Source of the DNA: Lonicera japonica
Lineage: Eukaryota; Streptophyta; Magnoliopsida; Dipsacales; Caprifoliaceae
Assembly: GCA_021464415.1 (NCBI GenBank)
Contig: CM038470.1
Coordinates: 34,714,099 to 34,778,098, forward strand
DNA length: 64,000 nt
Direction of reading: 5' to 3'
Shown here: piece after piece, positions 1 to 64,000 of the stretch
Layout: the number at the start of each line of letters is the position of its first letter
How positions within the stretch are numbered: position 1 is the first letter of the stretch
Notes under the pieces: generated by a model
Databases searched by the model: none
Told to the model about the DNA's origin: nothing
Seen by the model: the letters and a program-made list of their open reading frames with translations, nothing else
Made by a program: the position numbers and the translations under genes

Positions 1-854
1 TACCATTGAAAAAGTGATTTTGGATGGGTTAATGAAATTCTTTGGTGTTGGCTTTGGATTATTGTTGGCTCCTTTAAAACGATATTCTGGATTTGTTCAT
101 GGCTTGATGAGTAGCTTGATGGTGTAGGCGAAGTAGGTCTGATGCGTAGGTATGGACCAGGCTGATCGGTGTCTGAGATATACCCCATTTCTTCCAACTG
201 ATTCTTTTGCTTAAAGACCACCTTTTCTAAGCGAAATATTTCCTCATGCAGCTTTACTGTCTCTTTAGCGAAATAATCCCTCTAAATTTCCATAGCATCT
301 TTCTCCTTTCTCAACTGCTCAATGATCTGGTCTTGATTCTTTTGTTTTGATTTCGATAAAGGTCTTTCAAGTTCTTCTTTGGTAGCCCCGTTTGACGATT
401 CAGCTGTGCATCCTTTGACCAACTTGTCCAATATGGCACGAGTGTTTTGGTAGTTAGCTGAGAGCGTGGTCACATTTTGATTCAGATTCAACAACATCCG
501 GTACACATCCTCGGGGTTAGGTAACGGAGCATTCATGTTTTCACTCGTACTAGCCAGGTTTGGATCGGCATTGAGAGATGGGGTGTGATGCAGCGGCTGA
601 CCCCCAGCGGTATTGTTCTGTGGCATTCCCGGGTTTGGGTAAAACGGACCGGGCGGCGGATCCGCTGCACTGTTGTATTGGTTGTTCCCACTTCGATTCG
701 GAGTATTCTGATCCATATTGCCAACTGAGTCTGGTCTGATGAGTCTACCGGTGCTATCTCTTCCGGCCCACGCAGAGGCCAGTGTGAATGTCTGATTCGG
801 AAAAAAGGACAAATTCGATAGTGCACATTCCCCCGAAAAACAACAATATATCAA
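1..854 (-). pseudogene. Ty3/gypsy gag, N-terminal part (family A), runs off window
   Basis: This is the start of a capsid (gag) polyprotein of a Tat/Ogre-like Ty3/gypsy element, read leftwards and cut by the window edge. The motif WAGRDSTGRLIRP near residue 30 matches WAGRDHTGRLVRP in the gag of element D at about 59000, which is the main reason for the call. A Pro/Asn/Gln-rich stretch follows, then a Lys/Glu-rich, probably coiled-coil segment. An in-frame TAG at 282-284 stops the frame; reading continues in the same frame (RDYFAKETVKLHEE) to position 1, so this looks like a point mutation. The initiating ATG is uncertain: 854 is the upstream limit, and the ATG near 714 (MDQNTPN) is the other candidate. 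The capsid core and zinc knuckle lie outside the window. Confidence 0.75.
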
Positions 855-1833
855 TTAGAACTTGCCGGACTCTATCCAGAAATACATCGATCGGGACAAA
901 AAAAAACACACAAAAGATTTTCTTTATGTGAGATCAAAAACAGACCGACGGCAACAACTTGAGAGTCCTGTATAGAGATAGGGTAGGAAAAGAATTCCAT
1001 GGGTTCCCTGATCGTCTATAGTTTTGAAAACCATTTCAAAAAAAAAAAGAGCTTTTAGAAAAAAAAAATCTTTTGAAGACTACGGGAGGCTCTCTCTTCA
1101 TGAGTTGTTTTATTCATGTAATCAGCATTAGGAAAATTACGAAGATTCAGTCCTCGTAAATTTTTACGGCGAAGGTCGGACAGCCTCCGGCCGTACCTGT
1201 CGAAACCATCATAGTATAAATGGCAGGGCCTCGGCTGGTTTAGATTCTCACGACTGTCGGTCATTAAAACGACGCTAATATCTTTGTGTTCTAGGCTGAC
1301 TCTCCTATATGCAAGCGTGGCTGAAGAGGGTAAGGTTTAAGGCTCCCTCCTATTTGGCAGGTCTTACTATATACCTCAAGAGCACAGGTACGTGTAAGGA
1401 CCTTTTGATATACATCCTGGGTACGTGAGTGTTCTCGTCACTCGATATACCTCGGTAAGTACTTGGCCAAGGAGAGTGGTCCCAGGCGCTTTTGGCTAGT
1501 GTAGACCCGCAAGTCCACGGCCTAGTCACGACTCTGGTCCCGAGGTTGATAGGGTAAATTCACACTCGCGAAAATGCATGATAGGACGTGAGTGTGTGCA
1601 AAATAACAATCTGGCAGTTCATTATTGATCAATGCTTTAGGGTTTGTTACAGTATTTTACCCAATTTTAATTATGAAAAAGATTTTTCCTTACATAATTA
1701 GCAAATAAATGCATCAGGGCATCCACCTAGGTCGCTTCTATGTTATCCTAGAACTAAGGCTTGCAACCCTATATCTAATAAATAACAGGAATTAAATATA
1801 TGATCCATTATACAATAGCTTAGTTCTCGACCC
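855..1833 (-). other. Untranslated leader of family A element, with conserved block
   Basis: No gene is seen between the primer-binding site and gag. About 1300-1500 is clearly related to the leaders of element B (35778-35950) and element D (58590-58800), and shares the exact string CGAGGTATATCGAGTGACGA, although the LTRs of the families differ. A conserved non-coding leader is where packaging or dimerisation signals would lie; that role is inference. Confidence 0.7.
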
Positions 1834-1851
1834 TCCCCAGCAGAGTCGCCA
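1834..1851 (-). other. Primer-binding site, tRNA-Arg-like
   Basis: On the minus strand this reads TGGCGACTCTGCTGGGGA, one base after the LTR end. It resembles the 3' end of plant tRNA-Arg with a few mismatches, the primer reported for Ogre-type elements. It fixes the minus orientation of this LTR. Confidence 0.85.
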
Positions 1852-1852
1852 C

Positions 1853-3009
1853 TGTGAGAATCCGGACCCGCGCGAGACCCGAGAGAAGAAAAAAGGGTCC
1901 TCATTCTTGGTTTTCTTAAAAAAACGTGTTTTGTAGAGTCGCCAGTTTGTTTTACGAGAAAACAAACAAAAGGTCGTACGAAGGATAATTCGAAAATGAA
2001 CTATCTTTCATACGTTTAAAAGCAGAGATTGAAAATTTACTTTGCTAGGGTTCGGGAACTACGTTACGAATTGGGAAGGTGTTAGGCACCCAATTCGCCC
2101 TTTCGGTCTCTTAATGGATCATGTATCTAATTCCTATTTTAGATATCTTGCAAGTAGTTCGAATGGTTTTCAGAATAGTCCTTTCCGGATAGATTTAGTT
2201 TAAAACAATATTTTGAAATCAGACTCGAGCTTTGCGAGCGCCTACGTATTCATTCGTAGAATGAAATCAGAGTCTCGTAGTTCCTTTCTTTTGGAAACTG
2301 TTTTTGTATTTTTGTTTGTTTTGAAAACGTGTCAAAACGGATTTTAGGTTTCTTGTAAAACTTATAAAGGATTTGTTTTGAAAGCAGTGAACTTCTTTGC
2401 AAGTTATCTAATTTTCTGTATTAAAACGAATTTAAATGCAGTATTGAAATTAAGGATGGTTGTAGAAAGACGTACCTGATGCGTCTGAAGAAGAAATAAG
2501 AGCCTCGCCTAGTTGCCTTGCTTGCTTCCTTCTCTCTCTCTAAAACTTTCTCTGTCTAGATTTTCTCTCTCTAAAACTTTCTCTCTCTAGAAATTCTCTC
2601 TCTAGAAATTCTCTAAAATGACTCTCTAAAGATTTTGACATAGTTTCTACTTACTAAAAACACTAATGAGTGTTGATCCTTTAAAATGGGAGCCCAAAGG
2701 TCCTATTTATAGGGAAAAAACTGCCAAAAACGCTCCAAAAGAGGCCAACCGCAGGGGGTAGCCGCAGGGCGTGCGACAGGGGGTAGCCGCAGGGCGTGCG
2801 GCTGGGGCGTGCGGCTGGGTCGTGCGGGCAAGAATTCCCGTCCTAGTAAGCGAAGAGGCAACCAAGGTTATATCAGACTCCCAACGCGACCGAAAATGGA
2901 GTCTTTCCTATCGGTCTTCTATATGCATGATAACAAAACACAAAAACGCAAGATGCTTGTTTTAAGAAAACCAGTGTTCACACGAGAGTCGTGGATTGGG
3001 GTGTTCACA
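1853..3009 (-). mobile_element. LTR of family A (left copy)
   Basis: On the minus strand the LTR runs from TGTGAACACCCC (3009) to CGGATTCTCACA (1853). A TATA box (CTATAAATAG on the minus strand, 2703-2712) lies downstream of a GC-rich block (2740-2830) with repeated AGCCGCAGGGCGTGCG units. A pyrimidine-rich CTCTCT stretch at 2520-2640 marks the probable start of the transcript. This LTR is flanked on one side by a primer site and gag and on the other by a PPT-like GAGAGGGTC and the 3' region. It is therefore shared by two element copies in tandem or is a recombinant. The right copy at 11869 has a longer GC-rich block. Confidence 0.88.
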
Positions 3010-3436
3010 GACCCTCTCGTCCCGGAATTCTTGTTGGCAAGAATTCAGGGATGATAAGAAGACAACGATCTATGATTCTCGAGTGAATCTCCATGCGATG
3101 ACGATTGAATCAGAATGTACCCTTTCTGGCATGCGGATTTTTTTGTGCTTCAGGTGATGCAACCCAAAATTGCCCCTTGCCTTTTGGCCGGGCGACACGA
3201 TACATCAATCTTTTCATCAGTCCACCCTCAGCGGTATGTTACCCTCAGTTGGCACACCACCCTCAGTGTTTATGCCTTGATGTGAGAAGTTTCGATATTT
3301 CGTTGGGTCCAAATGATCGTATCGGAGAAGTGCTTCAATGGTTTCCCTTTCCTTAGGGAAAAGTGAAAGAGTGTTTCAGGTTTTGTGATATATCCCTTCA
3401 TGGGGATCAGGAGCAAGAAGAAATCAATATCTTTTG

Positions 3437-4965
3437 AAGAATTTGAAAAGTCCCATCGTGGGGAGTGTGGGGACAAAGTTATTCCCTTTATGGGGAATGC
3501 ACGGTAAAGGTTATTTCCCTTCGTGGGGAAAGGGGATCGGAAGAAATTCCCATCGTGGGGAATGCGAAGAATTCCTAACTCTGAGGAATCCGAGAAAATT
3601 CCCTTCTTGGGGAACAGGCGGTAAAGGTTATTTCCCTTCGTGGGGAAAGGGGATCGGAAGAAATTCCCATCGTGGGGAATGCGAAGAATTCCTAACTCTG
3701 AGGAATCCGCGAAAATTCCCTTCGTGGGGAACACGTGGAGTCGTTATTTCCCTTCGTGGGGAAAGGGGTTTCGGAAAAATTCCCATCGTGGGGAATGCGA
3801 AGAATTCCTAACTCTGAGGAATCCGAAAAAATTCCCTTCGTGGGGAACACGTGATGTCGTTATTTCCCTTCATGGGGAAAGGGGTTTCGAAAAAATTCCC
3901 ATCGTGGGGAATGCGAAGAATTCCTAACTCTGAAGAATTCGGGGAATTCCCATCTTGGGGAACGTACGGTAAGTGTTATTTCCCATCGTGGGGAAAGGGA
4001 AACGGATAAAATTCCCATCGTGGGGAACGCGAAGAATTCTTACTTAAAGAATTCGGGAAATTCCCATCTTGGGGAACATGCGGTAAGTGTTATTTCCCAT
4101 CGTGGGGAAAAGGAAACGGATAAAATTCCCATCGTGGGGAACGCGAAGAATTCTTACTTAAAGAATTCGGGAAATTCCCATCTTGGGGAACGTGCGGTAA
4201 GTGTTATTTCCCATCGTGGGGAAAGGAAAACGGATAAAATTCCCATCGTGGGGAATGCGAAGAATTCTTACTAAAAGAATTCGGGAAATTCCCATCTTGG
4301 GGAACGTGCGGTAAGTGTTATTTCCCATCGTGGGGAAAGGGAAACGGATAAAATTCCCATCGTGGGGAACGCGAAGAATTCTTACATAAAGAATTCGGGA
4401 AATTCCCATCTTGGGGAACGTGCGGTAAGTGTTATTTCCCATCGTGGGGAAAGGGAAACGGATAAAATTCCCATCGTGGGGAACGCGAAGAATTCTTACT
4501 TAAAGAATTCGGGAAATTCCCATCTTGGGGAACGTGCGGTAAGTGTTATTTCCCATCGTGGGGAAAAGGAAACGGATAAAATTCCCATCGTGGGGAACGC
4601 GAAGAATTCTTACTTAAAGAATTCGAGAAATTCCCATCTTGGGGAACGTGCGGTAAGTGTTATTTCCCATCGTGGGGAAAGGAAAACGGATAAAATTCCC
4701 ATCGTGGGGAATGCGAAGAATTCTTACTTAAAGAATTCGGGAAATTCCCATCTTGGGGAACGTGCGGTAAGTGTTATTTCCCATCGTGGGGAAAGGGAAA
4801 CGGATAAAATTCCCATCGTGGGGAACGCGAAGAATTCTTACTTAAAGAATTCGGGAAATTCCCATCTTGGGGAACGTGCGGTAAGTGTTATTTCCCATCG
4901 TGGGGAACGCGAAGAATTCTTACTTAAAGAATTCGGGAAATTCCCATCTTGGGGAACGTTGCCAT
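3437..4965 (+). repeat. Tandem array, 114-bp units with TTCCC-N5-GGGGAA palindromes
   Basis: Units recur every 114 bp (AACGGATAAA at 4001, 4115, 4229, 4343, 4457, 4571, 4685, 4799). Related units of roughly 120 bp precede them (3500-3960). Each 114-bp unit holds three quasi-palindromes such as TTCCCATCGTGGGGAA and an EcoRI-type GAATTC pair. Because 114 is a multiple of three, the array stays open in several frames. I regard it as non-coding. It lies in the 3' region of the element next to the LTR. Confidence 0.9.
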
Positions 4966-5751
4966 GGTTATTCAGACACTGCTTTGTTGATTTAAGAATA
5001 ATATGCTAGAGAGAACTGCTTCGCAAGTTGGAGTGTCTTTCTTTCCCATTCCTTTCTACCCTCATTTTTGACCTTTGGCTTTATCGGGAGTCGAAATTTT
5101 GGATCAACTTTTCCTAAAATAGTCGAACCGTTGTGCAAGGTTTTGGGATCTGACATTTCTCTACCCTCAGCCTTCCTCTCTTCGGTCATGGGGATAGAAT
5201 TTCGCTTGGATGTCTCAATTATCCTTAAACTACCCTCTGATTTTTTCTACAGGAAAGATGCTGGTCCTGTATCGTTTTCTGTTTTTCGATACCCTTATTG
5301 CTCCCTCTTTTGATTATCCGGCCTCTTCATTTTGGGCTTTCGGACTTTCCTTGCCTTTTTATTTCTTGGCTTTTTCCAAAACAGGAGCCTTACTCACCTA
5401 AGATGTAGCCCTCCGCCTTTTGGCACAGCTGTCACTCTTAGTGTGGCTCTCCCTGTTGATTTTCTTCATTTCTGTTTTTCTCACTTTTTCTCTCTTGGAC
5501 CAACGGGATTTTACCCTTTTCTACTATTTCAATTTTTTCTGGTACCCGATTCTTCTTTTACACCTTCCCTGTTTATCAATCAGATTCGAGCCTTCCTGAT
5601 AATAGATCGATCCTTTTTGAATTTCGGTTCCTCCACGGACTTTTGGAATGTCAAACTTCGGGCATTGATCAGTCATCTCGTGCGTGTGTGTGAGTCTTGG
5701 TCCTCTTGTGTTGAAAAAAGGTTGATTCAGAACTTGTCTTGCTCCTCTCTC
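4966..5751 (-). other. 3' non-coding region of family A element
   Basis: No gene is seen. The stretch is the mirror of 9438-10220 and is T-rich on the plus strand. Open frames here are short, and equivalent frames are open in the other arm only because the arms are near-identical. Confidence 0.6.
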
Positions 5752-5760
5752 TCTTTTTCT

Positions 5761-5788
5761 TTTTTTTTTTTTTTTTTTTTTCTCTCGG

Positions 5789-5827
<39 letters not shown>
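5761..5827. repeat. Poly(T) followed by poly(A) tract
   Basis: About twenty T, a short CTCTCGGAATT spacer, then more than thirty A. It marks the junction between the left inverted-repeat arm and the PMD gene. The right arm begins beside another A-tract at 9422-9438. Such tracts are prone to slippage and may mark the rearrangement point. Confidence 0.9.
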
Positions 5828-5828
<1 letters not shown>

Positions 5829-5888
5829 ATAACTTAAAGTAACTACTTAAATTAAAATTGTTTTTTCTAAACCTAAACCATCGAACCA

Positions 5889-8800
5889 TCAACGCTGAGG
5901 CGAAGGAGGAGGATCCATCGTACGCGGCCGCTTCGCTTCCGTCTTTCCCGCGCCCTCCGCCGGACTCTCCGAGATCGTACGACCCTCGCCATGAGGAGAA
6001 GGACCAAGACGGGATGTACGCCTCGACTGCTGAACCGACTGAGACGGCGCCGCCGACCGAGACCGTGACCGAGAGGGGTGATAGGTGGCAGTCGTATCGC
6101 CCGCCAAGCGCCTGCTGTACCGCCCCATGTACTCCACCGGGAAAGGAGCTGCAAACGTCAGCAGTCCGTACATGTTGAAGTAGCTCTTCAGCAACTCAGG
6201 TACCTCGCGAAGTAGGAACGAACCTCTCTGCCAAAACCAAAATTACCAATCAGTAACATTCATAAGTCGAATATACTCAACTGTTTAAAAGAAACCTTAC
6301 CTCCTCGCCCGAGACGTGTGCTAGGGCCCCCATCCGTTCATCGCCCTCAGGTATGTCAGGGATCCGGTATTGCTTGGGTAGACCGAAATCCAAGTAAGGG
6401 ATATCCCGAGGGTACTCCGGGATCGAGTACGACGCCAACGCTCCACCCTCAGGAGCCTGTGACGAACCAGCTCCACCAGCGCCGCCTACCGTGGGTATGT
6501 CCTCCCCGGTGTCCTCTCCCATCTCCGACTCGAGTGCCACCGCCTTCCCTTTCCCTTTATCACCGCCCTCACCGGCTAGGGTCTGACCGATGCCCGCCTC
6601 CACTCCCAGCTGGACCTCCCTCTCTCGTAACTCCCGGAAGACTATGCCGCGAGCCGCTCCTGAGGAAGGGGTAGACAACGAGTATGGCCTCAACCCCACT
6701 GATCCAGCACCTGGCGACCCCACGGGTGTGCGCAGCAACGGCGAGAAGGATACGTGCTGAGCCCAATCCATATCGCCGGACCCATAGACAGGCGATGATC
6801 CTGACATCGACCCGCGTCCCCCGGGTGTCTGCGCCGACTCCAGCATTTGCCGTATATCCTCTGACGACAACTGGGGTGTCCTCCCCCCCATCGACGGTGG
6901 AATAGGTGGCCTCGATACGGGACTCCGACCTCCCAATGGACTCCTCCCGCCCCTCGTAGCCCTACCTCGTCCAGGCGAGACCGCAGCAGCCGGCCCCTCG
7001 ACCCCTACTCCGCCTGACCCAACTGGGGGCGACCCACCATTGCCTCCTCCCAAGGGCACCTCCTCCGACCCCCCTTCGTCCTCCTCCTCCTCCTCCTCCA
7101 CAGGCTGCGGCTCCTCATCCCTCTCGCCATGCGGATCCTCATCGTCCGAATCCGCAATCCCCTTAGCCCTCCGGTTCGGCGCAGGGGCAGACTGATGTGG
7201 GACCCTCTGTGAAATGTAGAGCTGCCCCCGGATGAACAACGGATCTCCCCCGATAGCAGCATACCTCGCGTATATCACTCTGCCGCGCACCCCCCTCATC
7301 TCTCGCATCAAGTAGCGGTGCGCGAAGGTCCCATACTCTCCCTCAACTAGCAAATCCTCCATCGGGACGCCTCCCATGAACGCAGCCCGCTCCTCTCCAA
7401 ATAGCGTGCCCGACCGCCTCATTGCCGCTGGAGGCTAGGCCGGAACTCTGAATCCCAACCCGGGAGTGTGCTACCGCACCACGCGCTCCCTCAGGTAGAA
7501 AGCTGCCCCGTACTCGTGCAGGAACAATCGCCTCGAACGAGCCGCCACCAACGCATCCGCATACCCCCACTACTGCGTCACAAATGCGGGCCATGGGCTC
7601 CACTGCACCTGCCACATCAAACATACGCTAATAAATAACTCAACTTTCTTTTTCAAATATAATTAAAATTTTAGTTAAGTCAATCTCATACCCGGTCTAG
7701 CTGGAGGCCTGAGACGTCGCCCGCACTGACGTCCGGGGTCAGATACCGATACACCCCAACTATGTTCCCGCTGTAATACCGTCTGAAGAGCGGGAACTCA
7801 TCTGCGAAGGTCGGGTGCAGATGGATCTGACCAATACCCTGATGGGTATGCGCAATGAACCACATCTGTCACAAATTATCACAATTAATAGAACCGTCAG
7901 TTTTTATATAATAATCACATGGTTTTCTCGTAAAAAGATAAATGAGTTTTTAACTTAAATAATTACCTCCCAAAGCGTGACCAGTCCGCGATGGTTGAGC
8001 TCCATGTGCCGGCACACCAAATCCATCGACTCATACAACACCGCCAATACATAACCTCCCCAGGCAAATGTGTACAGCTGGTCGAAGAATCGCAGATAAG
8101 GCAGCCACCATAGCCGTAGGTTGTCGTCGCCCCGTGAATAGAAGAAGTCGTGAATCAATAGCAATAGGAAGCACCGAGATAGTTGTCGGACCTCCTGTCG
8201 TGTCATCGGTCCGTCCCCAAACCTCTCGCTCTCCGCCTCGATGTGATGCACCATCGCAGTGTAGGGTATCCCATCTACCACGATCCGACTCGGTCTCCAA
8301 CCCAGTGCCACTCCCATCCCGTCTAATGTAACTCGCAACCGAGGGTTGGGCGACAGAGCCTCTCCTCCAAAGGGCAGTCCCGTCAGCACGAACACGTCCT
8401 CCGGGGTCAGCGTCATCTCGCCCCAACTCCAATGGAAGGTATGCGTCGTATCCCACCATCTCTCCCCCAGTACTGTCGGCAAACTCACCGATCGTTGGAA
8501 ATCTCCGCCAGGCAGCACCTCGATGAATCGTCCGAACGGGGTCGCACTCAAATAGGCCCTCACCAACGGGGGTAGCTGATCTCGTAGCTCGGGAGCGGCA
8601 CGCGTGATACCACGGCAACGTCCACTCCTCTGCCACATCACATGTGTTAAAAATTTTTTAAGCTAATACTGGCTAATACATGTTTTAAGAAAAATATAAG
8701 CTATGTTAAGTATTTTTTTTTATGGCAAGTAATTATTAAATTTATCACATTTCATGCATATCATGTCATTGCATTCTTTTCGAAAAATCACATCATGTAA

Positions 8801-9129
8801 ATACTAAAAAAATTAAAATATACCCGAGTACGGCGCCGGATCTCGTGTGCGGCAGGCTCCATTAGCAGCCACTCCCGCCCCTCTCCCGGCGAGATCAAGG
8901 GCACATCACGGTACATCGCTCGCTGCAGCGACCCGTCTGCCCCCAGTGGCCCCTCCCAGGCCACCCCCTCCCAATCGTCGTGATGCCTCGCACAAACTAA
9001 TCGGCCGTCCATCATCGCTGTGATAGAGTCTATCTCATCGCCAGGGAGTAGCTCCGGCACCTCCCCGCCCTTCGGTGGGCCCCCCATCATCATGAAAACA
9101 AAAATCGATAGTAGCCTCGCAAACGCCAT
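5889..9129 (-). pseudogene. Plant mobile domain (PMD, MAIN-like) gene of family A, five exons
   Basis: PMD proteins (PF10536 family; MAIN/MAIL1 in Arabidopsis) are nuclear plant proteins often carried by transposons. Exons inferred from GT-AG sites and alignment to two other copies: 8824-9129, 7967-8629, 7692-7865, 6301-7608, 5889-6227. All junctions are phase 0. The coding length is about 929 codons. The PMD core is in exon 2 (motif ERWWDTTHTFHWSWGEMT, then a GLPFGG loop). Exon 4 is acidic, Pro/Gly/Ser-rich and probably disordered; exon 5 ends with a basic Arg/Ser-rich tail. In-frame TAG stops lie at 7570-7572, 7471-7473 and 7435-7437; the second is CAG in a sister copy. The start is the ATG at 9129, below a TATA box at 9237-9248. 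It is the best preserved of the three PMD copies in the window. Confidence 0.82.
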
Positions 9130-9236
9130 CACTCACTTTGTATAAGACACTCGCTAAAACTTTTTGAAAATTGGATATTTATATGCTAGAGAGAGAGATT
9201 GCAAGAAGAAGTGGTGAGAAATGAGTCAAACAGGCC

Positions 9237-9400
9237 ACTATTTATAGGAATAAGGAGCCAGCCGCAAGGTAGCCAGCCGTACGGCTGGCCCCCAACCATA
9301 CGGTTGCCTCCCAGCCGTACGGCTGGGGGGTCAAACCCTGCGGCTACCCCCAACCGCATGCTCCCAGCCGCACGCCCTGCGGCTACCCCGTGCGGCTACC
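9237..9400 (-). promoter_or_regulatory. Promoter of PMD gene A with CCAGCCGTACGGCTGG palindromes
   Basis: On the minus strand a TATA box (CCTATAAATAGTGG, 9237-9248) is preceded by two perfect 16-bp palindromes, CCAGCCGTACGGCTGG, at 9273-9288 and 9311-9326. A degenerate one (CAACCATACGGTTG) lies at 9293-9306. Centres are 19 bp apart. Further half-sites (AGCCGCACG, TGCGGCTAC) run to about 9400. The same half-sites fill the block upstream of the LTR TATA box in this family. Confidence 0.75.
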
Positions 9401-9437
9401 CTCATTTTTGACCAATTTGACCAAAAAAAAAAAAAAA

Positions 9438-11868
9438 AAGGAGCAAGACAAGTTCTGAATCAACCTTTTTTCAACACAAGAGGACCTAGACTCACACACA
9501 CGCACGAGATGACTGATCAATGCCCGAAGTTTGACATTCCAAAAGTCTGTGGAGGAACCGAAATTCAAAAAGGATCGATCTATTATCAGGAAGGCTCGAA
9601 TCTGATTGATAAACAGGGAAGGTGTAAAAGAAGAATCGGGTACCAGAAAAAATTGAAATAGTAGAAAAGGGTAAAATCCCGTTGGTCCAAGAGAGAAAAA
9701 GTGAGAAAAACAGAAAGAAATGAAGAAAATCAACAGGGAGAGCCACACTAAGAGTGACAGCTGTGCCAAAAGGCGGAGGGCTACATCTTAGGTGAGTAAG
9801 GCTCCTGTTTTGGAAAAAGCCAAGAAATAAAAAGGCAAGGAAAGTCCGAAAGCCCAAAATGAAGAGGCCGGATAATCAAAAGAGGGAGCAGTAAGGGTAT
9901 CGAAAAACAGAAAACGATACAGGACCAGCATCTTTCCTGTAGAAAAAATCAGAGGGTAGTTTAAGGATAATTGAGACATCCAAGCGAAATTCTATCCCCA
10001 TGACCGAAGAGAGGAAGGCTGAGGGTAGAGAAATGTCAGATCCCAAAACCCTGCACAACGGTTCGACTATTTTAGGAAAAGTTGATCCAAAATTTTGACT
10101 CCCGATAAAGCCAAAGGTCAAAACTGAGGGTAGAAAGGAATGGGAAAGAAAGACACTCCAACTTGCGAAGCAGTTCTCTCTAGCATATTATTCTTAAATC
10201 AACAAAGCAGTGTCTGAATAACCATGGCAACGTTCCCCAAGATGGGAATTTCCCGAATTCTTTAAGTAAGAATTCTTCGCGTTCCCCACGATGGGAATTT
10301 TATCCGTTTCCCTTTCCCCACGATGGGAAATAACACTTACCGCACGTTCCCCAAGATGGGAATTTCCCGAATTCTTTAAGTAAGAATTCTTCGCGTTCCC
10401 CACGATGGGAATTTTATCCGTTTCCCTTTCCCCACGATGGGAAATAACACTTACCGCACGTTCCCCAAGATGGGAATTTCCCGAATTCTTTAAGTAAGAA
10501 TTCTTCGCATTTCCCACGATGGGAATTTTATCCGTTTTCCTTTCCCCACGATGGGAAATAACACTTACCGCACGTTCCCCAAGATGGGAATTTCCCGAAT
10601 TCTTTAAGTAAGAATTCTTCGCGTTCCCCACGATGGGAATTTTATCCGTTTCCCTTTCCCCACGATGGGAAATAACACTTACCGCACGTTCCCCAAGATG
10701 GGAATTTCCCGAATTCTTTAAGTAAGAATTCTTTGCGTTCCCCACGATGGGAATTTTATCCGTTTCCTTTTCCCCACGATGGGAAATAACACTTACCGCA
10801 CGTTCCCCAAGATGGGAATTTCCAGAATTCTTTAAGTAAGAATTCTTCGCGTTCCCCACGATGGAAATTTTATCCGTTTCCCTTTCCCCACAATGGGAAA
10901 TAACACTTACCGCACGTTCCCCAAGATGGGAATTCCCCGAATTCTTCAGAGTTAGGAATTATTCGCATTCCCCACGATGGGAATTTTTCCGAAACCCCTT
11001 TCCCCACGAAAGGAAATAACGACATCACGTGTTCCTCAAGATGGGAATTCCCCGAATTCTTCAGAGTTAGGAATTCTTCGCATTCCCCACGATGGAAATT
11101 TTTCCGAAACCCCTTTCCCCACGAAGGGAAATAACGACTCCACGTGTTCCCCACGAAGGGAATTTTCGCGGATTCCTCAGAGTTAGGAATTCTTCGCATT
11201 CCCCACGATGGAAATTTCTTCCGATCCCCTTTCCCCACGAAGGGAAATAACCTTTACCGCCTGTTCCCCAAGAAGGGAATTTTCTCGGATTCCTCAGAGT
11301 TAGGAATTCTTCGCATTCCCCACGATGGGAATTTCTTCCGATCCCCTTTCCCCACGAAGGGAAATAACCTTTACCGTGCATTCCCCATAAAGGGAATAAC
11401 TTTGTCCCCACACTCCCCACGATGGGACTTTTCAAATTCTTCAAAAGATATTGATTTCTTCTTGCTCCTGATCCCCATGAAGGGATATATCACAAAACCT
11501 GAAACACTCTTTCACTTTTCCCTAAGGAAAGGGAAACCATTGAAGCACTTCTCCGATACGATCATTTGGACCCAACGAAATATCGAAACTTCTCACATCA
11601 AGGCATAAACACTGAGGGTGGTGTGCCAACTGAGGGTAACATACCGCTGAGGGTGGACTGATGAAAAGATTGATGTATCGTGTCGCCCGGCCAAAAGGCA
11701 AGGGGCAATTTTGGGTTGCATCACCTGAAGCACAAAAAAATCCGCATGCCAGAAAGGGTACATTCTGATTCAATCGTCATCGCATGGAGATTCACTCGAG
11801 AATCATGGATCGTTGTCTTCTTATCATCCTTGAATTCTTGCCAACAAGAATTCCGGGACGAGAGGGTC
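9438..11868 (+). other. 3' region of family A element with tandem array, right copy
   Basis: No gene is seen. The 114-bp array runs from about 10225 to 10930, with TATCCG at 10301, 10415, 10529, 10643, 10757 and 10871. That is six units against eight in the left arm. Related ~120-bp units continue to 11440. A PPT-like GAGAGGGTC (11860-11868) directly precedes the LTR. Confidence 0.8.
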
Positions 11869-13157
11869 TGTGAACACCCCAATCCACGACTCTCGTGTTG
11901 AGTTATCATGCATATAGAAGACCGATAGGAAAGACTCCATTTTCGGTCGCGTTGGGAGTCTGATATAACCTTGGTTGCCTCTTCGCTTACTAGGACGGGG
12001 ATCGACCTGCCCGGTCAGGTCGCGGGGTGCGGGGTAACGCCCCGTTAATTTTTTTTACTTTTTTTAGTGAGCCAGCCGCACGCCCCTAACCGTACGGCTA
12101 CCTGCCAGCCGTACGGTTTGCCCCCTTATCGCAGCCCCTAGCCGCACGACCCAGCCGCACGCCCCAGCCGCACGCCCCAACCGCACGCCCCAGCCGCACG
12201 CCCTGCGGCTACCCCCTGTCGCACGCCCCAGTCGCACGCCCTGCGGCTACCCCCTGCGGTTGGCCTCTTTTGGAGCGTTTTTGGCGGTTTTTTCCCTATA
12301 AATAGGACCTTTGGGCTCCCATTTTAAGGGATCAACACTCATTAGTGTTTTTAGTAAGTAGAAACTCTGTCAAAATCTTTAGAGAGTCATTTTAGAGAAT
12401 TTCTAGAGAGAGAATTTCTAGAGAGAGAAAGTTTTAGAGAGAGAAAATCTAGAGAGAGAAAGTTTTAGAGAGAGAGAAGGAAGCAAGCAAGGCAACTAGG
12501 CGAGGCTCTTATTTCTTCTTCAGGCGCATCAGGTACGTCTTTCTACAACCATCCTTAATTTCAATACTGCATTTAAATTCGTTTTAATACAGAAAATTAG
12601 ATAACTTGCAAAGAAGTTCACTGCTTTCAAAACAAATCCTTTCTAAGTTTTACAAGAAACCTAAAATCCGTTTTGACACGTTTTCAAAACAAACAAAAAT
12701 ACAAAAACAGTTTCCAAAAGAAAGGAACTACGAGACTCTGATTTCATTCTACGAATGAATACGTAGGCGCTCGCAAAGCTCGAGTCTGATTTCAAAATAT
12801 TGTTTTAAACTAAATCTATCCGGAAAGGACTATTCTGAAAACCATTCGAACTACTTGCAAGATATCTAAAATAGGAATTAGATACATGATCCATTAAGAG
12901 ACCGAAAGGGCGAATTGGGTGCCTAACACCTTCCCAATTCGTAACGTAGTTCCCGAACCCTAGCAAAGTAAATTTTCAATCTCTGGTTTTAAACGTATGA
13001 AAGATAGTTCATTTTCGAATTATCCTTCGTACGACCTTTTGTTTGTTTTCTCGTAAAACAAACTGGCGACTCTACAAAACACGTTTTTTTAAGAAAACCG
13101 AGAATGAGGACTCTTCTATCTCTCCTCTCGGGTCGCGCGCGGGTCCGGATTCTCACA
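11869..13157 (+). mobile_element. LTR of family A (right copy, 3' LTR)
   Basis: The LTR runs from TGTGAACACCCC to CGGATTCTCACA. The region at 12064-12260 carries many copies of AGCCGCACGCCCC and AGCCGTACGG, several exactly 13 bp apart (12139, 12152, 12165, 12178, 12191). A TATA box, CTATAAATAGG, follows at about 12296-12306. No primer site follows; the sequence enters the 63-bp repeats of element B at 13158, so this is the outer end of an element inserted into B. CATTG (13158-13162) would be one target-site copy; the other is not visible. Confidence 0.87.
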
Positions 13158-13400
13158 CATTGCTACACTGTGCCTCTCTGGGAGGGATTTTGTTCTTCTT
13201 GCCTCATGTGGGAGGACTACCATTGATACATTGTGCCTTTCTGGGAGGGCTTTTGTTCTTCTTGCCTCATGTGGGAGGACTACCATTGCTACAATGTGCC
13301 TCTCTGGGAAGGCTTTTGTTCTTTTTGCCTCATGTGGGAGGACTACCATTGCTACACTGTGCCTCTATGGGAGGGCTTTTGATCTGTGAGAGAAAAAATC
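13158..13400 (+). repeat. 63-bp tandem repeats, 3' region of element B
   Basis: Four units start at 13161, 13224, 13287 and 13350 (TGCTACACTG and variants), exactly 63 bp apart. Each contains CTCTGGGAGGGCTTTTGTTC and CATGTGGGAGGACTACC. The mirror copy is at about 45050-45330 in element C. 63 is a multiple of three, so an open frame runs through the array. I consider it non-coding. Confidence 0.88.
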
Positions 13401-14368
13401 TTTTCTTACTTTCGACTTTGCTTTCTTTTTTCTTTGAGAAAATTTGCCTTTTGGGAGGGCTTTTGTGAGTACTTTTGACTTTGGCGAGGTTTTGTGCTCG
13501 TGATTTTTCCTCAAGAAGGGCTTGTGTTTGTGTTTTGCACTTCGGCAAAATTTAATTGTCTCTCTTAGACTATTAGAGTGAGAGAGAGAAATTTTGGCGA
13601 GAGCGAAAAGGGCTTCTCGGGAGTTTAAACTTTATCCGGATGTCCTTTTTCCCGTATCTTCTGAAGATTTACTCTCATGTTTTCCCTGAGTGAGAACACT
13701 TCTTTTTTAGAAAGCAGTTTTCGGATCTCTTCCGTTCTTCGCAGAGTACTAATTCGAGGATTTATTTCCAAGTCATCTCTTCTGTATCGTGCTGAAAAGA
13801 AAATTTGCATGAAAGGTCTATCTCTGATCTCTGGTCTTCTCAGTTCTCATTTTGTGGGCCCGCATCGTTTTTTTCTATTTTTCGATGCCCTTATTTCTCC
13901 CTCTTTTGGGAAAGACATTTCCTGGCCTTCTCTGTTTTTGACCAAGAGTCTTTTTATCCCTTTGTCGTGATCAGGAGCTTTACTTACCCAAAACGAAGCC
14001 CTGAGCCGGTTTTGGCCTAGCTATCACTTCTGGTATAGCTCTCCCTGCCACTCTGCATTTCTATTTCTCTCGCTCGCTCTGGGCGCTCATGCGGGTTCTT
14101 TCTCTTTTCTACTCTTTTCATTTTTTTCTATTCCCATTTTATTTCGATATTTTCCTCTTCTTTTTGATGGTCTTGGTCCTTCTTAGGAGATCAGAGATTA
14201 CTTTAATTGTTGTATTTTGTTCTCGCATTTTCGGAGAGATGACTTTGAAGTCGAATTTTTATCATGGGTGTGCGGTATTCAGAAAGGTTTTCGAAAACTG
14301 TTTCTCTGAAGTATTCCTGCAAGAGACAAAATGAGACAATGGTCAAAAAATTAAGGGAGGGGACCAAA
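13401..14368. other. 3' non-coding region of element B
   Basis: No gene is supported. The stretch is T-rich on the plus strand and mirrors 44124-45050 in element C. It lies between the PMD promoter and the tandem repeats beside the lost 3' LTR. Confidence 0.6.
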
Positions 14369-14453
14369 TGTTGCGCGACATCTCGGTGGAGAGAAGTTTG
14401 TCGCGCGACAAAGAGCCCATTTGTCGCGTGACAAACTCAACCAATATATAAAC
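14369..14453 (+). promoter_or_regulatory. Promoter of PMD gene B with TGTCGCGCGACA motifs
   Basis: Three palindromes: TGTTGCGCGACA (14369-14380), TGTCGCGCGACA (14399-14410) and TGTCGCGTGACA (14422-14433), spaced 30 and 23 bp. A TATA box, TATATAAA, follows at 14446-14453. The PMD start codon is at 14591. The same motif fills the LTR promoters of elements B, C and D. Confidence 0.8.
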
Positions 14454-14979
14454 CCTTTGCTGAGCTCATTCCACCTCATTCTCTCCCTTCTCTTTCTCTC
14501 TCTAGGTCTCTTTCTCTCTTCTCTCAAGCACGGAAGCCCTCCCGTTTTCTCTACTTTTCCGACCCTTTACATTATTTTACTCATACGCAGATGGATCCTG
14601 CACAGCCCGATCGACTTGAGGGTGATCAGGAGGAGGTCACTTTTACTGATGCCCAGGGAGTTCTCCGGAGCAGCCCTCACCATGATGATTGGGCAGACCT
14701 CGATTGGTATGGCGAGGACGGGGTGGACCGCGGTCGGGCGGTGGTCTACCGAGACGTTACCTAGGCTGCTCCAGTCCCGGATATTCCTTGGCTCTTGATG
14801 GAGCCTGTTTCTCATGAGATCTGTCGACGGTCACTGGTATGTCTTCCTTTCGTGTATTTATTTGTTCGATTATTTCTGTCGTTTCCTGCATGTATTTAAA
14901 CAACTCTTATGTTTAGTATGCATGTCGGCCTAGAAATAACGTCCGATTTAGTGAACAAATACTTTTACTTGTGATACCC

Positions 14980-15660
14980 TTTAGGGTTAGAAAATTACAT
15001 AATTTACCCTTATAACACTATAACTCTTATAATTACTTCAAACTACCCTCAGTTTTTAGAAAATTACATAATTTGCCCCTATAACTCTCATAATTACACC
15101 AAAGTACCCTCAGGTTTGGAAAATTGCATATTTTACCCTTATAACCCTATAACTTTCATAATTACACCAAAGTACCCTCACGCTTGGAAAATTACATAAT
15201 TTGCCCCTATAATCCTATAACTCTCATAATTACACCAAAATACCCTCAGGTTTGGAAAATTATATAATTTACCCCTATAATCCTATAACTCTCATAATTA
15301 CACCAAAGTACCATCAGGTTTGGAAAATTACATAATTTACCCCTATAACCCTATAACTCTCATAATTACACCAAAGTACCCTCAGGTTTGGAAAATTACA
15401 TTATTTGCCCCTATAACCCTATAACTCTCATAATTACACCAAAGTATCCTCAGGTTTAAAAAATTACATAATTTACCCTTATAACCCTATAACTCTCATA
15501 ATTACAACAAAGTACCCTCATGTTTGGAAAATTATATAATTTGCCCCTATAACTCTATAACTCTCATAATTACACCAAAGTACCTTCAGGTTTGGAAAAT
15601 TACATAATTTGCCCCTATAACCCTATAACTCTCATAATTACACCAAAATACCCTCAGGTT
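14980..15660 (+). repeat. 68-bp tandem repeats in PMD intron 1 (element B)
   Basis: About ten AT-rich units of 68 bp (TAATTACACC at 15091, 15159, 15227, 15295 and on), each containing ACCAAAGTACCCTCAGGTTT. A (TA)n run follows at 15663-15679, just before the exon 2 acceptor. The mirror array is in intron 1 of copy C at 42985-43510. Confidence 0.88.
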
Positions 15661-15880
15661 ACTATATATATATATATATCTCTGTTCTGTTCTCTGCAGT
15701 GGGTTGGCCGAGGTTGGGGTTCTCCCAACACTATTTCTTTAGAGTGGCGACGGGCACCGGCCCCTGTCTAGGAGTTGCTCCTTGCGACTCCATTTTGTCC
15801 TCTTTTTGACGCCCTCTCGGAGCGGGTATCTAGGGCGGCGGTGTTGGTGTCAGCTCCGGCCTCTCATTGGTGGGACACCA

Positions 15881-17355
15881 TGTTAGAGTGATATACTAAA
15901 AGCCATAATTTTCTTGTTGGTTTGAATATGTTATAAACTTGGTTTTGCTATTTTAATGAGAATCTGTATACGCAATGGTTGCATTATATTATTTATTTAA
16001 ATATTCTGCATGTGTGTCTTTTATTCCATATAGTATATGATTTGGCGTGTAGAGTATAGCTTACACACAAAAGATCTTATCATCGGTTCTTGTGGAATAT
16101 AAGTTTAATGGTTCACAGTCTTAGATGGAATTGGACACCCATCGGTAGGATTGTAGCACAAGTTTTAGTAGTTTATCTTAACTACAGGAAACGGTATAGT
16201 TTTAACTCGTTGTGCTAGTACACTTTGTGTGTATTGAATAGGACCAGTTTGGGTTAATTGTTTTTATACTGACTATATAAAACAATTTAAAATCCCATGA
16301 TTATTATGATTACTTATACTCTTAATCTTGAAATAATTAATAGACATATATATGTAGTGTTTGTTGTTTTGACTCAATATGAGTGAGATTCATTTATGGA
16401 TCAATAATCTTCGTGAATTGGATGACGACACTATATGTATGATGAATATTAATTATTGATGGAATCCACGTCCCGGTATAGGGATTGATGACAGCCCCTT
16501 GAGAAGCTTATAAGTTTTGATCATGGCAAACCCTGCAGGTGGATTATGTTAATCCGACATGTCAAATAAGTTAAGTGGTAGGCTCAAGGATTAAGAAGTC
16601 ATTTAAATATAATTGTCAGTAATTTAATTTAAATGACGGTTATCTGTAATCTTAACGTGGGGAGAATAATAAGTATTTAAAAATAAGGAGCTCGAAATAT
16701 ATTTTTGAGATAAGGACGGGAGTGCAATTATAATTCTTTAGTGGTGTGAATTATAATTTATGGAAGGAACTAATTCATAGTGGAATTAGGATTCCAACTT
16801 TCCATAGGAAGCCCAAACACTTATTTCTCCTTAAGGTCCCTATCGTAGCCTTATATATACACCGGCCTAATCTCTTCCTATAATAACAATAATTCTTATG
16901 AGTTAGGATTTGTACTATTGAGAGAGGAGAAAATCTTGGTGATACCGTAGCCCACACTCGGTGCAAGATTTGATGGCAGAAGGAATACGATAGAAGATCT
17001 TTAGGTTTTCGGCACAGCAGTCGTAAATTAATCGTAACTTTTGATCGCACCGTTGGATCGGGCTGACTTTTGGATATGACGTTCGGAACGCAAAGTTACC
17101 ATTATTGCACGTAAAATCAGGACGATCAGAGGTCGTTTCAATGGCGAAAACAATCGATTTTCGCAGCCCAGCGAGAATTAAAAAAAAATCTGACCAAATT
17201 GTAATATGATGCTTTCAAACCCTAGTCTCCTCATATGGATCCTCTACATGATCCACAAAGGTGAAATCTATTTATTCTTATAAGGTTTTAGCAAAAAAAA
17301 ATTTTTGTTCAATCTATACGCAATATCAAACGATCCTGTATTTATGTCTCCATCA
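15881..17355 (+). repeat. 5' LTR of copia 1
   Basis: Starts TGTTAGAGTGATATAC and ends TGTCTCCATCA. It closely matches 22833-24307 with scattered substitutions. Confidence 0.92.
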
Positions 17356-17357
17356 AT

Positions 17358-17368
17358 TGGTATCAGAG
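17358..17368 (+). other. Primer-binding site of copia 1 (tRNA-Met initiator)
   Basis: TGGTATCAGAG, two bases after the LTR end, is the standard plant copia primer site complementary to initiator tRNA-Met. Confidence 0.92.
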
Positions 17369-19369
17369 GGATTGGTTTTCTTTGATACTGCGTACAGATT
17401 GAACTACCCATGTTGTCCAGTTAAATCTATTTATGCATGTTGTTGTTGGATAGAACGTAGAACTCGCTAACCCTTGTTTTGTAGTGTTCTTGTCCCGCTA
17501 TTATGGTCACATAATTATGTTTTATGTGATTGGATCCCACGATATTTTTATTCGTGGTTAATTTTAATGTGCATGATGATTTGGGTTTTATTCATGGTTG
17601 TAAATTAAATTTAGATCAGATTTGTGAACTCCTTAAAAGGAGGCATAGGATCTATGTAATTTTATTTACAGTTTAGATATAATAGTTTATGTGTGAACTC
17701 CTTAAATGGAGGCATAGGACATTTGTATCTAAGATTGCAGTTTCTTTAACGAAGAACGTTGAAGAAGGCGTTTCCACCAAGGTTGATTCTCGACATAGTC
17801 AGTGAAGTGGCGACGTAGGTCGTGACAGGTTTTTCAACAGACTAGGGATGATGAAGCTTGGACCATAATAGTAGGGATTTAATTATTCTTATTATTGAAT
17901 GGTTTAATGCTTGTGTGATTGTGTGTTGGTCATATGTGTTTAATTATTAGGTTTCCTTATAATTTTGGACAACATGGATACATGACCATACCTATATCAC
18001 CTTTTATTTTATATTTAGTTCTTGTCAAATTAAAAAAGCGTATATAAATATAAATTTGCGTAATTGAAAAATATAAGTTTTTTTTTAAAAAAGCAGCAAG
18101 ATAATTTTATTGCACATATCTTTTATATTTCATACCCTTGTATTTTAGTTGACTACAATTTAATATAAAATTTTCTTAACCCTCAGAAAATAATGTTTTA
18201 AACATTAAGTGGGTGAGGGATTTTTTCACATAAAAATCCCACGGTCTCCATCATTGGTTTGTAGATGATGTAATTTATTCTTTGTGTGTGTTATAGTGCT
18301 CACCTCCATATCGGAAAGAATAGATTGCGGAATCATTGTACAAATTTCACTGACTGATAATTTTAAATAATGTGATTTATTTTTCGTGTGGGTTTTAGTG
18401 CTCACCTCCATATCGGAAAGAATAAATTGCAGAATCATTGGACTAAATTAAATGATGGTATACACTTAGATATAAATAATAATATGCTCTCCAACTGAGT
18501 CTCTACTATTATTTGTATGACCAAAGGAAGTCGGCTATTTAAATTTAACTTGATAGTAAAAGATTTTCTAGATAGTATATTATACTTGACAATAAAAGAT
18601 TGTCTAGATAGTATGTATTGCTTGAGGATAAAGGATTGTATAGATAGTAAAATTTAATAGGTTTACATATGTCTAAGAAATAATGAATAATAGACGACCT
18701 CACTAACGGGGCATATTGTTCAAAGTCTTAGGCTGCTGGCGAACACTTTTTGAAATGGCAGAGGGTACCATATTTAAAATATGTGTTCAAAGTTATTATT
18801 GTCCATCATAATTTGTATGTGATTCTCAAGTTTTAAAATGGCAAACTCTTTCAATTCACTTTTAATCATTCTCAACTAAAACAAATTGATTGGACCTAAT
18901 TATATTGACTAAAAACGGAACTTGAACATTGTGCTTACTGTTAAAGAGTACAAGTTTGTGCTCATTAAGTCTTGTCCAGCAAAACCTGGTAAGGGGGAGA
19001 CCGATGAGGAAACCTAGGCTTGCCGGAGGTGGAAAAATGCTGATGAGATGGCGTGGTTTTACATTCTGGCATTTTTGTCAAATGTGCTACAACATTAGCA
19101 TTAGTCTTTTGCCACCGCCTACGACATAATGTTGAACCTCAAAGATATTTTTGAGGATCAGGATCATGTCGCAAGGTAGGTTTCGACGAAATGCCTCATG
19201 AACACGACTATTATTGAAGGAACCCGTGTTAAAGATCTTGTTTTGAAGATGATCGGTCTTCTGAATGAACTAAGAGATCTTTGGAGTTGAAATCGATGGG
19301 AAAACTCAGGTCGATATCATTCTCCAGTCGCTGCTGGATTTATTTAAGAGATTCTGACAGAATTACAAC
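17369..19369 (+). other. Leader and degraded 5' gag region of copia 1
   Basis: No intact gene. Short direct repeats are visible: CTCCTTAAAAGGAGGCATAG near 17630 with a variant near 17700, and a duplication of about 120 bp within 18290-18440 containing GTGCTCACCTCCATATCGG. Gag-like sequence appears from about 18900 in broken frames. The same leader, duplication included, is present inverted in copia 2 at about 51200-52690. Confidence 0.6.
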
Positions 19370-19660
19370 ATGAATAAGCTTTATTCATTGCTGGAACTTC
19401 TTAAAGAAATCCAAGTAGTTGAGGAACTCCTTGGTAAGCTGGCTAGTACTCTAGTGGCTGAGAAAGCTTCAACTTCTATGCCTAAAAGCAATAAAGGAAG
19501 AAGAAGAATGCATAAGCTGCAATCCCGCAAGGAGCAGTGCGTGCAGCAGTTGCTGAACCTCTAGGAGGAGTGAAAAAGCCTATGGGCTAGTATTTTCACT
19601 GTCAGTAGAAAGTGCATTTGAAGAAAGATTGTCCCTGTTTCCTAAACCGTTATAACAACA
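19370..19660 (+). pseudogene. copia 1 gag, C-terminal part with CCHC zinc knuckle
   Basis: A 64-codon open frame (MNKLYSLLELLKEIQVVEEL) is rich in Lys and Leu, as in the end of a copia gag. Just downstream, 19590-19640 encodes a broken CFHC...VHLKKDC nucleic-acid-binding knuckle (C-x2-C-x4-H-x4-C pattern), interrupted by a stop. The N-terminal gag is spread over broken frames upstream from about 18900. Gag would form the particle in which the element RNA is packaged and copied. The fragment cannot make a full protein. Confidence 0.7.
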
Positions 19661-20146
19661 TATATAAATTTCATCTATTTGTTATTGTATCTTGTTTAGT
19701 GGTCTGATCTACCAGTACCTGGTGTGTAGATTCGGGAGCCATTAATCATGTCTGCAATACTTTACAGGGGTTCCAGGAAACCAGACAACTTAAAAATAGA
19801 GAAAATTTACATATGGGCAACTACGAATGTGACAATAGTTGCAGTAGAAGATATTTATCTTCAGTTTAGTCAGAATAGGATATTAATGATTAAGTAATGT
19901 CTATATGTATCTTCCATTAGAAGGAAATTGATTTCTATTTCTAGATTAGTTGAGGACAAATATTTTATTTATTTTAATGATAAATCAGTTATCATTAGAA
20001 ATTATTAGAAAAAAAATAAATAGTTTGTTTGTTCTGGTACATTAGTGATTGATCTTTACATTATTAAATCCTGACTTGTCAGTACTACAACTGAGTGAAT
20101 TGAATAGCATTAATAGTTTACCAATTAAGAGAAAGGAACCTTCAAA

Positions 20147-22790
20147 ATGAACCAAATGTATTTTTGGCATTTACGCCTCGGTCATATTAATCTAAAAAGA
20201 ATTCAAAAACTGGTCGAAAATGGGCCATTAGGTTCATTGGAAGTGGAGGCACTTCCAGTTTGTGAATCATGTTTAGAAAGTAAAATGACTAAGAGATCAT
20301 TCTCGGCAAAAGGCTATAGCGCTAAAAAATAGTTAAAACTGGTTCACTCTGATTTGTATGGTCACATGAATGTCCAGACTAGAGGAGGCTTTGAGTATTC
20401 ATTATATTTGTAGATGATTATTTAAAGTATAGATACATTTACTTAATGCGACGTAAGTCTGAAGTCTTTGAAAAATTCAAAGAATTCAAGACAGAAACGG
20501 AGAAGCATCTAGGAAAATGTATCAAGTCACTACGATCAGATCGTGGCGGTGAATACCTCTTGGGATAGTTCAAGGAATACTTATTAGAGAATGGGATTGC
20601 ATCCCAGTTGTCTGTACCGAGGATGCCACAGCATGATGGTGTAGCAGAAAGAAGGAATAAGACTCTTATAGAAATGGTAAGATCTATGACGAGTTATTCA
20701 GACCTACCTGATTCTTTTTGGGGATATGCTTTAGAAATAGCTGTATATATTCTGAACTTGGTACCATCAAAGTCAGTACCTACTATACCCATAGAATTGC
20801 GTACTGGGCGTAAGCCTAGTATGCGGCATATTCGGGTATGGGGTAGTCCAGCACATGTGCTGAAAGGTAATGCTGATTTGTTGGAATCAAGAATAGAAGT
20901 GTATTTCTTTGTTACGTATCCAAAATGAATCAATGGTGGTTTATTTTATAATCCTTGGGAATTTAAGGTTATTGTTATCAATGCCAGATTCTTAGAAGAG
21001 GATTATATCATAGACCATAAACCCAGAAGTAATGTTGTTGTAGTGGAAATAAGAGGAGAGAAAAATAGGGCACAATTCGTCTATAACTTTAGTACAAGAG
21101 GAAATACCACAGTAAATGGATATCGACATTCCATTACCTAGTCGTAGTGGGAGGATTGCCGATACTTGTGCACATCTTGAACAAATCACTAATACGTAGG
21201 TTCTTGAACCAGCACAACGTGTGGATAATGAGTTAGTATGTTCAATATTTGCACAATGTACACAAACACAAGTAGTGCCTCATTGTAGTGGGAGGGTTGT
21301 TCGTTTACCTGGTCGTTTTATGTTCTTGGGAGAGTCTTATGACAAGGTCCCTGATGAATAAGAAACAAACCATTTTTAACTACAATGAAGTACTTCAAGA
21401 TAAAGATACAGAAAATGGCAAAGGGTTATGAAATCTGAAATAGAGTCCATGTACTCTAACAAAGTCTGGGATCTTATAAAACCACCCAAAGGGATAAAAC
21501 CTATCGGATACAAGTGGGTATATAACAGATAGAGAGGATTAGACGGGCTTAAATCAAGGCTTGTTACTAAAAGGGATCACTCAGAAAGAAGGGGATCGAT
21601 TATGATGAAACCTTTTTGCCGGTAGTCATGCCAAAGTCTATTCAGATTCTTTTATCCATTGCGGCTCATCTTAATTACGAGATTTGGCAAGCGGATGTCA
21701 AGACAGATTTTCTTAATGGAAGTTTTGATAAAAGCATCTATGATGCAACTAGAAGGATTCATAGCAAAGGGCCAAGAGCACATGTTGTGCAAGCTGAAGA
21801 AGCCCATTTATAGGCTTAAGCAAGTGTCTAGATCTTGGAACATCTGTTTTGACCATGAAATCAAATTTTTTGGTTTTGATCAATGTTCAGATGAGTCTTG
21901 TGTGTACAAAAGGCGCAGCCGAAGCGCGGTGGTATTCTAGGTATTGTATGTGGATAATATCTTACTTATTGGAAGCGATACGTGAATATTATCTTCAGTG
22001 AGGGTATGGTTAACAAGTCGGTTCGATATGAAGGGCTTATGAGAAACCAGTCACATCCTTGGTATTAAGCTTATGCGAGATTGGAAAAATAGGATGCTAG
22101 GCTTATCCAAAGTACTTACGTCGATACAATTCTTGCCAGAGTTAGTATACAAGATTCCAAGAAAGGGTTTCTCTTTTTTTTTAGGTATGGAATCACTCTA
22201 TCCAAGATCAATGTCATAAGACACATGATGAGATAGAGAAGATAAAGGGAGTTCCTTATGCTTCGGCAGTGGGAAGCCTCATGTATGCTATATTGTGTAC
22301 TAGACCAGACATTTGCTTTACCATTGATATGGTTAGCAGATATCAGTCTAATCCAGGGAAAGAACACTGGATTGTGGTAAAACATATACTTAAGTACCTT
22401 AACAGGACTCAAGTTTTTATGTTGGTTTACCAGGCAAACAGTCTAGTACCTGTTGGATACACAGACAAGGATTTTTAGTCAGAAGTTAGAATTTCAGAAA
22501 GTCAACTTCAGGTTATGTGTTTACTCTAAGAGGTGGAGTCATTGGTTGGAGGAGTATCAAGCAGTCAGGCATTGTTGACTCCGCCATGAATGCTGAATAT
22601 GTGGCTGCTTTAAAAGCAGCTAAGGCAACGGTTTGGCTCAGGAACTTTCATATGAATCTAGATGTGGCACCTTCAGCGTTATAAGCTATTTCACTTTATT
22701 TTGATAATAGTGAAACGGTTGCGAACTCGAAAGAGCCGATGAGTCATAAGAAGGGAAAACACATAGATTGTTCACGTTGAGGGAATGGGA
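20147..22790 (+). pseudogene. copia 1 pol remnant: GAG-pre-integrase, integrase, RT, RNase H
   Basis: Domains in copia order, all frameshifted. GAG-pre-integrase at 20147-20332 has WHLRLGHINLKRIQ and the C-x2-C pair CESC. The integrase core at 20340-20930 includes RSDRGGEY and the conserved QHDGVAERRN. RT at 21430-22100 has QADVKTDFLNG. The C-terminal RT/RNase H at 22269-22478 has GSLMYAILCTRPDI, and RNase H continues to about 22690. Many stops and frameshifts separate the pieces, so none is functional. Integrase precedes RT, which is diagnostic of Ty1/copia rather than Ty3/gypsy. Confidence 0.88.
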
Positions 22791-22832
22791 GTGAGATGCA
22801 TAGCTACATGGCTTTGAGTCTAAGTGGGAGAT

Positions 22833-24307
22833 TGTTAGAGTGATATACTAAAAGCCATAATTTTCTTGTTGGTTTGGATATGTTATAAACTTGGTTTTGC
22901 TATTTTAATGAGAATATGTATGGGCAATGGTTGCATTGTATTATTTATTTAAATATTGTGCATCTGTGTCTTTTATTCCATATAGTAGATGATTTGGCGT
23001 GTAGAGTATAGCTTACACACAGAAGATCTTATCATCGGTTCTTGTGGAATATAAGTTTAATGGTTCACAGTCTTAAATGGAATTGGACACCCATCGGTAG
23101 GATTGTAGCACAAGTTTTAGTAGTTTATCTTAACTACAGGAAACGGTATAGTTTTAACTCGTTGTGCTAGTACACTTTGTGTGTATTGAATAGGACTACT
23201 TTGGGTTAATTGTTTTTATACTGACTATATAAAACAATTTAAAATCCCATGGTTATTATGATTACTTATGCTCTTAATCTTGAAATAATTAATAGACGTA
23301 TATATGTAGTGTTTGTTGTTTTGACTCATTAAAAGTGAGATTCATTTATGGATCAATAATCTTTGTGAATTGGATGACGATACTATATATATGATGAATA
23401 TTAATTATTGACGGAATCCACGTCCCGGTATAGGGATTGATGATAGCCCCTTGAGAAGCTTATAAGTTTTGATCATGTCAAACCCTGTAGGTGGATTATG
23501 TTAATCCGACATGTCAAATAAGTTAAGTGGTAGGATCAAGGATTAAGAAGTCATTTAAATATAGTTGTCAGTAATTTAATTTAAATGATGGTTATCTGTA
23601 ATCTTAACGTGGGGAGAATAATAAGTATTTAATAATAAGGAGCTCGAAATATAATTTTGAGATAAGGACGGGAGTGCAATTATAATTCTTTAGTGGTGTG
23701 AATTATAATTTATGGAAGGAACTAATTCATAGTGGAATTAGGATTCCAACTTTCCATAGGAAGTACAAACACTTATTTCTCCTTAAGGTCCCTATCGTAG
23801 CCTTATATATACGCCGGCCTTGTCTCTTCTCAAGATAACAATAATTCTTATGAGTTAGGGTTTTTTCTATTGAGAGAGGAGAAAATCTTGGTGATACCGT
23901 AGCCCAAACTTGGTGCAAGATTTGATGGCGAAAGGAATACGATAGAAGATCTTTAGGTTTTCGGCACAGCAGTCGTAAATTAATCATAACTTTTGATCGC
24001 ACCATTGGATCGGGCTGATTTTTGAATATGTCGTTCGGAACACAAAGTTACCCTCATTGCGCGCATAATCAGGACGATCAGAGGTCGTTTCAATGGCGAA
24101 AACAATCGATTTTCGCAGCCCAGCGAGAATTAAAAAAAAATCTGACCAAATTGTAATCTGATGCTTTCAAACCCTAGTCTCCTCATATGGATCCTCTACA
24201 TGATTCACAAAGGTGAAATCTATTTATTCTTATAGGGTTTTAGCAAAAGTATTTTTTTGTTCAATCTATACGCAATATCAAACGATCCTGTATTTATGTC
24301 TCCATCA
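22833..24307 (+). repeat. 3' LTR of copia 1
   Basis: TGTTAGAG...TCCATCA, the same length as the 5' LTR. It is preceded by the purine tract AAGTGGGAGAT (22822-22832) and followed by the target duplication CACCA. Confidence 0.92.
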
Positions 24308-26712
24308 CACCACTCACACTTTTCATTAGAGCTGGGGGGAGATGATGATGACTCCCCTGGACTTATTTGCTCTGACCAGGATTCCTTCGGGGGGTCCCTA
24401 TCCAGATCGACGTCCCCTTGCGTTTGATGGCAGAGGGTATTATTGGCGCACTTGGATGGTTTCCGGAGCCACGGAGTTCTGGTGATACGATCCCCTGGCC
24501 GGTTTTGGTTACGCGTCTGGCCATAGGGAGAGCCCGACTAGTCGCTTCAGGGGTGCCGATGACCCGGCGGAGGCGCGTCAATATGCTCGTGTCCTTCTCT
24601 TACTGACTCTCGACAATTTGTTCGAGGCCCGTGGGGAGGACATGGCCCATCTTTATCTCCGAGATTTCAGCATCATGTTTGACTACGACTGGGGGGGCTT
24701 CATTCTGGCTGTCTTATATGATGTTATGGACCAGGTTTCTCGCCACTTAGCCCTGAACCTTAAGGGATTCTCATTGCTGTAGGAGGTATACACTTTTGTC
24801 CCCTTATCTTTGCTTTAGTCCTTTACATATTATCTGTTGATTGCTGCTGATATTCTTTTGTCTTTTTTCTTTTTCAGAGTTGGTTTGTGGCTTACACTTG
24901 TCTGGGTCGTGCCTAGGTGGATCTCCTCGTTGAGAACGAGGATCAGTTTTCCCTTCTCCGCCGATTTATTACGGGGAACTACAGGGCTCTCTATGTATAT
25001 CGGACCCAAGAAACCGGAGTTGCTGCCGTCCATGACCTGCTGGAGGAGCAGGTAAGTATCTTAGTATTCTTCCTTTTTCAATAAATAAAAAGAAAAATAG
25101 AATAGAAATAACTGAAAATGAAATTTTGTTCTTTTGTTCAGATTGAGTGGGCCCCCTGGATGATCTGGGTCTCCGTTTTAGGTATGGTCGTGCTTTGACC
25201 GCCTCGAGGACCAGGCGGCTTATCAGGGATGAGTACGGCCTTCATTTTTATTTAGGCGAGAGGGTCATTCGCCAGCATACACCGGCCCAGTGGCCTCGAG
25301 TTCCTTTATTCCCGCTAGTTCTGATGAGGCAGACGGGCTAGATCGACCCGGTGATGGCGCAGGCTCTGGTTGACGAGCTTGGCTTTCAGACATTTACCGA
25401 GGAGGGAGACTATGCTGCTTTTGCTGCCCATTACTTGGTGAGGGAGCGGAAGGGGACTCGGGGACGGGTCTTCTATGAGAGGTACCGGGCGTTGGGAGGT
25501 GATCCCAACTACATACGAGGACAGACTCATCTGTCTAGGATGGTTCCCGGTCATCTGCCACCTGTCCCCAATCAGAGGGACAATATTCTTGATTCTGATG
25601 ATGATGACCCCGAGGGAGAGAGGGGTGTCTCTGCTGCTGCTGAGGGAGGTAATGATAGACCCGAGGGAGGTGAAGGAGGTTGGGCAGCGGCGATTCCCGA
25701 GCAACCGCCTCAGACAGTGCCTATGGGAGAGCAGCGCGCTGGTGATGAGGGTTTTGAGTTTCCTACTGGTCCTTCGGTATCTTTGAGGGTTGTATTTGAC
25801 GCGGCTGAGGCTACTGAGGGGGGAGCAGGATTTTCTGAGCGGTCTTGGGAGCCTGAGGACTTCGGGACTGACTATGAGCAGTTTGGGTGGACCCTTCCTG
25901 CTGCGGCGGCTACTCCTTTTAGTGGGGTCCCGCCTCTGAGAGCGACGGCCATTGCTGATCCTCCGGGTGTTCGTACTTGCACTACCTTGACTCCTCTTCC
26001 ATTGACTGTTATGGGCCCTCCGGCCTGATCTCCTGGTCTCGGTGGTTCTTCTTCTCGGCCTCCCCTGTCATCGATCCATGAGGAGGGTGGGTTTACTTCT
26101 GCGGCGGTACCGACGGGTCAGTCTATCCCTTTTGTTGACATCCCATCTCTTCCTCAGGATATCACTTATGTTGGCGCCGATCTTCGTCCTTATACTGTCC
26201 CTGAGTACCCCTTGCCTGAGGATACTTTTGATTACCTAGGCGGTCGTGTAGGTGACGAGGTACGTCCCTTCATTTCTATTCTCTACCGTTCTTTCTTTTA
26301 TTATTTAAAATGTGCTAATTTTCTTCCGTTTTGCCTTTTTCAGCGGGTGAGCGTTCGTGCAGCGGACCTGAGGGCCCTTCATGCCCAGTACCTCTATAAC
26401 TGGAACCTCCTCCAGTTCGTCGGTCGGGACCCCACGGCGTACATGCGCGACTACCAGAGGGCGATCGACCTGTCTCTTTGGATGGATGATCCTCTGTCTT
26501 CCTCTCGTGCTCGGACGGAGTCTCGGAGGAGCAGTAGTCGGACCTCCAGGAGCTCATGGTTTTTGGTGATTCGCCCTACAGCTCCAGTTCAGTCGACGGG
26601 GCCCTCTCAGGCAACAGTTCCCTCTCGTTTAGAAGTCCCAGTGGTCAATCCTACTCCTGAGGAGGGTTCAGGTGATAGCGGGAGCGTGTCGAAGCGCGCT
26701 CGAATAAACTAG

Positions 26713-27060
26713 TTTTTCTTTCCTGCATTTAGTTAGTTTCAAACATATAAGTAGTTTTATTTTTAGACATTTAGACAGAGATTTGTTAGTAGTTTCTTAG
26801 TTTTGGAAACTGTTCTTTTATTGGATTTATGAAGATCTTTATTTGTGCCGGTGACATACATTTATTCCCTATTTATGATGAAATATTTTAAATAATTTAC
26901 ATGAATTAGTAAATTTAGGAGCCATACCATGTGATGCGGTGGTACTTAGGGTCCCTGCAAAAGAACAGAGTGAGCATAATGCATACAAAAAGTGATTCTT
27001 TCGACAAAAATGACTCTTACGTGTAAGAAAGGCCAAAAAACAGGGTACACCAAAGAGGAT
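26713..27060 (+). other. Spacer between PMD and DUF7745-like genes, element B
   Basis: No gene is seen. The stretch is AT-rich and holds the PMD 3' untranslated region and the upstream part of the next promoter. It mirrors 40045-40386 in element C. Confidence 0.6.
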
Positions 27061-27139
27061 TGTCGCGCGATAATCCCTCCTGGATATGGGTTTGTCGCGC
27101 GACAAACAGGTACAGGACCCTCATTTTTTGCTATAAATA
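27061..27139 (+). promoter_or_regulatory. Promoter of DUF7745-like gene B with TGTCGCGCGACA motifs
   Basis: TGTCGCGCGATA (27061-27072) and the perfect TGTCGCGCGACA (27093-27104), 32 bp apart, precede the TATA box TATAAATA (27132-27139). The ATG is 40 bp further on at 27179. Confidence 0.82.
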
Positions 27140-27178
27140 CACCCATCTCCTTTCCTTCATCCCCACACCTTTCCCAAA

Positions 27179-28374
27179 ATGTCTTCTTATCGCACAAATT
27201 CTGATTTTTCTTATGTCCAAGCCCAAGATGATTTGGTATCTTCTAAGAATGGTTTGAACTTTGGCGCATTCAGTCCTTTAGCGGGCTGGTGCCATCGTCC
27301 TGTAGATTTTTCCTTTTTGTTAGGCGCTTTGTATTTCTGGAGCCCTTCGGATCATCTTTTCCGTTTCGGGCTAGATGAGCTCTGCCCTACTTACGAGGAG
27401 TTTTCCTGGCTATTGCGTTCTGATACTCGTCTCCAGATGGCTGTTCCTATAGAGGAAATCGTTCCTCGAGATATGCTGATTGCTCTGTTAGCCATTCCCC
27501 AAGTGGCCTATTATGGTTTTATTATTGACGGGCTTCTTGACCTTCACAAAATGGTGAGGTTCTTTCATCGTTACGAAGAGAGAGCCTCTTATAACGTGGG
27601 GCGTACTGCGGCGGCTTTGATCTGTCTTGTTTCTGATATGCTACTGGTGACGGGCTCTTCCCGTGTTGATCCAACTATTCTGAGTTTGATTTACCATGCT
27701 AGGAATGGGGAGTCTATAGTGCCCATCGTTCTTGCAGAGACTCTGAATGGCCTAGATGATCTCCAAAGGGGGATTTCACCCTTCTTTAGGGGAAGTTTGC
27801 GTTTACTATATATGTGGTTGTTGGAGCGTTTCCGATCGGTGGGTTTCAACGGGGTTCGGCTTGACAACCCGACGCACTTCTTTCGTCGTCCCCTCTTTGG
27901 TGCTTTGACCATGTCTTCCTCTGATTGGACGATATAATTTTCAGAGAATTTTTGGGCCATTCGGTGGAACATTCCTTGGTGGAAGCTTAGGGCGATGGTG
28001 CTTAGTACAGGAGGTCAGGACTTACGTTCGGCTCCGTGGGCTCTGGTTTACCTCCTTTTATCTCTCCAGGACGTTTTTCTTTGGAAGTTCAACGTTCTTC
28101 AGGACATTCCCCTCGGCTTGAACAACTTCTCTTATGAGTCTAAGTTTGTGACCCCACATGTTTCTTTATTAGTGGAGAGAATGTGGCGTGTGTCGACTGA
28201 CCGATCGTCAATTCAACTATGCTTGTTTTGGTATTTCCAGGCCCCTCGGGCTGACATCATCCGTTCTCATTGGGGGTCTCTAAAGGGGAGTTGATTAATG
28301 ATCCCTTCCAAATAGAGTGGTTCCGGTTCATGGATTCTGAGCCTACAGAAGAAAACATTGCTTTTCCGCACTAG
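27179..28374 (+). pseudogene. DUF7745-like accessory gene of element B
   Basis: Open for 252 codons, then broken. Residues 50-80 (FRFGLDELCPTYEEFSWLL) resemble the signature of DUF7745-type proteins found in plant retroelements, a fold possibly related to PMD; I make this call from memory of the family with moderate confidence. Function is unknown. An in-frame TAA at 27935-27937 replaces a Trp codon present in copy C, a frameshift follows at about 28195, and TAG at 28372-28374 replaces a CAG. An intact gene would be about 400 residues and intronless. It lies 0.5 kb downstream of the PMD gene on the same strand and tail-to-tail with pol. Confidence 0.7.
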
Positions 28375-28666
28375 ATCCTGATAGGCTCAAATTACTTTGG
28401 CCACTGAGGACCCTGCTTGGCCAACTTTAGAGTTTAGGTTTTTCTGTATGCTGTATCTCCCTTGTAATTTTCGGTGTTCTGAACCACCTTAATAATATAC
28501 GAGGGACTGTTTGTGAGAAATAAATTTCTTTATAATGTTTTTAAACCGGGCCTAAAGTCACTTCTTAGGTTGCCTACGTCCCCTTTTGATTTTTCAAAGA
28601 ACAAAAGTTTGAGTTGGGACTCAGGTTTACGTAGTTCTTATCTATACATGTTACATCTATTGGTAA
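28375..28666. other. Convergent 3' spacer between DUF7745-like gene and pol (element B)
   Basis: Tail-to-tail spacer with no gene. It is conserved in element C at 38447-38720 and would hold the polyadenylation signals of the accessory gene. Confidence 0.6.
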
Positions 28667-29640
28667 TACTTCTTTAATCGATCCATGTTGACTGGTGAAT
28701 GCAGTAATTGTCCGACCAAGTCTGTGAGTATGGCGGCACCCCTGTATCAGTCTCTTTGACGATGTATGGCCCAATCCACTTCTGCCCGAACTTTCCCCTT
28801 GGGTCTCTGGCTGGCTCTCAAATTTCTTTCAACATGATGTCGTTCTCATTGATACCCCGGGTCTTTACTTTTTGGTTAAATGCTCGAGCGATTCTCTTCT
28901 GATACCCTTAGTGGTGGTATGCGGCTCTCAATCTCTTATCATCTAGCAATGCCAGTTCATTATAACGCGCCTGGACCCACTCCAGCTCATTAACTTGATT
29001 CTCTAGCATTACTCTGAGGGAGGGGACCTTTAATTCAACAGGGAGGACTGCTTCCATCTCGTATGTAAGGGAAAATGGGGTTGCCCTGGTAAAGACTCTC
29101 TTGGTGGTGCGGTATTCCCACAATGCATATGGTAATTTTTTGGGCCAGTCTCGACAGGTATCGGTCATCTTGCTTAGGATATTCTTCAGGTTCTTGTTGG
29201 CGGCCTCACCTCCCATTGGTTTGTGGTCTGTATGGCGAAAGATCTGTGTCTGGTAATACTGTATTCTTCCATGACTGTGTTAGCCTCCCTTCGAAGTGGG
29301 TGCCGTTGTCCGAGATGATCTCGTGTGGGACCCCATACCGACATGATATTTCGTCTAATGAATCGGGCAATTTTCTTGGCATCAAGGGTCTGAAAAGACT
29401 CGGTCTCCACCCATTTGGTGAAGTAGTCAATGGCTACCAGTATAAATTCATGGCCGTTGTTGGCTTTGGGTGCAATCTCCCAATGATGTCAATTCCCAGG
29501 TTGCGAAAGGCCAAGGAGCAGTCATGTTATACAATTCTTTTGGAGGAAGCTTCTAAGAATTTAGCATAGATTTGGCATTTGTGACAACGGCATACGTGGT
29601 TAACGCAGTCGTTCTGCAGGGTAGACTAGTAATAACCTTG
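28667..29640 (-). pseudogene. Integrase of element B
   Basis: Integrase inserts the cDNA copy into the genome. Recognisable pieces are the end of the zinc-binding region (about 29560-29640), and a catalytic core with IISDNGTHFEGRLTQS (second catalytic Asp) and an AANKNLKN segment after the expected catalytic Glu region near 29210. The C-terminal part is MLENQVNELEWVQARYNELALLD and on to KKYYQ and TAG at 28667-28669. Frameshifts near 29200 and 29400 break it. Element C carries the same region in better frame (37703-38446). It is the last domain of the gag-pol polyprotein, as expected for Ty3/gypsy. Confidence 0.85.
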
Positions 29641-30420
29641 TCTGATGATTTTGCGAGCAAGTGTATGACCGCTCATATGAGGTCCACAATCTCCCTCCAT
29701 GTATCTGATCCATCATTTTGACAGATTCTTCTTTAGTGAGACATTGTAAATGGGTCCCGTCGTAGTTCCTCTTATACAGCCTTCCGGCACAAAGTATGAA
29801 CCTTGATGCTAATCTCCTGAGTGTGACCCGCGTTCTCTTGTCTGTTTGCTCGGGATACCGATGATTTTCCAATAGGTTCCAGATGTCGTAAAACCAAGTG
29901 GTTGAGTCCCCATTCTCTTCATTCTCTACCTCAAGGGCCATGCAGTGTGCTGGTCCTGATCTTCTTTGTACGATGAGAGTTATTTCTTCCATCCCCTCCG
30001 GGATATCGATCATAGATGTCAGGGTTGCTAGTGCATCCGCGAAATTTTTTTCTGACCTGGGAACATAGTAAAACTCCAAATGCTCAAATCTTTTTGTGAC
30101 ATCCTCTAGCCGGGTTAGGTAAAGGACTAATTTTTCATCTCTGATCTTCCATTCTTTTAGAACTTGGTGGACTAATAATGCTGAATCTCCGTACACTTGT
30201 ATTCTCTTTATACCCCTTTGGAGTGCAATCTCTAATCCGATTATACAGGCTTCATACTCGGCCATATTGTTGGTGCAGAAGAAGTCTAGACGATACGATA
30301 CCAGGGAGTGAGTTTGGTCTGGGGAGACAACAGATGCCTATCCCGTTCCCGTTTCGGTTGGCGGCCCGTCAAAGTATAATTTCCAGTCTTCATCGATCTC
30401 GACACTCATGATAGTTTCAT
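29641..30420 (-). pseudogene. Second (archaeal-type) RNase H of element B
   Basis: The minus-strand frame starts near WKLYFDG (first catalytic Asp region, about 30390) and continues MAEYEACIIGLEIALQRG, YGDSALLVHQV and FADALATLTSM, the pattern of the archaeal-type RNase H carried by Tat-lineage elements in addition to the usual one. It would degrade RNA in RNA-DNA hybrids during reverse transcription. A linker with RLYKRNYDGTHLQCL follows and leads into the integrase zinc finger. The domain is close to intact, but the polyprotein around it is not. Confidence 0.82.
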
Positions 30421-31611
30421 CTGGGAACTCGGCTTCTTCCAACATGTCCCCCAATATTAGATTCTGGGCTAGGTAGTCAGCTATGATCTTTCCTTTGACT
30501 ACCTTCTGGGTCATGTAGATGATGTCGAATTCGAGAGTAAGAATAACTAGTTTACCATATGGTTTGAGAGAGCCGGTTTCTTTAAGAGATATTTCAGTGG
30601 GTCTATTCGTGATGCTAGGATGACTGGGAAAACTAGCATGTAGTGTCATAATTTCTACGTTACCTAAACAAGAGCGGTGCATGATTTCTCCAATGGCGTG
30701 TAGTTTATCTCGAATGGGGACAGTTTCTTGTTGATGTAGTAGATGGCCTATTTTTTGGGTATCAATCACATGTTGGGCTAACATGGCTCCTGCAGCCGAA
30801 TCGATGACTGTTAAGTATAGGATTAGTGGCAGCCCGGTCTGTGGTGGGGTTAATACTGGGTGGTTAGAGAGGTAGTCCTTGATTCTATCAAAAGCCTCCT
30901 GGCACTGATCGTCCCATTCTCCTGATGAAGACTTCCTCAGGAGTTTGAAGATAGGTTCGTAAGTCTGAGTAAGTTGAGAGATGAACCTACTAATGTACTG
31001 CAAATTACCTAAAAATCCCCGGACTTCTTTCTCGGTACAAGGCTTGGGCATATCTTGTATAGTTCGAACCTTGTAGGGTCTACCTTGATTCCTTTTTTAC
31101 TGACGACAGAGCCCAGGAGTTTTCCCTTGCTTATCCCGAACACACACTTCTGCGAATTGAGTCTCATCTGGTACTGGCAGAGTCGGTAAAAAAGGCCCGT
31201 AAGGCTGGTACATGACCTTCCTCCTTCGACTTGATTATTATATCATTCACATATACTTCTACTTCTTTGTGGATCATGTCGCGGAAGATAGCTATAGCTG
31301 CCCTCTGATATGTTGCCCCTGCATTCTTCAGCCCGAATGGCATAACGGTGTAGCAATCTGTTCCCCATGGCGTGATGAATGTTGTTTTCTCTTGGTGATC
31401 CGGGTGCATCTTGATCTAGTTATACCCGACGAAACCGTCTATGAACAACTTCAAGGCATGGTTGGCGGTATTATCCACTAACAAATCAATGTTGGGCAAT
31501 GTGAAATCGTCTTTTGGGCAAGCTTTATTGAGATCTCGGTAATCTACACACATGCGGACCTTCCCATTTGCCTTTGGAACGGCACAATGTTGGCTAACCA
31601 TGAAGGGTACT
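30421..31611 (-). pseudogene. Reverse transcriptase and RNase H of element B, YVND active site
   Basis: RT fingers and palm: VPKANGKVRMCVDYRDLNKA, KDDFTLPNIDLLVDN, MPFGLKNAGATYQRA. The catalytic box reads YVND instead of YVDD (Asn codon at 31245-31247), which should abolish polymerase activity. A frameshift at about 31170 precedes the connection domain (KPCTEKEVRGFLGNLQYISRF). The first RNase H follows (LTVIDSAAGAMLAQ). A stop at 31413-31415 also interrupts RT. Element D keeps YVDD at the same place. Confidence 0.88.
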
Positions 31612-33620
31612 CAATCACTCACAAGAACCCTACACTCAGTTGTTTCATCACTTCCTCTTTTACCTTTAGGGACCATTCAGGCGTAAGTTTTCTTAATTTC
31701 TGCTTGACGGGCCTGTACTACTCCGCTTGGTGTGTATTTCGTGCATGACTATCTGGCTATTTAATCCTGGAATATCAGCATAGGACCAAGCAAAGATATC
31801 CACGTACTCATTCAGAGTTTGTGTGAATTCCTCTCTTTCTTTCTGTCTCACTTAGATTTGCCCCAATACGAACTTCTTTCCTTTCCTCGTCCGTCCCAAG
31901 ATTAATCACAAGAGTGTCCCCCTCCTCGCTTTGTATACGCTGTTCCTCCCGTTCAGGGTGTTCATTTAGTCTTTCTATTTCCATATAAGCAATTACAGAA
32001 TCAGAACTAACAGGATACCGTAAAATATAATCTTCTTCATTAATAACAGTGCTTATAGGTACAAGTTTGAAAAGTAAATATAGGAGTGACTCCTCCTTAG
32101 CCCTACCCTCGCTCTTATCTCTTACCCTTACAATTTCACTCTTTCCCCTCTTTTCCTGGTAATCTAGATCGGCATGTATTAAGTGTACAGGGTCGTCTCT
32201 TGGTTCATCTTTTTCTAGAACCATGACGTCAAAGAGATCTCCGATCATTTCTTCCTCCTCATCTTCCTTGTCTTCATTTTCTTCTCTCGACCCGATCGTT
32301 AACTTGGTTGAGAGGCTGTGTATAACATTTTTCTTGAGGTAAAGGTCCTCTTCATAGAAGATTTCCCATCCTGGAAGGTTATCTCTGTCACTGTTTCTCC
32401 AAGGCTCCTGAAAGCTGCAAAAAGGGAAGTCCTCTCCTTTGACAAAAAAAACCCATTAAGTGAGCTAAAACTCGAATAATGATGCCCTCGACCCATTTTC
32501 TCTTGGTTGTCTTCTTCGGTGTGTTGGTACCCTAACCCTTCTCTTTCATGCCTCGTTACTGGTTCTAAGGCCTGAAGTAATCCTTGTTGTCCCATTCCCA
32601 GACCGCTCCAGGTAAGTATTTCATCATTCTCAGCATATTTGTGATCTTGGTGCTGAGACCAGGGATATTATCAGGGGAAAGATACTCGATTCTCTGGGTG
32701 GTGAAGGCTTGCATTTGAGGCTCGTAAGAGAAGCCTCCTAGTTGTATGCTTTGGCTCCCGATGCCCAAGACGGGTAATTCTAGGTCTGCCAAGGTCCTTT
32801 CAGGATCTCCTTGGATGGTGATTATCTTTCCTTCGAACGATATCTTGATCTTCTGGTGTAAGGAGGAGGGGAGTGCTCCTATGTCGTGTAGCCATGCTCT
32901 TCCCAACAAGAGGTTAAAACTGGTGGGAATGTCTATGATTTGAAAGTCGGCCTGAAAGTTTTCGGGACCGACCATGAGATCAAGCTTCAGGGTGCCCAGA
33001 ACGACCCTCCTAGTGTTGTCATAGGCTCTAACGGTTACAGCTGACGGAGAAAGTTCTGTATCTAAGATACCCAGACATCTAGCGGTCTTCAAAGGGCATA
33101 CATTTATGGTTGACCCGTTGTCGATGAGGACTTGTGGTAGGATTTTTCCTCGGGTCCGGACAGTAATATGGAGGGCCAGACTGTGTTTCTTTCCTAATGG
33201 AGACAAGTCTTCATCTGAGAATGACATACTTTTTTGGACTGTAAGCGACCCAATCATGCTTGGTAATTGTTTTGGGGTGGAATCTGGTGATACGACGGCC
33301 TCATCTAGGAGTTTAATGAAGGCAGTCCTGTGAGGTTTGGAGGTGACCAAGAGGCCCCAAATGGTGATGTGTGCCTGGGTTTTCTTCAACTGTTCCAGTA
33401 CTCGATCCTCTCATATTTCCTTAGGAGGTGGTGATTTCTCGGTATCCATTGGCGGGGGTTGATATACCCTCCCTAAACAGGTAATTTGTTGTATCCAAAG
33501 GGATGTTGGGTCTGATTCCTCTGAGGCTTCTGATGACTCTGGTTCTGCTGACCAACTGAAATCTTGGGGGAGGTCTCCATCATACAGATTGTCTCCTTGG
33601 GAGGGCCTCGGGGCCTCCAT
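31612..33620 (-). pseudogene. Aspartic protease and protease-RT linker of element B
   Basis: The protease motif ILPQVLIDNGSTINVCPL lies in a 274-codon open stretch (32565-33389). IDNGS is the Tat/Ogre form of the catalytic D-T/S-G loop, and LLLGRAWLHDIGALPS is the second conserved loop. It would cut the gag-pol polyprotein. The frame continues from gag without a programmed shift. A stop lies near 33408. The linker to RT (31808-32595) is acidic, broken, and contains IQSEEGDTLVINLG. Confidence 0.82.
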
Positions 33621-33662
33621 GGTTGTTTCCTCTTATCCTGGGTCCATCATATCCCAGATTTT

Positions 33663-35508
33663 TCAGAATTGGTTTTGATTGTAAGTGGTTGTGAGATCCC
33701 CTGATTGGCCTTTCCTAACCCCTGCCCCCGGTAGGAAGTTCATCTTAGACATCCATTGGTCAATTATTGGATTGAGGCCTAGTGCAACTTGAGTTCTTTT
33801 TGGCGGCACAGCGGGTGACTTGTAGGCTGGGTCATCTCGAATGAGTTCCACGGAATCAAAATCTTCTTCATCAGTGGTCAAGGCGTTAATTCCCGCAGGT
33901 GGAGCATGGTTGGGAAGGGGGTTGTTAGTAACATTGGGCCCGCCGGGTGCGGGAATGGTACCGGCCTCGATTAGGTCTTAGATACGATGGCGAAGAGCCA
34001 AACAACGTTCCGTGTCATGGCCCGCGGCTTGATGGTACACACAATTCTCATTCATTCTCCAGGTGCTGGGAATAGGGTTCGGTGGGGGGTGCGGGTTGAG
34101 TGGAGTGATTAGTCTGGTCTTTCGGAGTAGTTCCAGGCTTTTGACCAAAGTATGGGAAGGGTGCAGAAGTTCCTCCTTTTTTTAACCTCGGTGCTCGAAG
34201 AGTCTCTTTGTGTGGGCCAACTCATCGGAGGTGCTTGTTGTGGCTGCTGAAATGGGTTTTGTTGATAGGGGTATGAACTTAGTTGGTTTACGACTGGAGT
34301 AGCCGTCTTTCTCCCGGTGTACGAGGCTTTTTTGGTGTCGGTCTCTGCCTTCTTGGCCAACTCTTCCTCTACTTGTGACCCCATCCTTAACAGGGCTCTA
34401 AAGTGTGGGAAAACATGCTTTCCCATGCAACTCAACACAGCTGGAGTGAAATTCTTCTGTATGATCTCCAACTGCTCCTCTTTATCGGGCCGTTTGGACA
34501 TTTAGGAGGCCATTTCTCTCCAGCGTGTGACGAAGTCGCTGAAGCTTTCCTTTTCGCCTTGCTTGGCCATTTCCAAGTGTTTGTGGGTAATTTCCAAATC
34601 TTCGTTGGACCCGTATTTATTCATTAATTCCTTGACGATATCTCCCCAAGTCTTTGTGTGGTGTCTCTCTAGATCGGAAAACCATCTCAGGGCGGCCCCC
34701 GTGAGAGTCATGTGAAAGGCCTGGGCCAACTCTAGTTCTCTGCAACCGGACACTTACATGGATCTGATGTAGGATTAGAAGTGAGTTTTTGGGGGCGTGG
34801 TTCCTGTAAACTTGGTGATAGAAGGGAGCTTGAATCCTTGGGGTAATCTTGCTTCTGGGTAGAGGGAGAAAGCGTTCATATCTGTGATTTCGTTTGCTCC
34901 TTTTATAAGAGAAACCCTTTTTTACAGAACCCTCATCTGCTCCTTCAGTTTCTTCATTTCTTCATTTTCTCTTGACACTTCGTCAGGCTATTCCCGAGCT
35001 ATAACCGATTTGGCATACAATGTCCGGAGTCGGTTAATGTCTGGGTATTCATTAGGAGGGGCTACTGGGGCCGGGGGTGGAATAGGCCTTGCGGGAACTT
35101 GTGGCCATGGTTGGTATTGGGGATCAAAACCCGGTTGGGGTTGCGGCCAGATGATGGGTGGAATCTGGGGCCCATTGATTCTGATTGTTGGGATCAGTTT
35201 GAATGGGACCGGCTGTGGCGGGACCCATTTATGGTGGGTTGGCTCCTTGGACTAGGGGAAGTATTTGTGATGACTGCCCTTGATTTGGATCTCGATTCGG
35301 TGGTAGTCGTTCAAACCCCAGTGGTGCGGTTCGTTCGGCTGACAACTCTTCTACTCGAATTCGGGTACTTTGTTACTCAGTCGTGAGGCTCGATAAATTT
35401 TTGCTGACGGTCACAAGCAAACGATGCATCTCGGCTAAGGTCGACTGAACTACTAGACGCCTCGGCTAGGCTCTGATCCATTTCTTGATTTTTGCGTCCG
35501 TTTGTCAT
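33663..35508 (-). pseudogene. gag of element B
   Basis: Start chosen at the ATG at 35508 (MTNGRKNQEMDQSLAEAS), just after the conserved EGWAGPDHTRRLVRPSTP, which itself hints that coding may begin earlier. The retrotransposon gag core at 34330-34860 has CRELELAQAFHMTLTGAALR and YGSNEDLEITHKHLEMAKQG. A C-x2-H-x4-H-x4-C zinc knuckle (CVYHQAAGHDTERC) lies at about 34010-34050. Stops include TAA at 34499-34501, where element D has CAA, and one beside the knuckle. Gag would form the particle that packages element RNA. It is in the same frame as the protease. Confidence 0.85.
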
Positions 35509-36239
35509 TACGGGTGTGCTTGGTCTTACTAATCTTCTGGTATGATCTGGACCGGCCCAACCTTCTAGACTGTCGTCGTTTTACGAGTGTAGACGAAACC
35601 ACGTGGCGAAGATGAAGGAAGACTATAATGCGACTCAATTTTTGCCAAAAGAACCACTAAAAATCGCCGAGAAAAGACTCAGGTTTTAAAAAGGCGATGT
35701 AAAGTAAGCCGTAAGGTGGTACATCCCCTACGGCTGTTTGACAAGTGTTTTAGCTTACTCAATCTTATATGCAGCGCAGGTGTATGAACGGTTAAGGCTT
35801 CAGGCTCCCTCCTATTTGGCAAGACCTTGCGTATAACCCAGGGGCGGGTACGTGCAAGAGCCTTTTGATATACTTCCCGGGTACATGAGTGTTCTCGTCA
35901 CTCGATATACCTCGGGGGCGTACTTGGCCAAGGAGAGTGGAAGTAAATGTTTTCGGTTTACGTTGGCCCAAGAAGACCAACTCCCTACTCACTTATATTA
36001 CTTTCGAGGGTTTGGGGTAAATTCACACTCGTAGAACCAATGCATGATTTGTGAAAATGAGTGCAAAGTTCGAAAGGTTGGTTTTATAAATATCATTATC
36101 TTTATTACGTATTTTTGAAGACTTCTATTTTTTAGAAAAAGGTTTCTTCTCAATCAATTAACAAAAGTAGGGAAAGAAGTAAAAGCAAATATTCAACAAA
36201 TAAACAAAATTCCACATATCATAGTCTAGTTTTCTAATG
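35509..36239 (-). other. Untranslated leader of element B
   Basis: Non-coding. 35778-35950 matches the leaders of A (1300-1500) and D (58590-58800). The remainder is AT-rich. Confidence 0.75.
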
Positions 36240-36257
36240 TCCCCAGCAGAGTCGCCA
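36240..36257 (-). other. Primer-binding site of element B (tRNA-Arg-like)
   Basis: TGGCGACTCTGCTGGGGA on the minus strand, one base after the LTR end. It is identical to the sites in A and D. Confidence 0.88.
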
Positions 36258-36258
36258 C

Positions 36259-37706
36259 TGTGAGAATCCGCAAATGCGACCCCCGGGTCTCATTCCCGTT
36301 GTTGGGCGTCTGAAACGTCGGAGAGGATTTTGTCGTTCCATTTGCTTCATTGAGTTTGATAATTCAATATCGGGTGTCCCTCTACCCTATTTCTAGATGT
36401 AAGAGGGTTCGTTTAGAGTCGCCAGTACGTTTTACGAGAAAATGGACAAAAATGGTCGTGTAAGAGGAAAGGCTACATATAAGCATTTCTTTACACGTTT
36501 GTCTACGAAACCAGGATTCTATAGGGTTCGAAAACTATGTTACGGATTGGGAAGGTGTTAAGCACCCATTCTGCCCTTTCAGTCTCTAGTGGTCTTATAT
36601 GTTTATTTTATGTTGAAAAACTTGGATGCTTTTACTGACAGTCTACTACTTTCCAAGTGAAAAACCCTAATTCTTGGGAAAGACGGGGAAATGGATGAAA
36701 ACCTTTGTGTTCCGAGATCCGATATTTTGTTTTCAAAAGAGATAAATACAAGTGACGAAAGTTTTTTAGGAGAGATAGAGTTTCCCGCTTTATTCCCTCA
36801 AATAAATGACGATTTTCTCGGGTTCTTTTGGAAAAGTTCGGATCTTGTATCGGGACTAATTTAATGTGGAATTAGAACTCTTAAGGGGAATTCTACCAAA
36901 CATATCATAGTCTATGGAAGAGACAGGATATACCGGGTTTTTAATTCCTAAGTTAGTTTTACCGGTCCGGGTTTTGAAAACATAATTTTATCCGGATGAT
37001 AATTTACTCACTCTTCTGGTTTTGTAAATGATTTTATCGGGTCTTTTGTTTTGAAAACAATAGACTATTTGTAACTTGACAATAAGTTTATTCAAATAAA
37101 ATGTGGACAGAACAACGGAAGTAAAACAAGTACACAGATATCTAATTAAAACACTAGAAGGGACTTTCTTTACCTTCCCGATGAGAATAATAATAAGAAA
37201 GAAAATATAATATGGCAGAGAGGTCTCCGGCGATAATTATCTTTTCCTTCCTCAGATATTTTCGAGAATTTGATTCCAGAAGCGGGACACGTCGAGTGTC
37301 GAGAGTAGATTCTATAATTTTTCAGAAATAAGACGATAATATAAAATGCTTGACGAAATACTAAAAAATCAGATGTATAAGCCAATAATTCTTCAATCCC
37401 AAGTTGCTGTCCTTGAACCCTTGGGGGTGTTAGCCTATTTATAGTGCTCGAGGGAGAATGTTGCGCGACATTTCCCCAGAAAGGGCAAGTGTCGCGCGAC
37501 ATGTTGATTAATGTCGCACGACAAACGGCTGAAGTGATGTCTCTGACAGACTGATGTGTCAGAGAGTGGATGGTCTGGGTCAGAGGGGTTTGTCGTGTGA
37601 CATAAGGGGGTTTGTCGCGCGACGTCTCAATATGTCGTGCGACAATCCTACTTAAAAACATGTTTGTCTGGCCAACAAAACCTTTCGGGGTAGTTTCGGG
37701 TGTTCG
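36259..37706 (-). mobile_element. 5' LTR of element B, truncated at its outer end
   Basis: It ends CGGATTCTCACA (minus strand) at 36259. Compared with the LTR of C it lacks about the first 95 bp and stops at CGAACACCCGAAAC, where the sequence passes directly into the integrase of element C (37703 onwards). The U3 holds six TGTCGCGCGACA-type palindromes and a TATA box. Confidence 0.87.
37433..37644 (-). promoter_or_regulatory. LTR promoter of element B with six palindromes
   Basis: On the minus strand, palindromes start (low coordinate) at 37633, 37613, 37591, 37512, 37490 and 37459, spaced 20, 22, 79, 22 and 31 bp. A TATA box, CTATAAATAGG, follows at about 37434-37445. Five of the six deviate from TGTCGCGCGACA by one or two bases, mainly C-to-T or G-to-A at CpG. 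Confidence 0.85.
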
Positions 37707-38446
37707 AGACCCTTGATGCCAGAAAAGTTGCCCAATTCATTAGAAGGACCATCATCTGTTGGTATGGGGTCCCACACGAGATCATCTCAGACAACGGCAC
37801 CCACTTCGAAAGAGAGGCTAGCGCAGTCATGGAGGATTATGGCATCACTAGACACAAATCTTTGCCATATAGACTACAAACCAATGGGGCAGTTGAGGCC
37901 GCCAACAAGAACCTGAAGAATACTCTAAGTAAGATGACCGACACCTGCCGGGACTGGCCAAAAAAATTACCATATGCATTGTGGGGGTACCGCACCACCG
38001 AGAGAGTTTCTATCGGGGCAGCCCCATTTTCCCTTATATACGAGATGGAAGTAGTCCTCCCTGTTGAGTTAGAAGTCCCCTCCCTTAAAGTAATGCTCAA
38101 GAACCAAGTTAATGAGCTGGAATGGGTCCAGGCACGTTATAACAAACTAGCCCTACTAGATGAAAAGAGATTGAAAGCCGTATATCACCATCAAGGGTAT
38201 CAGAAGAGAATCGCTCGAGCCTTTAAGCAGAAAGTAAAGACTCGGGGTATCAGTAAGAACGACATCGTGTTGAAAGAGATTCGAGAACCAGCCAGAGATT
38301 CGAGAGAAAAGTCCGGGCAGAAGTGCACTGGGCCGTATATCATCAAAGAGATTGATATAGGGGGTACCGCCATACTCATGGACTTGGATGAATAGTTACT
38401 GCATTCACCAGTCAACATGAATCGTTTGAAGAAGTATTACCAATAG
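37703..38446 (+). pseudogene. Integrase C-terminal two-thirds, element C
   Basis: Open in one frame from the junction to a TAG at 38393-38395; the homologous frame continues to KKYYQ and TAG at 38444-38446. It carries WYGVPHEIISDNGTHFE (second catalytic Asp) and LQTNGAVEAANKNLKN (catalytic Glu), followed by the C-terminal domain ending with GPYIIKEIDIGGTAILMDL. The N-terminal zinc finger and first catalytic Asp are missing because of the truncation. It was once the end of a gag-pol polyprotein. It has no promoter of its own and directly abuts the inverted LTR of element B. Confidence 0.88.
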
Positions 38447-38720
38447 AAGTATCATCTATAAATAAGAACTACGTAAATCTGAGCCCCAACTCAATTTTTG
38501 TTTTTTGAAAATCAAACGGGGAACGTAGGCAACCTGAGAAGTGACTTCAGGCTGGTTTAAATATTATAAGAAAATTATTTCCCACAAATAGTCCCTCATA
38601 TATTATTAAGGTGGTTCAGAACACCTAAGGTTACAAAGAAGACTGTTGAAAGCAAACATATACAGAAAAAACCTAAACCTTAGGGGTTGGCCAAGTAGGG
38701 TCCTCAGTGGTCAAATCAAT
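38447..38720. other. Convergent spacer between pol and DUF7745-like gene (element C)
   Basis: No gene is seen. Mirror of 28375-28666. Confidence 0.6.
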
Positions 38721-39929
38721 TCAAACCTCATCCAAGATCTGGTACGCTAAGACAATGTTATCCTCAGTAGCCCCAGTATCTATAAATCGAAACCACTCCA
38801 TTTGAAAGGGGTCGTCAATCATCTCTCCTTCTAGAAACTGCCAGCAAGAGCGGATAATGTCCACCCGGAGGGGCCGGGTAATACCAAAACAGGCATAGTT
38901 AAACTGACGAGTCATTCGAGCATGCCACATTCTCTCCACTGATAGGGAAATATGCAGAGTTACAAATTTAGACTCAAAAGAGAAGTTATTCAGACCAAGG
39001 GGAATATTCTGAGGTACGTTGAATTGCCAAAGAAGACGCCCTAGGAGGTAGAAAGAGGTAAACCAAAGTCCTTGGAGCAGGACATAGTTCTGACCCCCGG
39101 TACCAAGCATTATCGCCCTTAGCTTCCACCAAGGAATGTTCCACCGAATAGCGCAAAAGTTCTCTGAAAACCACACCATCCAATCAGAGGAAGACATGCT
39201 CAAAGCACTAAAAAGGGGACGGCAGAAGAAGTGTGTCGGATTGTCTAGCCGAACCCCGTTGAACCCCACAGATCAAAAACGCTCTAGTAACTAAATATAC
39301 AACAAATGTGGACTCCCCTTAAAAAAGGGTGAGGTCCCCCTTTGTAGATCATCCAGGCCATTCAAAGTCTCAGCGAGGACGATAGGCACGATAGACTCTC
39401 TATTTTTTGCTTGATATATCAAACTCAGGATAGTCGGATCAATACAGGAAGATCCCGTCACCAGTAGCATATCAGAAATAAGGCAGATCAGGGCCACCGC
39501 AGTACGTCCCACGCTATAAGAGGCCCTATCTTCATAATGATGAAAGAACCTCACCATTTTGTGAAGATTGAGAAGCATGCCGACAATAAAACCATCTCAT
39601 GCCGCTGGGGGGATAGATAATAAGACAATCAGCATATCTCAGGGACCAAGTTCCTCTATAGGAACAACCATTGGGAGACGGGTGTCAGAGCGCAACAACC
39701 AGGAAAACTCTTCATAAGTCAGGCAAACCTCGTCTAATCCAAAACAAAAAAGATGATCTGCAGAACTCCAGAAATACGAAGCGCCTAACAGGAAAAAGAA
39801 ATCTGCAGGGCGATGACCCCGTGCCACTAAAGGGCTGAACACACCGAAATTTAAACCATTTTTGGAAGAAACCAAGGCATCTCGGGCTTCAATATAAGAA
39901 AAATCAAAATTTGTGTGATAAGAAGACAT
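38721..39929 (-). pseudogene. DUF7745-like accessory gene of element C
   Basis: Sister of 27179-28374. It starts MSSYHTNFDFSYIEARDAL at 39929 and has FCFGLDEVCLTYEEFSWLL at residues 60-80. The full span is 402 codons, showing the gene is one uninterrupted exon. Stops lie at 39639-39641 (TGA where B has CGA), near 39594, and two near 39270-39290, all apparently base changes without length change. The last 180 codons (38721-39269) are open, including the region that is shifted in copy B. It is antisense to its element's pol and downstream of the PMD gene on the same strand. Function unknown; family assignment moderate. Confidence 0.7.
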
Positions 39930-39965
39930 TTAGGATAGGTGTGGGGATGAAGGAAGGAAGATAGG

Positions 39966-40044
39966 TGTATTTATAGCAAAAAGTGGATCCTGTACCTGTT
40001 TGTCGCGCGACAAACCCACGTCTAAGAGGGATTGTCACGCGACA
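39966..40044 (-). promoter_or_regulatory. Promoter of DUF7745-like gene C with TGTCGCGCGACA motifs
   Basis: A perfect TGTCGCGCGACA at 40001-40012 and TGTCACGCGACA at 40033-40044, 32 bp apart, lie upstream of a TATA box (GCTATAAATAC on the minus strand, 39966-39976). Same spacing as in copy B. Confidence 0.82.
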
Positions 40045-40386
40045 AACACAATTTTGTCCCTTTTAGACACGTAAAAATCATTCTTGCCAAAAGAATCACT
40101 TTGATATGCATTATACTTATTTTGTTCTTTTGCAGGAGGCCTAAAAACTGCCGTATCACACGGTATGACTCCTAAGCCCCCTGATTTCATACGTATATAT
40201 ATATATTAATATTTTGTGTCATAAGCGCATAAGAGGAAAATGTATATATCATCATCACAGGTAAGAGGTTTATAATCCAACAGAAACAATTTTTAAAAAC
40301 TAAGAAACTACTAACATTTTGGTCTATAAAACTATATATCTGTCCAAAACTAACAAAATAATGTAGGAAGGAAAAAATTAATCTAC
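40045..40386 (-). other. Spacer between PMD and DUF7745-like genes (element C)
   Basis: AT-rich, no gene. Mirror of 26713-27060. Confidence 0.6.
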
Positions 40387-43300
40387 TTAAGCACACTTTG
40401 ACACGCTCCCACTATCACCCGAGCCCTCCTCGAGAGTGAGATCAACTACTGGGACTTCCTGAAGGGGGGACAGCTGCCTGAGAGGGCCCCGTCGACTAAA
40501 CAGGAGCCGTGGGACGGATCACCGAGGATCGAGAGCACCTAGAAGTCTGACTACTACTCCTACGGCACTCCGTCCGGGCGCGAGAGGAAATCAGAGGGTC
40601 GTCTGCCCGTAAAGAAACATCAATCGCCCTCTAGTAGTCAGGCATATACGCTATAGGGTCTCGACCGACGAACTGGAGAAGGTTCCAGTTGTAGAGGTAC
40701 TGGGCATGAAGGGCTTTCAGGTCCGTCGCACGAACATTCACCCGCTGTAAAAGACATCAGAAAAGGTAATTAGCACAAGTCGGGATAAACCAATATGAAA
40801 GAGCAGTAAGAAATATAATAAAGAATATTCCTCATCACCGGTACGACCACCCAAGTAATCAAAAGTATCCTCAGGAAGAGGATACTCGGGCATTGTGTAT
40901 ATACGTAGACCAGCGCTAACATAAGTGATGTCCCGGGGAAGTGGTTGTATATTAACCAGAAGAATAGACGAACCTGTCGGGGTAGCCACGAAAGTAGATC
41001 CACCCTCCTCACGGATCAGGAATAAGGGATGCCGGGAAGATGAGCCGCTGAGACCTGGAGATTGAGCCGGAGGGCCTTTGACCGTCGGTGGAAGAGGGGT
41101 GAAGGTAGCGTATGTATGAACGCCTGGGGGATCCGCAACAGCTATATCCCTCAATGGAGGGACCCCACTAGAAGGAGTAGCCACCACATCAAGAGGGGTC
41201 CACCCGAACTGCTCGTAGTCAGCCCTAAAATCCTCGGGCTCCCAGGACCTCTCTGAAAAGCCTGGTCCTCCTCTCTCAGCGACCTCAGCATCATGAAAAA
41301 TAACCCCAGGAGATACTGAAGGACTAGTGGGAAACTCAAAACCCTCGGCATCAGCACGCTGCTCCTCCATAGGCGTAGTCTGAGGTGGCTGCTCAGGAGT
41401 CGCCGTTGTCCGACCTCCTTCACCCCCCTCAGGTCTATCGCCCCCGGCAGTAGCAGGAACACCCCTCTCTCCCTCAGGATCCTCATCGTCAAAATTTGGA
41501 ATGTTGTCCTTCTGATCGGGGATGGGTGGAAGGTGTTCCGGGATCGTCCTAGCCAGATGGGTCTACCCTCGAATATAGTTGGGGTCGCCACCCAACGCCT
41601 GATACCGCTCATAGAAAATTCATCCCCGAGTCCCCTTCCGCTCCCTCATCAAGTAGCAGGTGGCAAAGGCAGCATAGTCTCCATCCTTTACAAATGTCTA
41701 AAAATTGAGGCCGTCCACCAGAGCCTGCACCGTCACCGGGTCGATCTCGTCCGTCTGCCTCATCAGAACTGATGGAAATAGCAGAACTCGAGGCCACTAG
41801 GCCGGTGTATGCTGGCGAATAACCCTCTCGCCCAGATAAAAGTAAAGATTGTACTCATCCCTAATAAACCGCCTGGTCCTTGAGGCGGTCAAAGCACGGC
41901 CATATCCAAACAAGAGACCCAGATCGCCCTAGAGGGCCCACTCAATCTAAAAAGAGAATAAATTTCATTCAGTTATTTTTATTTTATTTCTGTTGTTATT
42001 ATTTAAAATGAAATAATAAAGTACTTACATGCTCCTCCAACAGGTCATGGATCGCAGTAGCTCTGGTCTCCCGGGTCTGGTATACATAAGGAGCCCTGTA
42101 GTTCCCTGCTATGAACCGGCAGATAAGGAAAAACTGATCCTCATTCTCAACGAGGAGATCCACCTAGGCTCGACCTAGGCGGGTGTAGGCCACGAACTAA
42201 CTTTAAAAAGACAAGGAAGAAATAGAGAATATTAGCAACAATCAGCGGATAAAATGTAAAGACTAAAGCAAAGAGAAGGGGCGAAAATATATACCTCCCA
42301 CAGCAAAGAAAAGCCCTTGAGGTTCAAGGCTAAATGACGAGAGACCTGGTCCATAGCATCATAGAGGACAGCCAGAATGAAGCCGCCCCAGTCATAATCG
42401 AACATAATGCTGAAGTCTCGGATGTAGGGCAGCCACTAGAGAATGGGTCGTGTCCCCCCCACGGGCCTCAAACAAATCATGGAGCGTCAGCAAGAGAAGA
42501 ACGCGGGCATACTGGCGCGCCTCCTGTCTAGTCATCGGCACTCCTGAGGCAGCCAGTCGAGCTCTTCCTGTCGCCAAGCGTGTAACCAAGATAGCCCGGG
42601 GTATCGTATCACCGGAACTCCGTCACTCCGAGAACCATCCTAAAGCACTAACAATACCCTCCGCAGTAAGACACAAGGGAATGTCAATCTGGATAGGGAC
42701 TCCCCCCGAAGGTATCCCAATCAGAGCAAACAAATCTAGGGGGATCATCGTCATCTCTCCCCAGCTCCAGTGAAAGGTATGGGTGGTGTCCCACCAATGA
42801 GAGGCCAGCGCCGACACCAAGACTGCTACCCTAGACACTCGCTTTGGTAGGGCATCGAAGAAAGAACCAAAAGGAGTCGCAAAGAGTAACTCCTGGACAG
42901 GGGCCGATGCATGTCGCCACTCTAAAGAAATGGTGTTGGGAGAACCCCAACCTCGGCCAACCCACTGCAGGTAACAAACAGAGACGTATATGTAAGTATA
43001 GGGCTATAGGGGTAAATTATGTAATTTTCTAAACCTGAGGATATTTTGGTGTAAATATGAGAGTTATAGGGTTATAAGGGTAAATTATGTAATTTTTTAA
43101 ACCTGAGGGTATTTTGGTGTAAATATGAGAGTTATAGGGCTATAGTGGTAAATTATATAATTTTTTAAACCTGAGGGTATTTTGGTATAAATATAAGAGT
43201 TATAGGGCTATAGGGATAAATTATGTAATTTTCTAAACTTGGGGGTATTTTGGGGTAAATATGAAAGTTATAGGGTTATAAGGATAAATTATGTAATTTT

Positions 43301-43925
43301 CTAAATCTGAGGGTATTTTGGCATATATATAAGTGTAGGGCTATAGGGGTAAATTATGTAATTTTCTAAACCTGGGGGTAGTTTGGTGTAAATATGAGAG
43401 TTATAGGGTTATGGGGTAAATTATGTAATTTTCCAAACTTGAGGGTACTTTGGTGTAAATTATAGGAGTTATATAGCAATAGGGTTAAATTGTGTAAATT
43501 CCTAAAAATCTAAGGGCATCACGGTAAAGTATGTGTTCTCTAAAGAAATTGGATAATATTATCAAGCAAGCATGTGTACTAACATGAGAATTATTTGAAA
43601 CATGCAGGAAATAACTGAGATAATAAATAAATAAACAGATAAAAATACATAAAAGGAAGGATTCTCAAAGAGAACGTACCAGAGATCGACGACAGATCTC
43701 ATGAGAGACGGGCTCCATCAAGAGCCAAGGAACGTCCGGGACTAGAGCAGCCTGGGTAACGCCCCGATAGACCACAGCAAGACCGCGGTCCACCCCGTCC
43801 TCGCTGTACCAGTCAAGGTCCGAACAATCGTCATGATGAGGGCTGCAGCGAAGAACTCCCTGAGCATCGGTAAAGGTGACCTCCTCCTGGTCACCCTCAA
43901 GACGATCTGGATGTGCGGGATCCAT
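40387..43925 (-). pseudogene. PMD (MAIN-like) gene of element C, five exons, uninterrupted by insertion
   Basis: Exons on the minus strand: 43680-43925, 42295-42964, about 42029-42202, 40831-41946, 40387-40744. Exon 1 starts MDPAHPDRLEGDQEEVTF. Exon 2 carries the PMD core (SHWWDTTHTFHWSWGEMT, then GIPSGG). Exon 4 is acidic and Pro-rich; exon 5 has ALHAQYLYNWNLLQFVGRDP. TAG stops at 41797-41799, 41698-41700, 41563-41565, 40631-40633 and 40496-40498 all replace CAG codons of copy B. The donor after exon 4 reads GA instead of GT (40829-40830), and the exon 3 acceptor looks damaged. It is not functional but shows the uninterrupted structure of the gene that copia 1 split in copy B. Confidence 0.82.
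42985..43510 (-). repeat. AT-rich tandem repeats in PMD intron 1 (element C)
   Basis: Degenerate units of about 60-70 bp containing GGGGTAAATTATGTAATTTT and ACCTGAGGGTATTTTGG, the mirror of the 68-bp array at 14980-15660. Fewer copies and more decay than in B. Confidence 0.85.
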
Positions 43926-44060
43926 CAATATATGAGTAAGATAGTGGAAAAAGTCGAAAAAAATGGTAAAATGGCAGAGCTTTTACGCTAAAGAGAAGAG
44001 AGAAAGAAAGCTAGAGAGAGAAAGAGAAAGGAGAAAATGAGGTGGAATGAGCTCAGTAAG

Positions 44061-44123
44061 GGGTTATATACTAGTCACGTTTGTCGCGCAACAAACCCCT
44101 TACCACCGAAGTGTTGCGCGACA
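44061..44123 (-). promoter_or_regulatory. Promoter of PMD gene C with TGTCGCGCGACA motifs
   Basis: TGTCGCGCAACA (44082-44093) and TGTTGCGCGACA (44112-44123), 30 bp apart as in copy B, lie upstream of a TATA-like element (TATATAACC on the minus strand, 44063-44071). The start codon is at 43925. Confidence 0.75.
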
Positions 44124-45049
44124 GTCTGACATTTCCCCTGATTTTTTTTGACCTTTGTCTCATTTTTCTCCTGCAGGAATACTTAAAGAAACAGTTTTCA
44201 AAGCTTTTCTATATACCGCACACTCAGGGTGAACATCCCAAGGGAAAAACTTCCAAGTCATCTCTCCAAAAATCCTGAGAACAAAATACATCGGTTAAAG
44301 GAATCTCTGATCTCCCAAAGGACCAAGACCATCAATGAGAAAAGAAAATATCAGAATAAGACGGGAATAGAAAGAATTGAAAGAGTAAAAAAGAGAAAAA
44401 TTTCGTATGAACGCCCAGAGCGAGCGAAAGAAACAGAAATGTAGAGTGACAATGGAAAGCCACACAAAAAGTGACAGCTAGGCCAAAAACTGACTCAGGG
44501 CTTCGTTTTGGGTGAGTAAGGCTCCTGATCATGACAAGGGATAAAAAGACTCTTGGTCAAAAATAGAGAAGGCCAGGAAAAGTCTTTCCCAACAGAGGGA
44601 GAAATAAGGACATCGAAAAACAGAAAAACGATGTGGGCTCACAAAGTGAAAAGATGAGAACTAACAAACTCAAAGATCAGGGATCAGAGATTGCCCTTTC
44701 AAGCAAATTTTCTTTTCAGCACGATACAGAAGAGATGACTTGGGAATAAACCTTCGAACCATTATTCTGCGAAGAACACAAGAAATCCGAAAACTGCTTT
44801 CTAAAAAGAAGTGTTCTCACTTGAGAAAACATAAGGGTAAAATTTCAGAAAGATACAGGGAAATAGAGGAGATCTGGATAAAGATTAAACTCTTGATAAG
44901 CTCCTTTTACCCACACAAAATTTCTCTCTCTCTCATTCTAGCAGTCAAAGAAAGACAACCTTCTTTCGCTAGAGGAAAACCACAATCACAAGCCCTCGCC
45001 AGAGGCAAAAACACTCACAACAGCCCTCCTAGAGGTAATTTTCATTTAC
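44124..45049. other. 3' non-coding region of element C
   Basis: No gene is supported. Mirror of 13401-14368, purine-rich on the plus strand. Confidence 0.6.
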
Positions 45050-45330
45050 AGATCAAAAGCCCTCCCAGAGAGGTAAAGTGGAGCAATGGTAGTCCGCCCA
45101 CATGAGGCGAGAAGATCAAAAGCCCTCCCAGAGAGGCAAAGTGGAGTAATGGTAGTCCTCCCACATAAGGCGAGAAGATCAAAAGCCCTCCCAGAGAGGC
45201 AAAATGGAGCAATGGTAGTCCTCCCACATGAGGTAAGAAGATCAAAAGCCCTCCCTAAGAGGCATAGTGGAGAAATGGTAGTCCTCCCATTTGAGGCGAG
45301 TGGAGCAATGGTAGTCCTCCCATCTGAGGA
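45050..45330 (+). repeat. 63-bp tandem repeats, element C
   Basis: Units contain AAAGCCCTCCCAGAGAGGCA and GGTAGTCCTCCCACATGAGG, the reverse complement of 13158-13400. The last units are shorter. They lie about 200 bp before the 3' LTR. Confidence 0.87.
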
Positions 45331-45509
45331 AAATAGAGCAAATAAAAGCCCTTGAAAGAGGCAATGAGGTAATGCAAGCCCTCTCCGGAGACATTCACAA
45401 ACACTTTTGCATACGCGCACTTCTTTAGAGTTCTTGCGGTAGACATGGACCATGGTCTCTTCCAGTCGCCTTAAATCCTTGTAAGCAAGGAGCTTGAGTC
45501 AAGAGGGTC

Positions 45510-47047
45510 TGTAGACACCTCGATCCGTGACCCCCGCAAGAACCCTAACGACTACCGAGAAGTACAGTTTTTGGGTCCGGGACCCACCCGAGCACCCGAA
45601 ACTGCCCCGAAAGAGTTTGTTGGCCAAACGAACTTATTTTTAAAGGGGATAATCGCGCGACAAACTAGTATGTCGCGTGACAATCTCTCTTATGTCGCAT
45701 GACAAACCCCTCTGACCCAGACCATCCACTCTCTGACACATCAGTTTGTCAAAGACATCACTTCAGCCTTTTGTCACACGACATTGCTCATCATGTCGCG
45801 CGACACTTGCCTTTTTTAGGGAAATGTCATACGACAATCTCCCCCGAGCACTATAAATAGGCCAACACCTCCAAGGGTTCAAGGAGGCAATTGGGGATCT
45901 AAGAATTCTGAGTTTATATCTGATTTTCTGGTCTTCTATCAAGTATTTTCTACGATCATCTTATTTCTGAAGAATTATCGAATCTATTCTCGGCACTCGG
46001 TGTATCGTGCTTCTAGAATCGAATTTTCAAAAATATCTGAAGAAGGAAAAGATTATTATCGTCAGAAATCTCTCTACCATATTTTATTTTCTTTCTTATT
46101 ATTATTCTCGTCGGGAAGGTAAAGAAAGTCTCTTCTAGTATTTAAAATTAGATAAATCTGTGTACTTGTTTTACGATTGTTGTTCTGTCCACGTTTTATT
46201 TGAATAAACTTATTGTCAAGTTATGAAATAGTCTACTGTTTTCAAAACAAAAGACCCTGATAAAACCATTTGCAAAACCAAAAAAGTAAGCATATTATCG
46301 CTCGGATAAAACTAGGTTTTCAAAACCCGAACCGATAAAGCTTACTTAGGAATTCAAATTCGGCATATCCTGTCTTTTTCATAGACTGTGACGTGCCTGA
46401 TAAAACTCCCCTCAAAGAGTTCTAATTCCATATTAAATTAGTCCCGATACAAGACCCAAATTTTTTTCAAGTAATCAAAACATGAGAAAACCGTCATTAT
46501 CTGAGAAAATAATGCTGGAAACTCTCTCTCTTAAATAAAAAGGCTTTGTCATTTGTATCTTACATCTTTCAAAATAAAACATCAAATCTCGGAATACAAA
46601 GGTTTTCATCTCTTTCCCCGTTTTTTCCAAAATTAGGGTTTTTTATTCAAAAAGTAGTAGACTGTCAGTAAAAGCATCCAAGATTTTTAACATAAAATAA
46701 ACATATAAAAGACTACTAGAGACCGAAAGGGCGGAACGGGTGCTTAACACCTTCCCAATCAATAACATAGTTTCCGAACCCTGTAGAATCCTGGTTTCGC
46801 AGACAAACGTGTAAAGAAAGGCTTGTCTATAGCCTTTCATCTTACACGACCCCTTTTGTCCGTTTTCTAGTAAAACATACTGGCGACTCTGAACGAACCC
46901 TCTTGCATCTAGAAATAGGATAAAGGGACACCCAATATGAATTATCAAATACTAAGGAAGCAAATGGAACGACGGAATCCTCTTCGACGTTTCAGACCCC
47001 CACGCACGGGAACGAGACCCGGGGGGCCGCATTTGCGGATTCTCACA
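45510..47047 (+). mobile_element. 3' LTR of element C
   Basis: TGTAGACACCTC...CGGATTCTCACA, 1538 bp, preceded by the PPT-like AAGAGGGTC. TGTCGCGCGACA-type palindromes start at 45650, 45671, 45693, 45772, 45794 and 45825 (spacing 21, 22, 79, 22, 31). The TATA box CTATAAATAG is at 45851-45860. Confidence 0.92.
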
Positions 47048-47978
47048 CGGGTGAATAAGGTTTTTAAAACTTAATTAGATTTTTAAAAACAGTTTTAAAA
47101 ATATTTAAAGTATATATCAAGCAATCAAGCAAAATACTCAAGCAATCCCAAGCACAAGGAAAATATAGCAATTAATAAAAGAGCTAGAGATAGAGAGGTT
47201 AAGCCGATAGAAGTCGAAGACTTTTTATCCACATGGTTCGGCTTGTTAGACCCTACTTCCGCGCTCGGATAGTTCTCCTAGAATTTTCACTATTACTAAT
47301 CTTCATCCTGGTAAAGATCAAACCTTTACAAGTGTATCCTTCTCACACACTCTACAAATATTGATTTCTCACAACACTCACACAAGAACAACCTCTTGCT
47401 AATCTAAGAAATAAACGTCTCTTAATATTTGAAGAATAAGATTTTGGTGACAAACACTAATGTACAATAGCTCTCAAGTGTTTGAATATTACAAGTTAAG
47501 CTCACACTAAGAGATATCAAATTTGATCAACAAATTATAGCTCAAAATAATGATGATTGATCAAAATAATGTTCTTGAATCTGTGAATATTGAATATAGA
47601 TGAAGAGAATATAGTTAGAATGATTCAAGAGTGTTTAAATAAGTCTTGGATAGTGTATATATAGTCTACGACATCAAATGGCCGTTTGGAGAGAGTTGAT
47701 GGAGGTTTGGTTCCAAAAATGGTAAAAAAACATAAATCCAACGGCTAGTTTCTGGGCCATCAGTCGACTGAGCCATGCCCATCAGTCGACTGATGGTCCC
47801 CACTAGTTTGCTTCAAAAAAGCCCAAAAATCCAATTTTTTATACTTTTGCAAATTGGCTCAAAAATTAATTTTGGAACTTGAGGAATGTTAAATTTGAGT
47901 TCCTAAGTTTTCTATATAAGGGAGAGCTCAAAAATAAGGTCGTTAGAATATAAAATGAGTTTATTTCAAAAACGGTTC
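47048..47978 (-). mobile_element. Sirevirus-like LTR, distal part
   Basis: This continues, across the copia 2 insertion, the LTR that starts at 54012. On the minus strand it carries two perfect TCAGTCGACTGA palindromes (47782-47793 and 47760-47771, 22 bp apart), then a TATA box (CTATATATACAC, about 47656-47667). The outer end of the LTR is not certain; element C's LTR abuts it at 47047. Confidence 0.65.
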
Positions 47979-49449
47979 TGATGGAGACATAAATACAAGA
48001 TCGTTTGATATTTCGTATAGATTGAACCAAAAACTTTTGCTAAAACCCTATAATAATAAAGGAATTTCACATTTGTGGATCATGTAGAGTATCCATATGA
48101 GGAGACTAGGGTTTGAAAGTATCAGATTGCGATTTGGTCAGATTTTTTAATTCTCGTTGGGCTGCGAAAATCGATTATTTTCGCCACCGAAAAAACTACT
48201 GATCGTCCTGATTTTTTTTCCAATAATAATAACTTTGTGTTCTGAACGACATATCTAAAAATCAGCCCGATCCAACGGTGAAATCAAAATTTACGATTGA
48301 TTTACGACTGCAGTACTGAAAACCTAAAGATCTTCTATCGTATTCCTTCTGCCATCAAATCTTGCACTGAGTGTGGGCTATAGTATCACCAAGATTTTCT
48401 CCTCTCTCAATAGAACAAACCCTAACTCATGAGAATTATTGTTATAATAAGAAGAGACAAGGCCGGCGTATATATAAGGCTACGATAGGGATCTTAAGGA
48501 GAAATAAGTGTTTGGTCTTCCTATGGAAAGTTGGAATCCTAATTCCACTATGAATTAGTTCATTCCATAAATTATAATTTGCACCACTAAAGAATTATAA
48601 TTGCACTCCCGTCCTTATCTCAAAATTTAATTTCGAGCTCCTTGTTATTAAATACTTATTATTCTCCTCATGTTAAGATTACAGATAACCGTTATTTAAA
48701 TTAAATTACTGAAATTATATTTAAATGACTTCTTAATCCTTAAGCCTACCACTTAACTTATTTGACATGTCGGATTAACATAATCCACCTGCAGGGTTTG
48801 ACATGATCAAAACTTATAAGCTTCTCAAGGGGCTATCATAAATCCCTATACTGGGACGTGGATTCCGTCAATAATTAATATTCATCATACACATAGTGTC
48901 GTCATCCAATTCACGAAGAATATTGATACATAAATGAATCTCACTCTTAATGAGTCAAAACAACAAACACTACATAAATATATGTCTATTAATTATTTCA
49001 AGATTAAGAGCATAAGTAATCATAATAACCATGGGATTTTAAATTGTTTTATATAGTCAATATAAAAACAATTAACCCAAACTAGTCCTATTCAATACAC
49101 ACAAAGTGTACTAGCACAACGAGTTAAAACTATACTGTTTCTTGTAGTTAAGATAAACTACTAAAATTTGTGCTACAATCCTACCGATGGGTGTCCAATT
49201 CCATCTAAGACTGTGAACCAGTTAAACTTATATTCCACAAGAACCGATGATATGATCTTCTGTGTGTAAGTTATACCCTACACACCAAATCATCTACTAT
49301 ATGGAATAAAAGACACATATGCACAATATTTAAATAAATAATATAATGCAACCATTGCCCATAAAGATTCTCATTAAAATAGCAAAACCAAGTTTATAAC
49401 ATATTTAAACCAATAAAAAAATTATGGCTTTTAGTATATCACTCTAGCA
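47979..49449 (-). repeat. 3' LTR of copia 2
   Basis: The minus strand starts TGCTAGAGTGATATAC and ends TGTCTCCATCA. It is 1471 bp, colinear with the copia 1 LTRs. Confidence 0.9.
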
Positions 49450-49493
49450 ATCTCCCACTTAGACTCAAAGTCATGCAGCTATGCATCTCACTA

Positions 49494-50330
49494 CTATTCC
49501 CTCAACGTGAACACTCTGTGTTTTTCCTTTTTATGAATCCTCGGCTCTTTTGAGTTCGCAACTGTTTCACTATTATTAAAATAAATTGAAATAACTGATA
49601 ACACTAAAGGTGTCACATCTAGATTCATATGGAAGTTCCTGAGCCAAACCGCTGCCTTATCTGCTTCTAAAGCAACCACATATTCATCTTTTATGGTGGA
49701 GTCAGCAATGCATGACTGCTTGATACTCTTCCAACCAATGACTCCACCCCTTAAAGTAAACACATAACTTGAAGTTGACTTTTTGGAATCCTAACATTTG
49801 ATTAAAAATTATGGTCTGTGTATCCAATAGGTACGACTGTTTGCCTAGTAAACCAACATAAAATCTCGAGTCCTTTTAAGGTACTTAAGTATATGTTTTA
49901 CCGCAGTTCAGTGTTCTTTTCATGGATTAGACTGATATTTACTAACCATATCAACGGTAAAGCAGATGTCTGGTCTAGTACACAATATAGCATATATGAG
50001 GCTTCCTACTACGGAACCATAAGGAACTGCCCTCATCATCTCTATCTCATCATGTGTCTTATGACACTGATCTTGGATAGAGTGATTCCATGCCTAAAAG
50101 GGAGAAACCCTTTCTTGGAATCCTGTATACTAAATTTGGCAAGAATTGTATCGATGTAAGTACCTTGCGATAAGCCCAATATCCTATTTTTTCGATCTCG
50201 CATAAGCTTAATACTGCAACTGTTGCCACATTCGTAGCTGCCCATGTGTAAATTTTCTCTATTTTGAAGTTGTCTGGTTTCTTGGAACCCCTGCAAAGTA
50301 TTGCAGACATGATTAGTGGCTCCCTAATCT
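49494..50330 (-). pseudogene. copia 2 pol remnant: protease-region fragment fused to RT/RNase H
   Basis: On the minus strand the frame with MSAILCRGSKKPDNFKIEKI corresponds to the copia 1 sequence near 19748. It passes directly, at about 50210, into LCEIEKIGYWAYRKVL, which corresponds to about 22071 in copia 1. GAG-pre-integrase, integrase and most of RT are therefore deleted. RNase H follows (SCIADSTIKDEYVVALEADK, 49494-49763). Frameshifts remain. It can only move, if at all, with proteins from a complete relative. Confidence 0.82.
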
Positions 50331-50419
50331 ACACACCAGGTACTGGTAAATCGGACCACTAAACTAGATACAACAATAAATAGATGAAATTTACATATGT
50401 TGTTATAACGGTTTAGAAA

Positions 50420-51180
50420 ACTGGGACAATCTTTCTTCAAATGCACTTTCTACTAACAGTGAAAACACTGGCCCATAGGCTTTTTCACCCCTCCTAGTGG
50501 TTCAGCGACTGTTGCACGCACTGCACCTTGTGGGACTGCAGCTTATGCATTCTTCTTATTCCTTTCTTGCTTTTGGGCATACAAGTTAAAGCTTTCTCAT
50601 CCACTAGAGTACTAGCCAGCTTACCAAGGAGTTCCTTAGCTGCTTGGAATTCTTCAAGAAGTTACAACAATGAATAAAGTTTATTCATGTTGTAATTCTG
50701 TCGGAATCCCTTAAATAAGTCCAGCAGCGACGGGAGAACGATATTGACCTGAGTTTCCCCATCAATTTCAGCTCTAAAGATCTCTTAGTTCATTCAGAAG
50801 ACCGATCATCTTCAAAATAAGATCCTTAACTCGAGTTCCTTCAGCAATAGTCGTGTTCATGAGGCCTTTCATCGAAACCTACCTTGCAGTATGATCCTGA
50901 TCCCGAAAAATATCTTTGAGGTTCAGCATTATGTCGTAGGCGGTGGCAAAAGACTAATGCTAATGTTGTAGCATATTTAACAAAAATGCTGGAATGTAAA
51001 ATCACGCCATCTCACCAGCCTTTTTCCACCTTCGGCAAGCCTGGGTTTCCTCATCGGTTGCCCCGTTACCAGGTTTTGCTAGAGAAGACTCAGTGAGCAC
51101 AAACTTGTACTCTTTAACAGTAAGCACAATGTTCAAGTTCCCTTTTTAGTCAATATAATTTGGTCCAATTAATTTGTTTT
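50420..51180 (-). pseudogene. copia 2 gag remnant
   Basis: Mirror of the broken gag in copia 1 at about 18900-19660. The C-terminal basic region and a CCHC-like knuckle are recognisable at about 50430-50580 by comparison with copia 1. No frame longer than a few dozen codons survives. Expression as a protein is unlikely. Confidence 0.6.
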
Positions 51181-52695
51181 AGTTGAGAATAATTAAAAGT
51201 AGATCGAAAGAGTTAGCCATTTTAAAACTTAAGAATCACATACAAATTATGATGGACAATAATAACTTTGAACACATATTTTCAATATGGTACCCTCTAC
51301 CATTTCAAAAAGCGTTCGCCAACAACCTAAGACTTTGAACAATATGCCCCGTTAGTAAGGTCATCTATTATTCATTATTTTTTAAACAGATGTAAACCTA
51401 TTAAATTTTATTATCTAGACAATGCCTTATCATCAAGCAATACATACTATCTAGACAATCATTTATTGTTAAGTAATATATACTATCTAGACAATCCATT
51501 ATTGTCAAGTAAAATTTAAATAGCCGACTTCCTTTGGTCCTACAAATAATAGTAGAGACTCAATTGGAGAACATACTATTATTTATATCTAAGTGTATAC
51601 AATCATTTAATTTAGTTCAATGATTTTGCAATTTATTCTTTCCGATATGGAGGTGAGCACTAAAACTCACATGAAAAATAAATCACATTATTAAACATTA
51701 TCAGTCCGTGAAATTTGTACAATGATTCCGCAATCTATTCTTTTCAATATGGAGGTGTGCACTATAACACACACGAAGAATAAATTACATCATCTACAAA
51801 CCAATGTGGAGACCGTGGAATTTTTATGTGAAAAAATCCCTCACCCACTTAGTATTTAAAACATTATTTTCTGAGGGTTAAGAAAATTTTATATTAAATT
51901 CTAGTCAACTAAAATACAAGGGTATGAAATATAAAAGACATGTGCAATAAAATTATTTTGCTGCTTTTCGTTTTTTTAAAAAAAAAACTTATATTTTTCA
52001 ATTACACAAAATTTATATTTATATACCCTTTTTTAAATTTGACAAGAACTAAATATAAAATAAAAGGTGATCTAGTTATGGTCATGTATCCATGTTGTCT
52101 AAAATTATAAGAAAACTTTGTAATTAAACACATATGACCAATACACAACCACACAAAGCATTAAACCATTCAATAATAAGAATAATTAAATCACTGCTAT
52201 TGATCCAAGCTTCATCATTCCTAGTCCGTTGGAAACCTGTAACGCATATGTCGCCACTTCATTGACTATGTCGGGAATCAACCTTGGTGGAAACGCCTTT
52301 TTCAACGTTCTTCGTTAAAGAAACTGCAATCTTAGATACAAAGGTCCTATGCCTCCATTTAAGGAGTTCACATATAAACTATTATATCTAAATTGTAAAT
52401 AAAATTACATAGATCCTATGCCTCCTTTTAAGGAGTTCACAAATCTGATCTAGATTTAATTTACAACCATGAATAAAACCCAAATAATCATGTACATTAA
52501 AATTAACCACGAATAAAAACATCGTGGGATCCAATCACATAAAATATAATTACGTGACCATAATAGCGGGACAAGAACACTGGAAAATAAGGGTTAGTGA
52601 GTTCTACGTTATATCCAACAACAACATGCATGAATCGATTTAACTAGACAACATGACTAGTTCAATCCGTACGCAGTATCAAAGAAAACAAATCC
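51181..52695 (-). other. Leader region of copia 2
   Basis: Non-coding, AT-rich, mirror of 17369-18900, including the duplicated GTGCTCACCTCCATATCGG-type segment and the paired CTCCTTTTAAGGAGTTCAC strings. Confidence 0.65.
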
Positions 52696-52708
52696 CTCTG
52701 ATACCAAT

Positions 52709-53572
52709 TGATGGAGACATAAATACAGGATCGTTTGATATTGCGTATAGATTGCACAAAAAACTTTTGCTAAAATCCTATAAGAATAAAGGAATTTCAC
52801 CTTTGTGGATCATTTAAATTAAATTACTGACAATTATATTTAAATGACTTCTTAATCCTTGAGCCTACCACTTAACTTATTTGACATGTCAGATTAACAT
52901 AATCCACCTATAGGGTTTGACATGATCAAAACTTATAAACTTCTCAAGGGGCTATTATAAATCCCTATATCGGGACGTGAATTCCGTCAATAATTAATAT
53001 TCATCATATATATATATATAGTGTCGTCATCCAATTCACGAAAATTATTGATCCATAAATGAATCTCACTCTTAATGAGTCAAAACAATAAACACTACAT
53101 ATATATGTCTATTAATTATTTCAAGATTAGGAGCATAAATAATCATAATAACGATGGGATTTTAAATTCTTTTATATAGTCAGTATAAAAACAATTAACC
53201 CAAACTAGTCCTATTCAATACACATAAAGTGTACTAGCACAACGAGTTAAAACTATACCGTTTCCTGTAGTTAAAATAAGCTACTAAAATTTGTGCTACA
53301 ATCCTACCGATGGGTGTCTAATTCCATCTAAGACTGTGAACCAGTTAAACTTATATTCCACAAGAACCGATGATATGATCTTCTGTGTGTAAGTTATACT
53401 CTACATACCAAATCATCTACTATATGGAATAAAAGACACACATGCACAATATTTAAATAAATAATATAATGCAACCATTGCCCATAAAGATTCTTATTAA
53501 AATAGCAAAACCAAGTTTATAACATATTTAAACCAATAAGAAAATTATGACTTTTAGTATATCACTCTAACA
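52709..53572 (-). repeat. 5' LTR of copia 2, internally deleted
   Basis: Both ends are intact, but about 600 bp are missing at about 52813, where GGATCAT joins TTAAATTAAAT. Otherwise colinear with 47979-49449. Confidence 0.9.
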
Positions 53573-54012
53573 GGTTCTTCGCTACGAAGAGGTTTTTGAA
53601 AGAATCTTGATTCCAACTTTAATTTGATCGATCTAATAATGTTAAAATAATGTATGAGCTATTATGATGATCTAATAAGAAACTTTACACATATTCTAAA
53701 GTACTCAGTCAAATATAGAATAAACGAGTCTTTAATTACTTTAGGAAGTTTCTTCAATTCTTCACTTGCTTTGGTCTTTGATCCTCATCGATTTGTAATG
53801 GTGAATGAGCTTTGATCAAGTTGAGATGTGTGGTGTAAGACAAAAGAGATTTTTAGATTTTGTAGAAGAATGATCTTGGTTCCGGCTTATCGGATTTGTC
53901 CACGTATGATCAAATAATTGTGGCTATTACTTAAAACATTAACTTAGTTAAATTACACAAGATTAATGTTATTGTTATTATTAAAACAAGATTAGTAACT
54001 TTTAGGTCAACA
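53573..54012 (-). mobile_element. Sirevirus-like 3' LTR, proximal part
   Basis: On the minus strand it begins TGTTGACCTAAAAG at 54012, directly after the polypurine tract, and is interrupted at 53573 by copia 2. Confidence 0.75.
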
Positions 54013-54040
54013 ATCTCTCCCTTTTTGATGATGACAATAA
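54013..54040 (-). other. Sirevirus-type polypurine tract
   Basis: The minus strand reads CATCATCAAAAAGGGAGAGA directly before the LTR, the hallmark PPT context of Sirevirus/Maximus copia elements. Confidence 0.85.
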
Positions 54041-54333
54041 ATTAATGTGTATTTGCGATTAAGAACATAAGTTGAAATAAAATAGGGAAAGCTCCCCCTC
54101 AAACTATGCATAAGATAAAATTTAATAAGCATGCATAATATTAATTCAATTCATTGCAACATAATATCCTACTAAGCATAACAAAAACCATTAATAAGAG
54201 TTTGAGAGTTTAAAACCAATAAAATAGTACTTAAGCATAACGACCTAAAAGGAAATATCATACTTAATTTTTAAAGCAAAAAGGAGTGTGTACCAAACAC
54301 TCTAACACCATATATATTTATCCCCCTTTATTA
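54041..54333 (-). other. 3' untranslated part of Sirevirus-like element
   Basis: AT-rich; no gene seen between the extra ORF and the polypurine tract. Confidence 0.6.
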
Positions 54334-55626
54334 TCAATAAAAAAGATAGAGACCATCGCCTACTCTTGCGGGTCTTAAAGGTCTTGCGGCCATTGCCCCT
54401 AACCTTGGTCGACGAAATGGAGTCCAAATTGGAAAAACATGCTCCAAATGGTATCGAAGAAAGGCCTCTTCATGAGCTTTTTGTCGATCCTCGATACGAT
54501 TGAATCGATTGTTTATGTTGGTCGAAAGAGCTTGTACTTGACCCGAGAGCCCTTGAATGGCATGAAGCAAAGCGACATTTAAAGACTCGTCGTGTGCAGT
54601 ACGAGATCAGCGAGGGCCTTGAGAAGAAGTAGCTTGTTGTTGAAACTTGAAACCTTCTTTTTCTTCTTCAACCATTTTTTCGGAAGGAGACAAATTTTTG
54701 TCCTTATCGCAACTATGATCATCTCTATCTCGTAGATCATTAGCAGTCCATTCACCATGAACTAATCTATATTTCATCAATCGAATCACCTTGGCACTAT
54801 AGGTCTCTTCGATTATAGGTGTGATAACATCAACTTCGTCTTCTAGTCGGATGTTATAGAATTTGAACAATTGAGTGAGGGTCATGCCGTAGACCAATCC
54901 TTGTCTTTTTCGGTTAGTGATTTCAAGTAGGTGATGGAACATGAGGTTACCATAATCCAATTTGTGTTCCAGTGTAATAGCCCATATCAAGAATAATTCT
55001 AAAGCATTCAGCGAAGCACAAATACCACACCTTGGAATGATTGAATTGCCAAGTATAGACTGAATGAGCTGGGCTTCGAGTTTGAGCATTGAAGCCTTAA
55101 TTTCATTTCTCGTGTTACGAAACCTATGTTTGAGGAGAATGCCTTTGGCTGCATTTTTCTCAAAACCAAGAAAGTTCCCAAAGTTGGATGGAACCTCATT
55201 CACATTGTCTACGGGAAATCCAAAAATTTGAGCTAGCTCAACCTTGTTAAAGCCAATCCTTTGGCCATTCAACAAGGTAACAAGTCGGGCCTTGTTGGGA
55301 CGTCTATTATCAAGCAAGGGATGATGCAATTTTGCATAAAAGAGTCGAACAAGTCGATGATAAATATTCTCACAGATACTTAAGAAATTAATGATACATT
55401 GGTTTTGAAATAGAGCCGCAATATTCAATCCATTAGACGCAAACAATTGAAAATTGAATTGTTTACCTTTAACTATTGTGCGAGTTGAGTAGTCATTGTT
55501 GAAATTTTCTTGAACCTCATCGGAGATGAACAATGGTGGGAGGTTTGCTTATTGAGGAGCTCCTAGCGATGTACCAACTTGAGCTACATAACGCCTAGCA
55601 CAACGTGGTCAAGAGCCTTGAGACAT
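54334..55626 (-). pseudogene. Extra ORF of Sirevirus-like element (putative plant transposon protein domain)
   Basis: A single reading frame of about 430 codons lies between pol and the 3' LTR, on the same strand as pol. The start chosen is the ATG at 55626. TGA near 55610, TAA near 55549 and TGA at 54607-54609 interrupt it without shifting frame. The core (LVRLFYAKLHHPLLDN, NGQRIGFNKVELAQIFGFPV) resembles the 'putative plant transposon protein' domain (PF20167-like), which is often found in accessory ORFs of plant elements; I judge this from memory. A C-terminal segment (MLHAIQGLSGQVQALSTNIN) looks like a coiled coil. No membrane segment is evident, which argues against a classical envelope protein, although Sireviruses can carry env-like ORFs here. 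Function unknown. Confidence 0.65.
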
Positions 55627-56332
55627 TGTCGAAGATTTGGGGTTAAAAGGATAAGTTTTTGAAAACTTAGGGTTTTAAGGTGAGATTATGATTTTGAAGG
55701 AAAATATTGTTTTTGACCAAAGAAATTGGTAGGATTGTGTTTAGATAGGTGGGATATGAAGATTTAGTGGAGAAATTTGATGAAATGTGGGGTTTTAGGT
55801 AAGAACATAACAATGGTGGCTAGGGTTAGGTTTAGAGATAGTGTGAGAAAGGTTTGAGGATTTTGGGTTGAAAAATGTATGATTAGTGGTTGATTTGGTG
55901 TAGAATGATGATGGTTTAAGGATGGATTTGAGGAAGAAATCTGGGTGTTGATGATGTTTGTGAAGGTTTGAGGTGGTTTGGGTGAAAGTGGCCACGAAAT
56001 GGAGAGGAGATAAATAAAGAGAAAACAGGGGAAAGAAGGGGTTATGGTGAATTGGTCCCAACCACACTCAATCGACTAATGCTAGGTCTTCAGACGACTG
56101 ATCATCAGTCTTTAGTCGACTGATGATCTGTTCTACCCAGATTATTCTTGGTTTGAGCTCTTGAGGCCATATGAACCTAGAATATGCAAATAGACAACTT
56201 TTGTACTACATAAAATAATATTAGTACACGTCGAATAGTACTTATTGCACAAAATTTAATCAAATAAATTCATAATTTTGTATGCTTTAGAAACAAGCAT
56301 AATTGATCAATATACATGAATATTTTGGTCAA
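55627..56332 (-). other. Upstream region of the extra ORF
   Basis: About 700 bp with no convincing gene. It contains a degenerate palindrome cluster at 56068-56123 and a T/C-rich 5' leader on the minus strand. A 90-codon open frame at 55795-56067 is low-complexity and is probably untranslated leader. Confidence 0.6.
56068..56123 (-). promoter_or_regulatory. TCAGTCGACTGA-type palindrome cluster upstream of the extra ORF
   Basis: TCAATCGACTAA (56068-56079), TCAGACGACTGA (56090-56101) and TTAGTCGACTGA (56112-56123) are spaced exactly 22 bp apart. The same palindrome occurs twice, 22 bp apart, in this element's LTR. A TTTATTTAT stretch downstream at about 56010-56020 could serve as a TATA box. 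Confidence 0.65.
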
Positions 56333-56716
56333 CTAGATATCACATGCTCTAGTCATACTAAGTTCACGTCGGATAGTACAAATGCGATCACCAGGAAGTA
56401 GTTTTGTGAAAATATCTGCAAATTGCGATTCGGTGCCAACAAATTCAATATCAACATCACCTTTTTACACATGATCACGAATAAAATGATATCTTATTTC
56501 AATGTGCTTAGTACGTGAATGTTGTATGGGGTTCTTGGTCAAGCTAATAGCACTTGTGTTATCACATTTAATAGGAATGTGGCTAAGAGTAATTCTAAAG
56601 TCTTCTAGTTGTTGTTTAATGTACAAAGTTTGTGCACAACAACTTCCGACCGCCATATATTCGGCTTCGGTCGTTGAAAGGGCCACCGAATTTTGTTTCT
56701 TACTTGACCAAGATAC
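56333..56716 (-). pseudogene. copia RNase H (end of pol) of Sirevirus-like element
   Basis: On the minus strand: SSKKQNSVALSTTEAEYMAV, then CDNTSAISLTKNPIQHSRTK and HIEIRYHFIRDHV, the signature end of copia pol. A TAA near 56464 precedes the final segment (FVGTESQFADIFTKLLP), which ends at TAG 56333-56335. The 5' side is cut at 56716 by element D, so the rest of pol should lie beyond D's far end, outside the window. Confidence 0.9.
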
Positions 56717-58301
56717 TGTAGACACCCCGATCCGTGACCCCCGCAAGAACCCTAACGACCTACGAGACTACTTTTTTTTGGAGTCTAGGACACACCCGAG
56801 CACCCGAAACTACTCCGGGGGGGTTTGTTGCGCGACAAACCTATTTTTATGAAGGATTGTCGCACGACATATCACATTGTCGCGCGACAATCATTGGAAT
56901 GTTGCGCGACAATCCCACTATGTCGCGCGACAATCCCTCTTTGCACCCGACCAACCACTTTCTGACACATCACAGTGTCAAGACCCATCACTTCAGCCGT
57001 TTGTCGCACAACATACAGGAATGTCGCACGACATACAGGAATGTCGCGCGACAAACAGGTATGTCGCGCGACACTTGTCTTTTTTGGGAAAATGTCGCGC
57101 GACAATCTTCCCCGAGCAGTATAAATAGGCCAACACCCCCAAGGGTTCAAGGGCAGCAATTGGAATCTGAGAATTTGGAGCTTTAGATTTGATTTTTATC
57201 AAGCACTTTTCTACTATTATCTTATTTCTGAAGAATTATCGAATCTATCCTCGACACTCGACGTGTCCCGTCTCCGGAATCGATTTCTCGAAAATATCTG
57301 AAGAAAGAGAAGATTATTATCGCCAGAGATCTCTCTGCCGTATTATATTTTCTTTCTTATTATTATTCTCGTCGGGAAGGTAAAGAAAGTCCCTTCTAGT
57401 ATTTAAAACTAGATATATGTGTACTTGTTTTATTTCTGTTATTCTGTCCACGTTTTATTTGAATAAACTTATTGTCAAGTTACAAATAGTCTATCGTTTT
57501 CAACACAAAAGACCCTGATAAAACCATTTTCAAAACCAGAAGAATAAGTACGTTATCGTCCGGATAAAATTCTGTTTTCAAAACCCGGACTGATAAGACT
57601 TATTTAGGAATTAAAAATCAACATATCCTGTCTTCTCTATAGACTGCGATGTGTCTGATATTTCTCCTCTCAAGAGTCATGATTCCATATTAAATTAGTC
57701 CCGATATGAGATCCAAATTTTCACAAAAGTAATCACAACCCGAGAAAACCGTCATTATCTGGGAAATAATACGGGATACTCTCTTTAAAAATAAATATAA
57801 CTTTTATCATTTGTATTTTACATCTTTTAAAACAAAAACATCGGATCTCGGAACACAAAGGTTTTCATCCTTTTCTCGTCTTCCCCCAGAAATTAGGGTT
57901 TTCATTTGAAAAGTAGTAGACTATCAGTAAAAGCATCCAAGTTTTTCAACATAAAATAAACATATAAGTCCACTAGAGACCGAAAGGGCGGAATGGGTGC
58001 TTAACACCTTCCCAAACTGTAATATAGTTTCCGAACCCTATAGAATCCTGGTTTCGCAGACAAAACGTGTAAAGAAAGGCTTGTCTATAGCCTTCCCCCT
58101 TACACAACCTTTTTGTCCGTTTTCTCGTAAAACGTACTGGCGACTCTGAACGAACCCCTTTGCATCTAGAATAGATGTAAGGACACCCGATATGAATCAT
58201 CAAACAACTCCAAGCAAATGGAGCGACGGAATCCCTTTCGACGCTTCAGACCACCACGAACAGGGACGAGACCCGGGGGGTCGCATTTGCGGATTCTCAC
58301 A
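56717..58301 (+). repeat. 5' LTR of element D
   Basis: TGTAGACACCCC...CGGATTCTCACA, 1585 bp. It carries the richest palindrome array of the window and a TATA box (TATAAATAGG, 57120-57129). Confidence 0.93.
56826..57129 (+). promoter_or_regulatory. LTR promoter of element D with ten TGTCGCGCGACA-type palindromes
   Basis: Copies start at 56826, 56858, 56878, 56900, 56921, 57002, 57022, 57042, 57062 and 57093. Intervals are 32, 20, 22, 21, 81, 20, 20, 20 and 31 bp, mostly two or three helical turns. Five are perfect TGTCGCGCGACA. The TATA box begins 16 bp after the last copy. Confidence 0.9.
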
Positions 58302-58302
58302 G

Positions 58303-58320
58303 TGGCGACTCTGCTGGGGA
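58303..58320 (+). other. Primer-binding site of element D (tRNA-Arg-like)
   Basis: TGGCGACTCTGCTGGGGA, one base after the LTR end. Confidence 0.9.
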
Positions 58321-59049
58321 CACTAGAGAACTAGACTCATATATGTGGACTTTTGTTTATTTGAATACTTGCTTTTTTCTGCTTTCCCTACTTATGTTAA
58401 TTGATTGAGAAGAAACATTTTTTTCAGAAAAAGGGAATTTTTCAAAAAATACGTAATCAAGATAATGATATTTGTAAACCCAACCTTTTTCACACGCACT
58501 ATCACAAATCATGCATTGGTTCTATGAGTGTGAATTTACCCCAAACCCTCGGAAGTATTATAAGTGAGTAGGGAGTTGGCTTGCTTGGGCCAACATAAAC
58601 CGAAAGCATTTACTTCCACTCTCCTTGGCCAAGTACGCCCCCGAGGTATATCGAGTGACGATAACACTCACGTACCCGGGAAGTATATCAAAAGGCTCTT
58701 GCACGTACCCGCCCCTGGGGTATATCGCAAGGTCTTGCCAAAAAGGAGGGAGCCTGAAGCCTTAACCGTTCGTACACCTGCGCTGCATATAAGATCGAGT
58801 TAAGATAAAACACTTGTCAAACAGCCGTAGGGGATGTACCACCTTACGGCTTACTTTTGGACGCCCTTTTAAATCCGAGGCTCTTCTCGGCAATTTTTAG
58901 TGGTTCTTTTGGCAAAAATCGAGTCGCATCACAGTCTTCCTTCATCTTCGCCACGTGGTTTCGTCTACAGTCGTGAAGCAACAAACAGACTGGAAGGTTG
59001 GGCCGGCCGTGATCACACCGGAAGACTAGTAAGACCAAGCACACCTGAA
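58321..59049 (+). other. Untranslated leader of element D
   Basis: Contains the block (58590-58800) conserved with A and B. From about 58900 the gag frame is open and the conserved WAGRDHTGRLVRP lies before the first convincing ATG, so translation could start earlier than annotated. Confidence 0.75.
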
Positions 59050-61495
59050 ATGGCCGATGAACGTGAGAATCGAGAGACAGATCAGAGCCTAGCCGAGGCA
59101 TCATCAGCTCAGCCAACCCTAGCCGAAATGCACCGTTTACTCATGACCGTCAGCAGGGATCTGGCAAACCTCACGAACGAGCAACAGGGTACCCGGATCC
59201 GAATAGAAGAATTATCAGCCGAACGAACTGCACCACCGGGGTTTGATCGACTACCACCAAATCGAGATCCGAACCAAGGACAGTCTTCACAAGTACTCCC
59301 CCCAGTTCAAGGAACAAATCCACCCCAAACGGGCCCTATCGTAGTTGGTCCCGTTCAAACCGACCCCAACAATCAGAACCAATGGGCCCCGGATTCAGGC
59401 CCCACTTACCAACAGCAAGAGCCACCCATAGTCTGGCCGCAACCCCAAGTACAACCCGGTTTTGACCCCCAATACCAACCATGGCCACAAGTTCCCGCAA
59501 AAACCATTCCACCACCGGCCCCAGCAGCCCTCCCTAATGAATACCCAGACATCAACCGACTTCGGGCAGTATATGCAGAATCGGTAATAGCACGGGAACA
59601 GCCCGACGAGGTGTCAAGAGAGAATGAGGAAATGAAGAAGCTGAAAGAGCATATGAGGGTCCTACAGAAGGGGGTGTCCCGAATAAAAGGTGCAGACGAG
59701 ATCACGGATATGAATGCCTTCTCCCTCTACCCAGAAGCGAGATTACCCCAGGGATTCAAACTCCCTTCCATCACCAAGTTCACTGGAACCACGCCCCCTA
59801 AAACTCACATACAGTCCTACATCAGATCCATGCAAGTGTCCGGTTGTGGAGAGCCGGAATTAGCACAAGCCTTTCACATGACTCTCACGGGAGCCGCCCT
59901 GAGATGGTTCTTTGGTCTAGAAAGGCATCACACGTAGACTTGGGAAGATATCGTCAAAGAATTTATGACCAAATACGGGTCCAACGAGGATTTGGAAATT
60001 ACCCGTAAACACCTGGAAATGGCCAAACAGGGCGAGAAAGAAAGCTTCAGCGACTTTGTCACCCGCTGGAGGGAGATGGCCTCCCAAATGTCCAAACGAC
60101 CCGATGAAGAAGAACAGCTGGAAATCATTCAGAAGAACTTCACTCCAGCCGTACTGAGTTGCATGGGAAAGCACGTATTCCCACACTTCAGAGCCCTGTT
60201 GAGTATGGGGTCACAAGTAGAGGAAGAACTGGCCAAGAAAGTTGAAACCGATACCAAGAAAGCCTCTTACGCCGGAAGAAAGACGGCCACTCCAGCCGTA
60301 AACCAACTAAGCTCGTACCCGTATCAACAAAACCCATTCCAGCAGTCACCGCAAGTCCCCCCAATGAATTGGCCTACGCAGGGAGACTCTTCAAACACCG
60401 AGGCCAAGAAAAGGAGAAATTTCTGCACCATCCCCACTACTCTGGTTAAGAGCCTGGAACTACTCCAAAAAGCTGGACTAGTCGCTCCACTCAACCCACG
60501 CCCCCCACCAAACCCTATTCCCAACACTTGGAGAATGAATGAGAACTGTGCGTACCATCAAGCGGCAGGCCATGACACGGAACGCTGTTTAGCTCTCCGC
60601 CATCGAATCCAGGACCTCAATGAAGTCGGAACCATCCCCGCACCCGGCGGGCCCAATGTTACTAACAATCCACTTCCTAACCATGCTCCACCTGCAGGGA
60701 TTAATGCCTTGACCACTGATGAAGAAGGCTTCGATCCCGTGGGGCTCATTCGAGATGACCCAACCTACAGGGCACTCATTGTACTGCCAGCAAAGGCTCA
60801 AGTTACCCCAGGCCTCAATCCAATAATCGACCAATGGATGGCCAAAATGAACTTCCTACCCGGGTAGGGTTTAGGAAAAACAAATCAGGGGATCTCACAA
60901 CCACTCACAATCAAAACCAATCCCGGAAAATCTGGGATAGGATGGACGCAGAATAAGAAGAAACAATCATGGAAATCCCAAAACCCCCCCAGGGAGACAA
61001 TCTGTATGACAGAAACCTCCCCCGGGACTTTCAGTTGGTCGACAGAGCCAGAATCGTCAGAAACTTCAGAGGAATCAAACCCGGCATCCCTTTGGATCCA
61101 ACAAATCACCCGTTCAGGAAGGGTATACCAACCACCACCGGATGTTGAGAAAACACCGCCACCTAAGGAAATAGGAGAAGATAGAGTGCTTGAGCAGTTG
61201 AAGAAGACCCAGGCACACATCACCATTTGGGGCCTCTTGGTTGCCTCCAAACCCCACAGGAGCGCTTTCATCAAACTTCTGGACGAAGCCGTGATATCAC
61301 CGGACTCCACACCCGAACAACTGCCAAACATGATCGGGTCACTTACAGTCCAAAGAAGTCTGTCATTTTTAGATGAAGACTTGTCTCCATTGGGGAGAAA
61401 ACACAGCCTGGCTCTCCACATCACCGTCCGAACCCGAGGGAAGATCTTGCCACAAGTCCTCATCGACAATGGGTCGACCATAAATGTTTGCCCCT
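59050..61495 (+). pseudogene. gag and protease of element D
   Basis: Start at the ATG at 59050 (MADERENRETDQSLAEASSA). Pro/Gln-rich N-terminus; Lys/Glu-rich segment near 59600; gag core at 59720-60200 (CGEPELAQAFHMTLTGAALR, YGSNEDLEITRKHLEMAKQG). The zinc knuckle CAYHQAAGHDTERC (C-x2-H-x4-H-x4-C) is at about 60548-60590. The protease loop VLIDNGSTINVCP is at about 61458-61495. Gag and protease share one frame, broken by TAG at 59936-59938 and TAG at 60865-60867. A one-base deletion near 61493, by comparison with element B, shifts the frame. Gag packages the RNA; protease would mature the polyprotein. Confidence 0.88.
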
Positions 61496-64000
61496 GAAGA
61501 CTGCCAGATGCTTGGGTATCTTGGATTCAGAACTTTCATCATCCGCCGTAACCGTCAGGGCCTATGATAATACCAGGAGGGCCGTTCTGGGTTCTCTGAA
61601 GCTTGATCTCATGGTCGGTCCCAGAATTTTTCCGGCCGATTTCCAAATCATAGACATTCCCTCCAGTTTCAACCTCCTGCTGGGAAGAGCGTGGCTACAC
61701 GACATAGGAGCACTCCCCTCCTCCTTGCACCAAAAGATCAAGATACCGTTTGAAGGAAACATAATTACCATCCAAGGAGATCCTGAAAGGACCTTGGCAG
61801 ATGTGGAGTTACTTGTTTTGGGAATCGGGAGCCAGAGCATACAGTTAGGAGGCTTTTCTTATGAGCCTCAAGTACAAACTCTCAGCACTCAGATAATCGA
61901 ATATCTTCCCCCAGACAATATCCCCGGTCTCAGCACCAAGATTACAAATATGCTAAGAATGATGAAATACTTACCTGGAGCCGGCCTAGGAATGGGACAA
62001 TCAGGACTACTTCAAGCCTTGGAACCGGTAACGAGGTACGAAAGGGAAGGTTTGGGGTACCAACACACTGAAGAAGACGATCAGCAAAAAAGGGGCCGAG
62101 GGCATCAGTATCCGAGTTTCAGCTCTCTGAACGGATTCTTTATCAAAGAAGGAGAGGACTTCCCCTTTTGCGGCTTCCAGGAGCCTTGGAGAAACAACAA
62201 CGGAGAGAACCTTCCTGGATGGGAAATCTTCTATGAAGAGGACCTCTATATCAAGGAAAACACCGTACACAGCTTCTCTACCAAGTTGACAATCGGGTCG
62301 AAGGAAGAAAGTGAAGACAGGAAAGGCGAAGAGGAAGAAATGATCGGAGATCTCTTCGACATCATGGCTCTGGGGGATGATGAGCCAAGAGACGACCCTG
62401 TACACTTGATATACGCTGATCCAGACTACCAAAGGGAAGGGGAAAAGAGCGAAATTGTAAGGGTGAGAGATAAGAGTGAGGGTAAGGATAGGAGGGAGTC
62501 TCTCTTAAATGAACTTTTTAAACTTTTACCTGTAAATACTATTATCAATGAAGAGAACTCTGTTTTTTTGTTACCCTGTTATTTTTAATTCTGTAATTGC
62601 TTATATGGAATTGGAAAGATTGAACGAACACCCTGAACGGGAGGAGCAGCGTATACAAAGCGAGGAAGGAGACACTCTTGTGATTAACCTCGGAATAGAG
62701 GAGGAAAGAAGAGAGGTCCGCATTGGGGCAAGCCTAAGTGAGACAGAAAAAGAAGAATTCACACAAACTCTGAAAGAGTATGTGGATGTCTTCGCCTGGT
62801 CTTATGCGGATATGCCAGGTTTGAACAGCCAGATAGTCATGCACGAGATACACACCAAGCCAGAATTTAGGCCCGTCAAGCAGAAGCTGAGGAAACTTAC
62901 GCCATAATGGTCCTTAAAAGTGAAAGAAGATGTGATGAAACAATTAAGTGTGGGTTTCTTGCGGGTAATCGAATACCCTTCGTGGTTAGCCAACATCGTG
63001 CCTGTTCCAAAAGCTAATGGGAAGGTCCGCATGTGTGTGGATTACCGGGATCCTAACAAAGCTTGTCCGAAGGACGATTTCCCATTGCCCAACATCGATT
63101 TGATAATAGATAACACCGCCAACCATGCCCTGAAGTCATTTGTGGATGGTTTTGCCGGGTATAACCAGATTAAAATGCACCCGGATCACCAGGAAAAAAC
63201 GGCTTTCATCACACCATGGGGAACATACTGCTACACAGTTTGCCATTTGGGCTGAAGAACGCCGGGGCAACCTATCAGAGAGCATCCACCGCTATTTTCC
63301 ACGACATGATCCACAAAGAAGTAGAGGTGTATGTAGACGACATGATAATCAAATCAAAAGAGAGGAAAGGCCATGTACCAGCCTTGCGAGCTTTCTTTGA
63401 TCGGCTCCGCCAATATCAGATGAGACTCAACCCGTAGAAATGTGTGTTCGGGGTAACCAAAGGAAAACTCTTGGGATATGTCGTCAGTAAGAAGGGAATC
63501 GAGGTGGACCCCGCTAAAGTTCAAGCTATCCAAGACATGCCTAAACCTCGTACCGAGAAAGAAGTCCGAGGATTTTTGGGTAATCTGCAGTACATCAGTA
63601 GGTTCATCTCTCAGCTCACTCAGACTTGCGAGCCCATCTTCAAACTCCTGAGGAAATCTTCACCAGGGGAGTGGGACGGCCAGTGCCAAGAAGCTTTTGA
63701 TAGAATCAAAGAATACCTCTCCAAACCCCCAGTGTTAGCCCCGCCCCAGACCGGACTGCCACTAATGTTATACCTAACCGTCACTGATTCGGCTGCGGGA
63801 GCAATGCTAGCCCAGCACCTGACCAATACCCGGAAGGAGCAGGCCATCTATTTCCTCAGCAAAAAGCTGTCCCCGTTTGAGATAAACTACACACCATTGG
63901 AGAAATCGTGTACCGCTCTCGTCTGGGTAACACAGAAACTACGGCACTATATGCTAGTTTTCCCAGTCATCCTGGCATCACGGATCGATCCGTTGAAATA
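61488..64000 (+). pseudogene. Protease C-terminus, linker, reverse transcriptase and RNase H of element D
   Basis: The protease second loop (LLLGRAWLHDIGALPS, about 61676-61725) is followed by an acidic linker to 62900. RT: VPKANGKVRMCVDYRDPNKA (63004-63063), LPFGLKNAGATYQRA, and the catalytic YVDD near 63330, which is intact here unlike in element B. Connection domain at 63540-63650 (RTEKEVRGFLGNLQYISRF), then RNase H from 63760 (YLTVTDSAAGAMLAQ), running off the window. Breaks: frameshifts at about 62575 and 63240, TAA at 62905-62907, and TAG at 63435-63437 where element B has CAG. Confidence 0.88.

Follow-up and report, generated by a model that had tools for sequence, protein, structure and literature searches.

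Family-specific palindromes in the LTRs and accessory-gene promoters of Lonicera japonica Ogre- and SIRE-like retrotransposons suggest control by element-encoded proteins

Three retrotransposon families each carry a 12-bp palindrome of their own in the U3 region of the LTR and upstream of their accessory genes. For one of these families, an original prediction had claimed that a palindrome of the LTR recurs in the promoters of two antisense accessory genes and that the LTR and both genes could be under the control of one factor. The observation is confirmed here, and the interpretation is supported and is probably to be sharpened to family-specific, element-encoded control. We consider it rather probable, from the sequence evidence, that the palindromes are the binding sites of each element's own accessory protein, which is predicted to switch on the accessory promoter and the LTR or to keep them unsilenced.

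The DNA analysed is a 64-kb window (C8:34,714,099-34,778,098) within an 886-Mb assembly, and it consists of nested LTR retrotransposons. Family A is Ogre-like Ty3/gypsy and is represented in the window by the copies E1, E2 and E3. E4, in the left part of the window, belongs to a second Ogre-like family (family B). TE-D (family C) was recognised by eye as Ty1/copia, SIRE-like. Its copia RNase H, an LSTTEAEYMAVGSC frame at 56468-56719 on the minus strand, and its PPT-LTR junction near 54011 were likewise recognised by eye; we take both to be of copia/SIRE type, with the gene lying between pol and the 3′ LTR. The LTRs and accessory regions are as follows.

About 56716-58301, plus strand: 5′ LTR of E1 (family A).
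About 36259-37706, minus strand: 5′ LTR of E2 (family A), whose accessory region runs from 29391 down to 13158.
37707-45277, plus strand: accessory region of E3 (family A), with the 3′ LTR at about 45509-47047.
About 11869-13157: right LTR of the E4 family (limits by eye).
About 1853-3010, minus strand: left LTR of the E4 family.
About 54011-53573 plus 47978-47049, minus strand: 3′ LTR of TE-D (limits by eye).

The accessory regions of E2 and E3 are 80-84% identical, that of E2 being interrupted by a copia element at 15881-24307. The accessible part of one published account (PMC6317226) places a second RNase H after the RT-RNase H and before the integrase in Ogre/Tat elements. This arrangement was found on examination of E2 and E3: in E2, RT_RNaseH_2 (30341-31096, minus strand) is followed by RVT_3 (29603-30337, minus strand), and in E3 an integrase-like frame was recognised by eye at 37709-38392. 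An antisense PMD gene is present between pol and the 3′ LTR, although for E4 the window does not have the pol side in place. Large inverted arms at 1853-5769 and 9423-13157, whose main BLAST pieces are about 93-97% identical, hold the E4-family 3′ region, 114-bp tandem repeats and an LTR. Primer-site-like sequence follows the left E4-family LTR on the minus strand, which would fit two elements that lie head to head or have one LTR in common. Copies of TE-C (15881-24307; 47979-53572), with LTRs of about 1475 bp and taken as copia by eye, sit in the E2 PMD gene and, with additional LTR copies, in the TE-D 3′ LTR. TE-C has no palindrome array and was used as a control.

At up to two mismatches, the family A palindrome TGTCGCGCGACA has 30 sites in the window, against 0.58 expected and three or fewer in each of 100 shuffles. 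Twenty-one of them lie in three LTR U3s, nine in four accessory promoters and none elsewhere. When all 4,096 12-bp palindromes were ranked at up to one mismatch, TGTCGCGCGACA came first with 25 matches, and those ranked next were units of tandem repeats. A 31st site, with three mismatches, is present at 45825 in the E3 U3. CpG-to-TpG/CpA transitions account for 24 of the 28 mismatches over these 31 sites; most variant sites therefore look like decayed perfect palindromes. The wider palindrome is 18 bp long, GWW-TGTCGCGCGACA-WWC. The family A features are listed below.

37459..37644: six sites, E2 5′ LTR U3.
45651..45836: six sites (one with three mismatches), E3 3′ LTR U3.
56826..57104: ten sites, E1 5′ LTR U3.
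14369..14433: three sites (14369, 14399, 14422; spacings 30 and 23 bp), E2 PMD promoter.
14591..14843, plus strand: first coding exon, with its start codon at 14591 and a 3′ end judged approximately by eye, of the E2 PMD gene, which the copia insertion interrupts.
44082..44123: two sites (44082, 44112; 30 bp apart), E3 PMD promoter.
42701..43925, minus strand: 5′ part of the E3 PMD gene, with the start codon at 43923-43925 and a match to PF10536 within the piece 42701-43003.
27061-27072, TGTCGCGCGATA (one mismatch), and 27093-27104 (exact): site pair with 32-bp spacing, E2 DUF7745-like promoter.
27132..27139, plus strand: TATA box TATAAATA of the E2 DUF7745-like gene.
27179..27937, plus strand: E2 DUF7745-like gene, a frame of 252 aa open to its stop, antisense to E2 gag-pol.
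40001..40044: site pair 32 bp apart (40001 exact, 40033 with one mismatch), upstream of the E3 DUF7745-like gene.
39968..39975, minus strand: TATA box TATAAATA of the E3 DUF7745-like gene (start codon 39927-39929).

All site positions that had been predicted for the DUF7745-like and PMD promoters hold, as do the 32-bp spacing of both DUF7745-like pairs and the 30-bp spacing in both PMD promoters. Sites 2 and 3 of the E2 PMD promoter are fused into one in that of E3, which lacks 23 bp by comparison with E2. The sites had been placed just upstream of the TATA boxes, and the start of the TATA box is indeed found 12 bp from the proximal site in both PMD promoters (E2, E3) and 28 and 26 bp from it in the DUF7745-like promoters; in all three family A LTRs the distance is 16 bp. 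The PMD and DUF7745-like genes were also correctly described as running opposite to gag-pol, kilobases from the LTR: the PMD and DUF7745-like promoters of E3 are about 1.4 kb and about 5.5 kb from its 3′ LTR. Spacings between sites in the window fall at 20-23, 30-32 and 79-81 bp. The short spacings fit a helical repeat of about 10.5 bp, yet a period scan singled out no period. A stronger constraint on the sites, compared between E2 and E3, is not demonstrable with so few of them. Tandem repeats of 68 bp lie inside the PMD gene between its first and second coding pieces (14974-15690 in E2, 42989-43540 in E3).

Across the genome, exact TGTCGCGCGACA occurs 29,561 times and its reversed control once. 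The first 50 of these places, all on contig 1 and falling in 14 fetched regions, form a sample chosen by the motif itself; all 50 are LTRs, PMD promoters or DUF7745 promoters of family A, and the regions include four PMD promoters with three sites each and two DUF promoters with two sites each. Of the 76 spacings below 120 bp in the fetched loci, 71 measure 20-23, 30-32 or 80-81 bp, and five fall outside these classes. A second sample was drawn by protein, 150 of 3,577 DUF7745 candidates being scored and the best 30 loci taken. A site lies within 150 bp of the start codon in 30/30 of these best loci, at least two sites are present in 29/30 and three perfect sites 32 bp apart in 23/30; the copies, one of them the window's own, are mostly near-identical and young, and they therefore show maintenance and not independent origin. 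The DUF7745-carrying family looks young and abundant, with 3,577 candidates and, among the 150 scored, three listed entries with an internal stop; many of the entries scored have identical scores. Viral contigs searched with the tandem motif, DUF7745 and a pol piece gave no DNA relatives; a primer-site pattern was found in a single viral contig (L001), which is without the motif at up to two mismatches.

The position of the sites bears on a reading in which the palindromes act in genomic RNA, for example as self-complementary loops for dimerisation or packaging, and not in promoter DNA. Retroviral dimer initiation sites are GC-rich palindromes, and both sets of sites would be inside the transcribed element. 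Against such a role, the window sites stand 12, 16 or 26-28 bp from a TATA box in arrays of up to ten, and in the best 30 DUF7745 copies, by their offsets, the proximal site is followed at 27-28 bp by the start of the TATA box. We give the RNA reading very little credence.

Families B and C have palindromes of their own, AGCCGTACGGCT and TCAGTCGACTGA, at the corresponding places.

9260..9397: family B array, E4 PMD promoter, with two AGCCGTACGGCT palindromes (9275, 9313) and ARCCGYA half-sites, the half-sites numbering 11 altogether.
8791..9132: E4 PMD frame with the first coding exon, minus strand.
7958-8662, minus strand: E4 PMD core (PF10536, E 4.6e-22).
12074..12261: family B array, right E4-family LTR U3, with palindromes at 12088 and 12107 (one mismatch each) and 13 half-sites.
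2747..2816: five family B half-sites without a full palindrome, U3 of the left E4-family LTR.
47760..47793: two exact TCAGTCGACTGA palindromes 22 bp apart, U3 of the TE-D 3′ LTR.
56068..56123: family C palindromes upstream of the TE-D Transposase_32-like gene, 22 bp apart (56068 with two mismatches, 56090 and 56112 with one each).
54607..55548, minus strand: TE-D Transposase_32-like (PF20167) accessory frame, co-oriented with the RNase H-like frame.

At up to two mismatches, AGCCGTACGGCT has four matches in the window (0.79 expected), all of them in the right E4 U3 and the E4 PMD promoter. The three E4 arrays hold 16 of the window's 21 AGCCGCA half-sites, 2.87 being expected in the window. No family A motif with two or fewer mismatches lies in the E4 arrays, where matches with three mismatches do occur at 2767 and 12217. 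Family B contributes small numbers, one of the main weaknesses of our reading.

Elsewhere in the window, TCAGTCGACTGA has two matches at two mismatches, with 1.63 expected, and the genome-wide counts are 6,644 for this palindrome and 13 for its control. Twenty regions were fetched, covering 44 of 50 listed TCAGTCGACTGA places; all are a TE-D-family LTR, a Transposase_32 promoter (L063) or both (L068). Within the window the sites are 22 bp apart; in other copies, spacings of 19 bp occur beside those of 22 bp. In the copy at C1:2.343-2.353 Mb, the U3 and accessory arrays are both spaced 22/19/22 bp, and between them 47 of 48 palindrome bases are identical against 9 of 27 spacer bases (shuffle p 0.23). 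By eye, the spacing is again equal in both arrays of a second copy (L068, L069), the accessory sites there being more decayed. Such retention of sites and spacing, with the intervening DNA free to change, would suit the need of a multi-site protein complex. A CTGGCAG block lies about 20 bp upstream of the family C array in the U3 and in the accessory promoter (L062-L064, L068).

Co-variation of the motif between LTR and accessory promoter had been put forward as a check, and it was carried out here between families. All 4,096 palindromes were scored in four U3/accessory pairs, two from family A and one each from B and C; the E4 and TE-D promoter regions had been picked after their motifs were noticed, and the palindrome scan itself involved no choice. 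In each of the four pairs the best common palindrome was the family's own, with at least two matches on each side, a result reached in 0 of 400 dinucleotide shuffles for each pair. In a matrix of 14 regions, again at two or more matches, the same-family U3/accessory pairs sharing a palindrome were 12/12 in family A, 1/2 in family B and 1/1 in family C; the family B value is due to the left E4 LTR, which has half-sites alone. No cross-family pair in the matrix shared a palindrome at two or more matches per side; at the single-match level, the TE-D accessory region and the TE-C control LTRs have one in common. Among 98,815 background pairs of 400 bp, a set that excluded the promoter regions, pairs having a 16-mer in common and six tracts of tandem repeats, none shared a palindrome with two matches each. 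Each family has its own palindrome in both places, arrayed in U3 ahead of the TATA box. These results, together with the presence of the motif upstream of 30/30 of the closest, mostly near-identical DUF7745 copies found by protein, support the proposal of one factor acting on the LTR and both accessory genes.

A common palindrome could also arise if the accessory promoters were duplicated pieces of U3, the sites being inherited or exchanged by gene conversion. Identical stretches are indeed present: 27 bp between the U3 and PMD arrays of family B, and in the E1 U3 20 bp with the DUF promoters and 21 bp with the E3 PMD promoter. The 7-bp CTGGCAG upstream of both family C arrays is a further likeness, not beyond chance (50/300 shuffles). 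Against duplication, the 12-base flanks of family A accessory and LTR sites agree to the degree given by a column-permuted null (sum, p = 0.27; best, p = 0.18), with one of the 18 flanks at p = 0.024, and alignments of motif-masked accessory promoters to U3 fall within the range of 12 shuffles each, the common pieces including the TATA box. In family C, only 9/27 spacer bases accompany the 47/48 palindrome bases. Recent copying of U3 was set aside as unsupported in families A and C on these grounds. The claim that the motif is not simply LTR sequence is thereby supported for family A, in which no likeness to U3 is demonstrable beyond the 18-bp palindrome. Any duplication would have to be old with the sites alone kept, and would therefore imply selection. 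We regard duplication as an improbable account of the shared sites.

The accessory proteins were compared with curated profiles. E4 PMD scores above the curated cut-off of PF10536 (79.1 bits, cut-off 34.9), and 9/9 members of its alignment match at E ≤ 1. The E2 and E3 PMD pieces match PF10536 below the cut-off, that of E3, where part of the gene was scanned, at 6.3e-07 and 29.3 bits (cut-off 34.9). By sequence comparison, the E4 PMD protein is homologous to the family A PMD, with 53% identity over 76 core residues and 38% over 79 first-exon residues. The DUF7745-like protein P0001 gives 10.8 bits (cut-off 26, E 0.26) against PF24924; of the ten sequences in its alignment, five reach E ≤ 0.1, the lowest value being 1.7e-06, and a relative 44% identical to it, P0005, is annotated PF24924. 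The TE-D Transposase_32-like frame scores 39.1 bits against PF20167 (cut-off 45, E 9.1e-10), and its relative P0011, 59% identical, carries PF20167. The sole named relative of this frame is P0012 of Lonicera macranthoides, with 69% identity over 55%. The best structural neighbour of the PMD model is the VANC21-DNA structure 9lnj. VANC21 is absent from the VIA list of DUF7745, which says little, and a sequence search of the PDB gave no match below E 0.6. No common profile or fold was found for PMD, DUF7745 and Transposase_32, the models being of the first two.

Each family might instead borrow a host transcription factor for both promoters, which would make them fire in the same cell, with factors differing by family. 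Control of LTRs by the host is common in plants, and the half-sites resemble plant elements, which we take to be TGTC (auxin response factors), CGCG (CAMTA) and AGCCGCC (ERF), the family B half-site being AGCCGCA. The genomic distribution of the exact family A site (29,561 against one for the control, with all 50 places examined in family A) has the look of a private code, and the fold neighbour of PMD is a transposon-encoded DNA binder. To our knowledge, perfect palindromes of 12 bp to 18 bp in recurrently spaced arrays are atypical of these host elements. Since the motif is family-specific, a single host factor acting on all families is less likely than a protein encoded by the element. Different host factors are a weakness of our reading, though a rather improbable alternative; control of the U3 and accessory promoters by the element's own protein is likely on the present sequence evidence.

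The candidate binders for such element-encoded control are PMD and the DUF7745-like protein in family A, PMD in family B and the Transposase_32-like protein in family C. Each palindrome would be read by a dimer, and adjacent dimers would cooperate. Low expression of the accessory gene may feed back on its own promoter until the protein suffices to fire the LTR, giving a threshold switch. The sites hold CpGs, and methylation would therefore compete with binding; the accessory protein could then be an anti-silencer like VANC. If protein and sites change together, the effect would stay limited to elements of one family.

By analogy, VANC appears to be the nearest precedent and foamy-virus Tas the nearest circuit. 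VANC proteins of the Arabidopsis VANDAL (MULE) DNA transposons bind short motifs arrayed in the non-coding DNA of their own element, and related families differ in motif, according to the accessible text of the reports (PMC5735166, PMC10398659). The arrays described here are alike in both respects, and a transposon-encoded protein is again the predicted binder, 9lnj being nearest to the PMD model. In contrast to VANC as there described, the arrays are carried by LTR retrotransposons and made up of 12-bp palindromes near the TATA box. The candidate proteins, PMD, DUF7745 or Transposase_32, are not clear DUF1985, and any binding or demethylation by them is at most predicted. As with Tas, to judge from abstracts, the accessory gene has its own internal promoter, and feedback on that promoter and the LTR is predicted. 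Whereas action of this vertebrate retroviral protein on both promoters is reported, here it would follow from the common sites.

In place and direction, the antisense genes equal those of the Tat lineage (Grande gene23, Retand TRP28, Ogre PMD). The sections available of these accounts (PMC7264820, PMC11963269, PMC6317226) give Grande gene23 its own promoter and a nuclear product, and report PMD in 57% of Ogre elements with a suggested transcriptional role. Antisense accessory genes, the separate gene23 promoter and a suggested regulatory role were thus already known (also PMC9289625), whereas a DNA site common to the LTR and the accessory promoter is not described in those sections. In Arabidopsis, the PMD proteins MAIN, MAIL1 and PP7L are needed to express genes with a short 'DOWN' promoter motif (PMC7156037, PMC9899485), which in the MORC1 promoter is CATGCAGTTT (PMC9899485), as far as the accessible text goes. 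PMD proteins and a short promoter motif come together there as well, but the palindromes are unrelated to CATGCAGTTT, and direct binding of MAIN or MAIL1 to 'DOWN' is not demonstrated in what is accessible of those studies. The 'DOWN' motif, as given there, was set aside as an explanation on account of its different sequence. No report of a palindrome common to LTR and accessory promoter was found in the texts searched, most subscription journals being outside the search. No mention of 'DUF7745' was found in the searched literature, and the sole match to the exact palindrome in the texts accessible there concerns a chicken methyltransferase gene.

More generally, there is perhaps an even chance that Ogre (Ty3/gypsy) and SIRE (Ty1/copia) retrotransposons run private protein-operator switches. 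In these, an accessory protein, of VANC-like fold at least for PMD, would recognise the family palindrome at the LTR as well as at the promoter of its own gene, through a fixed multi-dimer geometry, with protein and palindrome changing together in new families. A family-specific cis-site common to the LTR and the accessory promoter permits a direct test of binding, the predicted sites being already listed. Such switches could yield a collection of DNA-binding proteins from plants whose 12-bp targets are known, and the PMD proteins, MAIN and MAIL1 included, would gain a link to sequence-specific DNA recognition. If true, this would give a function to the long-unexplained accessory genes of plant retrotransposons, which would be plant counterparts of foamy-virus Tas.
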